Source: Scolanthus callimorphus
Lineage: Eukaryota > Cnidaria > Anthozoa > Actiniaria > Edwardsiidae
Assembly: GCA_033964015.1 (NCBI GenBank)
Contig: CM066925.1
Coordinates: 8,470,435 to 8,534,434, forward strand
Reading direction: 5' to 3'
Length of the DNA: 64,000 nt
This document shows, in pieces, positions 1-64,000 of this stretch (the stretch's first letter is position 1; each line of letters starts with the position of its first letter). A program made the translations under genes and the position numbers. Below the pieces are notes generated by a model. It was given only the letters and a program-made list of their open reading frames with translations. It did no database searches and was not told the DNA's origin.

Positions 1-125
1 GATTTGAAAAAATAATTATAACAATAGAGGAAAAGACACAAAAGTTATAGCCGTTAGTTTGACGACGCAGATTTGCGCTCTAGACACAGTTGGGTGCATT
101 TTGAATTTAGAATGAGTCACCTTAA

Positions 126-825
126 GTGGCTGTCCGCCTAAGAACGGATCGGTCAAATTTCGCGACATCACCGATTTGCCTGAATTTTTCTGTGCTGGTA
201 GACCATCCTATATGATGAATAAAAATGGCATTCATTTGATTCGATTGCATTTTTTTTTGTTTTTCTATTTCACTGGATTTGAGTGATTCTCGAAATGCCA
301 AATTTTTCGATAGAAAATGTCGAATTTTGTTGAGAATGTTCATAGCTATTGCTTGGTCACCTTTGCCTCAAATGAGCTGATTCTTTCATGGGTTTTTAAT
401 ACGACTCTGTGCTATCAGAAAATATAAAAAGATTGAAGATTTCTGTTATTTGTAAGAAATTATCAAAATTTTAATACACCCACCCTCGGAGGTCGGCCAT
501 ATGTGAGCAAAACTATGAGTGAGAAATTACTTTATTTCTAGAAAGTGGGACTTCGCCTGACAAAACTAACATCACAGTTTAAATGTACATACACTAATCT
601 ATGATGTTCAGCATTAAAATGTTAGGTAGCTCTCCTTTAGCGCCCTCGCTTAGCTGCAGGAAAGTCGTAAAAATAAGTTTACGAAGATATAGAAACAAAT
701 TGCGCATGCGCAGTTTTGCACATTTTTATGCCAGTTTTTTGCTCAAACTAGGTCTGTGTAGCACATTCTCGTACCCAGAGCTCCCCGGCTCGTCTTTTCG
801 CAGAGGAGACTCAGGGGACATCCAT
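126..825 (+). repeat. left inverted arm of the TTAA foldback element
   Basis: Reads as the reverse complement of 3932-4630 with modest divergence. Recognisable shared blocks include the outer GTGGCTGTCC end and, near the inner edge, the TCGTACCCAGAGCTC block. Similarity stops just after GGGGACATCC near 825. The small open frames in both arms are shadows of this inverted duplication. Confidence 0.8.
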
Positions 826-3800
826 TTGAGGGCCTTCACTCAAGGCCCTCAAATCGGCAGGCGGGTCGATTTGAAAATAAGGTGCAAAAAACCGACGGCT
901 TGCGCATTTGTGCATTCGAGGGAAATTTATAGTTCTAGTTTTCAGTATTGTTCCAGCTGCGCGACAATTACTGCGCGCAGCTGCGCTCATTGAGCTTGAA
1001 AATGTGTAAAATCCACAGTATTGTTCGACAACTTTTACTCTGATTAAATACTCTTCGCCCTCTCTGAAAGTTTGATTCTTCATGTGTGTTGTATGGCCAA
1101 ATAAAATATTGGAAGCCCTTTTGCAAGCCATACGCTCAAGTGAAAAGTACAGCTTCTTAGTTGGACGAATTCGACTAAACAAATTTGTTTCATAACATAC
1201 CCTTTCATAATAAAAAATAGCATTCCCAAATTTCGAAAGCTAGGATAGTTTAGATAAATTAACTTATCTTAAAGAGATCATGTTCGTAAATCCTCAATTG
1301 GTCACGCAACAAGCGAACATTTACTTTACGAACTGAATCACCTGCAAACATTTTTTCATCGCGCTTGATTGTCGCTTTTGATAAAGTTTGTTTTTAACAA
1401 AATACCCATTTGAAATAGGATGCCGATGTTTAATTTCCTCTGTTGCTTGTTTACTGTTGCGTTTGCTTTTGTCACGCAGAAATCCCTCCAAAATAACGCG
1501 CAAGCTTCTAAGCTAGAAAAAAAAAATCCCTGCAAGATTGCCGGGCAGAAAAACAAATCATACAAGTTCACAAGTATTTTTTATGTAAGGGAGAGAAGTG
1601 ATTGCTGGCCTATATATATATATATATTTAAATTTCTTGTTCGCTTCATTAGACTGCTTGAGGAACGAACGAAATCCCCCCCCCCCTCCTCCCCAAGGTA
1701 TCTAAGGGTCCGTCCTAAGAATGTTGTTGTTCTAGTATACGTGACCCGCAGCGAGAAAAAAATACCTAAGTCTGTCAAAACGCCTTTTTAAGAGTATATC
1801 AGAGGAAAGGCCCCCTATGTTGTGTGGATAACACTTAGCCAGGACTAGCATGTTAGTCAAACCTTAGAGGCATTCTTCAAATGTTTTCTCTCTTTTTGCA
1901 CCGGGAAAGATAGTAACTATGTTTTGCTGTGGTCACATCTTCCTTTTCCTTAAAGTGTGTACAGACCAGAAGGGAGGGGATGTCTCTATTGTTTAATGCT
2001 TGACAACCATGACCTATGATCGCTGCCAGATATCGGGTTACAGGATAGCGTCCCCCAGTATCGTCGCTTGGGTTAAAGTAGGGTCAGACACGAAACAGTA
2101 CAGAGCAAAAAAAAAAAAGAGTTACTGACGTCAGAACTATTTTTGCATCTGTCCAGTCTGTCGCCGACGATAGAAAGCAATAATTCAAGGATGAATTTCA
2201 CACAGAGCGGTTATGCCTTCGACATGCGACCGCCATTTTCTCTGTTTCTTTTCGAGTTCACGAAGACAGGGTATGACGTCACTGGCAGTGCAGCGATCAT
2301 AGGAACAATAGAGCCCGTAGAGAAACCCTTCCCTCCTGACCTCACTGTTTCGAAATAAAAATCATGAACACTTGAAGACTGTCTGCGGCTTCCAGCAAGC
2401 CTCCTTGCCTGCAAGTAGAGGCTTATCATTTTCTACTTTCCGTACGAAAGTGCCTGTCATTTTTAAAAAAACGTGACTCCTCACCAGGCCCCATGTCCGA
2501 GAAATGGCGACATAATGGCGACCAAGAGAAAGATGCTTCAGTTTTGGTGATTTTTATAAGATGGAAATTACTTACAGGCCTTCCAAATAAGATTCATATT
2601 AAGGACATTAACTCGTAACAACGACAGATCGCATTTTTGGCAAAATGTAGGTTGCTATGGTAACCAATTCTCACAAGGCAGGGTAGAGCCTGAAAAATCC
2701 TTGCAGCTAAATCTCCGTATTCTTCCTTTATTTGTCTTCTTTATTTAAAAAAATGTGACAAAATGTTGAATGCCTGCAAAATAATTGATTAAAAAGCAGC
2801 CGACTCACCGTGCAATAATGCATTGCTTCGTCACCATTTTGATAAGACTCATAACATCGAAATTCAGAGACTCCAGTAAAAAACTCAACACGTTATATTT
2901 AGCTTATCCTTAGGCAGATTTCGTATGATTGTGAGAAGTGCCGCGAAAGAGGTGTACCGCGCCGCGACCGTAATCGCGACTACGCGATTTCGCTCGGTAT
3001 CTACAGCAGGCCAGATTCGGTACCGCCACCGCGACAGTACCGCGCCGTGTCACGGTACTTTTCACAGTCTTACGAAATCTGCTCTATTTCTATCGTTATT
3101 ATTCATATTGCCCTGGTAGGGAGCGCTCGAACTATAAATTACCATCGAACGCAGAAACGCGCAAGCTGTCGTTTTTCCCCCTTATTTTCAGGTCGACCTG
3201 CCTGTCAAAGAGATACTGCTATGGAATTGCCTTTTTGAGTTCGTAAAATGTCTGTAGCAGAACTTAATTTAGCGGCTGCGGCCTTTCAAAAGCTCTATTA
3301 ATTCCAAAGTTGGCGTCAAGGGTGTGGCCTTTCAAAAGCTCTATTAATTCCAAAGTTGGCGTCAAGGGACTATGAAGTAGAACAAAGAGTTTATTCATGG
3401 TGTGCGTTTTCACGAGTTTATTATTTATCTATAAACCCGCCAACTGAGTGTACTGGGTTGAAAAGTTCAAAATAATCAAATGAATAGCAAATAATATAAT
3501 CCTTTCGCATTTTTATTATAAGTGGCCGCCATCTTGATTCCACTTGAAATGGCTTTATAATTGCCATTGTTACCACTCAGCCAAGCAACCTACAATACTA
3601 TGCTATACACATCCTCGCGGGGGGCTCTGGTGACAGCCATTGACGCATGCGCGAGATTTGATACAGAGCTGTGGTGAGAAAAAATTTTCTGCGCATGGCC
3701 CCCAACGTTCAAAATCAGCCAATGAGCGAAGGCCCTCAAATTGATGTCCCAAATCTCGTACCCAGAGCCCGTCATCTTTTGGCCAGCCGCAATATTCAGG

Positions 3801-3931
3801 GCTCTCGGGGGAATCCGATTTGTGAGCATGCGTGGTAGGTCAAGAACGTAACGAACTTTCATACAACCTTCAAACCAGAAACGCAGAATTCGGGTTAAAA
3901 CAAATTAATTTCCAAATTAATTACGAGATTG
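826..3931. other. interior of TTAA foldback element, no gene seen
   Basis: About 3.1 kb between the arms without a convincing coding frame. It holds a (TA)n run near 1612-1628, a C homopolymer at about 1677-1686, a GC-rich CG-containing patch near 2938-3060, and a further partial copy of the arm motif CTCGTACCCAGAGC near 3756. The segment around 2515-2600 resembles 52557-52440 on the opposite strand, starting at ATGGCGACCAAGAG. Confidence 0.5.
3280..3371. repeat. 46 bp tandem duplication
   Basis: Two adjacent, virtually identical copies starting at GGCCTTTCAAAAGCTC (3280 and 3326). Probably a local slippage duplication; no function suggested. Confidence 0.85.
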
Positions 3932-4630
3932 GGATGTCCCCAGAGTCTCCCCTGTGAGAAGACGTGCTGGAGAGCTCTGGGTACGAGAATGTGCTACACA
4001 GACCTATTTTGATAAAAAAACTGGCATAAAAATGTGCAAAACTGCGCATGTGCAATTTGTTTCTATATCTTCATAAATTTATTTTTACGACTTTGCTGCA
4101 GCTCCGTGACGGCGCTAAAGGAGAGCTACCAAACATTTTAATGCTGAACATCATAGACTAGTGTATGTACATTTAAACTGTGATGTTAGTTTTGTGAGGC
4201 GAAGTCCCACTTTCTAGAAATAAATTAATTTCTCACTCATAGTTTCGCTCACATATGGCGGACCTCCGAGGGTAGGTGTATTAAATTTTTTATAATTTTT
4301 TACAAATAACAGAAATCTTCAATCTTTTTTATATTTTCTGATAGCACAGAGTCGTATTAAAAACCCATGAAAGAATCAGCTCATTTGAGGCAAAGGTGAC
4401 CAAGCAATAGCTATGAACATTTTCAACAAAATTCGACATTTTGTATCGGAACATTTTTTGCATTTCGAGGAGCACTCAAATCCAGTCAAATAAAAAAACA
4501 AAAAAATGCAATCGAATCAAATGAATGCCATTTTCATTCATCATATAGGATGGTCTACCAGCACAGAAAATTTCAGGCAAATCGGTGATGTCGCGAAATT
4601 TGACCGATCCGTTCTTAGGCGGACAGCCAC
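3932..4630 (-). repeat. right inverted arm of the TTAA foldback element
   Basis: Reverse complement of 126-825. The outer end is followed immediately by TTAA at 4631-4634. It carries several small indels relative to the left arm, for example around 4010-4130, showing the two arms have diverged independently. Confidence 0.8.
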
Positions 4631-4739
4631 TTAAATGTTTCTGAATACCTTCTTCATTTTCGCATGCTGTAGATTTCATGTCGGTTTCGGTTTTCTCTAG
4701 AATCAATGAAGCGGGCGACGCTCCGGGGGGGGGGGGGGG

Positions 4740-5105
4740 ATTTCGGTTCCGGTTCCGGTTCAGTCTGGGTTCCGGTCCAGTCAGTTGATTGACAGTTAGC
4801 AAAATACACGAGGTTAGTGATTTACAGACGTCAACTTTGCTCGTACGATTGAGGAATATGACTTGAAATCTGGACTAGAAATCTCATCTCGCTTTATTTT
4901 GAGGGCAGATAATCGTAAGTAGTTGCCTTTCTTTGTAGTTTCATTAGGTATGACTTTTGTAGCTCACATTAGATTTGTTTCATGGTCGAACCACTTCACT
5001 TCCCTTCACTTCACTTCGCTTCATGTGATGTCAGAGACGAATAAAGTCATGTTGAGTTATGTGTGTCTCGAGATGTTTGCCCGTCACGAATTATTGAAAT
5101 CTACA
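4740..5105 (+). repeat. BEL 5' LTR (5' edge damaged)
   Basis: Matches 18015-18392 with a few substitutions and short indels. One is a difference in the number of CACTT repeats near 5000. It ends in TCTACA at 5105. The expected TG start is missing; the match begins at ATTTCGGTTCC after 15 consecutive G. AATAAA near 5039 is the likely polyadenylation signal of the R region. Confidence 0.85.
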
Positions 5106-5130
5106 TAAAGTTCGAGATTTGTCCGAAATC

Positions 5131-5259
5131 ATGGATCTACCCAGAGTGGATCCCGAGGATTCGGTAAGTAATGTGTCTTCTTACCGAACGAAATCATCGA
5201 CTAGATCAAGCAGAGCGAGAGCGGCGGTGAAACGAGCCACACTGAAAATTATAAAATAA
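5131..5259 (+). pseudogene. BEL gag N-terminal fragment
   Basis: An ATG 25 bp after the 5' LTR opens a 42-codon frame. The first 36 codons are Ser/Arg/Ala-rich and basic, as at the start of BEL gag proteins, and include the peptide SSRARAAVKRA. After Ala36 (5236-5238) the frame enters inserted DNA and stops at TAA 5257. The natural continuation appears at 6288 in the right frame, so this is the interrupted start of gag rather than a small gene. The exact insertion point is inferred. Confidence 0.72.
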
Positions 5260-6287
5260 TTTAGATAGTACGCGCGCTCTGATTGGTCGAGAGCCGTGTT
5301 TGCATTTCCCTGTGCAAACACAATTGTGACGTCGCCCACTGGCGAGCTTCGGGCCGGTAATTTGAAATAGTTTTAGCATTTAGAAAAAAAGTAACATGCT
5401 TTAGGCTATATCATTTATAAAGAAGTCAATATTACTTGGACATACATTTGATAAAGCACATTGATTTCACATAAAGCATTAAATTCGTGAAATAACATTG
5501 TTTTCGCTTCTTTACCTGAGCTGAGTTCGGCACACAGTTCGACAGTCACAAGTTCAGTCTCGTTCTGCAGATCTTGAAAAAAATGCTTCCAAAAACTAAT
5601 CCTGGATCCTCGTATAATGTTTGACAAGACCAGAAGGTTCAAATAAGTGGATTCCTTCCTTCTTTTCCATGCTTGCCGTAAATATAGCGTTCAAATACGC
5701 TCTTCTAAGCAGTTCCGCTGCCACATGCAAGTTCTTGCTCGGGAGAATTTTTTTCACAGACGAAGAAACTGGGCCAACACACGTATGTAGAACACCGGCT
5801 TCTGTACTTAAGTCTTCTGTTCACCTCCTGTCGTAATTATTTTGTGTTTTGAAAGGAAGAAGCCTCCATTTTAAGCAACGAATGTTATTTTAAATCCACT
5901 TCGCTTGCCGCCATCTCAGAAAACTTGCAGTCCGATCAGAAAGAGATTGACAAATCATGCGATAGACGGAGCGCTCTGATTGGCTGATGCAGCCTTTTCA
6001 TCTGTATGGAGAATTTAGAGTCTCATCTGCTTCAAAAACTTACTATTCCTGTCCACGCGGATTTTATTTATGTAGATAATTATTTTATAAAACAAATAAA
6101 ACACAGTTTCCGTGACTGCACAGGCTTATGCAAACCTCGATGTGGTTTGGAGAATTCTCGAGCAGGTGCAAACACTCGCCTGCGGCTCGTGTTTCCACTG
6201 ATCTGCTCTCGAATTCTCCCAACCACATCTCGGTTTGCATAAGCCTGTGCAGTCACGGAAACTGTGTTTTATTTGTTAATTGACGCC
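5239..6287. mobile_element. about 1.05 kb non-coding insertion in BEL gag, ending in a long hairpin
   Basis: Separates two gag fragments that are collinear when it is ignored. A possible 3 bp duplication (GCC) lies at 5236-5238 and 6285-6287. The body has no coding frame. It carries two direct copies of a GCGCTCTGATTGG block (about 5269 and 5971). The right 180 bp is a large palindrome ending near TTTGTTAATT. It lacks an obvious matching left terminal repeat, so it does not look like an ordinary TIR transposon. Shared features with 19345-19750 and 25300-25575 suggest a family. Confidence 0.6.
6098..6276. repeat. terminal long hairpin with conserved apex
   Basis: The left arm, starting AACAAATAAAACACAG, pairs with the right arm, ending CTGTGTTTTATTTGTT, over more than 60 bp with few mismatches. 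The apex contains CTCGCCTGCGGCTCGTG. The same apex motif recurs in hairpins near 19648, 25483 and 43882. Confidence 0.8.
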
Positions 6288-6644
6288 GCGAATTTGGAGG
6301 AAAGACAGGCTCTTGAACTGGAACAATTCATGTTAGATCAACGAAAGGAAAGGCTGAGGCTAGCTACCGACGTAGCCAAGGCTGAGGCCGAGGAAATGGC
6401 TCTCGATCTAAGTAGTTCTAGTGTTTCTAGCCAAAGAGTGGCTAGAAAATCTTTGTCAGAAACCATGATATTATTTCATTCACCCGATCCTGCCCAGACG
6501 CGCGCCGCCACAGGAATACCGTCAATCTCAGTTGAACCGAAGTTTGAATCTAAGGGAAACGTTTTGAGCCCTTCATACGATCTTGGATGTTCTCCAAGTT
6601 TTGCGAATAAAGAGAAAGAAAAACACCCGTTGCAAGCTGATATT
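6288..6644 (+). pseudogene. BEL gag fragment between the two insertions
   Basis: An open frame of about 119 codons. It begins with a charged helical segment (ANLEERQALELEQ, then a Lys/Arg/Glu/Ala-rich stretch) typical of the coiled-coil part of BEL gag, followed by Ser-rich sequence. It is cut by the Harbinger element at 6645. The ATT codon at 6642-6644 is repeated at 12204-12206, and the frame resumes there without a shift. Confidence 0.75.
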
Positions 6645-6671
6645 AGGGTGATTTAGTAACAGGACGTCGTC
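6645..6671 (+). repeat. Harbinger left terminal inverted repeat
   Basis: AGGGTGATTTAG followed by GACGTCGTC pairs with 12177-12203 in inverse orientation. Weaker similarity (CTGACGAAT box near 6693 versus about 12140) continues as subterminal repeats. Confidence 0.85.
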
Positions 6672-7044
6672 TCGGGGACGCGGGCGCGTGTGCTGACGAA
6701 TGACATGCGCGAGGAAGGGAAACACCAAGGCGTCATGCGAGGGAGAAAGTGACTTAGATACACAGGACGTCGCCAGGTTGAATGTTCTTTTATTCTTTTT
6801 TGTATTCTCAAATTTGGAGTTCGTTTCAGACCTGATTCCCTTTATAACAGCTAAAACTCGAGATGAGAAGGCAGCGAAAAGTAAGTCTGTAAGTTTACAG
6901 TTGATTTAAGCTTACTTCAGTTTGTATCCTCTGTTGTTCGTTGAGTAAAATTTTAATTATTTGAAAATAATCTCACGTGTGATAAGTTGGCGTCACGAGT
7001 CGTTTTAGGCCGGGATCGTTCTTGGTTATTGCTATGTAAACAAA

Positions 7045-8122
7045 ATGAATGCTGCAGGTTTAGAGGGAGTTAGGAACGCTTTACTCGAGGCATATGTTGG
7101 CGGAGTAATCGATGAGTATGAGTTCGCGGTTCTGTTGGACGAGAACGAGTCAAGACCAATATTTCCCTTTTGGAAATTTGAAAAGTTCAATCTAGAGAAT
7201 TGGGACGACACTGAATGTCATACTGAGCTCAGGTTTCAGAAGGGTGATCTGTACGAATTGAAAAGATGCCTCAGAATTCCAGACATTATTTATTGTGTGC
7301 AGGGAACAACTTGTGAGGGTATGGAAGCCATGTGCATTTTGCTCAAAAGACTTGCTTATCCTTGTCGGTACACTGACATGGTTGGGCGATTTGGACGAAA
7401 TCCAACAGAGCTGTGTTTGATTTTTAACAGTGTACTTGACAAAATTTATGACATACATCATCCTCGTTTAAACAGCTGGAATCAGCCATTTCTCCAGCCC
7501 ATTGAATTGCATCGTTATGCCAGATCTATATACGACAAGGGGGCACCTCTCGATAATTGTTTTGGGTTTATTGATGGAACTGTGCGCCCAATATGTAGGC
7601 CTAGTACAAACCAAAGGGTTATGTACAATGGACACAAAAGATTTCATGGCATTAAGTTTCAGAGCATTGTTGTCCCAAATGGGTTGATTGCCAATTTAAG
7701 TGGTCCATATGAAGGGAAAAAAACATGACAGCATGATGCTATATGAATCTGGAATCTTGGGTGAATTGGAGCTTCATGCCAATTATATGGGACAGCCCTT
7801 TTGCCTGTATGGGGACCCTGCATACCCTCTCAGACGCCACCTGCAGGCCCCTTACAGGAACAGGCACCTGACCCCAGCACAGCAAGCTTTCAATACAGCA
7901 ATGAGCGAGGTACGGGAATCGGTTGAATGGCTATTTGGACAAATTGTTGAATATTTCAAGTTTATTGATTTCAAAAAACAATTGAAAGTCAACTTGAGTG
8001 CTGTCGGCAAAATGTACACTGTAGCTGCATTGCTGCAAAATGCTCATACCTGCTTGTATGGCAACAATGTATCAGATTTGTTTCAAGTTGAGCCTCCCTT
8101 GTTGCAGGAGTATTTTGCATGA
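7045..8122 (+). pseudogene. PIF/Harbinger DDE transposase, one frameshift
   Basis: Encodes the nuclease that would cut and move the element. Reading starts at ATG 7045. FIDGT (first Asp, codon 177) lies before the break. The second part has GDPAYP (second Asp at 7814-7816) and VRESVEWLFG (catalytic Glu at 7925-7927). Both the order and the spacing fit PIF/Harbinger DDE transposases, also seen in the host HARBI1 family. A run of seven A at 7717-7723 shifts the frame: the upstream frame stops at TGA 7726-7728, while the downstream frame continues without loss of family sequence. One extra A, genuine or from sequencing, explains this. Total about 358 codons, normal for the family. Confidence 0.88.
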
Positions 8123-8215
8123 CTTAATTTTTTTCCTAACTGGTGGCCAAAAAATTAATTCAAACTTTGGTGCAAGGCTGTAATAACATGACTTAGGGGG
8201 AATGCTGCAAAGAAA

Positions 8216-8687
8216 TATACACCAAATCCATAAATGGCTGCAGATTTGAATTATAACTATTGTTTTCACTTCTTATAATACACAGGGCAAAATTACTCGA
8301 TGCTGATTGGCTAAGAGCGAGGGCATTTTTTCTTTATTGAGGGCAAAATTACTTTGCACACGCCTGAATACGTGCAGTCAACATGCGCGCATGCATTTTG
8401 CCCTTTTATATCATAAACATGTAATCACATGGGTTCCTCGTAAAATTAGGGATTAATTTCACTTGTGTTTTCAATTTTTTCAAATTGCCCTTGCCACAGA
8501 CAGCTCGGGTAATTTTGGAAAAAAATTGAAAACACTCGTGAAATTACTCCCTAATTTTACTTGGCCCCATGCGATTACCTATACAAATTCAGGTGAAAAC
8601 ACAATAAGCTTTTTCACACAAACTCAAGGCTAGTAATGTAAAAATGATAGTTATTCAAATCAGCAGCCATTTGTGAATTTGGTGTAT
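8216..8687. mobile_element. foldback MITE inside Harbinger
   Basis: Imperfect terminal inverted repeats of about 40 bp (ATACACCAAAT at the left, ATTTGGTGTAT at the right) enclose a second inverted repeat. Its arms lie around 8420-8490 and 8510-8576, with CACTTGTGTTTTCAA against TTGAAAACACTCGTG. Non-coding. Target duplication not clear. Confidence 0.65.
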
Positions 8688-8985
8688 GAAACATTTATTA
8701 CTCAATACTGATGGATTTATTTTGTTCTGTTTCCCTTAGCCTTGGTGAGTAGGAGCTTCTTTCTGGGATCTGTGTATTCTTAAGGAAGCATTTTGACTGA
8801 CCAAGTTATTTCTTTTTAGAAATGGTTTTCCAATTCAACAGGTCAGTTGACAAGACAAGGAGGTCACAAATAACAAACGAAAAACTCACAGGACCAGATT
8901 TACTTTTTACATTGACTGTGTAGTTCTAAAAATCATTCATACCCCCTTTTGGGATTGGAAATACCAATTTGACATTCACTCTAAT

Positions 8986-9240
8986 AAAAGAGCCTGTGTC
9001 ATCAGCTGCCATTTTGACAGCATAGCAACATACCAAGTGGGAGAAAGCATCCATAATTTCCATAGGCTGATTTAGATAATAAAGAGCAATGTTCTCGAAT
9101 GAATTTGGTAAACAAAAATGTGAAACTTTGTTCTCAGATGTTTTTAAGAGATTTCTGCATGTTATTCATCTTCACAAAAACAGTAACAAAGGAGTGGCTG
9201 ACCATGCATAATAACTCCATGGGTTGACACAGGCTCTTTA
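8986..9240. mobile_element. small MITE inside Harbinger
   Basis: Ends AAAGAGCCTGTGTCA and TGACACAGGCTCTTT are inverted copies of about 15 bp, 255 bp apart, with no coding frame between. Flanks do not give a decisive target duplication. Confidence 0.55.
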
Positions 9241-9877
9241 AGATGAGAAATTCCACAAGGGCGAGTTTGCCACCCTCTACCACTAAGTGAAAAGGCCCAG
9301 CTTATACAGAACAACATACTTCCAAGAAAAATGCAAAATAAGTTCAGAATTCAAAGTTCCTGTAAAGTTTTAAATTTAGAATGCTAAATCCTTAAGTTAA
9401 TAAACAAGGAAATGATTAGAATGACTGCATTTAAACAAAATCAATCCAGCAGCCACTTGTAAAAATCAAGAAGATGGTCTTGAGTAAAAAAAATAGATGG
9501 CACTGTATGGGCATTGTACTTGGGATACAGTGAAGTCCAACTGATATGAGTCCATGAATCAGGCCTAAAACCAGTCCAATTAAATAAATTGGTGAAGCAT
9601 TTTTGTAGTAAGGTTGTGGGAATTGAAAGGGAAGATGAAAACAACTTCCATAAATAATTTTGAACATTCCCTGAAGTAACTGTAATCCAGGGGAAGAGCC
9701 ACCTGGTGGAACCTGTATTTTATTCATTATTATCATGACACCAAATTGTCATTTTACAAAATGGATTCAAAATATTTCAAATTGTGAAAAAAAATGGATT
9801 CAAATTATAAAGGTGCTTTTTAAAATGCTTTGAGTCAAATACTGCATCTGCTGCGATTATCTTCATGATTTGTTTTG

Positions 9878-10612
9878 CTATTTCTTTAAGAGCTGAGCAA
9901 ACATTTGTGCTTGCTGTGCCATAAAGCCCATGAATTGCTGCTGCATTAACTGGAACTGTTGTTGCTGTTGCATGGCCTGGTTTTCTTGTGCTTTCCGCTG
10001 CATCTCCAGTTCATGGCGCAGCAAGTCTTGGCGTTCCCTCTCTTCCTTTCTTTCTGCCTTCTTTTCTTCAATCTCTTTTTCTCGCATCTCTCTATCTGTC
10101 TCAACTTTCAACCTTAAAAACTCCACTGTATCGCCCCCAGACCTTCTCCTCTTTTTGTCCCCTTTCTGAGTCTTTCCATCATCTGTTTCTTTCTCTCTTT
10201 TCCTAGTCTCGCCGAATCGCTCCATTGCACGGTCTCTCATCTCCAGTGCCTGTCCTCTTTCTTTATCTTCATTTGCCTTTTTTGCCTCGTTTGCCTTCTC
10301 TAGTTCAGTATCTTTCTGCTCTTTCAATTCGACCAGGTCTTCCAGTAATATGTCAATCTCAGTTACATCTTCCTCTCCTCCTCCACTCGCCTTTTTTTCC
10401 TTTGCTTGCCTGGCCTTCACCTTGCCAGCAAGGGTTCGAAAGCGATCTCGCAGTGCCTTCACATTTACGTTAAATTCTTTGCTAGCATTCAAGTTATTTA
10501 CAACTCTCTGTCAACATGCCCCCCTCTCATTTGACCGTGGCTTGCTGTGAAAAACACCTTCAGCAGAAATTTCCTTTGCAAAGATGGCGTCCATCTCTTT
10601 GGTCCAGACCAT
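9878..10612 (-). pseudogene. Harbinger Myb/SANT-like accessory protein, one premature stop
   Basis: The second protein of PIF/Harbinger elements binds terminal DNA and helps the transposase enter the nucleus. Read on the minus strand from ATG at 10612-10610. The first 40 codons (MVWTKEMDAIF then FHSKPRSNERGACW-like context) look like the Trp-containing start of a Myb/SANT-like domain. However, codon 34 is TGA (10513-10511) where a Trp codon would fit. The frame then runs open from 10492 to 9878: the rest of the trihelix-like domain (KALRDRFRTLAGK), a long Lys/Glu-rich coiled coil, and a Gln/Met-rich C-terminus (MQQQQQFQLMQQQ). Total about 244 codons plus stop, a usual size. Confidence 0.8.
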
Positions 10613-12176
10613 CACAATTCTGTCAAAAACAGAAACTAAAGTATAAGATATTTCAAAATCAAGAACGGTAAGTTTTCAGAACCAAATTAAAAAGAAAAAC
10701 GTGAGCATGGGGTGGGAGGGGAGTGTGTTTGTTTGCCTTCATAAAAGAAGTAAATTTGGGAAAATGTTTCCAATGGTTTACATATACTGACTACCGGTAT
10801 GCTGACTATGAAAATTAAATATTACAACTTCAATTTGTCTATTGTTACCCTGCTGTGGGCGGGCATTAACCCCAGATACAGCTATGCTTCTGCTTGAAAT
10901 TATATTTTATGTTGTTTTTGAAGATTTGGAAATTCCAGGGCCATTTTTACTACAATATGGCCGCCTGTTGAGAGAAATTTTGCCTGGGAGACAATGTGAA
11001 AAATCTTGAGTGCATTGGACGTCCCTGAAACTAGCAGTTCTCATACAAGAAAAAATGTATGTCAATGTTTGTGGCAAACATTTTGGTGGGGAGTTATTAT
11101 TGCTATTGTGTGATTCCATAAACAAATGCTTACCCCTACCATAGAGGAAATTTTCGATATGATGACCATCTTTCCAAATGAAAAACAGTTTTTGTAAAGA
11201 AAAAAGCATCTGCACTTTCTGGAAAATCATGCAAATTGACCCCATCCCTCCAAAATCTCCATTGTGGCAGTAAGTAGTTTTTTTCTGGAATTATTGGTCT
11301 TACTTTTGACTTGTCTCAGTTTTATCATCTGCCATCTTGGGAGGTGTATACATACAAAACCCTGAAATTTAAATAATTTGGGTTACAATTTTGCAATTAA
11401 AATTGTGACCATAGGCTCTAAACAACTATAGAATCTAGCACTTTATTCAGGGGTGTAGCCAGGATTTGAGAAATGATCTTAGAAGATAAAGGTGTTTGAT
11501 GTTTTACCTCTGAAAGATTCCCATAATCTCCTGGCATATGCCCTATCATGATCCTAAATTCCCATCACAGAAATAAACTAAAATGCGGTAATTAACAATA
11601 GTTAGATTGTAGAAATATTATTTTCAAAAAGACTTTTCTAAAATCAGCATTTAAGTTACTTACTCAGTTATATATGTTGATCATTCTTATGTTATGTCCC
11701 ATATAGTAGGGGAGTTTCCTCCCTAGCAAAGCGGTTTCTCTTGACATTTTAATAATGTTTCCATATCTATCTATCTTATCGGGCAACTTTAGCGGGAAAG
11801 AGGGAGGTCTCGGTAGCTTGGGGATACTTATCGGGCTTTTTACCAAGAAAAATGCAAAATAAGTTCAGAATTCAAAGTCGAAAACTACTTTTTTTGAGAC
11901 AAGATTTCTTGTTCACTATATGTTGTTTGCTATCGTATCAAGCATCAAAAACATAGGAAATTGTACAGGCAATTATTTGGAATCATTTTCGCTAAGTTCT
12001 TACCTTGTAAATAAATAAAATGGATTGCCAACTTACCGCGTCGCCTGCACACATCTAGGACGTGAAAAACATCAAAAAGGAGTCGTGGACGCGGCGCGAA
12101 AATGGCAAGACGTCGGCACCGGAAGTAAAATTTACGATTCGTCAGCGCTCGCGCACCCAACTGACGACGTCCCCCC
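10613..12176. other. Harbinger right-hand non-coding region
   Basis: About 1.56 kb from the Myb-like start to the right terminal repeat. No convincing gene on either strand; short open frames here have no family signature. GC and CpG content rise in the last 150 bp, matching the left end. Confidence 0.5.
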
Positions 12177-12203
12177 GACGACGTCACGGATCTAAATCAC
12201 CCT
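12177..12203 (-). repeat. Harbinger right terminal inverted repeat
   Basis: Ends CTAAATCACCCT, the inverse of the left end, preceded by GACGACGTC boxes. Followed by ATT at 12204-12206, the presumed target duplication. Confidence 0.85.
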
Positions 12204-12254
12204 ATTGACGGCGTCTCATCCCCCCCTGAGTTACCACCTGGGGAAAGGGAAAAT

Positions 12255-15200
12255 ATGTCACACTCCCAAGACACCTATTTGAACAATGATAGTTTCACAT
12301 CCCTGAGTAAGGGTATCCCGAAAATGGCTGAACCTGAAGAAATTAAGAAGTCATCCTTCCCATTTGTTGAAAGAAATATCTCAGGCCTTGACTCGTCCCA
12401 GTCTGTGCCGGACACAGGGAACCCATCACCCTTCTCAACTTTCATGAACACTGTTGCGCGTGCATCATTAAATGAGTCGTCCCCAGTAAAGTTAGTTACA
12501 GCTACAGGGACCCCATCGCCTTCAAACCCATTTAGGTGTGCCTCGACCCAGTCCCCTGCAGACACAGGCACCCCACCAGTTTCCAACCCAATTTCTACCC
12601 AATTTATCACAGATGTGGGTACTCCATCAGTTGGGAATCCATTTAAGGGACCCTCACCTCAGTCTACCGCGGACACTGGTACCACGCCCCTTTTGGATCT
12701 GTTTAAATGCTCTCCTTCGCAGCCTGTTGTAGATGATAGCATCCCTTCTTACTTGAATCGCCCTAGTGTACCGGTTGAGAATAAAGGTGCCACGCATGAC
12801 GTCTCAGCGCTTGCTCCCGATTTGGTTCCGTCACTGCTAATGCAACAACAACAACATTTGATATCATTGACTTTGCCCGATGCTGAACTTCCGGTTTTCT
12901 CTGGAGATCCGCTAGAGTATCGTAATTATATCCGCGCATTTGACAACTTGATAGAGACTAAGACAGTTAATCCTAGCATGAGACTGTACTATTTGGTGCA
13001 GAGTACGACCGGAGATGTGAAGCTTTTGATGGAAAGCTGTTTAGCTATGGAACCCAAACGAGGTTACAAAACTGCGCGCGATCTACTCCAGAGCAAATAT
13101 GGTCAGAGTTATAAAGTAGCTTCCGCTTACGTTGATCGTGTGGTTAAAACTCCACAGATAAAGGCGGATGACGCGGCTGGGTTGCAAATATTTTCTGTTC
13201 TGCTTACTAGTTGTAAGAACGCTTTGAAAGAGATCGGTTATTTAAGTAAGATCGAAAATCCTGACACCATGCGCAAAGTAATCGAGCGTCTGCCGTACGG
13301 CTTGAGACAAAGATGGCGCGATAAGGCGGATGAAATTACCGAAATACACGGAAGAGAGATCAACATTTCGGATATCGCAGACTTTGTTGAGGTAAAAGCC
13401 CGAGCTGCAAACCACCCGATCTTTGGCAAAATAGACGGTGGACTCCCATGTGGTCCTGGTAAGGACAAGAAAAAGCGGAAAGTTTTTGCCTCTCAAACGC
13501 GCGACCCATCCCCTCGAGGCGAGGCGAACCCAGTAAGCGACAAGCCAGTGCTGAAATGCAGTTTTTGTGATGGTCCTCACTGGATATCACGTTGCGAGTC
13601 GTTTAAGTCAAAGACGGTCGAGGATAGAATAAAGTTTACTCGCAGGAGAGGATTATGTGATAACTGCCTGATGCCGGGACATCGGGCAGCTGATTGTCCC
13701 AAAGATAGTTTCTGTAAAAAGGAAAACTGCCAGTTGCAGCGGAAACATTCCACGTTCCTCCATCCTAGCGAACGCAGTGCTGAGAGAGGCACGTCATCTT
13801 CGGAACGTGGTCACCAGACAGGTGAGATGCAGAACAGACGAGACTCAAGAGAGAATGAACCCCAGGCTCAAAATGGTTTCGTAGATGTAGAGAGTCGGTG
13901 TAGTGCTACTGGGGCCGGATGCGCGACAGGACTCGCCATAGTCCCAGTCAGGGTAAGAGTAAAGGCGAAAGGAGGAAGTAGAACGATCGACACTTACGCA
14001 TTCCTTGATTCAGGCTCCAATACGACATTTTGTACAGAACAGCTTTTATCTAAACTCGGAGCCGAAGGTAAGAAGACTACTCTGTCATTAACTACTATGG
14101 ATCAGGATAGTGTCGAAAGCGAATGCGTAGTTGTTGAGCTGGAAGTGAGTAACCTACAAGGGGAGAACACTTTAGAACTGTCGAATGTATTTTCAAGGCC
14201 GAAACTTCCAGTGACTATAGAAGATATTCCGCGTCAAAGCGATGTAAACAGATGGCCTCACTTGAGCGGTATTCACCTACCTGAAGTAAACTCCGCCATT
14301 GATTTATTAATCGGCAACGACGTGCCTTTGGCTCACGAGCCAAAGGAAGTTAGGCGTAGCGAAGACGGAGGACCATTTGCTGTTAGAACGATTTTCGGTT
14401 GGACGATCAATGGCCCACTCGGGAGGGGGCGTAAAGGTCGGCGCAAGGCTAATCGAATCGATGCACACGCAGATTTAAGTCATCAATTTGAGAGATTCTG
14501 TGAACTGGAATTCAGCGATTCGCAGTTTAGCGAGAAGAAGTCGATGTCGGTAGAGGATAAGAGAGCGCTAAGTATGATGCAAGAGTCAGTAAAGCTGGTG
14601 AATGGTCACTATCAGATAGGGCTTCCTTGGCGAGTTTATCCTCCTCCTTTGAAGAATAACAAAGTCCAGGCAGAACATCGTCTGCTGATGCTTGAGAGGA
14701 GACTTAGGAAGGACAGCGAATTGCATGAGAAGTACTCTGCATTCATGGATGATCTGTTAGAAAAGGGCTACGCCCGAAAGGTTCCTGATGATCAAGTTTC
14801 AGATACGGGTCAGCCGAGCTGGTTTCTCCCACACCATCCCGTTTTGAATATCAACAAACCTGGAAAGGTAAGGGTGGTGTTCGATTGCGCTTCGAAGTTT
14901 CAAGGAAGATCACTCAACGATCAATTGATGCAAGGCCCCGACCTAACCAACTCTCTGGTTGGGGTCCTCACTCGGTTCAGGCAAGAGGAGGTAGCGTTAA
15001 TGGCAGACGTTCAGTCTATGTTTTATCAGGTCCGTGTAGAACCGAAGGACTCAAAGTATCTGCGTTTTTTGTGGTGGCCTGAAGGCAACCTAGAGAATAC
15101 ACCTGAAGAATATCAAATGAGTGTGCACCTTTTCGGAGGCGTATCTTCGCCTAGTTGTGCTAACTTTGGGCTATTACAGACTGCCCAAGATAACGCGAGC

Positions 15201-17906
15201 GTGTTCTCGGTGGATGTCGTAGATACGGTAAGAAAGAACTTCTACGTGGACGACTGCCTGAAGTCGGTCAGTAATGAAGAAGTAGCCATCCGAGTGATGA
15301 ACGATGTGTCCCAGCTGCTCAGTAATGGTGGATTCCACCTAACCAAGTGGGTCTCAAACTCTCCTGCGGTTCTACTTTCTGTACCCCCATCTGAAAGAGC
15401 TGGGTTTCTGAAAGAGATTGATTTCGATCATCTACCTACTGAACGTGCTCTCGGCATCCGGTGGGACGTTAATTGGGATGCATTCGGTTTCAAGATTGAA
15501 GTGAAGGAGAAGAGTCTGACGCGCAGAGGTATTCTATCGGTCATGAGTTCTATATATGACCCTCTAGGGTTCATCGCCCCAATCATCCTACCAGTCAGGA
15601 TTATGTTACGAGATCTGAATGTAAGGGGCTTAGACTGGGATGATCAGATCCCATCGGAGCATATTGAACGCTGGCGTTCCTGGTTGGAGGAATTACCCAA
15701 GCTACGTCACTTCAGTATTCCACGTCCTTTGAAACCAAAGGATTTCGGCGAAGTTCTATCGTGTCAGTTGCATACCTTTTGTGATGCATCTCAGCAAGGC
15801 TATGGCGCTGTTTCGTTTCTTCGACTTGTGAACAGCGAAGGAAATATTCATTGTGCATTTCTACTTGGCAAATCAAGGCAAGCGCCAAAGAAAGTAGTCA
15901 CGATTCCTCGCTTAGAGTTGTCAGCTGCGGTCGTAGCCACAAGGTTGAGTCAGATGGCTCAAGAGGAGTTAGATGTTAAGATTGATAACGTGTACTACTG
16001 GACGGACAGCACATGCGTGCTACGATACATCGCCAACGAACGGAAACGCTTCCATACGTTTGTAGCCAATAGGCTCGCCAAGATTCGTGAAGCTACTCGA
16101 CCGGATCAATGGAGATACGTGAATACAAATGTGAATCCGGCGGATGATGCCTCTAGAGGCTTAACGGTCCAAGAGCTGGTTGACAACCATCGCTGGATTA
16201 ATGGTCCAGATTTCTTGTGGAGGGAAGAAGATCGGTGGCCAGATCAAGTGGAGGACCTTGGCAGTGTTCCAGAATGTGATCCAGAAATCAGAAGGGAAGT
16301 TACCTCGTTCGCACTCTCGTGCACCTCTAGCAACCCGTTGGATAGAATGATCCAACACTTTTCGTCGTGGTATCGATTGAAGAGGTTCATTGCGTGGGTC
16401 CTGAGATACCGAGCCAATCTGCTTGACGCAAGTCGAAGACGCAAGCACGGAGAAGTCTCAAGGGAGCATCCCACAGATAAAGCTAAACTGTTGACCGTAG
16501 ACGAGTTGCGTATAGCAGAGGAGGAGCTGTTGAGGTATGTCCAGAGGCAGAGTTTTACAGATGAGTGGTCAGGTGTAGAATGTCCGGAGTCCACTGAGTC
16601 GGGTAAAGACGGATCAAGCAAGAAGAGAAGAAAGAAGATTGCTGACGGCATAAAGAAGAGTAGTTCGATCTACCGTTTGAGTCCAGTTGTTATCAATGGT
16701 CTGTTGTGCGTCGGTGGTCGTCTGGAACATGCACCACCGGAAGTCAACAAGCATCCCATCATACTTCCCAGCAAACATCATGTTGTTGACCTCATCGTGA
16801 GACACGTACATTCTACATCAGGGCATGTGGGCCAGGAACAAGTTTTATCGACGATCAGAGAGCGATTTTGGATAATCAAGGCTCGTGTGGCAGTCCGGAA
16901 GATAGTAACTCATTGTGTCAGTTGTCGCAAGCGACAAGCTCCAGTTTCTCGGCAGAAGATGGCAGACTTGCCAATTGAACGAGTGACGCCCGATAAACCA
17001 CCATTCTTCTTCGTAGGTGTTGACTGTTTTGGACCGTATACCGTCAAGAGAGGAAGATGGGAGATGAAGCGTTACGGTGTCTTGTACACGTGTTTGACGA
17101 CACGAGCTATTCATATTGAGATAGCGTTTAGCTTAGACACGGACTCCTTTATCAACTCAATAAGGAGATTCCTGGCAAGGAGAGGTGTTCCTGACGAAAT
17201 GCGATCAGATAATGGGAGCAATTTTACAAGCGGAAACAAAGAACTTCGTGAGGCAATTGCTCAATGGAACCAACTACAGATACACGAATACCTGCTCCAG
17301 AGGAATATCAGATGGATCTTTAACCCTCCGACGGCGTCGCATCAAGGTGGTATTTGGGAGCGTAGCATCCGAACGGTGAGAAAAGTGCTAGGTGCAGTGC
17401 TCAAAGAACAAGTGCTGGATGACGAGGCACTTTCAACACTCCTGTGCGAAGTGGAAGCGATCGTGAATAACCGACCGATAACGAAGAGCTCAGACGATTC
17501 GAATGACTTAGAAGCACTAACCCCGAACCATCTTCTTCTGTTACGTGCAGGGCCCAGCTTGCCCCCTGGAGTCTTTACCAGAGAAGATGTCTATATGAAG
17601 AGACGATGGAGGCATGTGCAATATTTAGCGGATGTCTTCTGGCGGAGATGGCTCAAGGAATATTTGCCACAGTTACAAGTACGACAGAAGTGGGTAAAAC
17701 CATCACGCTGCTATCAGGTAGACGATATTGTGCTTGTCGTTGATGAGAAGGTCCCGAGGTCCCGATGGCCGCTCGGTCGTGTTACAGAGGTCCACAAGAA
17801 CCGCAACGATGGGCTAGTGAGGAGCGTCACTCTAAAGACCGAGTCGTCAGTACTAGTCCGTCCGATCACCAAAATCGTACTCTTAGAGGGTGCAATTGAA
17901 GGATGA
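12255..17906 (+). CDS. BEL/Pao gag-pol polyprotein (main intact frame)
   Basis: An uninterrupted 1,883-codon frame. The frame is also open upstream to 12204, so the ATG at 12255 is internal to the original gag. Residues about 45-155 hold degenerate repeats of about 24 residues around DTGTP. A DUF1759-type gag domain follows (about 208-375), then two zinc knuckles (CX2CX3HX4C and CX2CX4HX4C, about 435-490). A BEL-type aspartic protease has DSG at 585-587. Reverse transcriptase has YVDD at 997-1000. RNase H has FCDAS and TDSTC. Integrase has an HHCC finger, DCFGP, SDNGSNF and WERS. A C-terminal DUF5641-like segment ends the protein. All core catalytic motifs look intact, so the damage to this copy lies in gag and the 5' LTR edge. 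Confidence 0.95.
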   Translation: MSHSQDTYLNNDSFTSLSKGIPKMAEPEEIKKSSFPFVERNISGLDSSQSVPDTGNPSPFSTFMNTVARASLNESSPVKLVTATGTPSPSNPFRCASTQSPADTGTPPVSNPISTQFITDVGTPSVGNPFKGPSPQSTADTGTTPLLDLFKCSPSQPVVDDSIPSYLNRPSVPVENKGATHDVSALAPDLVPSLLMQQQQHLISLTLPDAELPVFSGDPLEYRNYIRAFDNLIETKTVNPSMRLYYLVQSTTGDVKLLMESCLAMEPKRGYKTARDLLQSKYGQSYKVASAYVDRVVKTPQIKADDAAGLQIFSVLLTSCKNALKEIGYLSKIENPDTMRKVIERLPYGLRQRWRDKADEITEIHGREINISDIADFVEVKARAANHPIFGKIDGGLPCGPGKDKKKRKVFASQTRDPSPRGEANPVSDKPVLKCSFCDGPHWISRCESFKSKTVEDRIKFTRRRGLCDNCLMPGHRAADCPKDSFCKKENCQLQRKHSTFLHPSERSAERGTSSSERGHQTGEMQNRRDSRENEPQAQNGFVDVESRCSATGAGCATGLAIVPVRVRVKAKGGSRTIDTYAFLDSGSNTTFCTEQLLSKLGAEGKKTTLSLTTMDQDSVESECVVVELEVSNLQGENTLELSNVFSRPKLPVTIEDIPRQSDVNRWPHLSGIHLPEVNSAIDLLIGNDVPLAHEPKEVRRSEDGGPFAVRTIFGWTINGPLGRGRKGRRKANRIDAHADLSHQFERFCELEFSDSQFSEKKSMSVEDKRALSMMQESVKLVNGHYQIGLPWRVYPPPLKNNKVQAEHRLLMLERRLRKDSELHEKYSAFMDDLLEKGYARKVPDDQVSDTGQPSWFLPHHPVLNINKPGKVRVVFDCASKFQGRSLNDQLMQGPDLTNSLVGVLTRFRQEEVALMADVQSMFYQVRVEPKDSKYLRFLWWPEGNLENTPEEYQMSVHLFGGVSSPSCANFGLLQTAQDNASVFSVDVVDTVRKNFYVDDCLKSVSNEEVAIRVMNDVSQLLSNGGFHLTKWVSNSPAVLLSVPPSERAGFLKEIDFDHLPTERALGIRWDVNWDAFGFKIEVKEKSLTRRGILSVMSSIYDPLGFIAPIILPVRIMLRDLNVRGLDWDDQIPSEHIERWRSWLEELPKLRHFSIPRPLKPKDFGEVLSCQLHTFCDASQQGYGAVSFLRLVNSEGNIHCAFLLGKSRQAPKKVVTIPRLELSAAVVATRLSQMAQEELDVKIDNVYYWTDSTCVLRYIANERKRFHTFVANRLAKIREATRPDQWRYVNTNVNPADDASRGLTVQELVDNHRWINGPDFLWREEDRWPDQVEDLGSVPECDPEIRREVTSFALSCTSSNPLDRMIQHFSSWYRLKRFIAWVLRYRANLLDASRRRKHGEVSREHPTDKAKLLTVDELRIAEEELLRYVQRQSFTDEWSGVECPESTESGKDGSSKKRRKKIADGIKKSSSIYRLSPVVINGLLCVGGRLEHAPPEVNKHPIILPSKHHVVDLIVRHVHSTSGHVGQEQVLSTIRERFWIIKARVAVRKIVTHCVSCRKRQAPVSRQKMADLPIERVTPDKPPFFFVGVDCFGPYTVKRGRWEMKRYGVLYTCLTTRAIHIEIAFSLDTDSFINSIRRFLARRGVPDEMRSDNGSNFTSGNKELREAIAQWNQLQIHEYLLQRNIRWIFNPPTASHQGGIWERSIRTVRKVLGAVLKEQVLDDEALSTLLCEVEAIVNNRPITKSSDDSNDLEALTPNHLLLLRAGPSLPPGVFTREDVYMKRRWRHVQYLADVFWRRWLKEYLPQLQVRQKWVKPSRCYQVDDIVLVVDEKVPRSRWPLGRVTEVHKNRNDGLVRSVTLKTESSVLVRPITKIVLLEGAIEG

Positions 17907-18014
17907 ATTGTATGAACTATTTAATGAACACTGATTAGTTGACATTGTTATTGTAGCTCAGAAATCTTACTTATATAGTGTAAAGACGCGTAGGCTTGTC
18001 TTTAGGGGCCGGAA

Positions 18015-18392
18015 TGTAAGATTTCGTTTCCGGTTCCGGTTCAGTCTGGGTTCCGTTCCAGTCAGTTGATTGACAGTTAGCAAAATACACGAGGTTAGTG
18101 ATTTACAGACGTCAACTTTGCTGTACGATTGAGGAATATGACTTGAAATCTGGACTAGAAATCTCATCTCGCTTAATATTTTGAGGGCAGATAATCGTAA
18201 GTAGTTGCCTTTCTTTGTAGTTTCATTAGGTATGACTTTTGTAGCTCACATTAGATTTGTTTTATAGTCGAACCACTTCACTTCACTTCACTTCACTTCA
18301 CTTCGCTTCATGTGATGTCAGAGACGAATAAAGTCATGTTGAGTTATGTGTGTCTCGAGATGTTTGCCCGTCACGAATTATTGAAATCTACA
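18015..18392 (+). repeat. BEL 3' LTR
   Basis: Starts TGTAAGATTTCG after a purine-rich AGGGGCCGGAA tract and ends TCTACA, giving canonical TG...CA ends and a length of 378 bp. It carries more CACTT repeats than the 5' copy. The minus-strand frame across it is a shadow. Confidence 0.9.
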
Positions 18393-18690
18393 GGAGGTAC
18401 CAAATATGGCGTCGCTTAGTTGATTTTGACCCCTAAAAGGTACCAAGAAGACGTATTTTCCCTTGTAATTTTCTCTCGTATTTTTTACGAGGGGAAATAC
18501 GTCCGAAATTCAGGCTACCAACAAGTGCGGTTTGCTTGATTTGCTAGAACGGACCTTTAACAGGTACCTATCTGGAAAAATCTTGACGCTTTCGAATTTT
18601 ACCACCTAAAAGGTACCAGAGGCCTGATTTTAAACCGTAAAAGGTACGACGAGCACCCCCGGCCCGAAAATACGGGAGTCAGCCCCCGGG
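18393..18690. repeat. partial copy of GGTACC-rich MITE
   Basis: Contains four AAAGGTACC/AGGTACC motifs and is collinear with 30955-31016 plus 40718-40940. It includes ACCTATCTGGAAAAA and a terminal GGGAGTC followed by a C run. Its left terminal part is missing where the BEL 3' LTR abuts. It also serves as an empty-site comparison for the giant foldback insertion. Confidence 0.75.
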
Positions 18691-18921
18691 GCGACGCTCC
18701 AGCGGCTGACAATCACGGGGGTTATTATAAATACATGCTAAATTATGCCTCAGTCTGTCTATAATTACGATACTTCTCGTTGTATTGATACCTGATAGCG
18801 ATTCGTGAGATTGTCCGGCGATACTTGAGAGCATGGGCGTATCTATCTGCCTGTACACCAAGGTTGTTGAGCTCAAGTGACCACGAGTAACAAAAAAATG
18901 AAAGCAAAAATTGACAACAAA

Positions 18922-19098
18922 ATTCCCCTTATAACATCTTGATACCACTACTACCAGAATCCTTTTCGTAGTTTATTTTGTTTGCCTCATTAACACCATT
19001 ATCTTGCAGCTCTCAAGGGAGCTCAAACTATTGAATAACAAAACGCATTCGAAGAGAATTCTGGTAGTAGTGGTATCAATAAATGTTATAAGGGGAAT
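18922..19098. mobile_element. foldback MITE
   Basis: Arms of about 42 bp: TTCCCCTTATAACATC... at 18926 pairs with ...ATGTTATAAGGGGAA ending 19098. Both include the palindromically placed GGTAGTAGTGGTATCA block. About 90 bp of unrelated sequence between. Non-coding. Confidence 0.75.
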
Positions 19099-19106
19099 TG
19101 TGAATT

Positions 19107-19344
19107 AAAAAAGGGAACTGGATTAGATCAAAAGACTGTAAGATAACCGTATTAGCGTTGGTTTAAAGGAAAAAAAAACAGACCAGGCATCCAGACACCT
19201 CAACGAGGGTTCTTACGACACGCCGGAGATTTCGGCACCGGCAGGCGCTATATCCACAGTGTGTCAATTGCTCGGTGGCGACTCAGGGACTCTGCGCACT
19301 TGGGACCTAGGCGAGGAAACGCCTGGCCACCAGACCGTGCGTGG
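19107..19344. other. short unassigned segment
   Basis: GC-richer than its surroundings, with no open frame or recognisable RNA gene. I looked for a tRNA-type B box that would mark a SINE and did not find one. Confidence 0.35.
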
Positions 19345-19750
19345 ACGCCCCTTTTGTGAGTAGTGAACAATCAACTTTTTACCATAACAGTTAGCTTTCT
19401 CGCAAAATGATTGGCTGATTTGCCGTGGGAAATAAGAGTCCATACCACTCTGCTCGCATCAGGTTGCGCGCGCGGCTCAAAAGCAAAGGGAAATTGTTCG
19501 AATGCGCGCGCTATTTGCAACGGAAAGTGATCATAATCATTTTGATTTTGTTATGGTAAAAAATAAATTTCCAGAGGTTTTGAGTGGTGTGGACTCTTAT
19601 TTACCACTTTTCACGCCATCATCGTGGTCAAAATTTGTTGTGGAGTCACTCGCCTGCCGCTCGTGAATCCACAACATTTTGACCACGATGATGACGTAAA
19701 GCTTGGTAAATAAGAGTCCACACCACTCAAAACCTCTGGAAATTTGTTAA
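19345..19750. mobile_element. non-coding element with long terminal hairpin
   Basis: Ends in a nearly perfect palindrome of about 180 bp (19566-19746) whose arms begin AAATTTCCAGAGG. The apex reads CTCGCCTGCCGCTCGTG and the element terminates near TTTGTTAAGTAT. A third copy of the arm motif (AATAAGAGTCCA) lies upstream at about 19431. Related to 25300-25575 and, in architecture and apex, to the insertion in BEL gag. The left boundary is uncertain. Confidence 0.6.
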
Positions 19751-20164
19751 GTATACAACGCAAACATAATTCAAAGGATGAAAAGCGATTATAGTGATCC
19801 ATGTGGGAACTCACTTCCACATCAAACTATGGTTTTATGCCAAAAATGGTTTAGCAGCTAACTTGTATACTTGAATTTGACAAGCATAGCAGCAACGATT
19901 GTACTTGAATTTTATATATGTATCACATATTACATGAAACGCGATCATTTGGAAATATTTATTCTCGCAGATGCGCAAGTTCATTCGAGGGATTTTAATA
20001 CTTCCGTTGTTTCTATATGCCTTTTAAATGATTGTCACGTGAGAATATTGTACACTGACAGAATGTCTTTAATTGCGCAAGGACACTGGGTCCGGCAGAA
20101 ACTCATGTCAGCGTTAACAGTGTTGAGAAACTAGCAGTTGAAATATTAAATAGATCATTAAAAC

Positions 20165-20870
20165 TCTAATTTAAGGGAAAGTGCAGAAAAAGCAACAAAG
20201 TGGTACGAGTCGAACCTGCTTTTGGGAAATCTGGAACAGATGATGAATATCGGACAGACTATAGCAGATACGCTAACCATAAAGGGAGAGGAAATCAAAA
20301 CTACTAATGAGCTCAATCTTCTGGGAGTGACAATTGACTCTAAAATGGACTTTAGCAATCATATAAGTACCTGGTGTAAAAAAGCTAGTCAGAGGATTGG
20401 TGTGTTAATGAGGCTGAGAAACCTCAACCAACATGGCGAAGCTGCAATTGTTTAAAGCAGCTATTTTACCGCACCTCACATATTGCCATTTAGTATGGCA
20501 TTTTTGTAAAGCAAGTGACGCTCGAAAATTGGAACGATTACATGAAATGGGACTAAGGGCAGTCTTTAAAGAGAAGAATTCCTCCAGCAATTACTTGTAA
20601 GAGCAAAATTACCGACTTTGTTGAATAGACGTTTACAGGACGTTTGCATATTGATGTATAAAGTCAAGTATAAATTGAGTCCTCCAAATATCTGTAGCAT
20701 TTTTAATAAGCATAAGTCTCAATATAACCTTTAGACAGCCAGATTTTTCAGTACCCAGGTTTGACACAATAAAATATGGAAAACACTCGCTACGCTATCT
20801 AGGGCCGAAGTTATGGGGCAAGCTCTCTTCGGAGGAAGAGCAGTGAAACCATTGCCCTCTTTTAAAAAAA
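20165..20870 (+). pseudogene. CR1/Jockey-group LINE, C-terminal reverse transcriptase remnant
   Basis: Conceptual reading begins near 20166 (RESAEKATKWYESN) and runs into NLLGVTIDSKMDF...VGVLMRLRNL-type sequence. This is the post-catalytic (thumb) region of non-LTR reverse transcriptases. It continues in shifted frames through YCHLVWHFCK, KLERLHEMGLRAVF and LLNRRLQDVCILMYK to about 20870. The same series occurs, better preserved, at 54713-55322, so the two are relatives. At least two frameshifts and in-frame stops make it dead. The catalytic YADD part is absent (5' truncation). Confidence 0.8.
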
Positions 20871-22096
20871 TGATAAGAAACAAATCGGGCAGAATGACGC
20901 GACATACATCCGGGATTTTCAAGGTCACCGGCGCTGGATTTGAACTGTAATTAGATAGAGATCCAAAGAAAACGGAGCAAAACGGCAATCCTGGAATCTA
21001 ATACTGCAAATTTTGAGAAAGCTTCTGGCTTTAGGAATTTTCTACACTAGACATTTTGCCATTGAAAGACCAATGAAGAATTTCCATGCAGTATGTTTAG
21101 TTCAAGTTAAACTTTGAAACAACTTTTAGGAGCTTGAAATCTATGTATTTCCTAGCTTTTTAGTTAGGAGAAAATATTCAAAGTTAGTCTTCTCCTCAAC
21201 AAAGTGCCTACATAAAATGTTACAGAAGGGAAAGTTAGGACTATATCTTAAGATGTCAGTGCTTTTTGTTTAACGATGATAACTTGCGTATTTCTGCAAT
21301 TTTGAGGGATGTTTCTCCTAGTTGCCTAAATTACTTCGCCATATTGGATTTCAACTCTCCCGCCGATGAATATTTAATTCACACAATTTCATCGGTTTAC
21401 AGCTCGTATTGACGTTAAAAACGATTGCAAAATAGAATGATCACCAAAATATCACAAGAACAAACGTTGGGAATGGCAGTTTTAGTGTTTTTACAGTTTC
21501 TTAGTCTAGATCTCTTCAGTGAGAAATACATTTTTGTGATTCAGTCATAAGAAGTGCTCTAAATTAATTCAACTGTCCCGCTTTTAGCTCACTCAAATCC
21601 GCATACTAATTAGAAGAAATCAATCCGTATCTCCCGCGGGACTAAAAACAAAAGAGAGTGAAACAAAAGCAAGGGCAAAAGACTTTATTTATTTTGTGCT
21701 TGGTCTTTTCAAATGTAAATAGTTATCTGAGTAACTACCAATCACAGACAACCCAGCTAAAAGCTCGCTCGGGTATTTAAAATGTTTTGGTTGCATATCA
21801 TTATCGGGCTATAAGCCTGATGTCGCACAGAACAATACAATTCTGCGCGCGGACTTGGCTGTATTTCTAAATGATGGATGTAAGAATTGTAGCTTATGTA
21901 ACTCGTAGTATAAATGATATAGAGTATTTTATTGTACATACATAGTTTATATTTTTATTATAGTTATTTAGCTCGTGTGAAATCTTTTTTTTGTTTTAAA
22001 AATGTTCTGTTGTGTCCCCACATTAGTATGGGATTTTATCCCAAGCTATTAAGTTTACAGACACTTTAATAAAGTTATTATTATTATTATTAAATA
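20871..22096 (+). repeat. LINE 3' untranslated region and TTA tail
   Basis: Non-coding sequence from the LINE coding remnant to TTAATAAAGTT followed by (ATT)n (about 22070-22095). The last 80 bp contain GTGTCCCC, a short hairpin (TGGGATTTTATCCCA) and ACACTTTAATAAAGTTATT. This matches the layout at the 3' end of the LINE at 56026-56120, supporting one LINE family with a 3' hairpin and simple-repeat tail. Confidence 0.65.
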
Positions 22097-24509
22097 ATGT
22101 TTTGGGAACCGATGTGGGATTTATGCAATGTCTGATGTTATAAAAGGGCGTGCGGGGTGGCACGTGTCAGTGGTTTTTCAATTTGTCAACCAGCTTTTTT
22201 TCAATGAAACATAATTTCTGTGTACTGTTTTCTCCACACTTTTTCGGCAAATGTATGTTATTTGCGAAGAGGTTACTAAAAGGCGTCGTGCAGGGGCACA
22301 TTACCATATACCGCATACACGCATCTGGTCTTATTTGCCTCGCAAACAGAACTCAACGGCACTGCGCGTTTCGTGGTTTTTCCTTGAATTGAGCATAAAA
22401 AAACAATAAAATTAGTATAAAAGGATACATTTTATCTCGCTTCCAGTTGAAAATCAAAAAAAAGGTCTCGTTTGAATCAACTACCATACATGAAATTCCC
22501 ATTGACATTCTACTGTTTCGTGTGTGTGATCGCCTTGGTTTCTTTTGTTCTAAGAGAGACATTAGTAGCAAAATTCCCTCAGCCTCATGTCTACAAATCC
22601 CCACGAAGACTTTTCAAATGAAAAAAAAAAAGCTTAAATGAATCAATAATGCTTCTTCACAAGCTGGGCTAGCTTAGACAAATTAAAAGTTTGGAAAATG
22701 TACTCAATTTGCTCACTTTAAAGAAATGTGTATTCATACTTTTCATCGGTGCCGTTCAGCAGAAGGCATTTTGCTAGAATTCTCTAGCCGCACCTTTTAA
22801 AAAAATCGCCAAATTATATTTGAAACCAACTTTCGACCTTCTTTTTACACAAGGTTACAGAAAAATTCAAATTCAAGTGACAAACAACTAGCCCGACTTA
22901 TTGTAGCGGAGCTCCTCAGCGGCCGAAGGCCGCAGAGCGGAGCACCATAGGTATCGCAGAAAGAATACAATAGCTCGAAGTAGAACTCAGGTATACTATC
23001 GACTTCATTTTTCAGCGTTCAGCGGTATTCCCATTTGGGTATCGCGGGCGCGTCCGTGCGTGTCGGTCTGCGTGCCCCACCACAGGGAACCCCGGAACCG
23101 TATATCATTTTTCTGCAGGACTCTGTCTGTACCTCCGTACAGAGTATTGTTTCTTCTTGTTAAAAATCTACTGTTAAAAAATCGATGATACAAGACGAGA
23201 AAAATTTAGAGACAATTTTAATAGAAGACCACAGAAGGCGAGCAGAGAGCTAAAAAACAGCGACGGGAAGAAGCCGGGCAAAGCATGAAACCACCGCCAA
23301 AGTGTGCAAAGTGAACAAACGACACAACGCGCGACGGTTTTTACTCGTCGTCAAAAAATGAAACGTTTGATCAAGTTGACAAATCACGATTTCAGTGAAT
23401 GAGTTAAGCGGAAGAAGTTGAAACCGATGTCATGATTGCGAAAAAAATGTTTGTCGAGGGAAAGAAGCAAAGCGAGTAGAGAAGAATACCACATTTCATG
23501 TAGAGGGAAGTCGAAAAAGAAGACGAACAAAGAAAGAGCTAGCGGCTTAGCGCGCGTGAGAAAGACGCAAACAATGACCAGAAACCCATTTTCAAGGTAG
23601 GTACTTGAACTTTGTAGCTAATGTATAAAGGGGGCATTCAGTAGTAATCACTCTTTATCTATCGCAAACTCTCATTCGAGTTTTTTTCCGCGCTTTTTGC
23701 GGTCTTTCAATCGATTCGGTCGCTACGCTAGTTTGAAAAAGGAGAAAGTTGAATGCGACGATCGTGCAAGTGGCCGCTCGGGAAATAAGTCGTTTTTACA
23801 CGCTCGACCATTGTGGTTTAAGCTTTTTTTCTGGATTTCTAATGCTTTAAAAATACATAGTAGAGCTGACAACTGGCGTGGCTGTGTTTATACTCTTGGC
23901 GGGGAGACTCGGGAGAAGTCATGTAAGAAAAGAACTAGTGTCACGCATAGCAGCCATAGTGAACTCGCGAGTTTGGTCGTCATAGAAGGGCAAAACATCA
24001 GTGAAAGGTTATAATCTCCAAGTCCAAGCGGCTCCTTACTTCAGATTTAGATAATGGTACAATGATTCTTGATTTTCTAATGTATCTATAAGTTATTTAT
24101 TCTTAAAATTAAGACATTTTCGACTTTTCAATTTGGTTCGGCTACAACGATTTTTCAGGAGAGAGAAAGACGGGTTGATTTACGAGCGAGAACCGATTCT
24201 AAAACTTTTGTGTTTACTTTAATTTTAGAGAAATTCCCAAGATGTATTCCTGGCTGCAGGGGATGCTTCACAGAGTATTTCACATATGACAGGCAAGTGG
24301 AGATCTTTCTTGGAATAATAACTTTGCTCTCAATGCACTGGCATTTTTTTTCTTTGTCCGATAGTGTCAGAAGGAAATGTGGAAATGTATAAATTTTGCT
24401 CAACATAGATGTTAATTTTGCTCAACATAGACCCAATTCATAGTCTATAGTTAAAAAATATTGCTTGAAGTTTTGACAGGCCCCTGAAATAATTTCATAA
24501 CAATGGTAA
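22097..24509. other. gene-free region
   Basis: No supported gene in 2.4 kb. A GC-rich inverted repeat AGCGGAGC...GCGGAGC lies at 22906-22946, with a core GCGGCCGAAGGCCGC. Purine-rich, poorly conserved sequence spans 23200-23580. The short open frames lack family motifs and normal start context. Confidence 0.4.
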
Positions 24510-24974
24510 TCATCAGGCACTCCTATCATTTTTTACATAATAATAAACAAATATATCCCTAAAATGCTCTTGATCATCTGCATCCGGCACCGCGGTAATA
24601 TTATTCATTCAGCATATTTTCATTCTTCTGATTGGCATTCTGTCACGACGTTGTCTGGTTATAGTTAGGAGAAAAACCATTTGACTGCACTAGGCAAGAG
24701 TTTCATTGGCCAGCTCAGATAGTTTGATTGGCAGAACAGGAAAGCCAAAAATAAAGTGATGTTTTGAAAATGCGGGTCATGATGCAACGGTTTTAGCTGT
24801 AATTTTGAATGAACAACAATAAAATTGAAAGTTTGAATGAATAATAAAACAATCAATGAGTTCAGCTTTGCATGATATGGATAATATAACATCTCGGGGG
24901 TGTTATCCACATCAGCCTTTGCCCCAACGGATAAAACCCCCTCCATCTGAATAATTATCCATATATATTAATTA

Positions 24975-25256
24975 GTATAAACCAACTAATGGTCTATTAC
25001 AAATCCTGCATGTTGATTGGCTAAGCTACTAATGGTCTATTAGTGATAGACCGTACCTGGCAAAACCACCACCTTTCTTTGTAAGATTTTTTCAAATAAA
25101 ATGATGGCATTAATTGCCAAAACCGACCAACTAGTTGGTTTATACTTAAACAATTAGACCTCTCATCCTCATGTGCTATGATATCAATAGTCCATTCGGC
25201 CTTCAGCCTCATGTTCTATTCATCATAGCAAAATCGGCCTTGAGGTCTAATTGTTA
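24975..25256. repeat. hairpin-ended non-coding element
   Basis: A block TATAAACCAACTA (24976) is mirrored at about 25131 (TAGTTGGTTTATA). A terminal hairpin follows, with arms CAATTAGACCTC and GAGGTCTAATTG, apex CGGCCTTCAGCCTCATG and end TTGTTAATT. The apex and end resemble those of the hairpin insertion in BEL gag. Confidence 0.5.
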
Positions 25257-25299
25257 ATTATTGCTAAGCATAGTGGTTACATCCAATCACCTTTTACAA

Positions 25300-25575
25300 A
25301 GTTTATTGTTTATGGTTGATTTGCCATGGTAAATAAGAGTGCAGACAATGTTGCTTGCATCAGCATGCGGACAACGCTTCTAAACCAACGGAAAACAATT
25401 CCAATCCACGTGCAATTCCCAACGGAAAATGCCTATTTCAGCAAAATATTGAATTTTTTCATGGTAAAAAACACGCCTGCGGCTCGTGCGTCCACAACAT
25501 TTTGACAACAATAATGACATAAAGCATGGTAAATAAGAGTCCAGACAACGCTGAACCTCTTTCGATTTGTTAAGT
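25300..25575. repeat. second copy of the 19345-type hairpin element
   Basis: Shares TGGTAAATAAGAGT, CATTTTGAC, AAGCATGGTAAATAAGAG and the end TTTGTTAAGTAT with 19345-19750, in the same order. Apex ACGCCTGCGGCTCGTG at 25481. The left half of the terminal hairpin is largely missing, so this copy is degraded. Confidence 0.65.
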
Positions 25576-25717
25576 ATTTTTCATTATTATTGAAAAAAAT
25601 AAATAGTGATAGGAGTGCCTGATACAGGCATAAGATAATTGTGTTTGATAGAATTCATTAATACCGTACTTGATTTGATATTTGTGGCTCTTACAAAAAC
25701 AATGGTACTCCAGTATA

Positions 25718-25975
25718 TTCAGCTACTAAAATACCTGTAAGTATCCATAGCCATTCTTGATTTACATAGGACTGGTTAATAAAAGATCTGTCTTCAAGGC
25801 TCATCAGACTTATTGGCTATTTTCTTTAAATTTCAGTGACAACAGCTTCAGCTACTAAAATACCTGTAAGTATCCATAGCCATGCTTGATTTACATAGGA
25901 CTGGTTAATAAAAGATCTGTCTTCAAGGCTCATCAGACTTATTGGCTATTTTCTTTAAATTTCAGTGACAACAGC
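25718..25975 (+). repeat. 129 bp tandem duplication containing an exon-like segment
   Basis: Two almost identical units of 129 bp (starting 25718 and 25847). Each holds TTTCTTTAAATTTCAG (a good 3' splice site) and ACCTGTAAGTAT (a good 5' splice site). Between the first 3' site and the second 5' site lies a 29 nt Thr/Ser/Ala-coding segment. This could be a duplicated mini-exon of a host gene or chance sites in a repeat. No neighbouring exon was identified. Confidence 0.5.
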
Positions 25976-26260
25976 AGCCAGAGGTGGCTTTTGGACAGAC
26001 CATACCATGACACAAGTAAAACATAATTAGAGCAGTTTCCACATAACTGCCATGAGTAATTACAAATAACTTGGTAATTGAGATTGGTTTGGGCTGTGAT
26101 TGGTTAAGAGCATGGTCTTTGATCCTTAAGCCAATCAGATCGTGTAGAGAACATAATTACACAATTACTTCTAATTAAATCACTCACAAAAGGGAGAGAT
26201 TGTGAATCACCTTGCTCTCTGATTGGTTTTAATTAAAATTGTCAAATTTCTATTGCATTT

Positions 26261-26465
26261 TGTAGTGTTTTAATAAGTATTCTGTTATTTGATAGCTGCA
26301 TCTATAAATATCTATATATCTATGACGTATGTAACCACGTGATTCTTGTATTATATCAATGTATGTATTCTTAGTTTACTTCTGTTGAATAAAGTTCTTA
26401 CGTATGATCAGAGCTCTGCGTATACTATTCTCTATAGTAGAATAACCGAACCCTGAAACTCGACA
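26261..26465 (+). repeat. Gypsy 5' LTR
   Basis: TGTAGTG...CTCGACA, 205 bp. Contains TATAAATATCTATATATC near 26304 as a possible TATA-type promoter, and AATAAAG near 26389 as the polyadenylation signal. A TGG (26468) two bases after the LTR begins a likely primer-binding site. Confidence 0.93.
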
Positions 26466-26478
26466 ATTGGCGACGAGG

Positions 26479-29400
26479 ATGGCGACTTCAACTCTTGGAA
26501 CACTGGAACCTTTCGAAGCTTCAAAGGGGGATTGGAGTGCGTATACAGAGAGGTTCGACCAGTTTATCCTCGCAAACGATGTGGAGGGCGAAAAGAAGAT
26601 AGTCGCCACGTTTTTAACGATTGTGGGGAGCAAGACCTACAATTTGTTACGCGATCTGTTGGCTCCGGCGAAGCCGTCAGACAAAAAGTACAAGGAACTT
26701 ATAGAGGTCCTAGGAAAGCATTATGACCCGAAGCCACTGGTCATAGCTGAGCGATTTCACTTCCACAAGAGAGAACAGCAAGAGAGTGAAAGCGTTGCGG
26801 ATTATTGTGCCGCGTTAAAGAAAGCTTCGGAGCGTTGCGAGTTTAAAGCGTTCCTGGACGAGGCTCTGCGCGACAGATTTGTATGTGGCCTCAAGAGCAG
26901 AAACATACAGAAGAAACTGCTGGCCGAAAAAGATTTGACGTGGAACAAGGCTGTTGAAACTGCCCAAGCCATGGAATCAGCGGAAAAGCAAGCGAACAAG
27001 TTTGGAAACCTTCCAGCGGGAGTGAACGCCCTATCGTCACGTCCCCGAGGGCAACAGGGAAGACAAAGGAACTTTAAGAAAAAGGAATCCGGAAAACCTT
27101 GTTTCCGTTGTGGAGAGCAACATAACCCACAAGAATGCAGGTTCAAGACTGTAGAATGCCACAATTGTAAAAATACGGGACATATTAGTAAAGTGTGTAA
27201 GAAGCCGAAAGTGGAGGATGCCAAGAAGCGTGACATAAAACAACAACCGCGGAATTCTAACTTCCGATATTTAGACGAAGGAGATGATGATGATGGCCAA
27301 AATGAAGGGATGCTTGGAGATTTATTTAAGATTGGAGTGAACGGCTCGGAACCTTCAATAATGATTCCCGTGAAAATCAATGGAACTAATATGGATTTTG
27401 AGCTGGACACTGGAGCTTCTCTAAGCGTGATTTCTGAAGAGTTATGGAAGGAGAAAATGGGAGATGTGGAGTTAGAGGATTCTAACGTGCGCCTGAAAAC
27501 CTACACCGGAGAGGAATTAGAGATTGTGGGACAAACTGAGGTCAAAGTGAATTATGAAGAACAGGAGTGTGACCTTCCTATTCAAGTTATCAAAGGAAAT
27601 GGACCAGCGTTACTAGGACGTAACTGGTTAAGAGGTATTCGCTTGAATTGGGGATCTATCAGGCGTATAACGGAAGATCTTGATGACGTGCTGACAAAGC
27701 ACAAGGTAGTATTTAAGGACGAATTAGGAACGATGCGCGATGGTAAAGCTAAATTACACGTTAAGGCTGGGACCACCCCTAGGTTTTTCAAGCCCCGCTC
27801 AGTTCCGCACGCACTTAAGGGAGCGATCGAAAAGGAACTTGACCGTTTAGAAAGCATGGGAGCATTAGAAAAAGTAAGGTATTCGGAATGGGCCGCACCC
27901 ATTGTAGCGATCGTAAAGCCAGATAATAGCATAAGGCTATGTGGGGATTACAAAGTTACGGTTAACTCAGCTCTTGAAGTTGACCAGCACCCCCTCCCTA
28001 ATCCTGAAGATTTATTTGTTACCCTTAGTGGCGGGAAGAAATTTTCAAAGCTAGATCTTTCCAGAGCTTATCAGCAGATTTTGTTGGACGAAGAGTCCAG
28101 AGAATTTGTTACTATTAACACCCACAGAGGACTGTACCGGCCGAGGAGACTCCCCTACGGCGTCGCCTCCGCCAGTGCCATATTCCAGTCTAAGATAGAG
28201 CAAGTATTGCAGGGGATACCTATGGTAATATGTAGAGTAGATGATATTTTGGTTTCTGGCAAAACTGACCAGGAACACTTGCGCAATTTGGCAGGTTTAA
28301 GGCTAAAGCTCGCCAAATGTAAGTTCATGCAACCTTCTGTGGAATATTTAGGATATCGCGTGGATGCTAGTGGTCTGCATGCGATTGAAAAGAAAGTCGA
28401 GGCCATTAGAAATGCGCCAGCGCCAACTAACCAACAACAACTTCGATCATTTTTAGGTATGGTTAATTATTATTCAAAGTTCGTGAGTAACTATTCGACC
28501 ATTACACATCCGCTAAATGATCTTTTGCATAACGGAGTTAAATGGAAATGGGGCAACGCCCAGGAAAAAGCTTTTCGAGAATTGAAGGATAAGCTTTCTA
28601 GCGCACCAGTTTTGATGCACTACAATGAGGAATTACCGCTTAAGTTAGACACTGATGCTTCGAACTACGGAGTAGGCGCAGTGATTTCTCATGTTTTACC
28701 GAACGGCGAAGAGAGACCAATTGCTTTTGCGTCGAGAACTTTGAATCGCAGTGAGAAAAATTATGCCCAGATCGAGAAAGAAGCTCTTAGTATTGTTTTT
28801 GGGATTAAGAAATTCCATCAGTATTTGTACGGCAGGAAGTTTTTGTTAGTCACCGATCACAAGCCGTTGATAAGTCTTTTGGGTCCGAAAACCGGAATTC
28901 CAACCCTCGCAGCCGCAAGAATGCAGCGGTGGGCACTCTTACTATCCGCCTATCAGTATGATATCATTTATCGCTCTACCGATAAGCACGCGAACGCCGA
29001 CTGTTTATCGAGATTACCACTTGAATTTACTGATCGCAGCACAGAAGTCGACGATGCGAAAATGATAAACAAATTGCAAATCGAGGTAGCACTAGGAGTC
29101 GATCACATTCGAAGTGCTACGCGAGTCGATCCGGTTCTTTCACGAATTTTAGAGTATACACTATCGGGATGGCCGGATATGACCTCAACGGAAGCGATTA
29201 GGCCATATTTTAATAAGCGACACGAGATAACCACGGAAGATGGATGTTTATTATGGGAAATTCGTGTGATAGTACCTAAAGTTTTGAGAAACCAAGTTTT
29301 GGGTGAGTTGCACGAAGGGCATCCAGGCATAGTTCGGATGAAGTCCCTCGCGAGACTTCATGTTTGGTGGCCAGGTTTAGATGACGATATTTCTCGGGTT

Positions 29401-29538
29401 GTGCACAGTTGTTCAAAATGTCAATTGTCACGCAACCGACCGGCACAGGCACCATTGCATCCGTGGGATTGGCCTTGCAATCCTTGGCAGAGAATTCACG
29501 TAGATTTTGCCGGACCGTTCATGGGCAAAATGGGTTGA
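26479..29538 (+). CDS. Gypsy gag-pol, 5' part to integrase core
   Basis: The first true ATG is 26479, giving about 1,019 codons. Gag occupies about residues 1-200. Two zinc knuckles (CX2CX3HX4C and CX2CX4HX4C) lie at about 207-240. Protease DTG is at 310-312. Reverse transcriptase has LDLSRAYQQI and a VDD box with Asp at 588-589. RNase H begins at LDTDAS (about 724). Integrase has an H-H-C-C finger and HVDFAGP. Between the VDD box and the GLRLKLAKCKF segment the protein looks roughly nine residues shorter than usual, suggesting a small in-frame deletion. The frame ends at TGA 29536-29538 just after FMGKM, in the middle of integrase; the family continues in another frame. Confidence 0.92.
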   Translation: MATSTLGTLEPFEASKGDWSAYTERFDQFILANDVEGEKKIVATFLTIVGSKTYNLLRDLLAPAKPSDKKYKELIEVLGKHYDPKPLVIAERFHFHKREQQESESVADYCAALKKASERCEFKAFLDEALRDRFVCGLKSRNIQKKLLAEKDLTWNKAVETAQAMESAEKQANKFGNLPAGVNALSSRPRGQQGRQRNFKKKESGKPCFRCGEQHNPQECRFKTVECHNCKNTGHISKVCKKPKVEDAKKRDIKQQPRNSNFRYLDEGDDDDGQNEGMLGDLFKIGVNGSEPSIMIPVKINGTNMDFELDTGASLSVISEELWKEKMGDVELEDSNVRLKTYTGEELEIVGQTEVKVNYEEQECDLPIQVIKGNGPALLGRNWLRGIRLNWGSIRRITEDLDDVLTKHKVVFKDELGTMRDGKAKLHVKAGTTPRFFKPRSVPHALKGAIEKELDRLESMGALEKVRYSEWAAPIVAIVKPDNSIRLCGDYKVTVNSALEVDQHPLPNPEDLFVTLSGGKKFSKLDLSRAYQQILLDEESREFVTINTHRGLYRPRRLPYGVASASAIFQSKIEQVLQGIPMVICRVDDILVSGKTDQEHLRNLAGLRLKLAKCKFMQPSVEYLGYRVDASGLHAIEKKVEAIRNAPAPTNQQQLRSFLGMVNYYSKFVSNYSTITHPLNDLLHNGVKWKWGNAQEKAFRELKDKLSSAPVLMHYNEELPLKLDTDASNYGVGAVISHVLPNGEERPIAFASRTLNRSEKNYAQIEKEALSIVFGIKKFHQYLYGRKFLLVTDHKPLISLLGPKTGIPTLAAARMQRWALLLSAYQYDIIYRSTDKHANADCLSRLPLEFTDRSTEVDDAKMINKLQIEVALGVDHIRSATRVDPVLSRILEYTLSGWPDMTSTEAIRPYFNKRHEITTEDGCLLWEIRVIVPKVLRNQVLGELHEGHPGIVRMKSLARLHVWWPGLDDDISRVVHSCSKCQLSRNRPAQAPLHPWDWPCNPWQRIHVDFAGPFMGKMG

Positions 29539-30428
29539 GGTTGAGATCATGTCCAGTACTGTAAGTGAAGCTACTATAGATAGACTTCGTGACATGTTTG
29601 CTCGTTTCGGCTTACCAAAACAATTAGTGAGTGACAATGGACCGCAATTCATTTCTCACGAATTTCTTGAATTCATGAAGCGTAACGGCATTAAGCATAT
29701 ACGAGTAGCACCGTATCATCCGAGATCAAACGGACAAGCGGAACGATTTGTTCAAACTTTTAAGCAATATTTTAAGGCAGAGGGACCTGGTTCAATCAAG
29801 CAGAAATTAGCGCAATTTTTATTTTCTTATCGGAATACACCGAATAGTACAACAGGACAGACTCCAGCAGAATTAATGCTTAAGCGACGACCGCGCACCC
29901 GGTTAGATTTGTTGCGACCAGATCTCGCGAGTAAAACATTAAGTAAGCAGGCTGATCAAAAGATCAAGCACGACCGACATTCGAAGGAAAGAGAGTTTTT
30001 AATTGGTGAGCCTGTTCTAGTCCAAAACTTTCGGGGAGAACCGAAATGGCTCAAAGCTACAATATTTGAACGAACAGGACCTGTTTCTTACAAAGCTCTG
30101 GTGGGAGAGGAAATCTGGAAACGCCATGCCGATCAAATTCATAAACGACCGAAACGATGCAATTCCACCAGAACAAACGACTCTAGCTGATAATCCAACT
30201 AGCGATCAAACACCTATTGCCGATGCACGCGCACCACTAGTAGACTCAGAAACGGAGAGCACGCAAGCGCGCGCAGACATAACTAGCGAAAATGTTGAAA
30301 TAACGGAGAACGCCGCACGCAATGAAACTAGCACTGCTATAGCTGAACAAACTAGCACGGCCGAGCCTCAACCGCGCTATCCAACCCGTGAGCGAAAACC
30401 ACCCAGTAGATTAGGATTTGATGAATGA
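29530..30428 (+). pseudogene. Gypsy integrase C-terminal half and tail, frameshifted
   Basis: From about 29530 the integrase continues in a second frame (WVEVEIMS..., then SDNGPQF with the second catalytic Asp, then SNGQAERFVQ with the catalytic Glu) as far as 30190. The junction with the upstream frame lacks the usual residues between GKM and KWVEV. A short deletion at an AAATGG microhomology is the simplest explanation. A second shift occurs around 30120-30165: the WKRHADQI segment in one frame is followed by a Thr/Ala-rich tail and RYPTRERKPPSRLG in another, ending at TGA 30426-30428. Both lesions would prevent production of full-length integrase. Confidence 0.85.
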
Positions 30429-30463
30429 TTATTCATGTCCACTTTAAAATAAGTGTGGGGGAA

Positions 30464-30668
30464 TGTAGTGTTTTAATAAGTATTCTGTTATTTGATAGCT
30501 GCATCTATAAATATCTATATATCTATGACGTATGTAACCACGTGATTCTTGTATTATATCAATGTATGTATTCTTAGTTTACTTCAGTTGAATAAAGTTC
30601 TTACGTATGATCAGAGCTCTGCGTATACTATTCTCTATAGTAGAATAACCGAACCCTGAAACTCGACA
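30464..30668 (+). repeat. Gypsy 3' LTR
   Basis: 205 bp, matching the 5' LTR except at one visible base. Preceded by a purine tract AGTGTGGGGGAA (polypurine tract) and followed by the CATTT target duplication. Confidence 0.95.
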
Positions 30669-31016
30669 CATTTGATAGGATAGTGAATTACTCATGGATT
30701 GCTTTCACGGCAGTTATGTGAAAGCTGCTATACAGTGTATTTTTACTATAAATACTTGTCAATAGAATCGGTTAGAGAGCATAAGGCTAAATGATGCAAA
30801 TGTTGCAAACTACTTTGGAGAAGACATCCTCCCTTCTAGTGTCCTCTGTTTAAAAAAAAAATTGGCAGCGAAACTTGATATTCTACACCCAGGGGGGACT
30901 CTTCCATTTTTCGGGTGGGGGTGCTCCTCAGGAACTTTAAATTTCACCTCTAAAAGGTACCATACATGGCGTCGCTGAGTTGACTTTGGCTCTAAAAGGT
31001 GCCAGCAAGTCATAAT

Positions 31017-31340
31017 ACCAAGGTGAAGCTAGCGGGCAACTCAGCGGGCAACTCGGTGAAGTTAGCGGGCAACTCAGAATGTGATGTTTTGGCCCATATC
31101 TCCCAAGGCTTTTGACCAATCATCATGAGACTCGCACACAAGTGTACAAATATGATAACAAATAATTTCACGTATATGTTTAATTACATATTATCAATCA
31201 CGTGATCCAGTGACGTTTTACATTTCAGCGGGCAAGTCGATAAATCGCTTTTTGGCCGATAAACTGTCCCCGTTTTAGCCGATTGTCTTCAAACTTTCAC
31301 TTGAGTGTACAAATAACAAAACAAACAAGAAGGTATATTT
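31017..31340 (+). repeat. foldback left terminus with AGCGGGCAACTC motifs
   Basis: The outer end carries three copies of AGCGGGCAACTC (31031, 31043, 31064) and a variant near 31228. The same 12-mer occurs in every array B unit, linking the termini to the array. Mirrored at 40390-40708. Confidence 0.85.
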
Positions 31341-32400
31341 AATTTGAAGATTACGTCATAAATCACGTGACCGTGGGAAAAAAGCGTATTTCTCGAAACC
31401 AGAATGGAAAAGTGCCAAAAAAACTTTGAAAATATGACAAATAGCCCCTGATCACATCAAAACATGCACTTTTGCAAGGTGACGTCATCAATCACGTGAC
31501 CGTGGGAAAATCGCGTATATCTCGAAACCAGAATGGAAAAGTGCCAAAAAAACTTCGAAAATATGACAAATAGCCCATGATCAGATCAAACATGCACTTT
31601 TGCAAGGTGACGTCATCAATCACGTGACCGTGGGAAAATCGCGTATTTCTCGAAACCAGAATGGAAAAGTGCCAAAAAAACTTCGAAAATATGACAAATA
31701 GCCCATGATCAGATCAAACATGCACTTTTGCAAGGTGACGTCATCAATCACGTGACCGTGGGAAAATCGCGTATATCTCGAAACCAGAATGGAAAAGTGC
31801 CAAAAAAACTTCGAAATATGACAAATTGCCCATGATCAGATCAAACATGCACTTTAGCAAGGTGACGTCATCAATCACGTGACCGTGAGAAAATCGCGTA
31901 TATCTCGAAACCAGAATAGAAAAGTGCCTAAAGAACTTCGAAAATATGACAAATAGCCCATGATCAGATCAAACATGCACTTTTGCAAGGTGACGTCATC
32001 AATCACGTGACCGTGGGAAAATCGCGTATATCTCGAAACCAGAATAGAAAAGTGCCCAAAAAACTTCGAAAATATGACAAATAGCCCATGATCAGATCCA
32101 ACATGCACTTTTGCAAGGTGACCTCATTAATCACGTGTCCGTGGGAAAATCGCATATATCTCGAAACCAGAATAGAAAAGTGCCCAAAAAACTTTGAAAA
32201 TATGACAAATAGCCCATGATCAGATCAAACATGAACTTTTGCAAGGTGACGTCATTAATCACGTGACCGTGGGAAAATCGCGTATTTCTCGAAACCAGAA
32301 TAGAAAAGTGCCTAAAGAACTTCGAAAATATGACAAATAGCCCATGATCAGATCAAAACATACACTTTCGCAAGGTGACGCCATCAATCACGTGACCGTG
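31341..32400 (+). repeat. array A, left arm (about 128 bp units)
   Basis: Eight to nine head-to-tail units. TGACGTCATCAATCACGTGA recurs at about 31480, 31608, 31736, 31863, 31991 and onward. Every unit also has CTCGAAACCAGAAT and ATGACAAATAGCCC. The outermost unit is more diverged. Each unit contains a perfect CRE-like palindrome (TGACGTCA) and an E-box palindrome (TCACGTGA). Confidence 0.92.
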
Positions 32401-32630
32401 CCAAAAAACAGCTCTTATTTTCTCGTTTGGAAAATATTACATTCAACCATTGCATTCAACCGAAAAAACATTAATACTAACTCACTACTAGCTCTATTAT
32501 TGTACATTATTTCTGGGCAAAACATCACTAAACTTCAACATGACGTAAAAGAGGTGACCGTGGGAAAGCGGCTCCGTTATATTATTCCGAGCTGGTGTTT
32601 TAGAGCATGTTTGTTCAACGTGCAACTCGA
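32401..32630 (+). repeat. linker between arrays A and B, left arm
   Basis: Unique within the arm and mirrored at about 39350-39590 (for example GAGGTGACCGTGGGAAAGCGG). No gene. The right copy has a short extra segment (GTTTGCTCCCGTTAAACAC) near 39543. Confidence 0.75.
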
Positions 32631-34906
32631 CACTACAGCGGGTAACTCGTTTTCTATTTTAAATGTGGTGTTCCTTGTTGTTTAAATCTTCGTTTTTGGC
32701 ATTTGTACATAGATAACTTATATTAAAACATATAGCGGGCAACTCTTCACTACAGCGGGTAACTCGTTTTCTATTTCAAATGTGGTGTTCCTTGTTGTTT
32801 AAATCTTCGTTTTTTGGCATTTGTACATAGAAAACTTCTATTAAAACATAAAGCGGGCAACTCTACACTACAGCGGGTAACTCGTTTTCTATTTCAAATG
32901 TCTCGTTCCTTGTTCTCCAATCTTCGTTTTGTACATAGAGAACTTCTATGTTGTTGTTCAAATGTTCATTTTTGGCATTTGTACATAGGCAAGGTCTATT
33001 AAAACATATAGCGGGCAACTCGACACTACAGCGGGTAACTCGTTTTCTATTTCAAATGTGGTGTTCCTTGTTGTTTAAATCTTCGTTTTTTGGCATTTGT
33101 ACATAGAAAACTTCTATTAAAACATAAAGCGGGCAACTCTACACTACAGCGGGTAACTCGTTTTCTATTTCAAATGTCTCGTTCCTTGTTCTCCAATCTT
33201 CGTTTTGTACATAGAGAACTTCTATGTTGTTGTTCAAATCTTCATTTTTTGGCATTTGTACATAGACAAAGTCTATTAAAACATATAGCGGGCAACTCGA
33301 CACTACAGCGGGTAACTCGTTTTCTATTTCAAATGTGGTGTTCCTTGTTGTTTAAATCTTCGTTTTTTGGCATTTGTACATAGAAAACTTCTATAAAACA
33401 TATAGCGGGCAGCTCGATACTACAGCGGGTAACTCGTTTTCTATTTCAAATGTGGTGTTCCTTGTTGTTTAAATCTTCGTTTTTTGGCATTTGTACATAG
33501 AAAACTTCTATTAAAACATAAAGCGGGCAACTCTACACTACAGCGGGTAACTCGTTTTCTATTTCAAATGTCTCGTTCCTTGTTGTTTAAATCTTCGTTT
33601 TTGGCATTTGTACATAGATAACTTATATTAAAACATATAGCGGGCAACTCTTCACTACAGCGGGTAACTCGTTTTCTATTTCAAATGTGGTGTTCCTTGT
33701 TGTTTAAATCTTCGTTTTTTGGCATTTGTACATAGAAAACTTCTATTAAAACATAAAGCGGGCAACTCTACACTACAGCGGGTAACTCGTTTTCTATTTC
33801 AAATGTCTCGTTCCTTGTTCTCCAATCTTCGTTTTGTACATAGAGAACTTCTATGTTGTTGTTCAAATCTTCATTTTTTGGCATTTGTACATAGACAAGG
33901 TCTATTAAAACATATAGCGGGCAACTCGACACTACAGCGGGTAACTCGTTTTCTATTTCAAATGTGGTGTTCCTTCTTGTTTAAATCTTCGTTTTTTGGC
34001 ATTTGTACATAGAAAACTTCTATAAAACATATAGCGGGCAGCTCGACACTACAGCGGGTAACTCGTTTTCTATTTCAAATGTCGCGTTCCTTGTTGTCCA
34101 ATCTAGTCGTTTTTTGGCATTTGTACACAGATAACTCCTATTAAAACATATAGCGGAATTCGACACTACAGCGAGTAACTCGTTTTCTATTTCAAATGTA
34201 GTGTTCCTTGTTGTTTAAATCTTCGTTTTTTGGCATTTGTACATAGATAACTTCTATTAAAACATATAGCGGGCAACTCGACACTATAGCGGGGAACTCG
34301 TTTTCTATTTCAAATGTGGTGTTCTTTGTTGTTTAAATCTTCGTTTTTTGGCATTTGTACATAGATAACTTCTATTAAAACATATAGCGGGCAACTCGAC
34401 ACTACAGCGGGTAACTCGTTTTCTATTTCAAATGTGGTGTTCCTTGTTGTTTAAATCTTCGTTTTTTGGCATTTGTACATAAATAACTTCCATTAAAACA
34501 TAGCGGGCAACTCGACACTTCAGCGGGTAATTCGTTTTCTATTTCAAATGTGGTGTTCCTTGTCGAAATCTATCAATGTTTTACTTTTATTATGTTACTA
34601 GTCATGATAACGTGGTGTTCCTTGTTGTTTAAATCTTCGTTTTTTGGCATTTGTACATAGATAACTTCTATTAAAACATATAGCGGGCAACTCGACACTA
34701 CAGCGGGTAACTCGTTTTCTATTTCAAATGTGGTGTTCCTTGTTGTCCAATCTTCGTTTTTTGGCATTTGTACACAGATAACTCCTATTAAAACATATAG
34801 CGGAATTCGACACTACAGCGAGTAACTCGTTTTCTATTTCAAATGTAGTGTTCCTTGTTGTTTAAATCTTCGTTTTTTGGCATTTGTACATAGATAACTT
34901 CTATTA

Positions 34907-35174
34907 CTGTGCGACTACGTCAACCGGGCCATTTTGTAAGAAGTTAGCCAATCAGAAAGCGAGTACAGAACAAAGGATCTCGACTTTCTTAAGATCTGAG
35001 ACACCGAAATATCGCTTTTCTCGTAAAAATTGTGGAATTTATGGGCAGAAATAACTTCAAAACACTTAATTACTACTCGTCAGATGTATTGCAAGTATTA
35101 AATTTGCTTAAAATGGTTTGGATCTCTAAATGACAAACTTTTTACGGGATGGCCCGGTTGACGTAGTCGCACAG
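34907..35174. mobile_element. 268 bp TA-flanked MITE inside array B, copy 1
   Basis: Ends CTGTGCGACTACGTCAACC and GGTTGACGTAGTCGCACAG are perfect inverted repeats, and TA lies on both sides (34905-34906, 35175-35176). Removing the element and one TA restores a normal array unit. The TA duplication is as in Tc1/Mariner-type elements. No coding capacity. Confidence 0.88.
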
Positions 35175-35645
35175 TAAAACATATAGCGGGCAACTCGACA
35201 CTACAGCGGGTAACTCGTTTTCTATTTCAAATGTGGTGTTCCTTGTTGTTTAAATCTTCGTTTTTTGGCATTTGTACATAGATAACTTCTATTAAAACAT
35301 ATAGCGGGCAACTCGACACTACAGCGGGTAACTCGTTTTCTATTTCAAATGTGGTGTTCCTTGTTGTTTAAATCTTCGTTTTTTGGCATTTGTACATAGA
35401 TAACTTCTATTAAAACATATAGCGGGCAACTCGACACTACAGCGGGTAACTCGTTTTCTATTTCAAATGTGGTGTTCCTTGTTGTCCAATCTTCGTTTTT
35501 TGGCATTTGTACACAGATAACTCCTATTAAAACATATAGCGGAATTCGACACTACAGCGAGTAACTCGTTTTCTATTTCAAATGTAGTGTTCCTTGTTGT
35601 TTAAATCTTCGTTTTTTGGCATTTGTACATAGATAACTTCTATTA

Positions 35646-35913
35646 CTGTGCGACTACGTCAACCGGGCCATTTTGTAAGAAGTTAGCCAATCAGAAAGCG
35701 AGTACAGAACAAAGGATCTCGACTTTCTTAAGATCTGAGACACCGAAATATCGCTTTTCTCGTAAAAATTGTGGAATTTATGGGCAGAAATAACTTCAAA
35801 ACACTTAATTACTCATCGTCAGATGTATTGCAAGTATTAAATTTGCTTAAAATGGTTTGGATCTCTAAATGACAAACTTTTTACGGGATGGCCCGGTTGA
35901 CGTAGTCGCACAG
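35646..35913. mobile_element. 268 bp TA-flanked MITE inside array B, copy 2
   Basis: Same length and same position within the array unit as the copy 739 bp upstream, with only a tiny difference (ACTACTCG versus ACTCATCG). Identical placement means it was copied with the surrounding array rather than inserted independently. Confidence 0.88.
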
Positions 35914-37413
35914 TAAAACATATAGCGGGCAACTCGACACTACAGCGGGTAACTCGTTTTCTATTTCAAATGTGGTGTTCCTTGTTGTTTAAATCTTCGT
36001 TTTTTGGCATTTGTACATAGATAACTTCTATTAAAACATATAGCGGGCAACTCGACACTACAGCGGGTAACTCGTTTTCTATTTCAAATGTGGTGTTCCT
36101 TGTTGTTTAAATCTTCGTTTTTTGGCATTTGTACATAAATAACTTCCATTAAAACATAGCGGGCAACTCGACACTTCAGCGGGTAATTCGTTTTCTATTT
36201 CAAATGTGGTGTTCCTTGTCGAAATCTATCAATGTTTTACTTTTATTATGTTACTAGTCATGATAACGTTCTGTGGTAAAAAAATGGGACATATCCCACG
36301 TGGGGAACCATCAATGCCGTAGAACAATGGAGGTTTGCCTAGTTCTTGCATGGATGGTTACTTAAATCTTCGTTTTTTGGCATTTGTACATAGATAACTT
36401 CTATTAAAACATATAGCGGGCAACTCGACACTACAGCGGGTAACTCGTTTTCTATTTCAAATGTGGTGTTCCTTGTTGTTTAAATCTTCGTTTTTTGGCA
36501 TTTGTACATAGAAAACTTCTATTAAAACATAAAGCGGGCAACTCTACACTACAGCGGGTAACTCGTTTTCTATTTCAAATGTCTCGTTCCTTGTTCTCCA
36601 ATCTTCGTTTTGTACATAGAGAACTTCTATGTTGTTGTTCAAATCTTCATTTTTTGGCATTTGTACATAGACAAGGTCTATTAAAACATATAGCGGGCAA
36701 CTCGACACTACAGCGGGTAACTCGTTTTCTATTTCAAATGTGGTGTTCCTTCTTGTTTAAATCTTCGTTTTTTGGCATTTGTACATAGAAAACTTCTATA
36801 AAACATATAGCGGGCAGCTCGACACTACAGCGGGTAACTCGTTTTCTATTTCAAATGTCGCGTTCCTTGTTGTCCAATCTTCGTTTTTTGGCATTTGTAC
36901 ACAGATAACTCCTATTAAAACATATAGCGGAATTCGACACTACAGCGGGTAACTCGTTTTCTATTTCAAATGTGGTGTTCCTTGTTGTTTAAATCTTCGT
37001 TTTTTGGCATTTGTACATAAATAACTTCCATTAAAACATAGCGGGCAACTCGACACTTCAGCGGGTAATTCGTTTTCTATTTCAAATGTGGTGTTCCTTG
37101 TCGAAATCCATCAATGTTTTACTTTTATTATGTTACTAGTCATGATAACGTTCTGTGGTAAAAAAAATGGGACATATCCCACGTGGGGAACCATCAATGC
37201 CGTAGAACAATGGAGGTTTGCCTAGTTCTTGCATGGATGGTTACTTAAATCTTCGTTTTTTGGCATTTGTACATAGATAACTTCTATTAAAACATATAGC
37301 GGGCAACTCGACACTACAGCGGGTAACTCGTTTTCTATTTCAAATGTGGTGTTCCTTGTTGTCCAATCTTCGTTTTTTGGCTTTTGTACATAGATAAGGT
37401 CTATTAAAACATA

Positions 37414-39350
37414 TAGCCAAAAAACGACGATTGGACAACAAGGAACGCGACATTTGAAATAGAAAACGAGTTACCAGCTGTAGTGTCGTGTTGCCCGCTA
37501 TATGTTTTAATAGAAGTTATCTATGTACAAAACGAAGATTGGAGAACAAGGAACGAGAAAACGAATTACCCGCTGTAGTGTCGAGTTGTCCGCTATATGT
37601 TTTAATGGAAGTTTTCTATGTACAAATGCCCAAAAAACGAAGATTGGACAACCAGGAACGCGACATTTGAATTAGAAAACGATTTACCCGCTGTAGTGTC
37701 GAGTTGCCCGCTGTATGTTTTAATAGAAGTTATCTATGTAGAAATGCCAAAAAACGAAAATTTAAACAACAAGGAACACCACATTTAAAATAGAAAACGA
37801 GTTACCCACTGTAGTGTCGAGTTGCCCGCTATATGTTTTAATAAAAGTTATCTATGTACAAATTCCAAAAAAACGAAGATTGGACAACAAGAAACACGAC
37901 ATTTGAAACAGAAAACGAGTTACCCGCTGTAGTGTCGAGTTGCCCGCTATATGTTTTAATAAAAGTTATCTATGTACAAATGCCAAAAAACGACGATTGG
38001 ACAACAAGGAACGCGACATTTGAAATATAAAACGAGTTACCCGCTGTAGTAAACGAGTTACCCGCTATATGTTTTAATAGAAGTTACCTATGTACAAATG
38101 CCAAAAAACAACGATTGGACAACAAGGAACGTGACATTTGAAATAGAAAACGAGTTACCCGCTGTAGTAAAGGAGTTACCCGCTGTAGTGTCGAGTTGTC
38201 CGCTATATGTTTTAATAGAAGTTTTCTATGTACAAATGCCAAAAAACGAAGATTGGACAACAACGAACACCCCATTTAAAATAGAAAACGAGTTACCCGC
38301 TGTAGTGTCGAGTTGCCCGCTATAGGTTTTAATAAAAGTTATCTATGTACAAATTCCAAAAAAACGAAGATTGACAACAAGAAACACGACATTTGAAACA
38401 GAAAACGAGTTACCCGCTGTAGTGTCGAGTTGCCCGCTATATGTTTTAATAAAAGTTATCTATGTAGAAATGCAAATAAACGACGATTGGAGAACAAAGA
38501 ACGAGACATTTGAAATAGAAAACGAGTTACCCGCTGTAGTATCGAGTTACCCGCTATATGTTTTAATAGAAGTTATCTATGTACAAATGCCAAAAAACGA
38601 CGATTGGACAACAAGGAACGCGACATTTGAAATATAAAACGAGTTACCCGCTGTAGTATCGAGTTACCCGCTATATGTTTTAATAGAAGTTACCTATGTA
38701 CAAATGCCAAAAACGACGATTGGACAACAAGGAACGCGACATTTGAAATAGAAAACGAGTTACCCGCTGTAGTATCGAGTTACCCGCTATATGTTTTAAT
38801 AGAAGTTATCTATGTACAAATGCCAAAAAACGACGATTGGACAACAAGGAACGCGACATTTGAAATAGAAAACGAGTTACCCGCTGTAGTATCGAGTTAC
38901 CCGCTATATGTTTTAATAGAAGTTATCTGTGTACAAATGCCAAAAAACGACGATTGGACAACAAGGAACGCGACATTTGAAATAGAAAATGAGTTATCAG
39001 CTGTAGTGTCCTGTTGCCCGCTATATGTTTTAACAGAAGTTATCTATGTACAAAACGAAGATTGGAGAACAAGGAACGAGAAAACGAATTACCCGCTGTA
39101 GTGTCGAGTTGTCCGCTATATGTTTTAATGGGAGTTTTCTATGTACAAATGCCCAAAAAACGAAGATTGGACAACGAGGAACGCGACATTTGAATTAGAA
39201 AACGATTTACCCGCTGTAGTGTCGAGTTACCCGCTGTATGTTTTAATAGAAGTTATCTATGTACAAATGCCAAAAAACGAAGATTGGACGACAAGGAACG
39301 CGACATTTGAAATAGAAAACGAGTTACCCGCTGTAGTGTCGAGTTGCACG
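37414..39350 (-). repeat. array B, right arm (inverted)
   Basis: About 16-17 units in the opposite orientation, beginning at CCAAAAAACGACGATTGG right after a truncated left-arm unit. There is no spacer at the polarity switch. Units here are more variable than in the left arm and lack the MITE insertions, so the arms have evolved separately. Open frames such as those starting MPKNDDW are shadows of the repeat. Confidence 0.9.
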
Positions 39351-39590
39351 TTGAACAAACATGCTCTAAAACACCAGCTTGGAATAATATAACGGAGCCG
39401 CTTTCCCACGGTCACCTCTTTTACGTCATGTTGAAGTTTAGTGATGTTTTGCCCAGATAATGTACAATAATAGAGCTAGTGAGTTAGTATTAATGTTTTT
39501 TCGGTTGAATGCAATGGTTGAATGTAATATTTTCCAAACGAGGTTTGCTCCCGTTAAACACAATAAGAGCTGTTTTTTTGGCACGGTCAC
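39351..39590 (-). repeat. linker between arrays B and A, right arm
   Basis: Inverse of 32401-32630, with a short extra segment near 39543. No gene. Confidence 0.7.
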
Positions 39591-40389
39591 GTGATTGATG
39601 ACGTCACCTTGCGAAAGTGTATGTTTTGATCTGATCATGGGCTATTTGTCATATTTTCGAAGTTCTTCAGGCACTTTTCTATTCTGGTTTCGAGATATAC
39701 GCGATTTTCCCACGGTCACGTGATTAATGACGTCACCTTGCGAAAGTGTATGTTTTGATCTGATCATGGGCTATCATATTTTCGAAGTTCTTTAGGCACT
39801 TTTCTATTCTGGTTTCGAGATATACGCGATTTTCCCACGGTCACGTGATTGATGACGTCACCTTGCAAAAGTGCATGTTTGAACTGATCATGGGCTATTT
39901 GTCATATTTTCAAAGTTTTTTTGGCACTTTTCCATTCTGGTTTCGAGATATACGCGATTTTCCCACGGTCACGTGATTAATGACGTCACCTTGCGAAAGT
40001 GCATGTTTTGATCTGATCATGGGCTATTTGTCATATTTTCAAAGTTTTTTTGGCACTTTTCCATTCTGTTTTCGAGAAATACGCGATTTTCCCACGGTCA
40101 CGTGATTGATGACGTCACCTTGCAAAAGTGCATGTTTGATCTGATCATGGGCTATTTGTCATATTTTCGAAGTTTTTTTGGCACTTTTCCATTTTGGTTT
40201 CGAGATATACGCGATTTTCCCACGGTCACGTGATTGATGACGTCACCTTGCAAAAGTGCATGTTTTGATCTGATCATGGGCTATTTGTCATATTTTCAAA
40301 GTTTTTTTGGCACTTTTCCATTCTGGTTTCGAGAAATACGCTTTTTTCCCACGGTCACGTGATTTATGACGTAATCTTCAAATTAAATA
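39591..40389 (-). repeat. array A, right arm (inverted)
   Basis: About seven units of the 128 bp repeat, each with TCACGTGATTGATGACGTCA or a close variant. Mirrors 31341-32400 with a slightly smaller copy number. Confidence 0.9.
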
Positions 40390-40708
40390 TACCTTCTTGT
40401 TTGTTTTGTTATTTGTACACTCAAGTGAGAGTTTGAAGACAATCGGCTAAAACGGGGACAATTTATCGGCCAAAAAGCGATTTATCGACTTGCCCGCTGA
40501 AACGTAAAACGTCACTGGATCACGTGATTGATAATATGTAATTAAACATATACGTGAAATTATTTGTTGTCATATTTGTACACTTGTGTGCGAGTCTCAT
40601 GATGATTGGCCAAAAGCCTCGGGAGATATGGGCCAAAACATCACATTCTGAGTTGCCCGCTAACTTCACCGAGTTGCCCGCTGAGTTGCCCGCTAGCTTC
40701 ACCTTGGT
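40390..40708 (-). repeat. foldback right terminus
   Basis: Inverse of 31017-31340, ending GCTAGCTTCACCTTGGT at 40708. Followed by the 9 bp AGACATAAT target duplication. Confidence 0.88.
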
Positions 40709-40945
40709 AGACATAATTTCCCTCATAACTTTCTTTCATATTTAATCCAAGGAAAATAGGTCTGAAATTGAGGCTACCAACAAGTTTAATTTGATTGATT
40801 TGCTAGAATGGACCTCTAACAGGTACCTATCTGGAAAAAAGTTTTCAAATTTATCCCCTAAAAGGTACCAGAAGCCTGATTTCAAACCCTAGAAGGTACA
40901 ACGTCACCCGCACCCCAAAAATAGGGAGTCCCCCCCTTGGATGCT

Positions 40946-42359
40946 ATGCTATGGCCTGTGATTCTTATTGTGTTTCTATTGTATTGTTGGTATTAATTAT
41001 TCATGCATATTTTAAGCATGAAATATAAACTTCTTGTCTTACTCGGTGTATAATAGGTTTGTTATTAAGTATGTTCTGCACAATCTTGCATCAGGGGGGG
41101 GGGGGGGGGGGGGGGGGTGATGGTAACCAGTTGGTCCAGTTGGTCTCAATCAAAGCAGAAGTTTGCTAATTGTGTAAAAGGGTCTAAAATAAACTGTCTT
41201 TATCGCTGAGTACAGGCCGTACTGTAATACATACCCTATCAGCAACAAAAAACTATACCTTACGGACCTCCTACCTGTTACCTATCCTCCTTGTGCCTAT
41301 GTCAGACCTCAGGAGCCCCAAAAACATACCACTCTAGCATACCCAACTACCATATGCGAGGGAGTGCCCCACCCCATGCTATTTGGGCAGTCGCACCTCC
41401 CGGTTGAAGTAGAGCTTAGAATTCGAGGGTGGACATCCTTAAATATGAAATTCCAGGGTGGGTGAGTGCAATTCCCAGAGTGGTCATGAGAAAATCACTG
41501 GAACTCCAAGGGTGGGTGGTTCAAATTAAAAAAATCCAGGGTGGGTAGTTGTGACTGAGGTCCTCAACAGGTGAGGACTGCCCATTCCTTCATACCCAAG
41601 AAATAAATTTGACTGTTCAAGTTTTAGCTCACACAATCCTGGTCTAAATTACATGTACGTTTTGCGAAAAAATGTCAAATAACGTATTGTACTTTGAAAA
41701 CATATGTAACCAGGAGCTCCGCTTTAGCCAGTGGCTAAATCTATATATTAATTTTTATGTTGTAGAGTAAAGACCCGCGTATAAGAACCTGGGTTTTAAG
41801 AACCTATCATGATTTTCCTGAGTTCCCTGAATGTTTTTCGTAAATTCCAGGGATCACAGGCGTTTGTCAAGCAATTTTGTTTGTATGTTTATCATATCTC
41901 AGTAAGGGAAGATAACAAACCCAGGTAAAGTAAAATGGTTCTAAGGGTTTGTTTACGGGATGATATTTTAGAGGGAATATTGTTCATGACTTTAGCGCGC
42001 GCTCGGCGAAGCAAGATGTACGTTTGTTCAAACTTGAATGAACATTTTTCTAAGCTTCTCATAACTCCAATAAAACAATGTTTCTCATGAAAGAGTTTGT
42101 GAAATTTGGCTAAAAAACGCATTGAAGATGGGCTTTATTAAAGCGATCTTACAGAAAAATGACATTCTATAGCTTTACAGTAAAGCAATTATAGCTGTTT
42201 ACGAACATAAATTTGCTGAAAGGCTGAAAACGTTCTTTGTGTTTGATTGCCAAATCCCATTGTACTACGTTTTTATATGCGGGACTTTGCTGTACTATTT
42301 TCGACGACGGCAACACAAACACAGCACAACTTTCAATTATAATCAGTGATTATCCTTAC
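40946..42359. other. gene-free region with low-complexity tracts
   Basis: No supported gene. Holds a run of 24 G (41094-41117) and a degenerate CCAGGGTGGGTG-type motif repeated about five times between 41420 and 41560. The run of G is a likely place for assembly error. Confidence 0.5.
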
Positions 42360-43010
42360 TTTAGTAACATATGTTAATAGGAAGCATACTCTATCAAGTT
42401 AATAAAACATTGTGGATTGAAGAATCAAGAACGTAATAAGGATTTATTAAAATAGTTTTATAGCTCTATGAAAAATTTAACAAGGATCAAAATGCAGCTG
42501 GCGATAATTTGCGCCTTTCTCTAGCAAAGCATAAAGCTAAGTTCTCGAGTTCTGTTTTCCAAAGCCCATTATGTTTGATATCAGAGCCATATGTTAAGAA
42601 GGATTATACTAGTATACTATCAAGTTAGTAAAACATCGTCGATTGAAGACTCAAAAACGCACTAAGCATTTATTCAAAAGAGTTTACAGCTCTATGAAAA
42701 AATTAAAGGATCAAAATTGTAGTTTGCGATAATTTGCGCCTCTTTCTAGCAAAGCATAAGGCTGAGTTCTGTTTTCCAAAACCCATAATGTTTGGTATCT
42801 GAGCCACATGTTAGGAAGGTTATACTATCAAGTTAGTAAAACATCGTCGATTGAAGACTCAAGAACGCACTAAAGCATTTATTTAAAAGAGTTCATAGCT
42901 CTATGAAAAACATTAAACAAGGATCACAATAGCAGCTGGCGATAATTTGCGCCTCTTTCCAGCAGAGCTTCAGGCTGAGCGCTGTTTGGCATGAGAACCA
43001 TTAGCTGCTT
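42360..43010 (+). repeat. three-copy tandem repeat of about 220 bp
   Basis: Diverged units begin near 42366 (ACATATGTTAATAGG), 42590 and 42807. Each contains TCAAGTTA.TAAAACAT, GATTGAAGA and GATAATTTGCGCC. Periods are about 224 and 217 bp. No coding frame is conserved across units. Confidence 0.85.
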
Positions 43011-43829
43011 CATAGTGGCTCCTTACACGTCGAGACATGAGCTACTCTAATGGTGTCTCATGCTCTTGTGTCATTTATTTGCACTCTACAGGCGGCTACT
43101 CGCATTCTGTGAACATATTTGCCAGCTTTTGTGTTTTGTCTGTAGAAAGTTAGTCAAATGTTTAAGGTAAGGTTCTCTAAGTTATGCACTAAAGCAGACG
43201 TAAATTTGGTTCCGGCACAATGAAAATACAGGGAATGACTGTGATATTCAATTTTGCTTAATGAGCACTTTTCGGCTAAAAATATGTTATTCTTCCTTTT
43301 TAAATGGACTAAAAGTGTTCTTTGGTTGGACTAAAAGTTTTCAAAATGTAATATAAAGGTTTTTTGTAGATATCAAAAATACGGACGTCCGCCATCTTGG
43401 ACTTTTTAGACATCTAATTGTTTTGTAATTTTCCTATCAAAATGAGCTGTCTACTAATCTAGATCCCACATGATGGAGCAATGTGTCGAAAAATTGAGTC
43501 ACATCAAAAAGACACATTTACTCATACGGAACAATTATAAAGTTAAGGAGACTGGAAATGGATAACACTTATAGCACCGAGGTCTCATAAATAGTATTTG
43601 CACCTTTTGATATGTGAGAACTTGATGGAGACATTGCACAATTACTGGTGGCTATGAGTAAGACCAAGACGAGACCGGAACAAACCTGTGATCTTCATCA
43701 CTGCACTAATTTTTAATTTCCCGATAGCAGATAGTCTCTTTAAGAATGTAAAAAATAGCAGTACACATCTCAGAAATATGTGAGATCCGTGATAGGAACA
43801 TCGCACTGTCATGCTGTAGCGCGCTTGCG
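43011..43829. other. gene-free region
   Basis: No open frame with family motifs on either strand. Sequence is AT-rich and unremarkable; a promoter could lie here but nothing specific supports one. Confidence 0.4.
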
Positions 43830-43839
43830 TAATTATAAC

Positions 43840-43985
43840 TGTGTGATTACACTCGTGAGTTTTTCAAAAAGCTCAAATTGCATTCGCCTACGGCTCGTGC
43901 AATTTTGATACCTTTCGAAAAGCTCAATCGTGCAATTAATTCCAAATTGAACTCGAAGTCGTACGATTACCTATACTTACCTACC
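43840..43985. repeat. hairpin with CGCCTACGGCTCGTG apex
   Basis: CAAATTGCATTCGCC and GCTCGTGCAATTTTG pair around the apex TCGCCTACGGCTCGTG (43882). Wider, weaker pairing includes TTTCAAAAAGCTC against the later CGAAAAGCTCAATCG segment. The apex matches those near 6166, 19648 and 25483, so this may be a diverged end of the same element family. Confidence 0.45.
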
Positions 43986-44164
43986 ATGGCGAGGGGGAAA
44001 TTTAAAATTTATACTTTCTCTACAAGTCCAGGAGATATTTGTAGAAATTCTCACGGTGCTTGCGAAGGGTTGTTTAATATTTAAGGCGATAAGTTCGGGC
44101 TGTGATTGGCTGAGAGCATGACCTTTGATCCTTTAGCCAATGAGATCGCGCAGAGGAAACAATA

Positions 44165-44771
44165 GGCCATTTGCACTAACTGGGTCACGTGACCCCAACT
44201 ACCTCTTAAGGAGATGTCTTGTCAAAATCAATTCCGATCCAGAAATACAAAGAGCCAAAAGACCTTTTTCCAACATGGCCGCCGAAAATTAAAATCGATT
44301 TTTGTTAAAAATGAACACCAGCACTAGAACACACATCATCACTTTAGTAAAACTACAAAATTTCGCTGCATTATATCCAATATCTTCCGAGAAAACGAAA
44401 GTTGAAATTAGAAAATTTACAGATTTGTATGACTGGGGGTATGCGTCATACCCCCAGTCATACAAATCTCTGTAAAAATTTCAATTTTCAGACTCTGCTT
44501 TCTCAGCCGACATGGCATTTGGCATAACGAAAATTTGAAGGATTACTAATGTGATTATGCTCTATCTAGTGTCAGTGTCTGATTTTCAGTCAGTTTAATT
44601 TTAAGACATGTGAATTTGCGGCGGCCATTTTGGAAAAAGGTCTATTGATATTAGTCAGAAACTCAAGTTTCAGCTTAAAATATCTAACCTGGAGCAAACG
44701 GCAGCGATTTGAATTTTGAAGATCTTATGTATGGGGATTTGGGTCACGTGATGCAGATACTGCAAATGGCT
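44165..44771. mobile_element. 607 bp foldback MITE, nested, TA-flanked
   Basis: Ends GGCCATTTGCA and TGCAAATGGCT, TA on both sides (44163-44164, 44772-44773). Long imperfect arms include TCACGTGACCC and AAGACCTTTTTCCAACATGG, mirrored near 44615-44650. At the centre is a perfect 23 bp palindrome with a 3 nt loop (44421-44469). Non-coding. Confidence 0.8.
44421..44469. repeat. perfect 23 bp inverted repeat with 3 nt loop
   Basis: AGATTTGTATGACTGGGGGT... mirrored exactly after the loop CGT. Forms the core of the 607 bp foldback MITE; no run of T follows, so it does not look like a terminator. Confidence 0.9.
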
Positions 44772-45030
44772 TATTACACAATACTTGTGAGTACTTCGCT
44801 TGCGAAAACGGGATAGATTGCGAATCACTTCGCTCCCTGATTGAGCTGTTTGTTGAATTACTATCGAATTTGATTGGATAGTGAATTACTCATGAATTGC
44901 TTTCAAGATAGTCTTGTGAAAACCACTCTATTGGCATATTATGCACAGTTCCTCAAGTAATGCCTTGTTATTTACTTAATGACCGTCAATTTCCCAATGA
45001 TACAACTAGTGCAGGTGATTAGACTGCTTG

Positions 45031-45296
45031 CAGCCCCTTCTTTGGCGAACGTCCGTAAATCGAGAATAAAGTTCTAGTCCTACATTGTAGTTTGTTTGCG
45101 CGCTCGTATTTCAAGCTCACGAGAGAGTCTAGGTGTCGGATAACAAGCAGCGCCACGCAGCGCAGCCCCTTCTTTGGCGAACGTCCGTAAATCGAGAATA
45201 AAGTCCTAGTCCTACATTGTAGTTTGTTTGCGCGCTCGTATTTCAAGCTCACGAGAGAGTCTAGGTGTCGGATAACAAGCAGCGCCACGGGGGAGA
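45031..45296. repeat. 132 bp tandem duplication in the left arm
   Basis: Two nearly identical units start at CAGCCCCTTCTTTGGCG (45031 and 45163). Open frames on the minus strand here (KYERANKLQCRTRTLF repeated) are shadows of the duplication. Confidence 0.9.
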
Positions 45297-45510
45297 GAGC
45301 GCCTAAAGAAGGGACTGCGGACATTCCTTTCAAAAAAGAGAATTTGTCAGTGGAATTTCAGCTGAAAGATCTGATTGGCTGAGGGCGCTATTTCATGCTG
45401 ATTGTCTGTCAGCGGTACACCAATCTGTCAGCAGCACACCAATACAACACTTAAGGTGGATTTGAGGCGAATAATCACTAACCACACTTGACCTTTAGAC
45501 TTGTTTACGC

Positions 45511-46075
45511 AATGAAAGCGATCTCGAGTACTTTTAAAAGAAGAGCAGCTAAGGGGCCGACCATTTAACTTTTGAGGGGGGGGATGGGCTTTTTTGTCAG
45601 TGCAAGATTTTTTTTTATACCTCTGTTATGCGGTGAGAAATTTTTTTTTCCAATAAGAAAAGAGGGTTTTAGTCACCATTTTGCTGTGCAGGAAATTTTT
45701 TTCGGCCCTTCGGGCCGTGCAGGAATTTTTTTAAAAAAAAGCCCAGCCCCCCTCAAGAGTTAAATGGTCGGCCCCTAAAGGCAGTTACGAGTCTGCTCGA
45801 GGGACAAGACGTGTTAGCCGTTTGGCCTACGGGCTTTGGTAAAAGCTACATGTATCAGCTCTATTTATGCGGTGCACGAAAGCTGATATTCGTTATTTTC
45901 TCCGCTGAAATCGATAGTGACTGATCAGCTAAATGACTTAGAAGATGTAGGCGTTACTGGCAGGGTTCTACCTCATGAAGATATATTCGACCAACTAGAT
46001 ATACATTGCGCGCGAAGCTCTAAATTTATTATCGCTTGCCTTCGGCGCTCGCATAAAGCACAACAACAGTGAAAT
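45511..46075 (+). pseudogene. RecQ-like DNA helicase N-terminal fragment
   Basis: Once the nested MITE is disregarded, codons ending in KEEQLKAV are followed by SLLEGQDVLAV and PTGFGKS (45826-45846). This is a Q-motif-like segment followed by a Walker A motif, as in RecQ family ATP-dependent DNA helicases. A Trp stands where Leu is usual just before PTG. A frameshift near 45904 precedes KSIVTDQLNDLE, which corresponds to the helicase Ia region. Only the first part of an ATPase domain is present; there is no DEAH box or helicase C-terminal domain. It is probably a captured piece of a host or transposon gene. Confidence 0.8.
45553..45775. mobile_element. 223 bp Harbinger-type MITE inside the helicase fragment
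   Basis: Ends GGGGCCGACCATTTAAC and GTTAAATGGTCGGCCCC are inverted copies, flanked by TAA (45550-45552, 45776-45778), the target duplication usual for PIF/Harbinger. The helicase reading frame is continuous across the insertion site. Confidence 0.88.
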
Positions 46076-46271
46076 CCGACAAGCCGCCGGCTTTAATATG
46101 AAACTAGGACCGCACCTGGATTTCATAGAAATGATTGACAGATTTGGCACTTATGTGTCATCAGTTCTATTCAGGGATTATTCAGCGTTCAGGGTGAGAA
46201 TGATTTTTTGACAGCACAAAACTCTCTTTTTTGAAAGGAATGTCCGCAGTCTCTTCTTTTGGCGCTATCTC

Positions 46272-46339
46272 GCGCCTTCGGCGCTCGCTCGTGCCTCCGG
46301 CACACTCGCGCCTTCGGCGCTTGTTCGTGCCTTCGGCAC
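46272..46339. repeat. train of four GC-rich mini-hairpins
   Basis: GCGCCTTCGGCGC (46272), GTGCCTCCGGCAC (46291), GCGCCTTCGGCGC (46308), GTGCCTTCGGCAC (46327): alternating perfect 5 bp inverted repeats with 3 nt loops, 4-7 bp apart. Lies in the right arm of the helicase-carrying element. Confidence 0.85.
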
Positions 46340-46415
46340 TCACGGACTCCCTTTCCCTTTCTCTCGATTTACGGACGTTCGCCAAAGAAGAGACTGCAAG
46401 CAGTCTACAGGTGAT

Positions 46416-47270
46416 TTAACAAACATCCTTTTAAAAATCATTAACTGTACCCCTTACCATCAAACGGTTCTAATGTTAGAGCAGTTTCGACAGCGAACAT
46501 ATAACTGCATAGTTTGCTCCTTTTTATTGATTTCTCTATTTTCTGATAAGCCTGTCAACAAGAATAGATGTGAACTTTGGACAGCGGAATACAGACGGTC
46601 GTGACCCGACCAAGAAACAGGTGAATGATTTCTTTATTTAAAGATTTTTTAGGTCTTGAGAGTTATTAGTCATGATATTTTATCGTTCATGGCAATTTAC
46701 TTCTAACTCTTGCAGGATATATGATTATTTTTTTCATTTTCCTTAACAAAACAACTCTTGCATTATATATGGCAAGAGTTACAAGATTTTTGGGAAAACG
46801 TCGGAGCTAGCGTTTTTTAGTCGACTTGGAAAGCGTTCAGTGTGTTAGTAAGGCTTTCGTTTTTGAATTAATCATAGTTATAGCAAGAACTATTCCTATT
46901 AAAGTTACTGTTTAGCAATTTGTGCAGCTCCATATTCTCCAATTTAAACAATTACAGATGAAACTCTTGGCAATTGGCGATGCAAACACTTAACCAGTAT
47001 CGATCTAATCTATTTAGCTTTTGGATCCAACTTTTTTTATGCGTTTCTTTCGGGAAAATTACCGGGAACTCCTCTACCGATGGTCGTAGGTTCGTCTCTT
47101 TGTCGAAGTCTTCCTGTGTTTGCGACGGTTGGACGCTTATAGAAATAAAGAATCAGAAGAATTTATTCTCTTCTATATCTTAGACAATTCTTAGTCGTAT
47201 GGCTATGCGCACCAACCGCGATGCGAGTCCGCGGTGGCGATAAAACAACATTCACATTTCCAAATGTTAC
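46416..47270 (+). repeat. diverged duplicate of a first-exon region
   Basis: Together with 44940-45019 this matches 50070-51130 in order: TTATGCACAGTT, AGTAATGCCT, GTGCAGGTG, later GGTTGGACG, CTCTTCT and ATGCGAGT..GGTGGCGAT (47219). It looks like an older tandem copy of the 5' region of the SRCR gene. The ATG at 47219 opens only 18 codons here and lacks the hydrophobic signal sequence, so it is probably a dead copy. Confidence 0.6.
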
Positions 47271-47871
47271 ATATGTACATATAGATATTTAGTAACTTCT
47301 ACATCTTTTTTGTTTTGTTTTTCAATTTTGTTTGAATTCAAAAGACATAGATTTATGCAAGGAAATGCCTAGAGCCCAAATGTACCGCTGGTTTTCTAGT
47401 TAGACACTAGGCAAGTAATGTTATAATGTTTTTGTAGGTTTTGTAGGTTTATAACAAGTAATCTTATAATGTTTTTGTAGGTTTCTCTGACTATAGGAAC
47501 AAACTCTGAGAGGAGCAAGCAAAGCAGTAGCAAGTGCAAATAGCTGAGCTAAGCGTGCATGTGTACCAAAAAGACAAAACATAGATGAAAAGCGAAACTG
47601 AGTTTATAGTATGTCTAGTTAAGATATAGATATAGGTTAATTTTGCTAACATTGGCAAATTTGCTTTTTTCGATTTTTCGTGACGTAGCTGTCTCTGCAC
47701 GTGCCTCGTACTTGATTGGCTAAGTACAACTGGCTTTCAAGTTGAAGTCCACAAAAAAAATGATATAAGATTGCTTTAGTGAAGTAATCCAATGATGATC
47801 CTTGGAAAATACTGATTATTTCCAATGTTTTCCCATGCGTTTTTTGTTTGCAACAAAATGTCATTATGTCG
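47271..47871. other. unassigned segment
   Basis: No gene recognised. A short tandem duplication of about 45 bp (AATGTTATAATGTTTTTGTAG-like; 47418 and 47462) is visible. Confidence 0.4.
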
Positions 47872-48146
47872 CTAGTGTGCACCGGGCTTTAGATCAGAAG
47901 GTAATTTTTGCCAAATGTTGGTTGCCATAGAAGATATTGTCTGTTTTCCAATGTTTGTTCTGCATCGTGCTTTGTATAAGTTGTCTTTGGAAGCATATCG
48001 AGTGTTGTAAGAATGAACATCTTTGGCATGTGAAAGATTCGGGAAAATCGATATGATGAAAAGCTGGAAGGACTCCAAAATGGCGGCCAAATTACCAAAT
48101 GTGCCGTAAGGCCTCTAGCACTGTCCAAAATGTGATTAATTTGCAC
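47872..48146 (-). pseudogene. LINE C-terminal remnant (minus strand)
   Basis: The minus-strand frame reads SYNTRYASKDNLYKARCRT and then ATNIWQKLPSDLK. This pattern (Tyr-Asn-Thr-Arg, then Trp-x-x-Leu-Pro) marks the C-terminus of many CR1/L2-like LINE reverse transcriptases. Only the last 70-90 codons remain, and two frames are needed to cover them. Confidence 0.65.
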
Positions 48147-48594
48147 TTATTTAGCATGTTTGCTTTCACCGAATGCTCGAAACGGGAGAATTATCTCAAA
48201 CATGGCGCGAAATCAATGCCAAAGAAGCGTGACTAGTGTTGCGTGACAGAAATTGCAGCACCGATATCTTCGGAGCTAAAAACGGGAATCCGATGAAATT
48301 TGGACTCATTGGGAGTCCATAGTTTCAAAGTTAGGATTTTGATGACGTCATCTGAACACCAAGAATAGTGCAGCCTCATTTGACTATTGCGACTATTGCA
48401 ATAAAACGCTTACAATTTGTTTTTTTTTTCAGCTATGACGAGGAAGCAGAACCTCTTCTCCAGTCTTTGCACTTGAAAAAGCTCGTTGTATGACGTCGAT
48501 CTCACCTAGCCACTAGGTTTATAAATCACTAAAATGGTTTTGCTTCCGACTATTTGAGAGCAAAGTTTGTAGAAGGCTGAGCAGCGTTATAACC
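48147..48594. other. unassigned segment
   Basis: Nothing gene-like seen; contains a T run near 48420-48430. It may belong to either of the LINE remnants on each side. Confidence 0.35.
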
Positions 48595-48755
48595 TGTTCT
48601 TTATGGAGCACTGAAACTCAGCTTACCGTTCCAGAGCCGCGCACAAATTGTTTAAAAAACAGCTTACGCTATAGGTGGTGCTGTGCTGTGGAGCGGCATT
48701 CCATCAGAATTACGAAAGGCAGAGCCCGGTTCTTTTAAAAATGGTTTTAGGGATA
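48595..48755 (+). pseudogene. LINE C-terminal remnant (plus strand)
   Basis: Reads LYGALKLSLPFQSRAQ, a stop, then AYAIGGAVLWSGIPSELRKA and GSFKNGFRDIF before a stop. This resembles the Gly-Ala-x-x-Trp-x-x-(Leu/Ile)-Pro-x-x-(Leu/Ile)-Arg terminus of a different LINE. Very short and interrupted. Confidence 0.6.
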
Positions 48756-50069
48756 TATTTTTTTAATAGTTAACACGGTATTAATAGAAAGTAGGCACAT
48801 TATAATTAGATTAGAAAAGAATAGATAGTGAACCCTAGTACATAGTTATAAGTCCTGATGTTTTGACCGCGATAATTAAAGTTATAAAGTTACAAGACTA
48901 CAGATCGGTGAGCGTCCATGGTACCAGTTACAAAGAGTAATGGTTTGTTGAGGATCTGCGGTAACGGAATGAATTTGTGAAGCGAGAGAAATACTTTCTA
49001 CCGAAGTTGCACCCAAGATGGTTTGAGCGACCTTAGATCCCACGTTCGGCGCACCAAGTGGGTTTTGGCAGATATCCGTCACAGAGGAAAGCAGAAAGCT
49101 TACGAACTTCACCGCGCAACAAGGCAGAATTTGTTTCCATCCAACTTCCCCCTGAGATCTTACAGCGATGCAGATTCGTTTAAGAATGAAGATAGATATC
49201 AAGATGGCTGCACGAACCACAACCACAACAACAACAACGACAATAACAATAATAATAATAATAGCAGATATAGTAGGCATGGATTTCGGTGTCATCAAAT
49301 GTTATAAAGTTCTTGTAAGAAGAGGTCAACTTGCTGAGGCCAATGGAATCAAGTTGCAGATGGCAGAGAAATGGAGAAAGTTACAGATATCCCGGTGTCT
49401 TGGAGTCAGCTGAGGTCCAAAGTGAGGTAACGAACAAAGCTCTATCTAAGGAATATTTTCGGCGAGTACAAAAACTGCTGCTGGTGAAAATTTGACCTAT
49501 AATTTAAGTACTAGAAAAGCGTGTACCGGACAAGGAGTGACGGACAATACAAGATAATGGCCTCTTGAGAATTTGGAAAACAGTCCACGCGTCATTTGAG
49601 GCTCTCGAAATATACTTTAGGACTCTGTCTAATGAATTTCAGGAAAAAAAATATATTATGGATTTTAAAATGTTTACCATTGCCGAGACATAAAAAGGCA
49701 AAGAAACTGTGTCTTATAGAACGATTTCAAACACGTTTTCCCTTCATCTTATGTCCCCGAAGGTTTCCTTAATATATTTAGTTTTGCATACAGAAACCTT
49801 TATTTGCAGTGTATACTTTCTAGTGCTCTGTTTATTTCCACAACTTCATATGATTAATGGTCAACAGTTAACTTGATCATTTCCTCAGTTTGTCAAATAC
49901 GCACATAGGTAAGCTGCTTATTGATATAGTTGAGTTATTGAAATGTGTAACTCTATAACTCGAGGTAAAAGTATCCGCGCGTTTACATGATGCTGAAACG
50001 ATTTCCCTGATCCCGTCAAAGGCTTGTCAGACAGGTTGTTCTCAGTTTTCATTGAAATTCTGAATCTAT
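48756..50069. other. gene-free region with microsatellite
   Basis: A compound microsatellite (AAC)n then (AAT)n lies at 49216-49264. The short open frames crossing it owe their Asn or Thr runs to the microsatellite. Nothing else is supported. Confidence 0.45.
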
Positions 50070-51130
50070 GCTGATTATGCACAGTTTTTCTCAAGTAATG
50101 CCTATGATTAGTTACTCAATGACTGTCAACTTACTCGTGCTGTGCAACGAGTGCAGGTGTTTCCATACACAAAACATTTCACTGTGTTTGGTTTTGCATA
50201 TGCTGGCAGCAGGAACAGGTGTAAACTTTAAGACCGGAATTACTGGTAATCGCGATAATCGGATGAATGAGTGTTTCATTTAAGTACTGTTTCAGACGTT
50301 CTTGAGAGTACATAATCATGAACTTTTTAGCCTGCTAGCCGGCTCTCGACTGTTTTTTTCGGATATTTGATTTTTTGGCGCGCGGGGTGTCTTTCTTTTC
50401 TTTCCCCCCGCGACACAGGAAAACCGCGCGCCAACAAATCAAATATCCGAAAAAAACCACTGGAGCCGGCTATGATTTTTTTTACATTTTTCATCATAGC
50501 ACTTTTTTTTGCATAAGGTATTTGTAACGAATACAATCTATTGAATTGAAGTTGACGTGATAATGGACAAACATGAACTAAGCCATCAAAGGTTGTATCT
50601 CAGCTGAATGCGTTTTGTAAATATATATTTCAATTAAAGTCAATGCCTTACGCTTCCCTCCAATTTAAGAAAACTATTATAATTTACACAATGGGGATTT
50701 CTTGATTAAATTTCCCCGCAACGCGAAGGGTTTAGCTAGTAAATGTCCCGCTGAAAACAAATGAAATCGTGGCGATCATTGTATAACAGGTGAAATTTTT
50801 CATAGCCCTGAGTACAGTCTCGATATTATCTAGCGCTTCTCAGATGAATTCGATGCTCTGCAGATTTTCCTCTCGCGTTTAACTTTCAGTTCAGCTTTTT
50901 TTTTCCGCGATAAGGTGAGTACTACATTTTGTTCGTACTTATGTTGTCTCGGGATATTACGGCAATGGCAGTCCGTCTCTATGTCAAAATCTTGCTGAGT
51001 TCGCGATGGTTGGACGTGCAGTGAAAATAAAAAAATGAAATGCATATCTACTCTCTTCTTCTCTTATTGTTGTTGTTTTCCTCCTCAGAACTATGCGAGT
51101 TGGTGGTGGCGATACGGTGAAAAAAGCAAC
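50070..51130 (+). repeat. second copy of the duplicated 5' region
   Basis: Partner of 44940-47270 without the 1.39 kb transposon insertion. It contains the upstream region and start of the SRCR gene and includes a nested hairpin MITE (50338-50470). Confidence 0.6.
50338..50470. mobile_element. 133 bp hairpin MITE
   Basis: GCCGGCTCTCGACTG at left pairs with CACTGGAGCCGGC at right, and the inner arms TTTTTTTCGGATATTTGATT and GGCGCGCGG pair further. TA stands on both sides. Non-coding. Confidence 0.75.
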
Positions 51131-51192
51131 AACAGTGTTTGTAACTTTGGCTATTGCTTTCCTAGTAGCCGACTGTGAGAATAACAGTAACA
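51093..51192 (+). CDS. exon 1, signal peptide of SRCR/fucolectin-like gene
   Basis: The ATG at 51093 begins MRVGGGDTVKK followed by a hydrophobic stretch (ATTVFVTLAIAFLVA) and then D-C, a good secretory signal peptide. The exon ends before GTAAGC (51193), a good donor site, in phase 1. The next exon (51729) supplies exactly two bases, so phases match. The protein would be secreted or a type I membrane receptor. A weaker donor (GTAACA, 51187) is possible but would change the junction by two codons. The 5' untranslated part and promoter are not delimited. Confidence 0.7.
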
Positions 51193-51728
51193 GTAAGCGA
51201 AACTTTTTGCCATTTGGTTAAACAGTTATCTTATAATACTAAATACAATATTTTTTTTTCGCTTCCTCTCCGATAAAATACCGCTCTTTCCATGTGCTGC
51301 GCGTAAGCGTTGAAAGGCTTTCAGAGGATTCTGAGTATCTGTATTAGACTTTTACTATCACACATTTGAATGTGAAAAAATCAATTTCATTCATCTTTCG
51401 CGCGCATGCTATGAACGCGCCAACTGTCTGCGAATCAAAGTAATTAAAGCAAACGTATCTTGAAATAAAATAATTCTCCAAAATAATTTAGCTGTTCGGT
51501 TATCAAAAGCAGTAAACCAAAACTCAATGCCTGTAGACACTGAAAAAATTATCGACTTTGATTGAAGAGTATCGCATTCTCAAACAGTGCTCTGATAATT
51601 TTACAAAGGAACACAGCGTTCAGACCCTACGCATCTGCCAAGGAAAAAAAAAACATGTTTCACACCATTCGATTGCAGTGGTTTTGCTTCCGGAAAAGAA
51701 ACAAATATTTTCATTTTTTTTCTTTTAG
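51193..51728 (+). other. intron 1
   Basis: Starts GTAAGC and ends TTTTTTTCTTTTAG with a strong pyrimidine tract. No internal gene or clear repeat. Confidence 0.6.
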
Positions 51729-52048
51729 GGATACGTTTAATTTACGGTGGAGCACCGAGCCAAGGGACCTTGGAGGTGTTTGCGAAAGGGCGCTGGGGTA
51801 GTGTTACTTGTCCACCTCGCAAATGCCCAAAAGCGCCATTGCAAAAGTTTCTTGCGCAATGCTTGGTATGCGTGGAAAACCCGAATTCTTTTTTTACCCT
51901 TTGACGTTTAGACGAACTTATAGCAGAACAATTTATGTACTACATTGCCATGGCAACGAAACTTCCTTGTTTGACTGTGCCCATGAGTTCCCTGAGAAGC
52001 TATCGTGGTATATATCGTTTGATGGCCTCAAGTGCGGGTATCCGTCTG
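51729..52048 (+). CDS. exon 2, SRCR domain (apparent one-base frameshift)
   Basis: Encodes a scavenger receptor cysteine-rich domain, an extracellular binding module. The start RIRLIYGGAPSQGTLEVF and GRWGSVTC matches the SRCR N-terminus. The later part (KVSCAMLG, then LHCHGNETSLFDCAHEF and LKCG) matches its C-terminal cysteines. The two parts lie in different frames; a one-base indel around 51835-51845, near AAAA, would reconcile them. The exon runs from TTTTAG to G|GTAAGTG (donor 52049), ending in phase 1 when read in the second frame. Only the frameshift disturbs an otherwise well-formed gene, so a sequencing error is as likely as pseudogenisation. Confidence 0.75.
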
Positions 52049-52652
52049 GTAAGTGAAAAGTGCACGAATATCCGTATAGTGACGGAAGTATGGGCTATAG
52101 CTTTTACAAGCTATAGCTTTTCAAAAGTGAAATCCATCTTTTATTTAAACTGGAAGGTCTTGTTCTTTTTCAAATTCTAATTTTCAACATCGTTTTCTTC
52201 CTTTCTTCTTTTGATTACGTTTTTACCTCTGTAACGAGCGCATTATACATTAATAGATCTGCGCCAAGACGAACAAAAAAAAGTTAAAATCATTTTCCTC
52301 ATGCTAAAATTAATTTAGTCAACAGTTTACACATTTGTTCGCTTATATCTCGCTTTCGATATAATATACCAGTCTAAATCTTGGCAGAATTATTGAGGAT
52401 ATTGACAATATTGGCAATTTAAGAATATTTTATGATACATAGTGAATAGCGCCATATCAAGATAACAGCCTTTTTTGGAAGGTCTGTAAGTAATTTCTGT
52501 ACGACAAAAGCAGGAAAATTCACCATCTTGCAATACTTTCGTCCTCTTGGTCGCCATTTTGATTTTGTTTCTCGGCCGATAAGATGAGATGTTAAAACGA
52601 CAGGGAAATCGCGATTCGTATAAAAACGATAGCACTTTCTTTTTGTTTCCAG
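52049..52652 (+). other. intron 2
   Basis: GTAAGTG to CTTTTTGTTTCCAG. Contains on the minus strand (52557-52390) a short frame beginning MATKRTKVLQDGEF whose start region is also found at 2515, probably a dispersed repeat. Confidence 0.6.
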
Positions 52653-52762
52653 TGAAGGTTGAGTTCTCTAATAAGACCGACTACTCAAGCCTGTCCACCA
52701 ACAGCTCCCCTTCACAAGCAGCACTCAGTGAAAATGTTGATGAGTGCTTCATATCGAGCCAG
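52653..52762 (+). CDS. exon 3, Ser/Thr-rich linker
   Basis: Follows TTTGTTTCCAG. Two bases complete the phase-1 codon of exon 2, then KVEFSNKTDYSSLSTNSSP and a short acidic/Cys part (NVDECFISSQ). It ends before GTAATT (52763) in phase 0, matching the fucolectin-like exon. N-glycosylation-type sequons (NKT, NSS) suit an extracellular stalk. Without splicing the frame would stop at TAA 52793, after a 30 bp repeat of GATGAGTGCTTCATATCG, so it could also be a final exon. Confidence 0.6.
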
Positions 52763-53460
52763 GTAATTGATGAGTGCTTCATATCGAACCATTAACCGCC
52801 TACGTATAATTACTTATAGCATGGGGTTCTTCATATATTCGACTATTAGGGATAGCTGTGGTTTGTTTTCAGGGTTGAAAATCAATGATCCGATTTTTTA
52901 AGGTCTATCTGTGCAAAATGGGAAATTTTGAGGGGGTTATTCGCCCAATATCGCCCAGAAATTGCTGAAGCCTGCGAAAATTTGAGGGAATGCCACAACT
53001 ATTGGTCCGGGTAGACAAAATGGCTTAGTTTTTTGGGGTTCATTTTCAGGATTTCTGACTGTTACATGCATTTATTACTGGTTGAGGTGAGCAGGTAATA
53101 AGCTATGTAGAGCTAGATATTATGTATCCGCAGGGTAGCACATCATTCCGTCCGTAATTTGAAGCATCTGTCTAACGTCCTATTTTAGAAAAAAAATCTG
53201 AAATAGGTGTATGTTAGTAGCAAACTTGACAATTTTCATTGGGGGATTGATGATTAAGAGAAATGCATGCACTTGTATACCGCAAATTATCATGTGGATA
53301 TGTTCAAATGCGGTTTACTGATCTGGATGTCTGATCCCTAAGATGCGGACTGCGATTTATACAATGCAGTTCACAGTCATGAGTGGTTGTTAGACATATC
53401 ATTCTGTAGTGAGCACTTTGTTTAACGTCCCTCGCATAGTGGTTAAGTGCAGTGGACGTT

Positions 53461-55322
53461 CCGTACATGAACCCTGAGTGGAAAGCTGCTATCAGTAAGA
53501 AGCGTAATTTTGCTAAGATGTTCAGCAAAGCAAAGAGCAAGGAATCATGGGAGTTGATGAAAAAATGAGAAAAGCAATCAAATGTTATTGGAATGAAGTC
53601 TCCAATGATCTTGATAAGAATCCACGGAAATTTTTCAAAACTTTCTCCCCAATCCTTAATTCAAAAACTAAAGAAAAAGCCGCTATCACTAGAAACCGAA
53701 AGGGAACTAATACAAGATCAAAAACAGTTGCAGAGGAATTCACAAACTTCTTCTCTACGGTGGCAGATAGAATTGGAGGCGACAAAGCAAAGAATCTACA
53801 GGAGCAGGACTGTATGGAGCACATGAGCGTGGATATGATTACTACAAAGATTGTTCCTAAAGCTTTCAGTTTTAAGGAGGTTACAAATGATGAAGTCCAT
53901 GAGGCTTTAAAAAACATCAAACCTGATAAGGCAACAGGGCACGTAACATTCCACCAAAGGTTTTAAAGCTGGTAGCTGAGGAAGTATCACTTTCGCTAAC
54001 ACACATGTTTAATAGGGGCATAAGTGAAAGTATTTGGCCGAGAGAGCGGAAAATGGAAGAATGGGTCCCTGTCTACAAGAAGGAAAATCCTCAAGATAAG
54101 ACCAACTACAGGCCAGTCACTATATTATCGGTCGTGGACAAAATCTTTGAGCAGTTCATTGGACGGCAGTTAGGTGGCAAGTTTGAGCAGATATTTGACC
54201 CTTTCATGGGTGCTTCCCGTAAGCGGTATAGTTGTGAAACAACACTTATACGTCTAGTAGAGGACTGGAGAAGGTCTAGAGACATGGGACGCACTACTGC
54301 GATACTGAGTTCGGATATGAGCAAGGCTTTTGATTCTATGCACCCTAAGGTACTGATGGCCAAACTTGAGGCATATGGTTTAAGCGATGATGCCCTGAGT
54401 CTGTTGAAGTCATACTTCACGGATCATCAGTGCAGGACGAGGATGGGTCATGTGAAATGTAAGTGGGAAATGGTTACTAGAGGCTGCCCGCAAGGGTCTT
54501 GTCTCGGTCCACTGCTCTTGAATACCTATCAAAACGACCTGTTTTACATGGATAGACAAAGCCAGCTTTCCGCATATGCAGACGACCATCAGCTATATTT
54601 TTCACACTTTGACCTGCAGGAAGCAATATGTACTCTCAAAACGGACGGTGAAAGCACGTCTGAGTGATATACACAAAATTTTCTGGAAGGAAATTTATCC
54701 AAGTAACAAACTATGATCATACCTGGGAAGAATGGAATGCTTGGAGATGACACCTTGGTCGAGACTACTCAGGACTTGAAGCTACTAGGCGTAACCATTG
54801 ACAGCAGTTTAACATTTTCAAGTCACATTTCAATCGCATGCAAGATGGCAAGCTCGCGTGTCGGTGTGTTAATGCGCCTTCGTAATCTAATTCCAGTTAC
54901 GGCTAAATTGAGAATATTCAAAGCAGCTATTCTGCCATATCTATGCTACGGGGGTTGACATGCATTTCTGCAAGAAGACGGATAGTATCAAGTTAGAGAG
55001 GGTGAGTGAGCGAGGGTTAATGGCTATATATAATGACTGGGGTGTGTCTTACCAGGAACTTTTGATAAAGGCTAAGATGAGCTCACTATACAATAGGAGG
55101 CTACAAGATATAGTAATTCTAATGTTTAAAATTAAAAATAGATTAGCTCCAACAAATATTTTAGAGCTCTTTCAGGAAGGTAATGCTGACCGCTACAATT
55201 TACGAAACACGGACTTCAAGCTACCACAAGTTAAAACTACTAGGCACGGGAAGCACTCCCTTAGATTTTATGGACCGTACCTCTGGGCGAAATTGTCACC
55301 GAACTTGAGAAATTGCAGGTGA
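53461..55322 (+). pseudogene. LINE reverse transcriptase, several frameshifts and stops
   Basis: Reading MNPEWKAAISKKRNFAK, then a shift near 53560 into KAIKCYWNEVSNDLDKN. RT palm motifs appear after another shift near 53945: NYRPVTILSVVDKIFEQF, SSDMSKAFDSM, GCPQGSCLGPLLLN and YADD (about 54576). The polymerase is followed by in-frame TGA (54665) and TAA (54704), then LLGVTIDSSLTFSSHIS and VGVLMRLRNL, a last shift near 54957, and LYNRRLQDIVILMFKIKN to the C-terminus at 55322. All catalytic motifs are recognisable but the protein cannot be made. Confidence 0.88.
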
Positions 55323-56082
55323 CTGTCATCTTTTAAAAAGCAAATACGTAGTATAGGTCTTGGAAAACTCGAGGACGAGTCATGCCCTGGCGGCTGCATC
55401 CTCTGCAGTATGTAGAATTATTTGTGAAATGCTAGTTCCTTTTTATAAGATTATTGATATAGTATTTTTATATGATTATTGTTATAGCTTTTTATACAAC
55501 ATTATAATTTTTATAATATATATATGTACATACTGAAATTGTATGACCAAATTGCCTTCTAGAGAGCTCGACATGCAATGAAATATTGCAAGGAGACTAA
55601 ATATGGGATAAACACAAAGTTTGGACCTACAGGCCTGTTTCGTGGGCAGTTCCCACTCCTCAGGGTTTATTATTACTCCGTCCCGCCATTTCTATTTATA
55701 CACGGGGATCTAAATACATGTATTAATTAAGAGAAATTTGCTTGCACACCTGCATGTGCTAACCAGCTCTGTTCTTTTATTGAGCGTGGCTTGGTCGCTA
55801 TGACAAATGATAAAGAACTTCTCGAGGTTGCATAAATTACACCGCTTCGTTGCGTTTGAGTATCCCTGGGCTCTACCTAGAATGCACCATGTGATACTAA
55901 ACTTCTTATTATATGTACATATTTATCTTATCTATTTATATCTCCTCCATTTTTTATCTTATTCTATTATATTTATACCATAGTTATACTATCTACTTAT
56001 TATTAGCTTTATTTAGATATAGGTGTCCCCGATTAGTGTGCCACTTGTGGCACGCTAGAAGTATTTCGACACATTAATAAAG

Positions 56083-56083
<1 letters not shown>
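55323..56083 (+). repeat. LINE 3' untranslated region
   Basis: Non-coding. The last 70 bp hold GTGTCCCC, the hairpin GTGCCACTTGTGGCAC and ACACATTAATAAAGTTATT, parallel to the end of the LINE at 22010-22075. This hairpin next to the tail is a likely recognition feature for reverse transcription. Confidence 0.7.

Positions 56084-56120
<37 letters not shown>
56084..56120 (+). repeat. (ATTG)n LINE tail
   Basis: Nine tandem ATTG units directly after AATAAAGTT; typical simple-repeat tail of CR1/Jockey-like insertions. Confidence 0.9.
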
Positions 56121-56121
<1 letters not shown>

Positions 56122-56202
56122 GCTGAGGGACGGGACCTCGGTGTATTGTCTCATCCGAAGAAAAAAATATGTTCATCCGAGTGTTGAGGATGCTACTGAA
56201 TC

Positions 56203-57014
56203 GAATTATTCACCCCTTCCATTTCGGTCATATCGAAACAGGCTTGATGAAAGATAGAGATTCCCGTTTTCACGGGAATCTAAGATTAAAGAATATGCAA
56301 ATTAGCAGACTCATGACGTCACAAGATGGAGTTATCTAAGATTAAAGAATATGCAAATTAGCAGACTCATGACGTCACAAGATGAACACAGGTCCAGTTT
56401 GGAAAATAAGTTACGAAATTCTCAGCATGCTTTTGACATAAGAGTTTGAAACTTTCCAGAATGATAAAACTAAGTATGATACATATCATAGACTACACAA
56501 TGGTGTTGCCATGGAAACCGATTCGGGTCCAGGCTTTCGGGTACAAAATAAAGAAAATCTCATTTCTGTGTCTGATGAGTAAATGTTGGACGGCCAAACT
56601 AAAGTTACTATGTCTGCACATGTTGAGGTTTATGACAGAGTCCACATATAATCGCTTGTACTAAAATAGCGGAGAAAATCTCGACTTAGCTTCAATGATT
56701 GAGCTGGGGCCTGGGCCCAAATATTTTTCCATAGTAACGTCATTATGTAGCTATGATGTGTATCGCACTTTGTTCTGTCACTCTGGAAAGTTTCAAGGGC
56801 TTACGCCACAAGTAAGCTGAGAAATCTCTATTTTATTATCCAAAGCGTTACCTGTGTCAATCGTGTGACGTCACACGTATTCTAATTTGCATAATTTTCG
56901 AACCTTAATATCCAACAATGATAACCAACAACGATATCAAATTAGGGGAAACGTCATTTTTCTTCTTTAATCAAGTTTGTTTGGGTGTGACCGAAATGGA
57001 ATGGGTAAAGAATT
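56203..57014. mobile_element. 812 bp TIR element (MITE)
   Basis: GAATTATTCACCCCTTCC at left is mirrored by GGAATGGGTAAAGAATTC at right. Inner blocks (CATTTCGGTCA, CTTGAT.AAAG) extend the terminal repeat to about 50 bp. Interior contains a 56 bp tandem duplication and no gene. Confidence 0.72.
56278..56389. repeat. 56 bp tandem duplication
   Basis: Two copies of ATCTAAGATTAAAGAATATG... (56278 and 56334), each with ATGCAAAT (octamer-like) and TGACGTCA. Inside the 812 bp TIR element. Confidence 0.9.
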
Positions 57015-57483
57015 CATTTCAGTAGCACGACGAGTATTTTCTGCATTGTATAGGAAAGTGAAATTAAATTTTGGACAAAACTTACACAGTCTTCCGTGCA
57101 TTTGTTTATAACGTCTGCAGTATCTGCCCCCGATCTCTAACTCATGGTTGCTAACTCGAAGCTTTGTCAATTGAACTCGGTGTTTCATGTTTGGGATATT
57201 TAAATACTTTGAATGATATATAAGTCCTGAATTTGTTTCGCTGACCGGCGTTACCCCTGTCGTCGTCCTGTTCCATATTCCTATTCCTAGTCCTCAAAAC
57301 TGTTCATCTTCCCAGAATGTACTCCAACAATCTTTGTTCAGGTGATCAAGCATTCTCTTGGTGTTTTTAGGCCGAGCTAGCGCGGGCGAGATTAAAACTC
57401 ACTCGTCAACTTCCCGCCTGTTTCGCTGGGTTTCGGGGATGCTTGCTACGCTGGGTGATCTGATCATCACTATTCAATTTCAG

Positions 57484-57772
57484 GAAGCGAATCCCTGGTT
57501 CGTGGCAAAGTTGACAAGTGATCTCTATATCCATACAGTAACCGTCGTTTTTAACGCTGACGTCCATAGCTTCATTGATATCAATAACACCAGCGTCGTC
57601 CTCGGCAGTGAGATGGCTAATGGCTCGACAATTAATTGTAATATGTATGAAGTCCAAGGAATGGAGTACACTGTAAGATGTGCTACAGATTTCAAAACCA
57701 GGGCAATTAACATAACGTTCCAACGTAACGAAGTGAGACTCTCCGTGTGCCGGATTGATGTCTTTGCTGTTT
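57484..57772 (+). CDS. exon 4, fucolectin-like (FTP/F5-8C-type) domain
   Basis: After ATTCAATTTCAG the exon reads EANPWFVAKLTSDLYIHTVT, then a central block, and IINITF-like and VRLSVCRIDVFAVC at the end. The N-P-W-[WF] start, the YxV strand and the final L-x-[LV]-C-x-[IV]-[ED]-V-[FY] are the signature of the fucolectin/tachylectin-4/pentraxin-1 (F-type lectin) fold. It lies in phase 0 with exon 3 and ends in phase 1 before GTGAGT (57773), compatible with exon 5. The residues normally ligating fucose (His and two Arg) are not evident, so sugar binding is uncertain. This exon covers about 96 residues, slightly short of a full domain. Confidence 0.75.
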
Positions 57773-58426
57773 GTGAGTGCCTCTAATTATTCAAGTATCA
57801 AGCTAACAACAGCAGTAATTATTCAAGTATCAAGCTAATAACAAGAGTAGAACCACTATATGGGGAGTAAAAGATACACAAATAACAAATATACGCTATA
57901 TATACTATGTCAAACTGTACTAGCACATTTATATTTAAAACATAGCATAGCACATTTTGACATTTACCATAGCCTGATCAGGTAGCACGCGTGTTGGGAG
58001 AACAACAAAGGCTGTGGGAACACGAGCCCGTCTTTACAGCTGTTTCAGGTAAAACGCGACCCAGCACGTTCAAACATATTTTGGCAGTTGGGTTTTTCTG
58101 TGAAGTCAATGAAACCACAACTAACTACGTGAGCCAATCAGGTTCCTTGCTCAGAGTTTCGCCGTGTGCACTTTTGGCTTCTCTCGCGACATGTATCTTT
58201 GTGTGCGTCTCCCACGAACAGAGCTCACCATGGTTATCATATTGCCCTTTTGATTTCCATCATTGAATGGAAAAGTCAATTGCATAAAGCTCAATTGTCG
58301 CGCCCATCGAACACAGGGTCATTTTGCCTAGCTATACCCGTTAGTATCATTAAGGAAATAGGTTACTAACAGGCGCATTTTGTTTTTCTAAAGCTGACTG
58401 AGCTATGATAATATTCTTAATATTAG
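57773..58426 (+). other. intron 4
   Basis: GTGAGT to ATATTCTTAATATTAG. Contains a 32 bp tandem duplication (57786-57849; AATTATTCAAGTATCAAGCT). No gene. Confidence 0.55.
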
Positions 58427-58632
58427 ATTCATCGGAGAGCTTTCATGGAGCCGTGTACAACAACTGGAAGGTTACACAGGAAGAGAGCAGACAATTCGCC
58501 GACATACTAAAGCTCTTCCCAAGGTTTAAAACGAAGGCTGACAAAAGGGAAATATATCCACGATTTGCTACAGCGACTAGTAGGATATATTATTTTTACG
58601 CTGGTGCAGCACGAACAGAGGCATTTATAATT
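58427..58632 (+). CDS. exon 5, unrecognised
   Basis: Bounded by TTAATATTAG and GTAAGTAT, both good splice sites. The frame completes the phase-1 codon from exon 4 and stays open over 68 codons (SSESFHGAVYNNWKV, then a charged middle, RIYYFYAGAARTEAF), ending in phase 0. I do not recognise the domain. Phase continuity and splice sites make it a likely exon of the same gene. The following exon was not identified with confidence; a fragment ending MADR before GTATGT (59142) is a candidate. Confidence 0.6.
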
Positions 58633-59203
58633 GTAAGTATGCCTTTTCTTTAAAGCCGTTAACAAACGTTTTATTTCACGAGAAAGTCAGCCCTAACAAC
58701 ATTGGCTGATTGGGCATGTATAGTGCGTTGGATGAGTATAACCATTGACGTTTGACTAATGCAAACTTTTTCTGCAAAATTAATAATGTATTTTATGAAA
58801 GTACTCCTGATACCTGTGAGTAAGGGAAGAGGCTATTTCCCTGATAACAGTCTTGCACTAGTCACTTGCTTCCACCGACCCCCCAACCCCCGCGACACGC
58901 GGGGATTTTGCCAGGCAATAGTGGGGGAAATATCAGTGGTTTGTCTTGTATTCGTGCCCCGATCCCCAGGGAGTTTACTTCAAATTTGCTGTGGCTCAGA
59001 TAGCCCGGGGAACCGGCCGGGGGAATGGCGGGGGAACACGGTATCCACTACCTGCGATGGATTTTGGGAAATCCAAGATTGCAAAGACTTTTGGGAAACC
59101 CAAACGAAGCTTATAGCAGCTTGTACAAGATGGCTGACAGGTATGTAGAATCCCTCTCAATATTATTCAAATGTCACGTATCATCTCTTGAAAACAAAAC
59201 CTT
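58633..59203. other. probable intron or unresolved exon region
   Basis: Includes a GC-rich part 58880-59140 open in more than one frame; one frame reads LRWILGNPRLQRLLGNPNEA before a plausible donor GTATGT at 59142. I could not find a phase-compatible acceptor, so no exon is called. Confidence 0.35.
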
Positions 59204-59370
59204 TTGAAAGATAACACTTTGACCTTTTTAATTTGGCGTTCCTTTTTGTATATAACTCACTTCATTTCCGATATAAAACATCATTTCCGATGGAAAACAT
59301 TCTTCCGAGATGCGGGTATCGTAGAGACGGATACAATTGAAGAATATTCGCCCATTTTTTGCGAAAGTTG
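59204..59370 (+). CDS. exon with N-terminal half of a SAM domain
   Basis: Open frame ending HHFRWKTFFRDAGI then ETDTIEEYSPIFCES before the donor GTATGT (59371). The W-x-x-F-F-x-D-A-G-I start and Y-x-x-x-F match the first helices of the C19orf47-type SAM domain. The exon ends in phase 2, and the next exon (60423) supplies one base to make Cys, then ITDKSLGEID, completing the domain. The 5' limit of the exon and the true start codon are uncertain. SAM domains mediate protein or RNA contacts; a role cannot be given here. Confidence 0.65.
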
Positions 59371-60422
59371 GTATGTCTACTATGAGATTTCTTATTAAAA
59401 ATTCGTGATATTCCCGGACCAAAGCACAATAGATGTATGTTTATATACTTGTGTGACCTTATCACAAAAACGTGGCGGATCCTTGTTGGGCTTGTCATTC
59501 AAGTACACGGGGCCACTCAGTAACTTGAGTACTTACATTTCCTTGTATTATCTCGTTCTTTTTGCGAGATGGCCCCAAGTACTTGAAGCGCTCCCGATAA
59601 AATTTCAGGAAAGAAAACCGAGAGAAGTTGCATGCGAGTGTGAAATGAAATGTGGCAGTTGAGGGAATTTTTGCCAGGAGATAGAAATGAAAAATCATGA
59701 GACAGACTCCCTGCAAATCCGCGAGAGTTGATCCCTGCCTTAAAAAACCTTTTGCATGTGTCACTTCAGTCAGTGAGGTTTCAGGGGTATTGTATAGTTT
59801 CTTGCAATCTAAAACCTTCATTTTTTCTTAATACTGCTTATCGTGATTATTATTTTTGGCATACAGTCTCTATATAACTGACCAATAGCGATATGTGTAT
59901 AATTCTGCTACTGCTTATACAGTAAAAAAAAACATGGAGCGTGATTCCCTATAGTTGAACATTCATTTCATTATTACATTATTGATTTCATTATTCAATC
60001 CAAAAATGCTCAATGTTGAATCATTGAATATTCAACTCTAGTGGGGCACGCTTCATGTTTTTTGACTGTAAACATTACATGACAATGAGAATGACTGCAT
60101 TATATAGAATATAATAGTTAAATTGCAGACTCAAAGAGTATAGTGGTGATGAAGCCCCATTTGAGAAATGCTGACTTTGTGATGAATACAGACAACGCAC
60201 CTCATAATATATTGTTTGGGGGTGTAAACCTAGCTTTCATTGACAATCCCCCCTCCTTTTAATTAACTAAACTGGGGCATGCCAAGTTAATGATTGCAAA
60301 TATAAATAATATGAGCTCAAGTTCATGCAACTATTTTAATGATAACGGAAGTGTTGTTTTAAATACTTGAGTTGATAATAATAAATCCAGATTATTTTTG
60401 TGTGTGTTTTTTTTTTCCATAG
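59371..60422 (+). other. intron within the SAM domain
   Basis: From GTATGT to TTTTTTCCATAG. Contains a 149 bp TA-flanked MITE (59920-60068). Nothing else gene-like. Confidence 0.55.
59920..60068. mobile_element. 149 bp TA-flanked MITE
   Basis: CAGTAAAAAAAAACATGGAG and its inverse CTTCATGTTTTTTGACTG lie at the ends, with the repeat continuing to GTTGAA. TA on each side (59918-59919, 60069-60070), as for Tc1/Mariner-type MITEs. Confidence 0.82.
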
Positions 60423-60525
60423 TATCACCGATAAATCTCTTGGTGAGATTGATAAAAGCATCCTACATGATATGGGAATTAAAGTCATAGGACATGTCTT
60501 ACTGATCTTAAAGCATATCAAAACG
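60423..60525 (+). CDS. exon with C-terminal half of the SAM domain
   Basis: After CCATAG, reads ITDKSLGEIDKSILHDMGI then GHVLLILKHIKT, the last helices of a SAM domain (L-x-D-M-G-I and G-H-x-L-x-I-L-x-x-I). It ends in phase 0 before GTATGT (60526). An identical exon is repeated at 63123-63225. Together with 59204-59370 it makes a complete SAM domain. Confidence 0.8.
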
Positions 60526-60990
60526 GTATGTTGTTTATTTTCCACGATTGAAAGGTTAGCAAATGTTCCAACATACTGTATCACCAGCTGCAGGGCTCTT
60601 ACAGGTGATATCCAGGTTCTCAGTTTTAGCAGCTAATGGTTGTTAGAGGGGAAGGGGGGAAGGGAAATTAATTGAACTCTAACTCTAGATAATGGACATC
60701 AACATTTTGGACCTACTTTCAGAAGCCCTGCCTTATTGATTTTTTTTTTTGCACAAAATTATTGAAAAGGTGGAACTGGGTTAGAATGTATGCAATTATT
60801 TTTTTCTCAATTGCCCTTGTAGTTGTTGTGGGAAATACCACGTCGACATACATAGCAGCATCATGAGCTGATTTTAGGGGCACTGCTAGTGCAGTGGGTA
60901 GATGCAAAGTTAATGGATTTACAACCGACTCAGGCCCTGTGAAGGGGCTCCTAGAGCCCCCCCTCCCCCACTTTTGACATTATACCTGCT
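60526..60990 (+). other. probable intron
   Basis: No coding signal, one AT-rich part and a C-rich tract near 60955-60970. Repeated identically at 63226-63690. Confidence 0.45.
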
Positions 60991-61098
60991 GCAACATCAT
61001 CAGCCACACCTGCACCTGCAGTGACTACAATATCAAGAACCCGCCAATCTACCATCTTGATAAACAATGGAGATCTGAAAGTTGGACCAGAGTTGCAG
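60991..61098 (+). CDS. probable linker exon (Ala/Thr/Pro-rich)
   Basis: Open frame ATSSATPAPAVTTISRTRQS then ILINNGDLKVGPELQ, ending at CAG followed by GCAAGT (61099). That is a match to the rarer GC donor class. The following exon (61253) starts in the same phase with VLPDTTTF. The acceptor side is uncertain. Repeated at 63691-63798. No domain recognised. Confidence 0.5.
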
Positions 61099-61252
61099 GC
61101 AAGTGAAGTGTCCAATTAAAAGTTGTTTTCTTGAGAACACACCAACCGATAGCTGTAAAAACATGAAAAAGAACCCTGTATAACTATAAAAGATGTTGTG
61201 ATCACTTCAAAACTGATGATACTTTGATGCATATCTTTGTTTTGATTTTCAG

Positions 61253-63090
61253 GTTTTGCCTGATACAACCACATTTATAACAGTTAAGGTCAATGAGGCT
61301 GAAATAAAAGAAAAAAGCCAAATTTATGACACCTCACAAGTCGATGCCAGCCACAAGATGTATAGTTATTATACTGAGATTAACAGTGCTGCATTCAAGC
61401 TTGCATTAGCTACCAGTTGCAATATTTGGAATAGAAAGTCAATCAGGCACTTATCTTTATATAGCTGAATACTACCCATCATCTGATTACAAGCGACTCA
61501 GAGAGTGGATAAGCAAGTTAATAACCCCCTGAAAAACGACTTTGACTCGACAAAGCCACTCTAATGTTATTTGCAAATTAGCATCAACCGACAAGGACAG
61601 GACACTCCTGAAGTTTGCTGCATGCAAAGCTGCAGGGCTCTCTTCAAAACAGGCAGAAAAGATGTATGGGATCGGAGCATACAAGGACCTACGCAAGAAG
61701 GTACAAGTGGCTCTTGAAGAAGCAGCTGAGATAAGACAATCAATCATTGAGCTTTCCGAGATCGAAGATAAGGCTTTACTCAGGTCCGTAGGTATTGAAG
61801 ATGTAGACAGCAGCGACAATGAAGATGATAAGACTGTTTGCTCTGACATTGAGCTGTATGACAATGTGTCTGATGAAAGTGATGACGATGCTGTCGGCAG
61901 TAATAATACCTGTCAGACGAATGCCATATCAGAGAGTCCATCTCACGATGTTCTTGATGTGGACATACCAGATCAATCCTCATCCCAAATTGATCAACGT
62001 CCTGGGATCTATGACCCAGATGACATAAGCAAACATACTGGTTTGGCGAATCCAGCGCCATCTAATGATGTCCTTTTAAGTTGGCTTAGGGAAAACCATT
62101 TAAACTGGTTTTCCTTTTTTGAGGAAGTGAGCCAATAGTTAAGAAATTATACAGCTGAGGTTCTGAGTCAAGTAATGCTTGATTTCACAGACTCCTTACC
62201 AACAAGCGACTTGACAATGGAAGAAGAAAAATTTGTAGAACGCTCAAGACAAGCTTTCCTGGAGGTGAAAAGAAGACACCAGGACAGTGAGAACGAAATT
62301 GAGTCCGAGTCAGACAATGACGAAGATAATTGCTGGGAAGGTGTTGAAGTTACAAATGTTCTGTCAGCAGAAACGTTAACAAAGGTGAATGCTGAGAGAC
62401 AGGGCAAAAAGGAAAGCTGCCAAGGATATATGAGAGAAGTGTTTACTAAAACGGAAAGTTCCTCCTTCAGTTAGTCGTGTACAGAAGCGTGGAAGAATTT
62501 GTAGAAAGTAAGAAAGTAGGAGCAGATGCCTGGAGAAGAACAGGGTTGTTAACATTTGATGGAACAAGAAAAAGGGGAAAGAAAGTAACATACCAGTCGA
62601 TCAAAGAGCATTTAGAAAAGTATGGTACAAAACTCGGGTATGGAACAATCGTACAGCTTTGTGTTGCCCGGAACAAGAAAAATATTCTTCTAAGCGATAT
62701 CATAATGTGGCAAAAATAACCTGCCGGAGGGCGCGGAAAGGATTCTCTGTAAGGTTAAACCCTGATGCACATTGGAGCTGTGCACTCTACAAAGGCCTAG
62801 ATTTTTTTCCAGCTAAAAGATGGCACTAATATGAAAAGATGGCACTAATATGAACAGATGGCACTTATGACCATAAGCATTCCAAAACAATAACGACGAG
62901 CAATAACCCGTCACTGACAACGAGAACTGACTTTGTTAATGCCTATCCCTCTGTTATTCAAACCTCCTCCTACCTTTTCCTTGAAACAGAAACAGCGAAG
63001 CAGGCCTGTGTCGGTGTTATAAAACCACACTATATTTTCCAAAGAATGCCGCCCAGCATGCAGCCGACCTCGAGCTCTTACAGAATCTAC
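61253..63090 (+). pseudogene. decayed downstream frame of the SAM-type gene (acidic protein)
   Basis: After GATTTTCAG a frame reads VLPDTTTFITVKVNEAEIKE and continues to a stop at 61468. Shifts lead through AEYYPSSDYKRLREWISKLI into a long frame 61542-62138 (KAAGLSSKQAEKMYGIGAYK; then an Asp/Ser/Glu-rich acidic stretch) with a TAG at 62136-62138. It continues in the same frame to 62474 (SLPTSDLTMEEEKFVERSRQ), then shifted to SVEEFVESKKVGADAWRRTG (62477-62719) and RRARKGFSVRLNPDAHWSCA after 62720. The sequence is too coherent to be random but has several lesions. I do not recognise the family. Multi-copy status suggests a repeated gene or transposon-borne gene. Confidence 0.6.
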
Positions 63091-63122
63091 CAGACCTGGA
63101 ACCTGTGTTTTTTTTTCCATAG

Positions 63123-63225
63123 TATCACCGATAAATCTCTTGGTGAGATTGATAAAAGCATCCTACATGATATGGGAATTAAAGTCATAGGACATGTCTT
63201 ACTGATCTTAAAGCATATCAAAACG
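63123..63225 (+). CDS. SAM-domain C-terminal exon, duplicate
   Basis: Identical to 60423-60525, with the same CCATAG acceptor and GTATGT donor. No duplicate of the N-terminal SAM exon lies upstream within the unit, so this copy would need to splice from 59370 or from an unknown exon. Confidence 0.65.
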
Positions 63226-63690
63226 GTATGTTGTTTATTTTCCACGATTGAAAGGTTAGCAAATGTTCCAACATACTGTATCACCAGCTGCAGGGCTCTT
63301 ACAGGTGATATCCAGGTTCTCAGTTTTAGCAGCTAATGGTTGTTAGAGGGGAAGGGGGGAAGGGAAATTAATTGAACTCTAACTCTAGATAATGGACATC
63401 AACATTTTGGACCTACTTTCAGAAGCCCTGCCTTATTGATTTTTTTTTTTGCACAAAATTATTGAAAAGGTGGAACTGGGTTAGAATGTATGCAATTATT
63501 TTTTTCTCAATTGCCCTTGTAGTTGTTGTGGGAAATACCACGTCGACATACATAGCAGCATCATGAGCTGATTTTAGGGGCACTGCTAGTGCAGTGGGTA
63601 GATGCAAAGTTAATGGATTTACAACCGACTCAGGCCCTGTGAAGGGGCTCCTAGAGCCCCCCCTCCCCCACTTTTGACATTATACCTGCT

Positions 63691-63798
63691 GCAACATCAT
63701 CAGCCACACCTGCACCTGCAGTGACTACAATATCAAGAACCCGCCAATCTACCATCTTGATAAACAATGGAGATCTGAAAGTTGGACCAGAGTTGCAG
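63691..63798 (+). CDS. linker exon, duplicate
   Basis: Identical copy of 60991-61098, including the CAG|GCAAGT boundary. Confidence 0.45.
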
Positions 63799-63952
63799 GC
63801 AAGTGAAGTGTCCAATTAAAAGTTGTTTTCTTGAGAACACACCAACCGATAGCTGTAAAAACATGAAAAAGAACCCTGTATAACTATAAAAGATGTTGTG
63901 ATCACTTCAAAACTGATGATACTTTGATGCATATCTTTGTTTTGATTTTCAG

Positions 63953-64000
63953 GTTTTGCCTGATACAACCACATTTATAACAGTTAAGGTCAATGAGGCT
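63953..64000 (+). CDS. start of the next exon, duplicate, cut by window end
   Basis: Begins after GATTTTCAG with VLPDTTTF, identical to 61253 onward. Whether this copy escapes the lesions of the first copy cannot be seen here. Confidence 0.5.

What the first reader, a model, noticed from the sequence alone, without database searches (positions are those of the whole stretch)
31017..40708. 9.7 kb foldback transposon built almost wholly of two inverted tandem-repeat arrays
Exact inverted ends, a 9 bp target duplication with one mismatch, and mirrored order terminus-A-linker-B in both arms with no unique middle. The insertion site can be confirmed inside the window: the flanks rejoin to match the related MITE at 18445-18475 (CCA.AAG....AT..TTCCCT). 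The plan parallels Drosophila FB elements but at unusual size, and I know of no such element described in cnidarians. Sequence facts are direct; superfamily and novelty are inference.
Basis: partly seen in the sequence, partly recalled or inferred. Interest (0 to 1): 0.9.

Follow-up and report, generated by a model that had tools for sequence, protein, structure and literature searches.

The report
Giant foldback transposon of inverted arrays
This 9.7-kilobase stretch is one copy of a family of foldback DNA transposons built mostly from two mirrored sets of tandem repeats; it was likely moved by a transposase supplied from elsewhere in the genome, and one of its repeats also forms a separate satellite-like block.

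Summary
31017-40708 (9,692 bp) has inverted ends exact for 88 bp and 98.3% identical over 703 bp. Its mirrored order is terminus, 128-bp array, linker, ~117-bp array, with the arms meeting directly at ~37417. The flanks rejoin onto a related repeat at 18395-18687. The window's genome (597 Mb) holds 41 matches to the first 300 bp: eight two-ended copies plus 22 loci with one end. Four other copies have perfect 9-bp target duplications, this one 8 of 9; two have none and one cannot be tested. The no-middle state varies: C14, C85 and C281 share middle sequence, while this copy, C9 and C1 lack it, each with a different head-to-head junction. Each array carries a different 13-bp piece of the terminus. 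No transposase was found in the ORFs tested. The genome has 33 MULE-domain matches, none within 350 kb of a terminus match, so Mutator membership is inferred from the 9-bp duplication only. It is a large new member of the foldback class, close in plan to Tetris and Tm1. The cnidarian host was not tested.

The parts
31008..31016 (.). left copy of the 9-bp target duplication, AGTCATAAT
   Evidence: 8 of 9 match to the right copy
31017..31352 (+). left terminus (336 bp): three AGCGGGCAACTC motifs in the first 60 bp and one variant at 31227
   Evidence: 41 matches to its first 300 bp in the genome
31353..32400 (+). left array A, 128-bp units (8 full)
32407..32618 (+). left linker
   Evidence: 32400-32636 against its mirror: 230 identities, 1 mismatch, 24 gap positions
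32619..37417 (+). left array B, ~117-bp units (32 anchors), two motif sites in most units
34907..35174 (.). inserted 268-bp repeat with inverted ends and TA duplication inside array B, first copy
35646..35913 (.). second copy of the same inserted repeat, carried along by array duplication (268 identities over 271 bp)
36220..36361 (.). non-array segment of ~142 bp inside left array B (further copy at 37102-37244, 45-bp fragment at 34564-34608)
37416..37418 (.). point where the two arms meet head to head, with 2 bp of overlap (GC) and no middle sequence
   Evidence: read from the sequence
37418..39350 (-). right array B (15 anchors)
39351..39575 (-). right linker
39582..40372 (-). right array A (6 full units)
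40373..40708 (-). right terminus
40709..40717 (.). right copy of the target duplication, AGACATAAT
18365..18698 (+). related repeat without the insertion; matches the rejoined flanks (30922-31016 plus 40718-40950)
   Evidence: 261 identities of 321 aligned; BLAST 79.9% over 293 bp, 18395-18687

Best explanation
The element is a non-coding foldback DNA transposon that was likely inserted by cut-and-paste with a 9-bp target duplication, predicted to be driven in trans by a Mutator-type (MULE) transposase that would bind the many copies of its terminal motif. Shown: inverted termini, 9-bp duplications at several copies, a related repeat that lacks the insert, and a large folded form present at two unrelated sites. 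Shown: the terminal motif AGCGGGCAACTC occurs 87 times in the element (up to one mismatch), always pointing inward, and nowhere else in the window. Inferred: these motifs are transposase sites; the arrays grow by unequal exchange or slippage, mainly in one arm of a copy; exchange between inverted arrays deletes the middle and leaves a head-to-head element. Inferred: the transposase comes from another element that was not identified.
For: Genome search: 41 matches to the terminus, eight two-ended copies. Perfect 9-bp duplications at C9, C14, C7 and C85, 8 of 9 here. Rejoined flanks fit a related repeat without the insert. C14 and C85 share 3,016 bp of arm at 96.8% and 759 bp of middle at 99.3%, at different sites. 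Motif: 87 hits in the window, all inside the element, chance mean 0.14; in the seven copies counted, all 463 hits point inward around a single switch point. Each array shares a 13-bp exact piece with the terminus (A: ATCAATCACGTGA; B: TAGCGGGCAACTC), reached by 0 of 200 shuffles each. Head-to-head junctions of window, C9 and C1 lie at different unit positions. In the longer B arm the closest unit is in the same arm for 31 of 32 (window), 23 of 31 (C1), 14 of 17 (C9), 18 of 22 (C14), 33 of 39 (C85) and 13 of 16 (C7) units. MULE domains exist in the genome: 33 matches, all over the Pfam cut-off. Galileo transposase sites lie in its TIR repeats (PMC3688188, sections read).
Against: No transposase was found in the ORFs tested from the family (20 ORFs; not all ORFs were tested). 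None of the 33 MULE matches is within 350 kb of a terminus match (25 of 33 share a contig with one). None of 12 MULE loci examined (of 33) shows similarity to the family within 1.5 kb. Two of seven testable two-ended copies (C1, C3) lack a duplication. 22 further loci carry one end only; 11 examined break off at different interior points with no second duplication, which plain cut-and-paste does not explain. Motif columns in array B are not significantly better conserved than the rest (p = 0.079 with non-independent units). In C281 the longer-arm rule fails (same arm for 1 of 11 units), and shorter arms also show same-arm neighbours in part: window 8 of 15, C14 6 of 11, C7 7 of 10, C281 2 of 4, C85 1 of 7, C9 0 of 4, C1 0 of 2.
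Confidence: 0.8

Rival explanations
1. The foldback is mobilised by a transposase of another superfamily (P/Galileo-like, Merlin or other), the plan being convergent.
For: Foldback plans arose in several superfamilies: Galileo carries a P-type transposase (PMC3573991 passages; PMC3169594 passages). No MULE was linked to the family.
Against: Duplications are exactly 9 bp in four copies; Galileo's flanking sequences are 7 bp (PMC3573991). MULE duplications are 8-11 bp (PMC6446971 passages). Merlin makes 8-9 bp by recall and was not searched.
Confidence: 0.15
2. The structure is an assembly artefact from inverted or collapsed repeats.
For: Array-rich inverted repeats are hard to assemble; the C22 contig ends inside B units.
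Against: Arms differ in length and sequence; the plan recurs in further copies with their own flanks and duplications; flanks rejoin onto a related repeat.
Confidence: 0.03
3. A locally amplified satellite or an inverted duplication that never transposed as a unit.
For: B units also form a 7.6-kb block without terminus, array A or linker matches on C22; C1 and C3 lack duplications.
Against: Defined ends with 9-bp duplications at five places, one of them 8 of 9; shared large arms at two unrelated sites.
Confidence: 0.02

Closest known systems
Tetris (Drosophila virilis foldback; PMC4079207, abstract and sections 10, 17, 19 read)
   Same: Non-autonomous; terminus, then ~220-bp tandem repeats in both inverted arms; 8-10-bp duplications; terminus and repeat share a stretch; repeats also form satellite-like arrays; no autonomous copy found.
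   Different: Tetris TIRs reach 1,735 bp with one ~220-bp array and a middle domain; here the arms are about 6.4 and 3.3 kb, each with two arrays, and this copy has no middle. No sequence comparison was made.
Tm1 (Meloidogyne Mutator/foldback; PMC3169594, abstract, sections 5 and 9 and passages read)
   Same: Inverted arms made of repeated units that vary in number between ends; 9-bp duplications; non-coding forms.
   Different: Tm1 units are ~14 bp and one form encodes a Phantom-type MULE transposase; none was found here.
Galileo (P superfamily; PMC3688188 abstract and sections 12, 13; PMC3573991 abstract start in the listing, and passages)
   Same: Long internally repetitive inverted arms; transposase-binding sites recur in the tandem repeats; the longest arms occur in copies without transposase.
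   Different: 7-bp flanking duplications and a P-type transposase; the longest arms were ~1.26 kb in D. mojavensis.
Drosophila FB elements (recalled; only mentioned in the papers read)
   Same: Inverted arms of tandem repeats with 9-bp duplications (recalled).
   Different: Repeat units are short (recalled); no sequence comparison was made.

Membership tests
Foldback elements (structural class) | long inverted arms containing tandem repeats | tested here: met
Foldback elements (structural class) | target-site duplications | tested here: met
   4 perfect and one 8 of 9, among 7 testable of 8 two-ended copies; 2 have none
Foldback elements (structural class) | several dispersed copies with variable arm length | tested here: met
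Mutator (MULE) superfamily | 8-11-bp duplication | tested here: met
   range from PMC6446971
Mutator (MULE) superfamily | MULE transposase encoded between the same termini | tested here: not met
   none of 33 MULE matches within 350 kb of any of 41 terminus matches
Mutator (MULE) superfamily | termini resembling those of an autonomous MULE in the same genome | tested here: inconclusive
   no similarity in 12 of 33 loci, only 1.5 kb either side read
Galileo / P superfamily | 7-bp duplication | tested here: not met
   9 bp
Galileo / P superfamily | P-type transposase | not tested
   no search for that family was run; the ORFs scanned gave no transposase
Tetris | sequence homology to Tetris TIRs | not tested
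   no Tetris sequence was fetched

The most novel reading that the evidence does not exclude
A foldback family whose unit of success is the repeated binding site itself: each arm carries two arrays, each amplifying a different 13-bp piece of the terminus; copies discard the middle again and again, grow one arm, and shed the B array as a free satellite of alternating inverted blocks.
Probability: 0.35. Interest if true: 0.65.

Novelty: new member of a known kind. Interest (0 to 1): 0.5.

Why it matters
The family gives a natural series of copies, middle-bearing and middle-less, 5.3 to 14 kb long, in one assembly. It makes testable how foldback arms grow, whether repeated motifs raise transposase binding, how middles are lost, and how a transposon array becomes satellite DNA. 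It would also extend foldback elements to a new host group if the host is a cnidarian, which was not tested.

Tried and rejected
A first coverage count bridged the ~142-bp segments with gapped alignments; (ungapped) replaces it. Pattern scans of viral contigs and genome contigs found nothing. Rfam found nothing over its thresholds in 30500-41200.

Pfam scans of ten ORFs from L009, L022, L024 and L025 gave no transposase: L009's long frame matched RVT_1 and ALKBH8_N over cut-off (nested insertion), L024 matched Dam just under cut-off, three L022 ORFs gave weak matches under cut-off, and the rest nothing. Ten ORFs from the middles of C7, C14 and C281 and from an arm segment of C85 gave nothing over cut-off. 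The longest L022 ORF reads to me like a Penelope-like reverse transcriptase; that label is recalled, and Pfam gave no such match. The 3.4-kb stretch in C1 matches none of the other middles.

Homogenisation of the two ends of a copy by gene conversion was considered. The terminus tree does not put the two ends of a copy together, though its support is weak, so inheritance of a symmetric ancestor is preferred. Array A keeps mirror order (4 of 720 orders, the true one included, do as well or better). A divergent relative on C11 (78% over 82 bp) has three further local matches and no partner end found (40 of 943 candidates scored). The protein search with the Harbinger-type ORF gave 779 hits, and no host name among the 120 listed. 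A search for further copies of the shared middle did not complete.

Papers: PMC3169594 (abstract, sections 5 and 9, passages), PMC4079207 (abstract, sections 10, 17, 19), PMC3688188 (abstract, sections 12, 13), PMC3573991 (abstract start in listing, passages), PMC6446971 and PMC8504770 (abstract start in listing, passages), PMC2872659 (abstract, passages). Searches for foldback elements in cnidarians or corals: 20 of 45 papers listed; 0 papers; 15 of 25 listed; 12 of 1,143 listed; the titles and abstract starts shown name none. The library is partial.
Full report
Observation. The interval 31017-40708 was read directly and analysed for repeats. The two ends are exact inverted copies for 88 bp and differ at 12 of the first 703 positions. 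Inward from each end come a 336-bp terminus, array A of 128-bp units, a linker, and array B of ~117-bp units; the right arm mirrors the left. The B arrays are unequal: 32 unit anchors on the left and 15 on the right. The arms meet at about 37417 with a 2-bp overlap and no unique middle. A and B units cover 7,535 of 9,692 bp; with terminus and linker 88% is covered. The rest is mainly a 268-bp TA-flanked inserted repeat present twice and a ~142-bp segment present twice plus a fragment. The two inserted-repeat copies are nearly identical (268 identities over 271 bp), so the array was likely duplicated after that insertion.

Insertion. The flanks show AGTCATAAT and AGACATAAT. Because the next base outward pairs in the inverted repeat, this copy alone allows 7, 8 or 9 bp. 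The rejoined flanks align without a gap at the junction to a related repeat at 18365-18698.

Family. The genome search became reachable: 597 Mb, 302 contigs, the window on C15. The first 300 bp of the element give 41 matches (40 of 44 candidates scored). Seventeen belong to eight two-ended copies: the window, C1, C9, C14, C85, C7, C281 (left end cut) and C3 (right end interrupted). The other 24 lie at 22 loci with one end; 15 of these 22 were fetched in part, with at most 10 kb read. Duplications: C9 CAGACTTCA, C14 GTTTTTCTT, C7 ACATTTTTT and C85 AAAAAATTA are 9 of 9, the window 8 of 9, C1 and C3 none; C281 lacks its left end. At C85 the left end begins ATTAAGG instead of ACCAAGG.

Anatomy across copies. 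Seven of the eight two-ended copies were compared in full (C3 was left out because its ends are broken up). B anchors in the two arms are 32/15 (window), 3/31 (C1), 4/17 (C9), 11/22 (C14), 7/39 (C85), 10/16 (C7) and 5/12 (C281). Lengths are 9,692, 10,021, 5,283, 13,985, 9,871, 5,459 and 12,589 bp. Terminus, arrays and linker cover 88, 64, 92, 48, 75, 83 and 29% of them. Middle sequence is shared by C14 and C85 (99.3% over 759 bp) and by C14 and C281 (91% over 751 bp); C7 has ~0.8 kb of middle that matches none of these at the threshold used. The window, C9 and C1 lack a middle at the arm junction, and their junctions fall at different places in the B unit. Repeated loss by exchange between inverted B units is the inferred route. 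C1 carries a 3.4-kb stretch in one B arm with a reverse-transcriptase frame, unlike the other middles. C14 and C85 share 3,016 bp of left arm at 96.8% at different sites with different duplications, so a large folded form moved.

Array dynamics. Array A keeps mirror order between arms in the window: 4 of 720 orders, the true one included, do as well or better. Array B does not; most units resemble units of the same arm. Over 221 of 224 B units of seven copies, the longer arm shows same-arm nearest neighbours in most units for six copies but not for C281; shorter arms are mixed. Termini differ by 1-8 positions between the two ends of a copy (six copies) and in none of the six are the two ends closer to each other than to every other copy.

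Motif. AGCGGGCAACTC with up to one mismatch occurs 87 times in the window, all inside the element; the chance mean is 0.14. In the seven copies all 463 occurrences point inward around one switch point. Three lie in the first 60 bp and most B units have two, 20 bp apart. Array A instead shares ATCAATCACGTGA with the terminus and array B shares TAGCGGGCAACTC; 0 of 200 shuffles reach either. In array B the motif columns are not significantly more conserved (p = 0.079). Their role as transposase sites is therefore inference by analogy with Galileo, where binding to sites in the arm repeats was measured (PMC3688188).

Transposase. The window element has one stop-to-stop frame of 120 aa or more, and it lies in array B. 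Pfam found no transposase in 20 ORFs tested from middles, an arm segment and single-end loci; not every ORF was tested. The genome has 33 MULE-domain matches, all over the cut-off. 25 share a contig with a terminus match, the closest 350 kb away. 12 of the 33 loci were read and show no family similarity within 1.5 kb. Mutator is the best inference from the 9-bp duplication (8-11 bp in MULEs, PMC6446971) but membership is not shown.

Related sequences. B units occur outside terminus-bearing copies: on C22 a 7.6-kb stretch up to the contig end holds 66 unit anchors in alternating blocks of orientation, with no terminus, array A or linker match. This parallels the Tetris satellite (PMC4079207). 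A divergent relative lies on C11.

Against the reading. Two copies lack duplications, and 11 single-ended loci examined break at different interior positions without a second duplication; their origin is unexplained.

Verdict. A real, non-coding foldback transposon family whose copies have very similar ends; unusual in size and in having two arrays per arm, otherwise of a known kind.

Noticed in passing
L048 (G000:C22:1514800-1522435): 7.6 kb of B units without terminus, array A or linker matches, in alternating orientation blocks, running to the contig end: satellite-like.
   Followed up: partly
L021, L022, L024, L025, L027, L028, L030-L034: Eleven loci with an outer end of the family whose similarity stops at different interior points, without a second duplication. 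L030 and L031 share flanks and are likely one duplicated locus.
   Followed up: partly
34907-35174 and 35646-35913: 268-bp TA-flanked repeat with ~24-bp inverted ends inserted in array B and then duplicated with it.
   Followed up: partly
36220-36361 and 37102-37244: ~142-bp non-array segment within left array B, origin unknown; not seen in the right arm, and no match to the other copies' middles.
   Followed up: partly
L029 (G000:C11:9753600-9756600): Decayed relative with a 78% similar end and an array-A-like core 1.8 kb inside; three further local matches.
   Followed up: partly
7009-8122: DDE_Tnp_4 (Harbinger-type by recall) transposase in two overlapping frames.
   Followed up: no
12165-17906 and 26446-30190: Open Pao/BEL-type frame of 1,913 aa, and a Gypsy-type element (RT, RNase H, integrase zinc-binding domain) just left of the foldback.
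   Followed up: no
array A units, 31353-32400 and 39582-40372: Most units carry TCACGTGA and many TGACGTCA: TCACGTGA occurs 17 times in the element and 3 times in the rest of the window, TGACGTCA 12 and 6; a promoter-like role was not tested.
   Followed up: no
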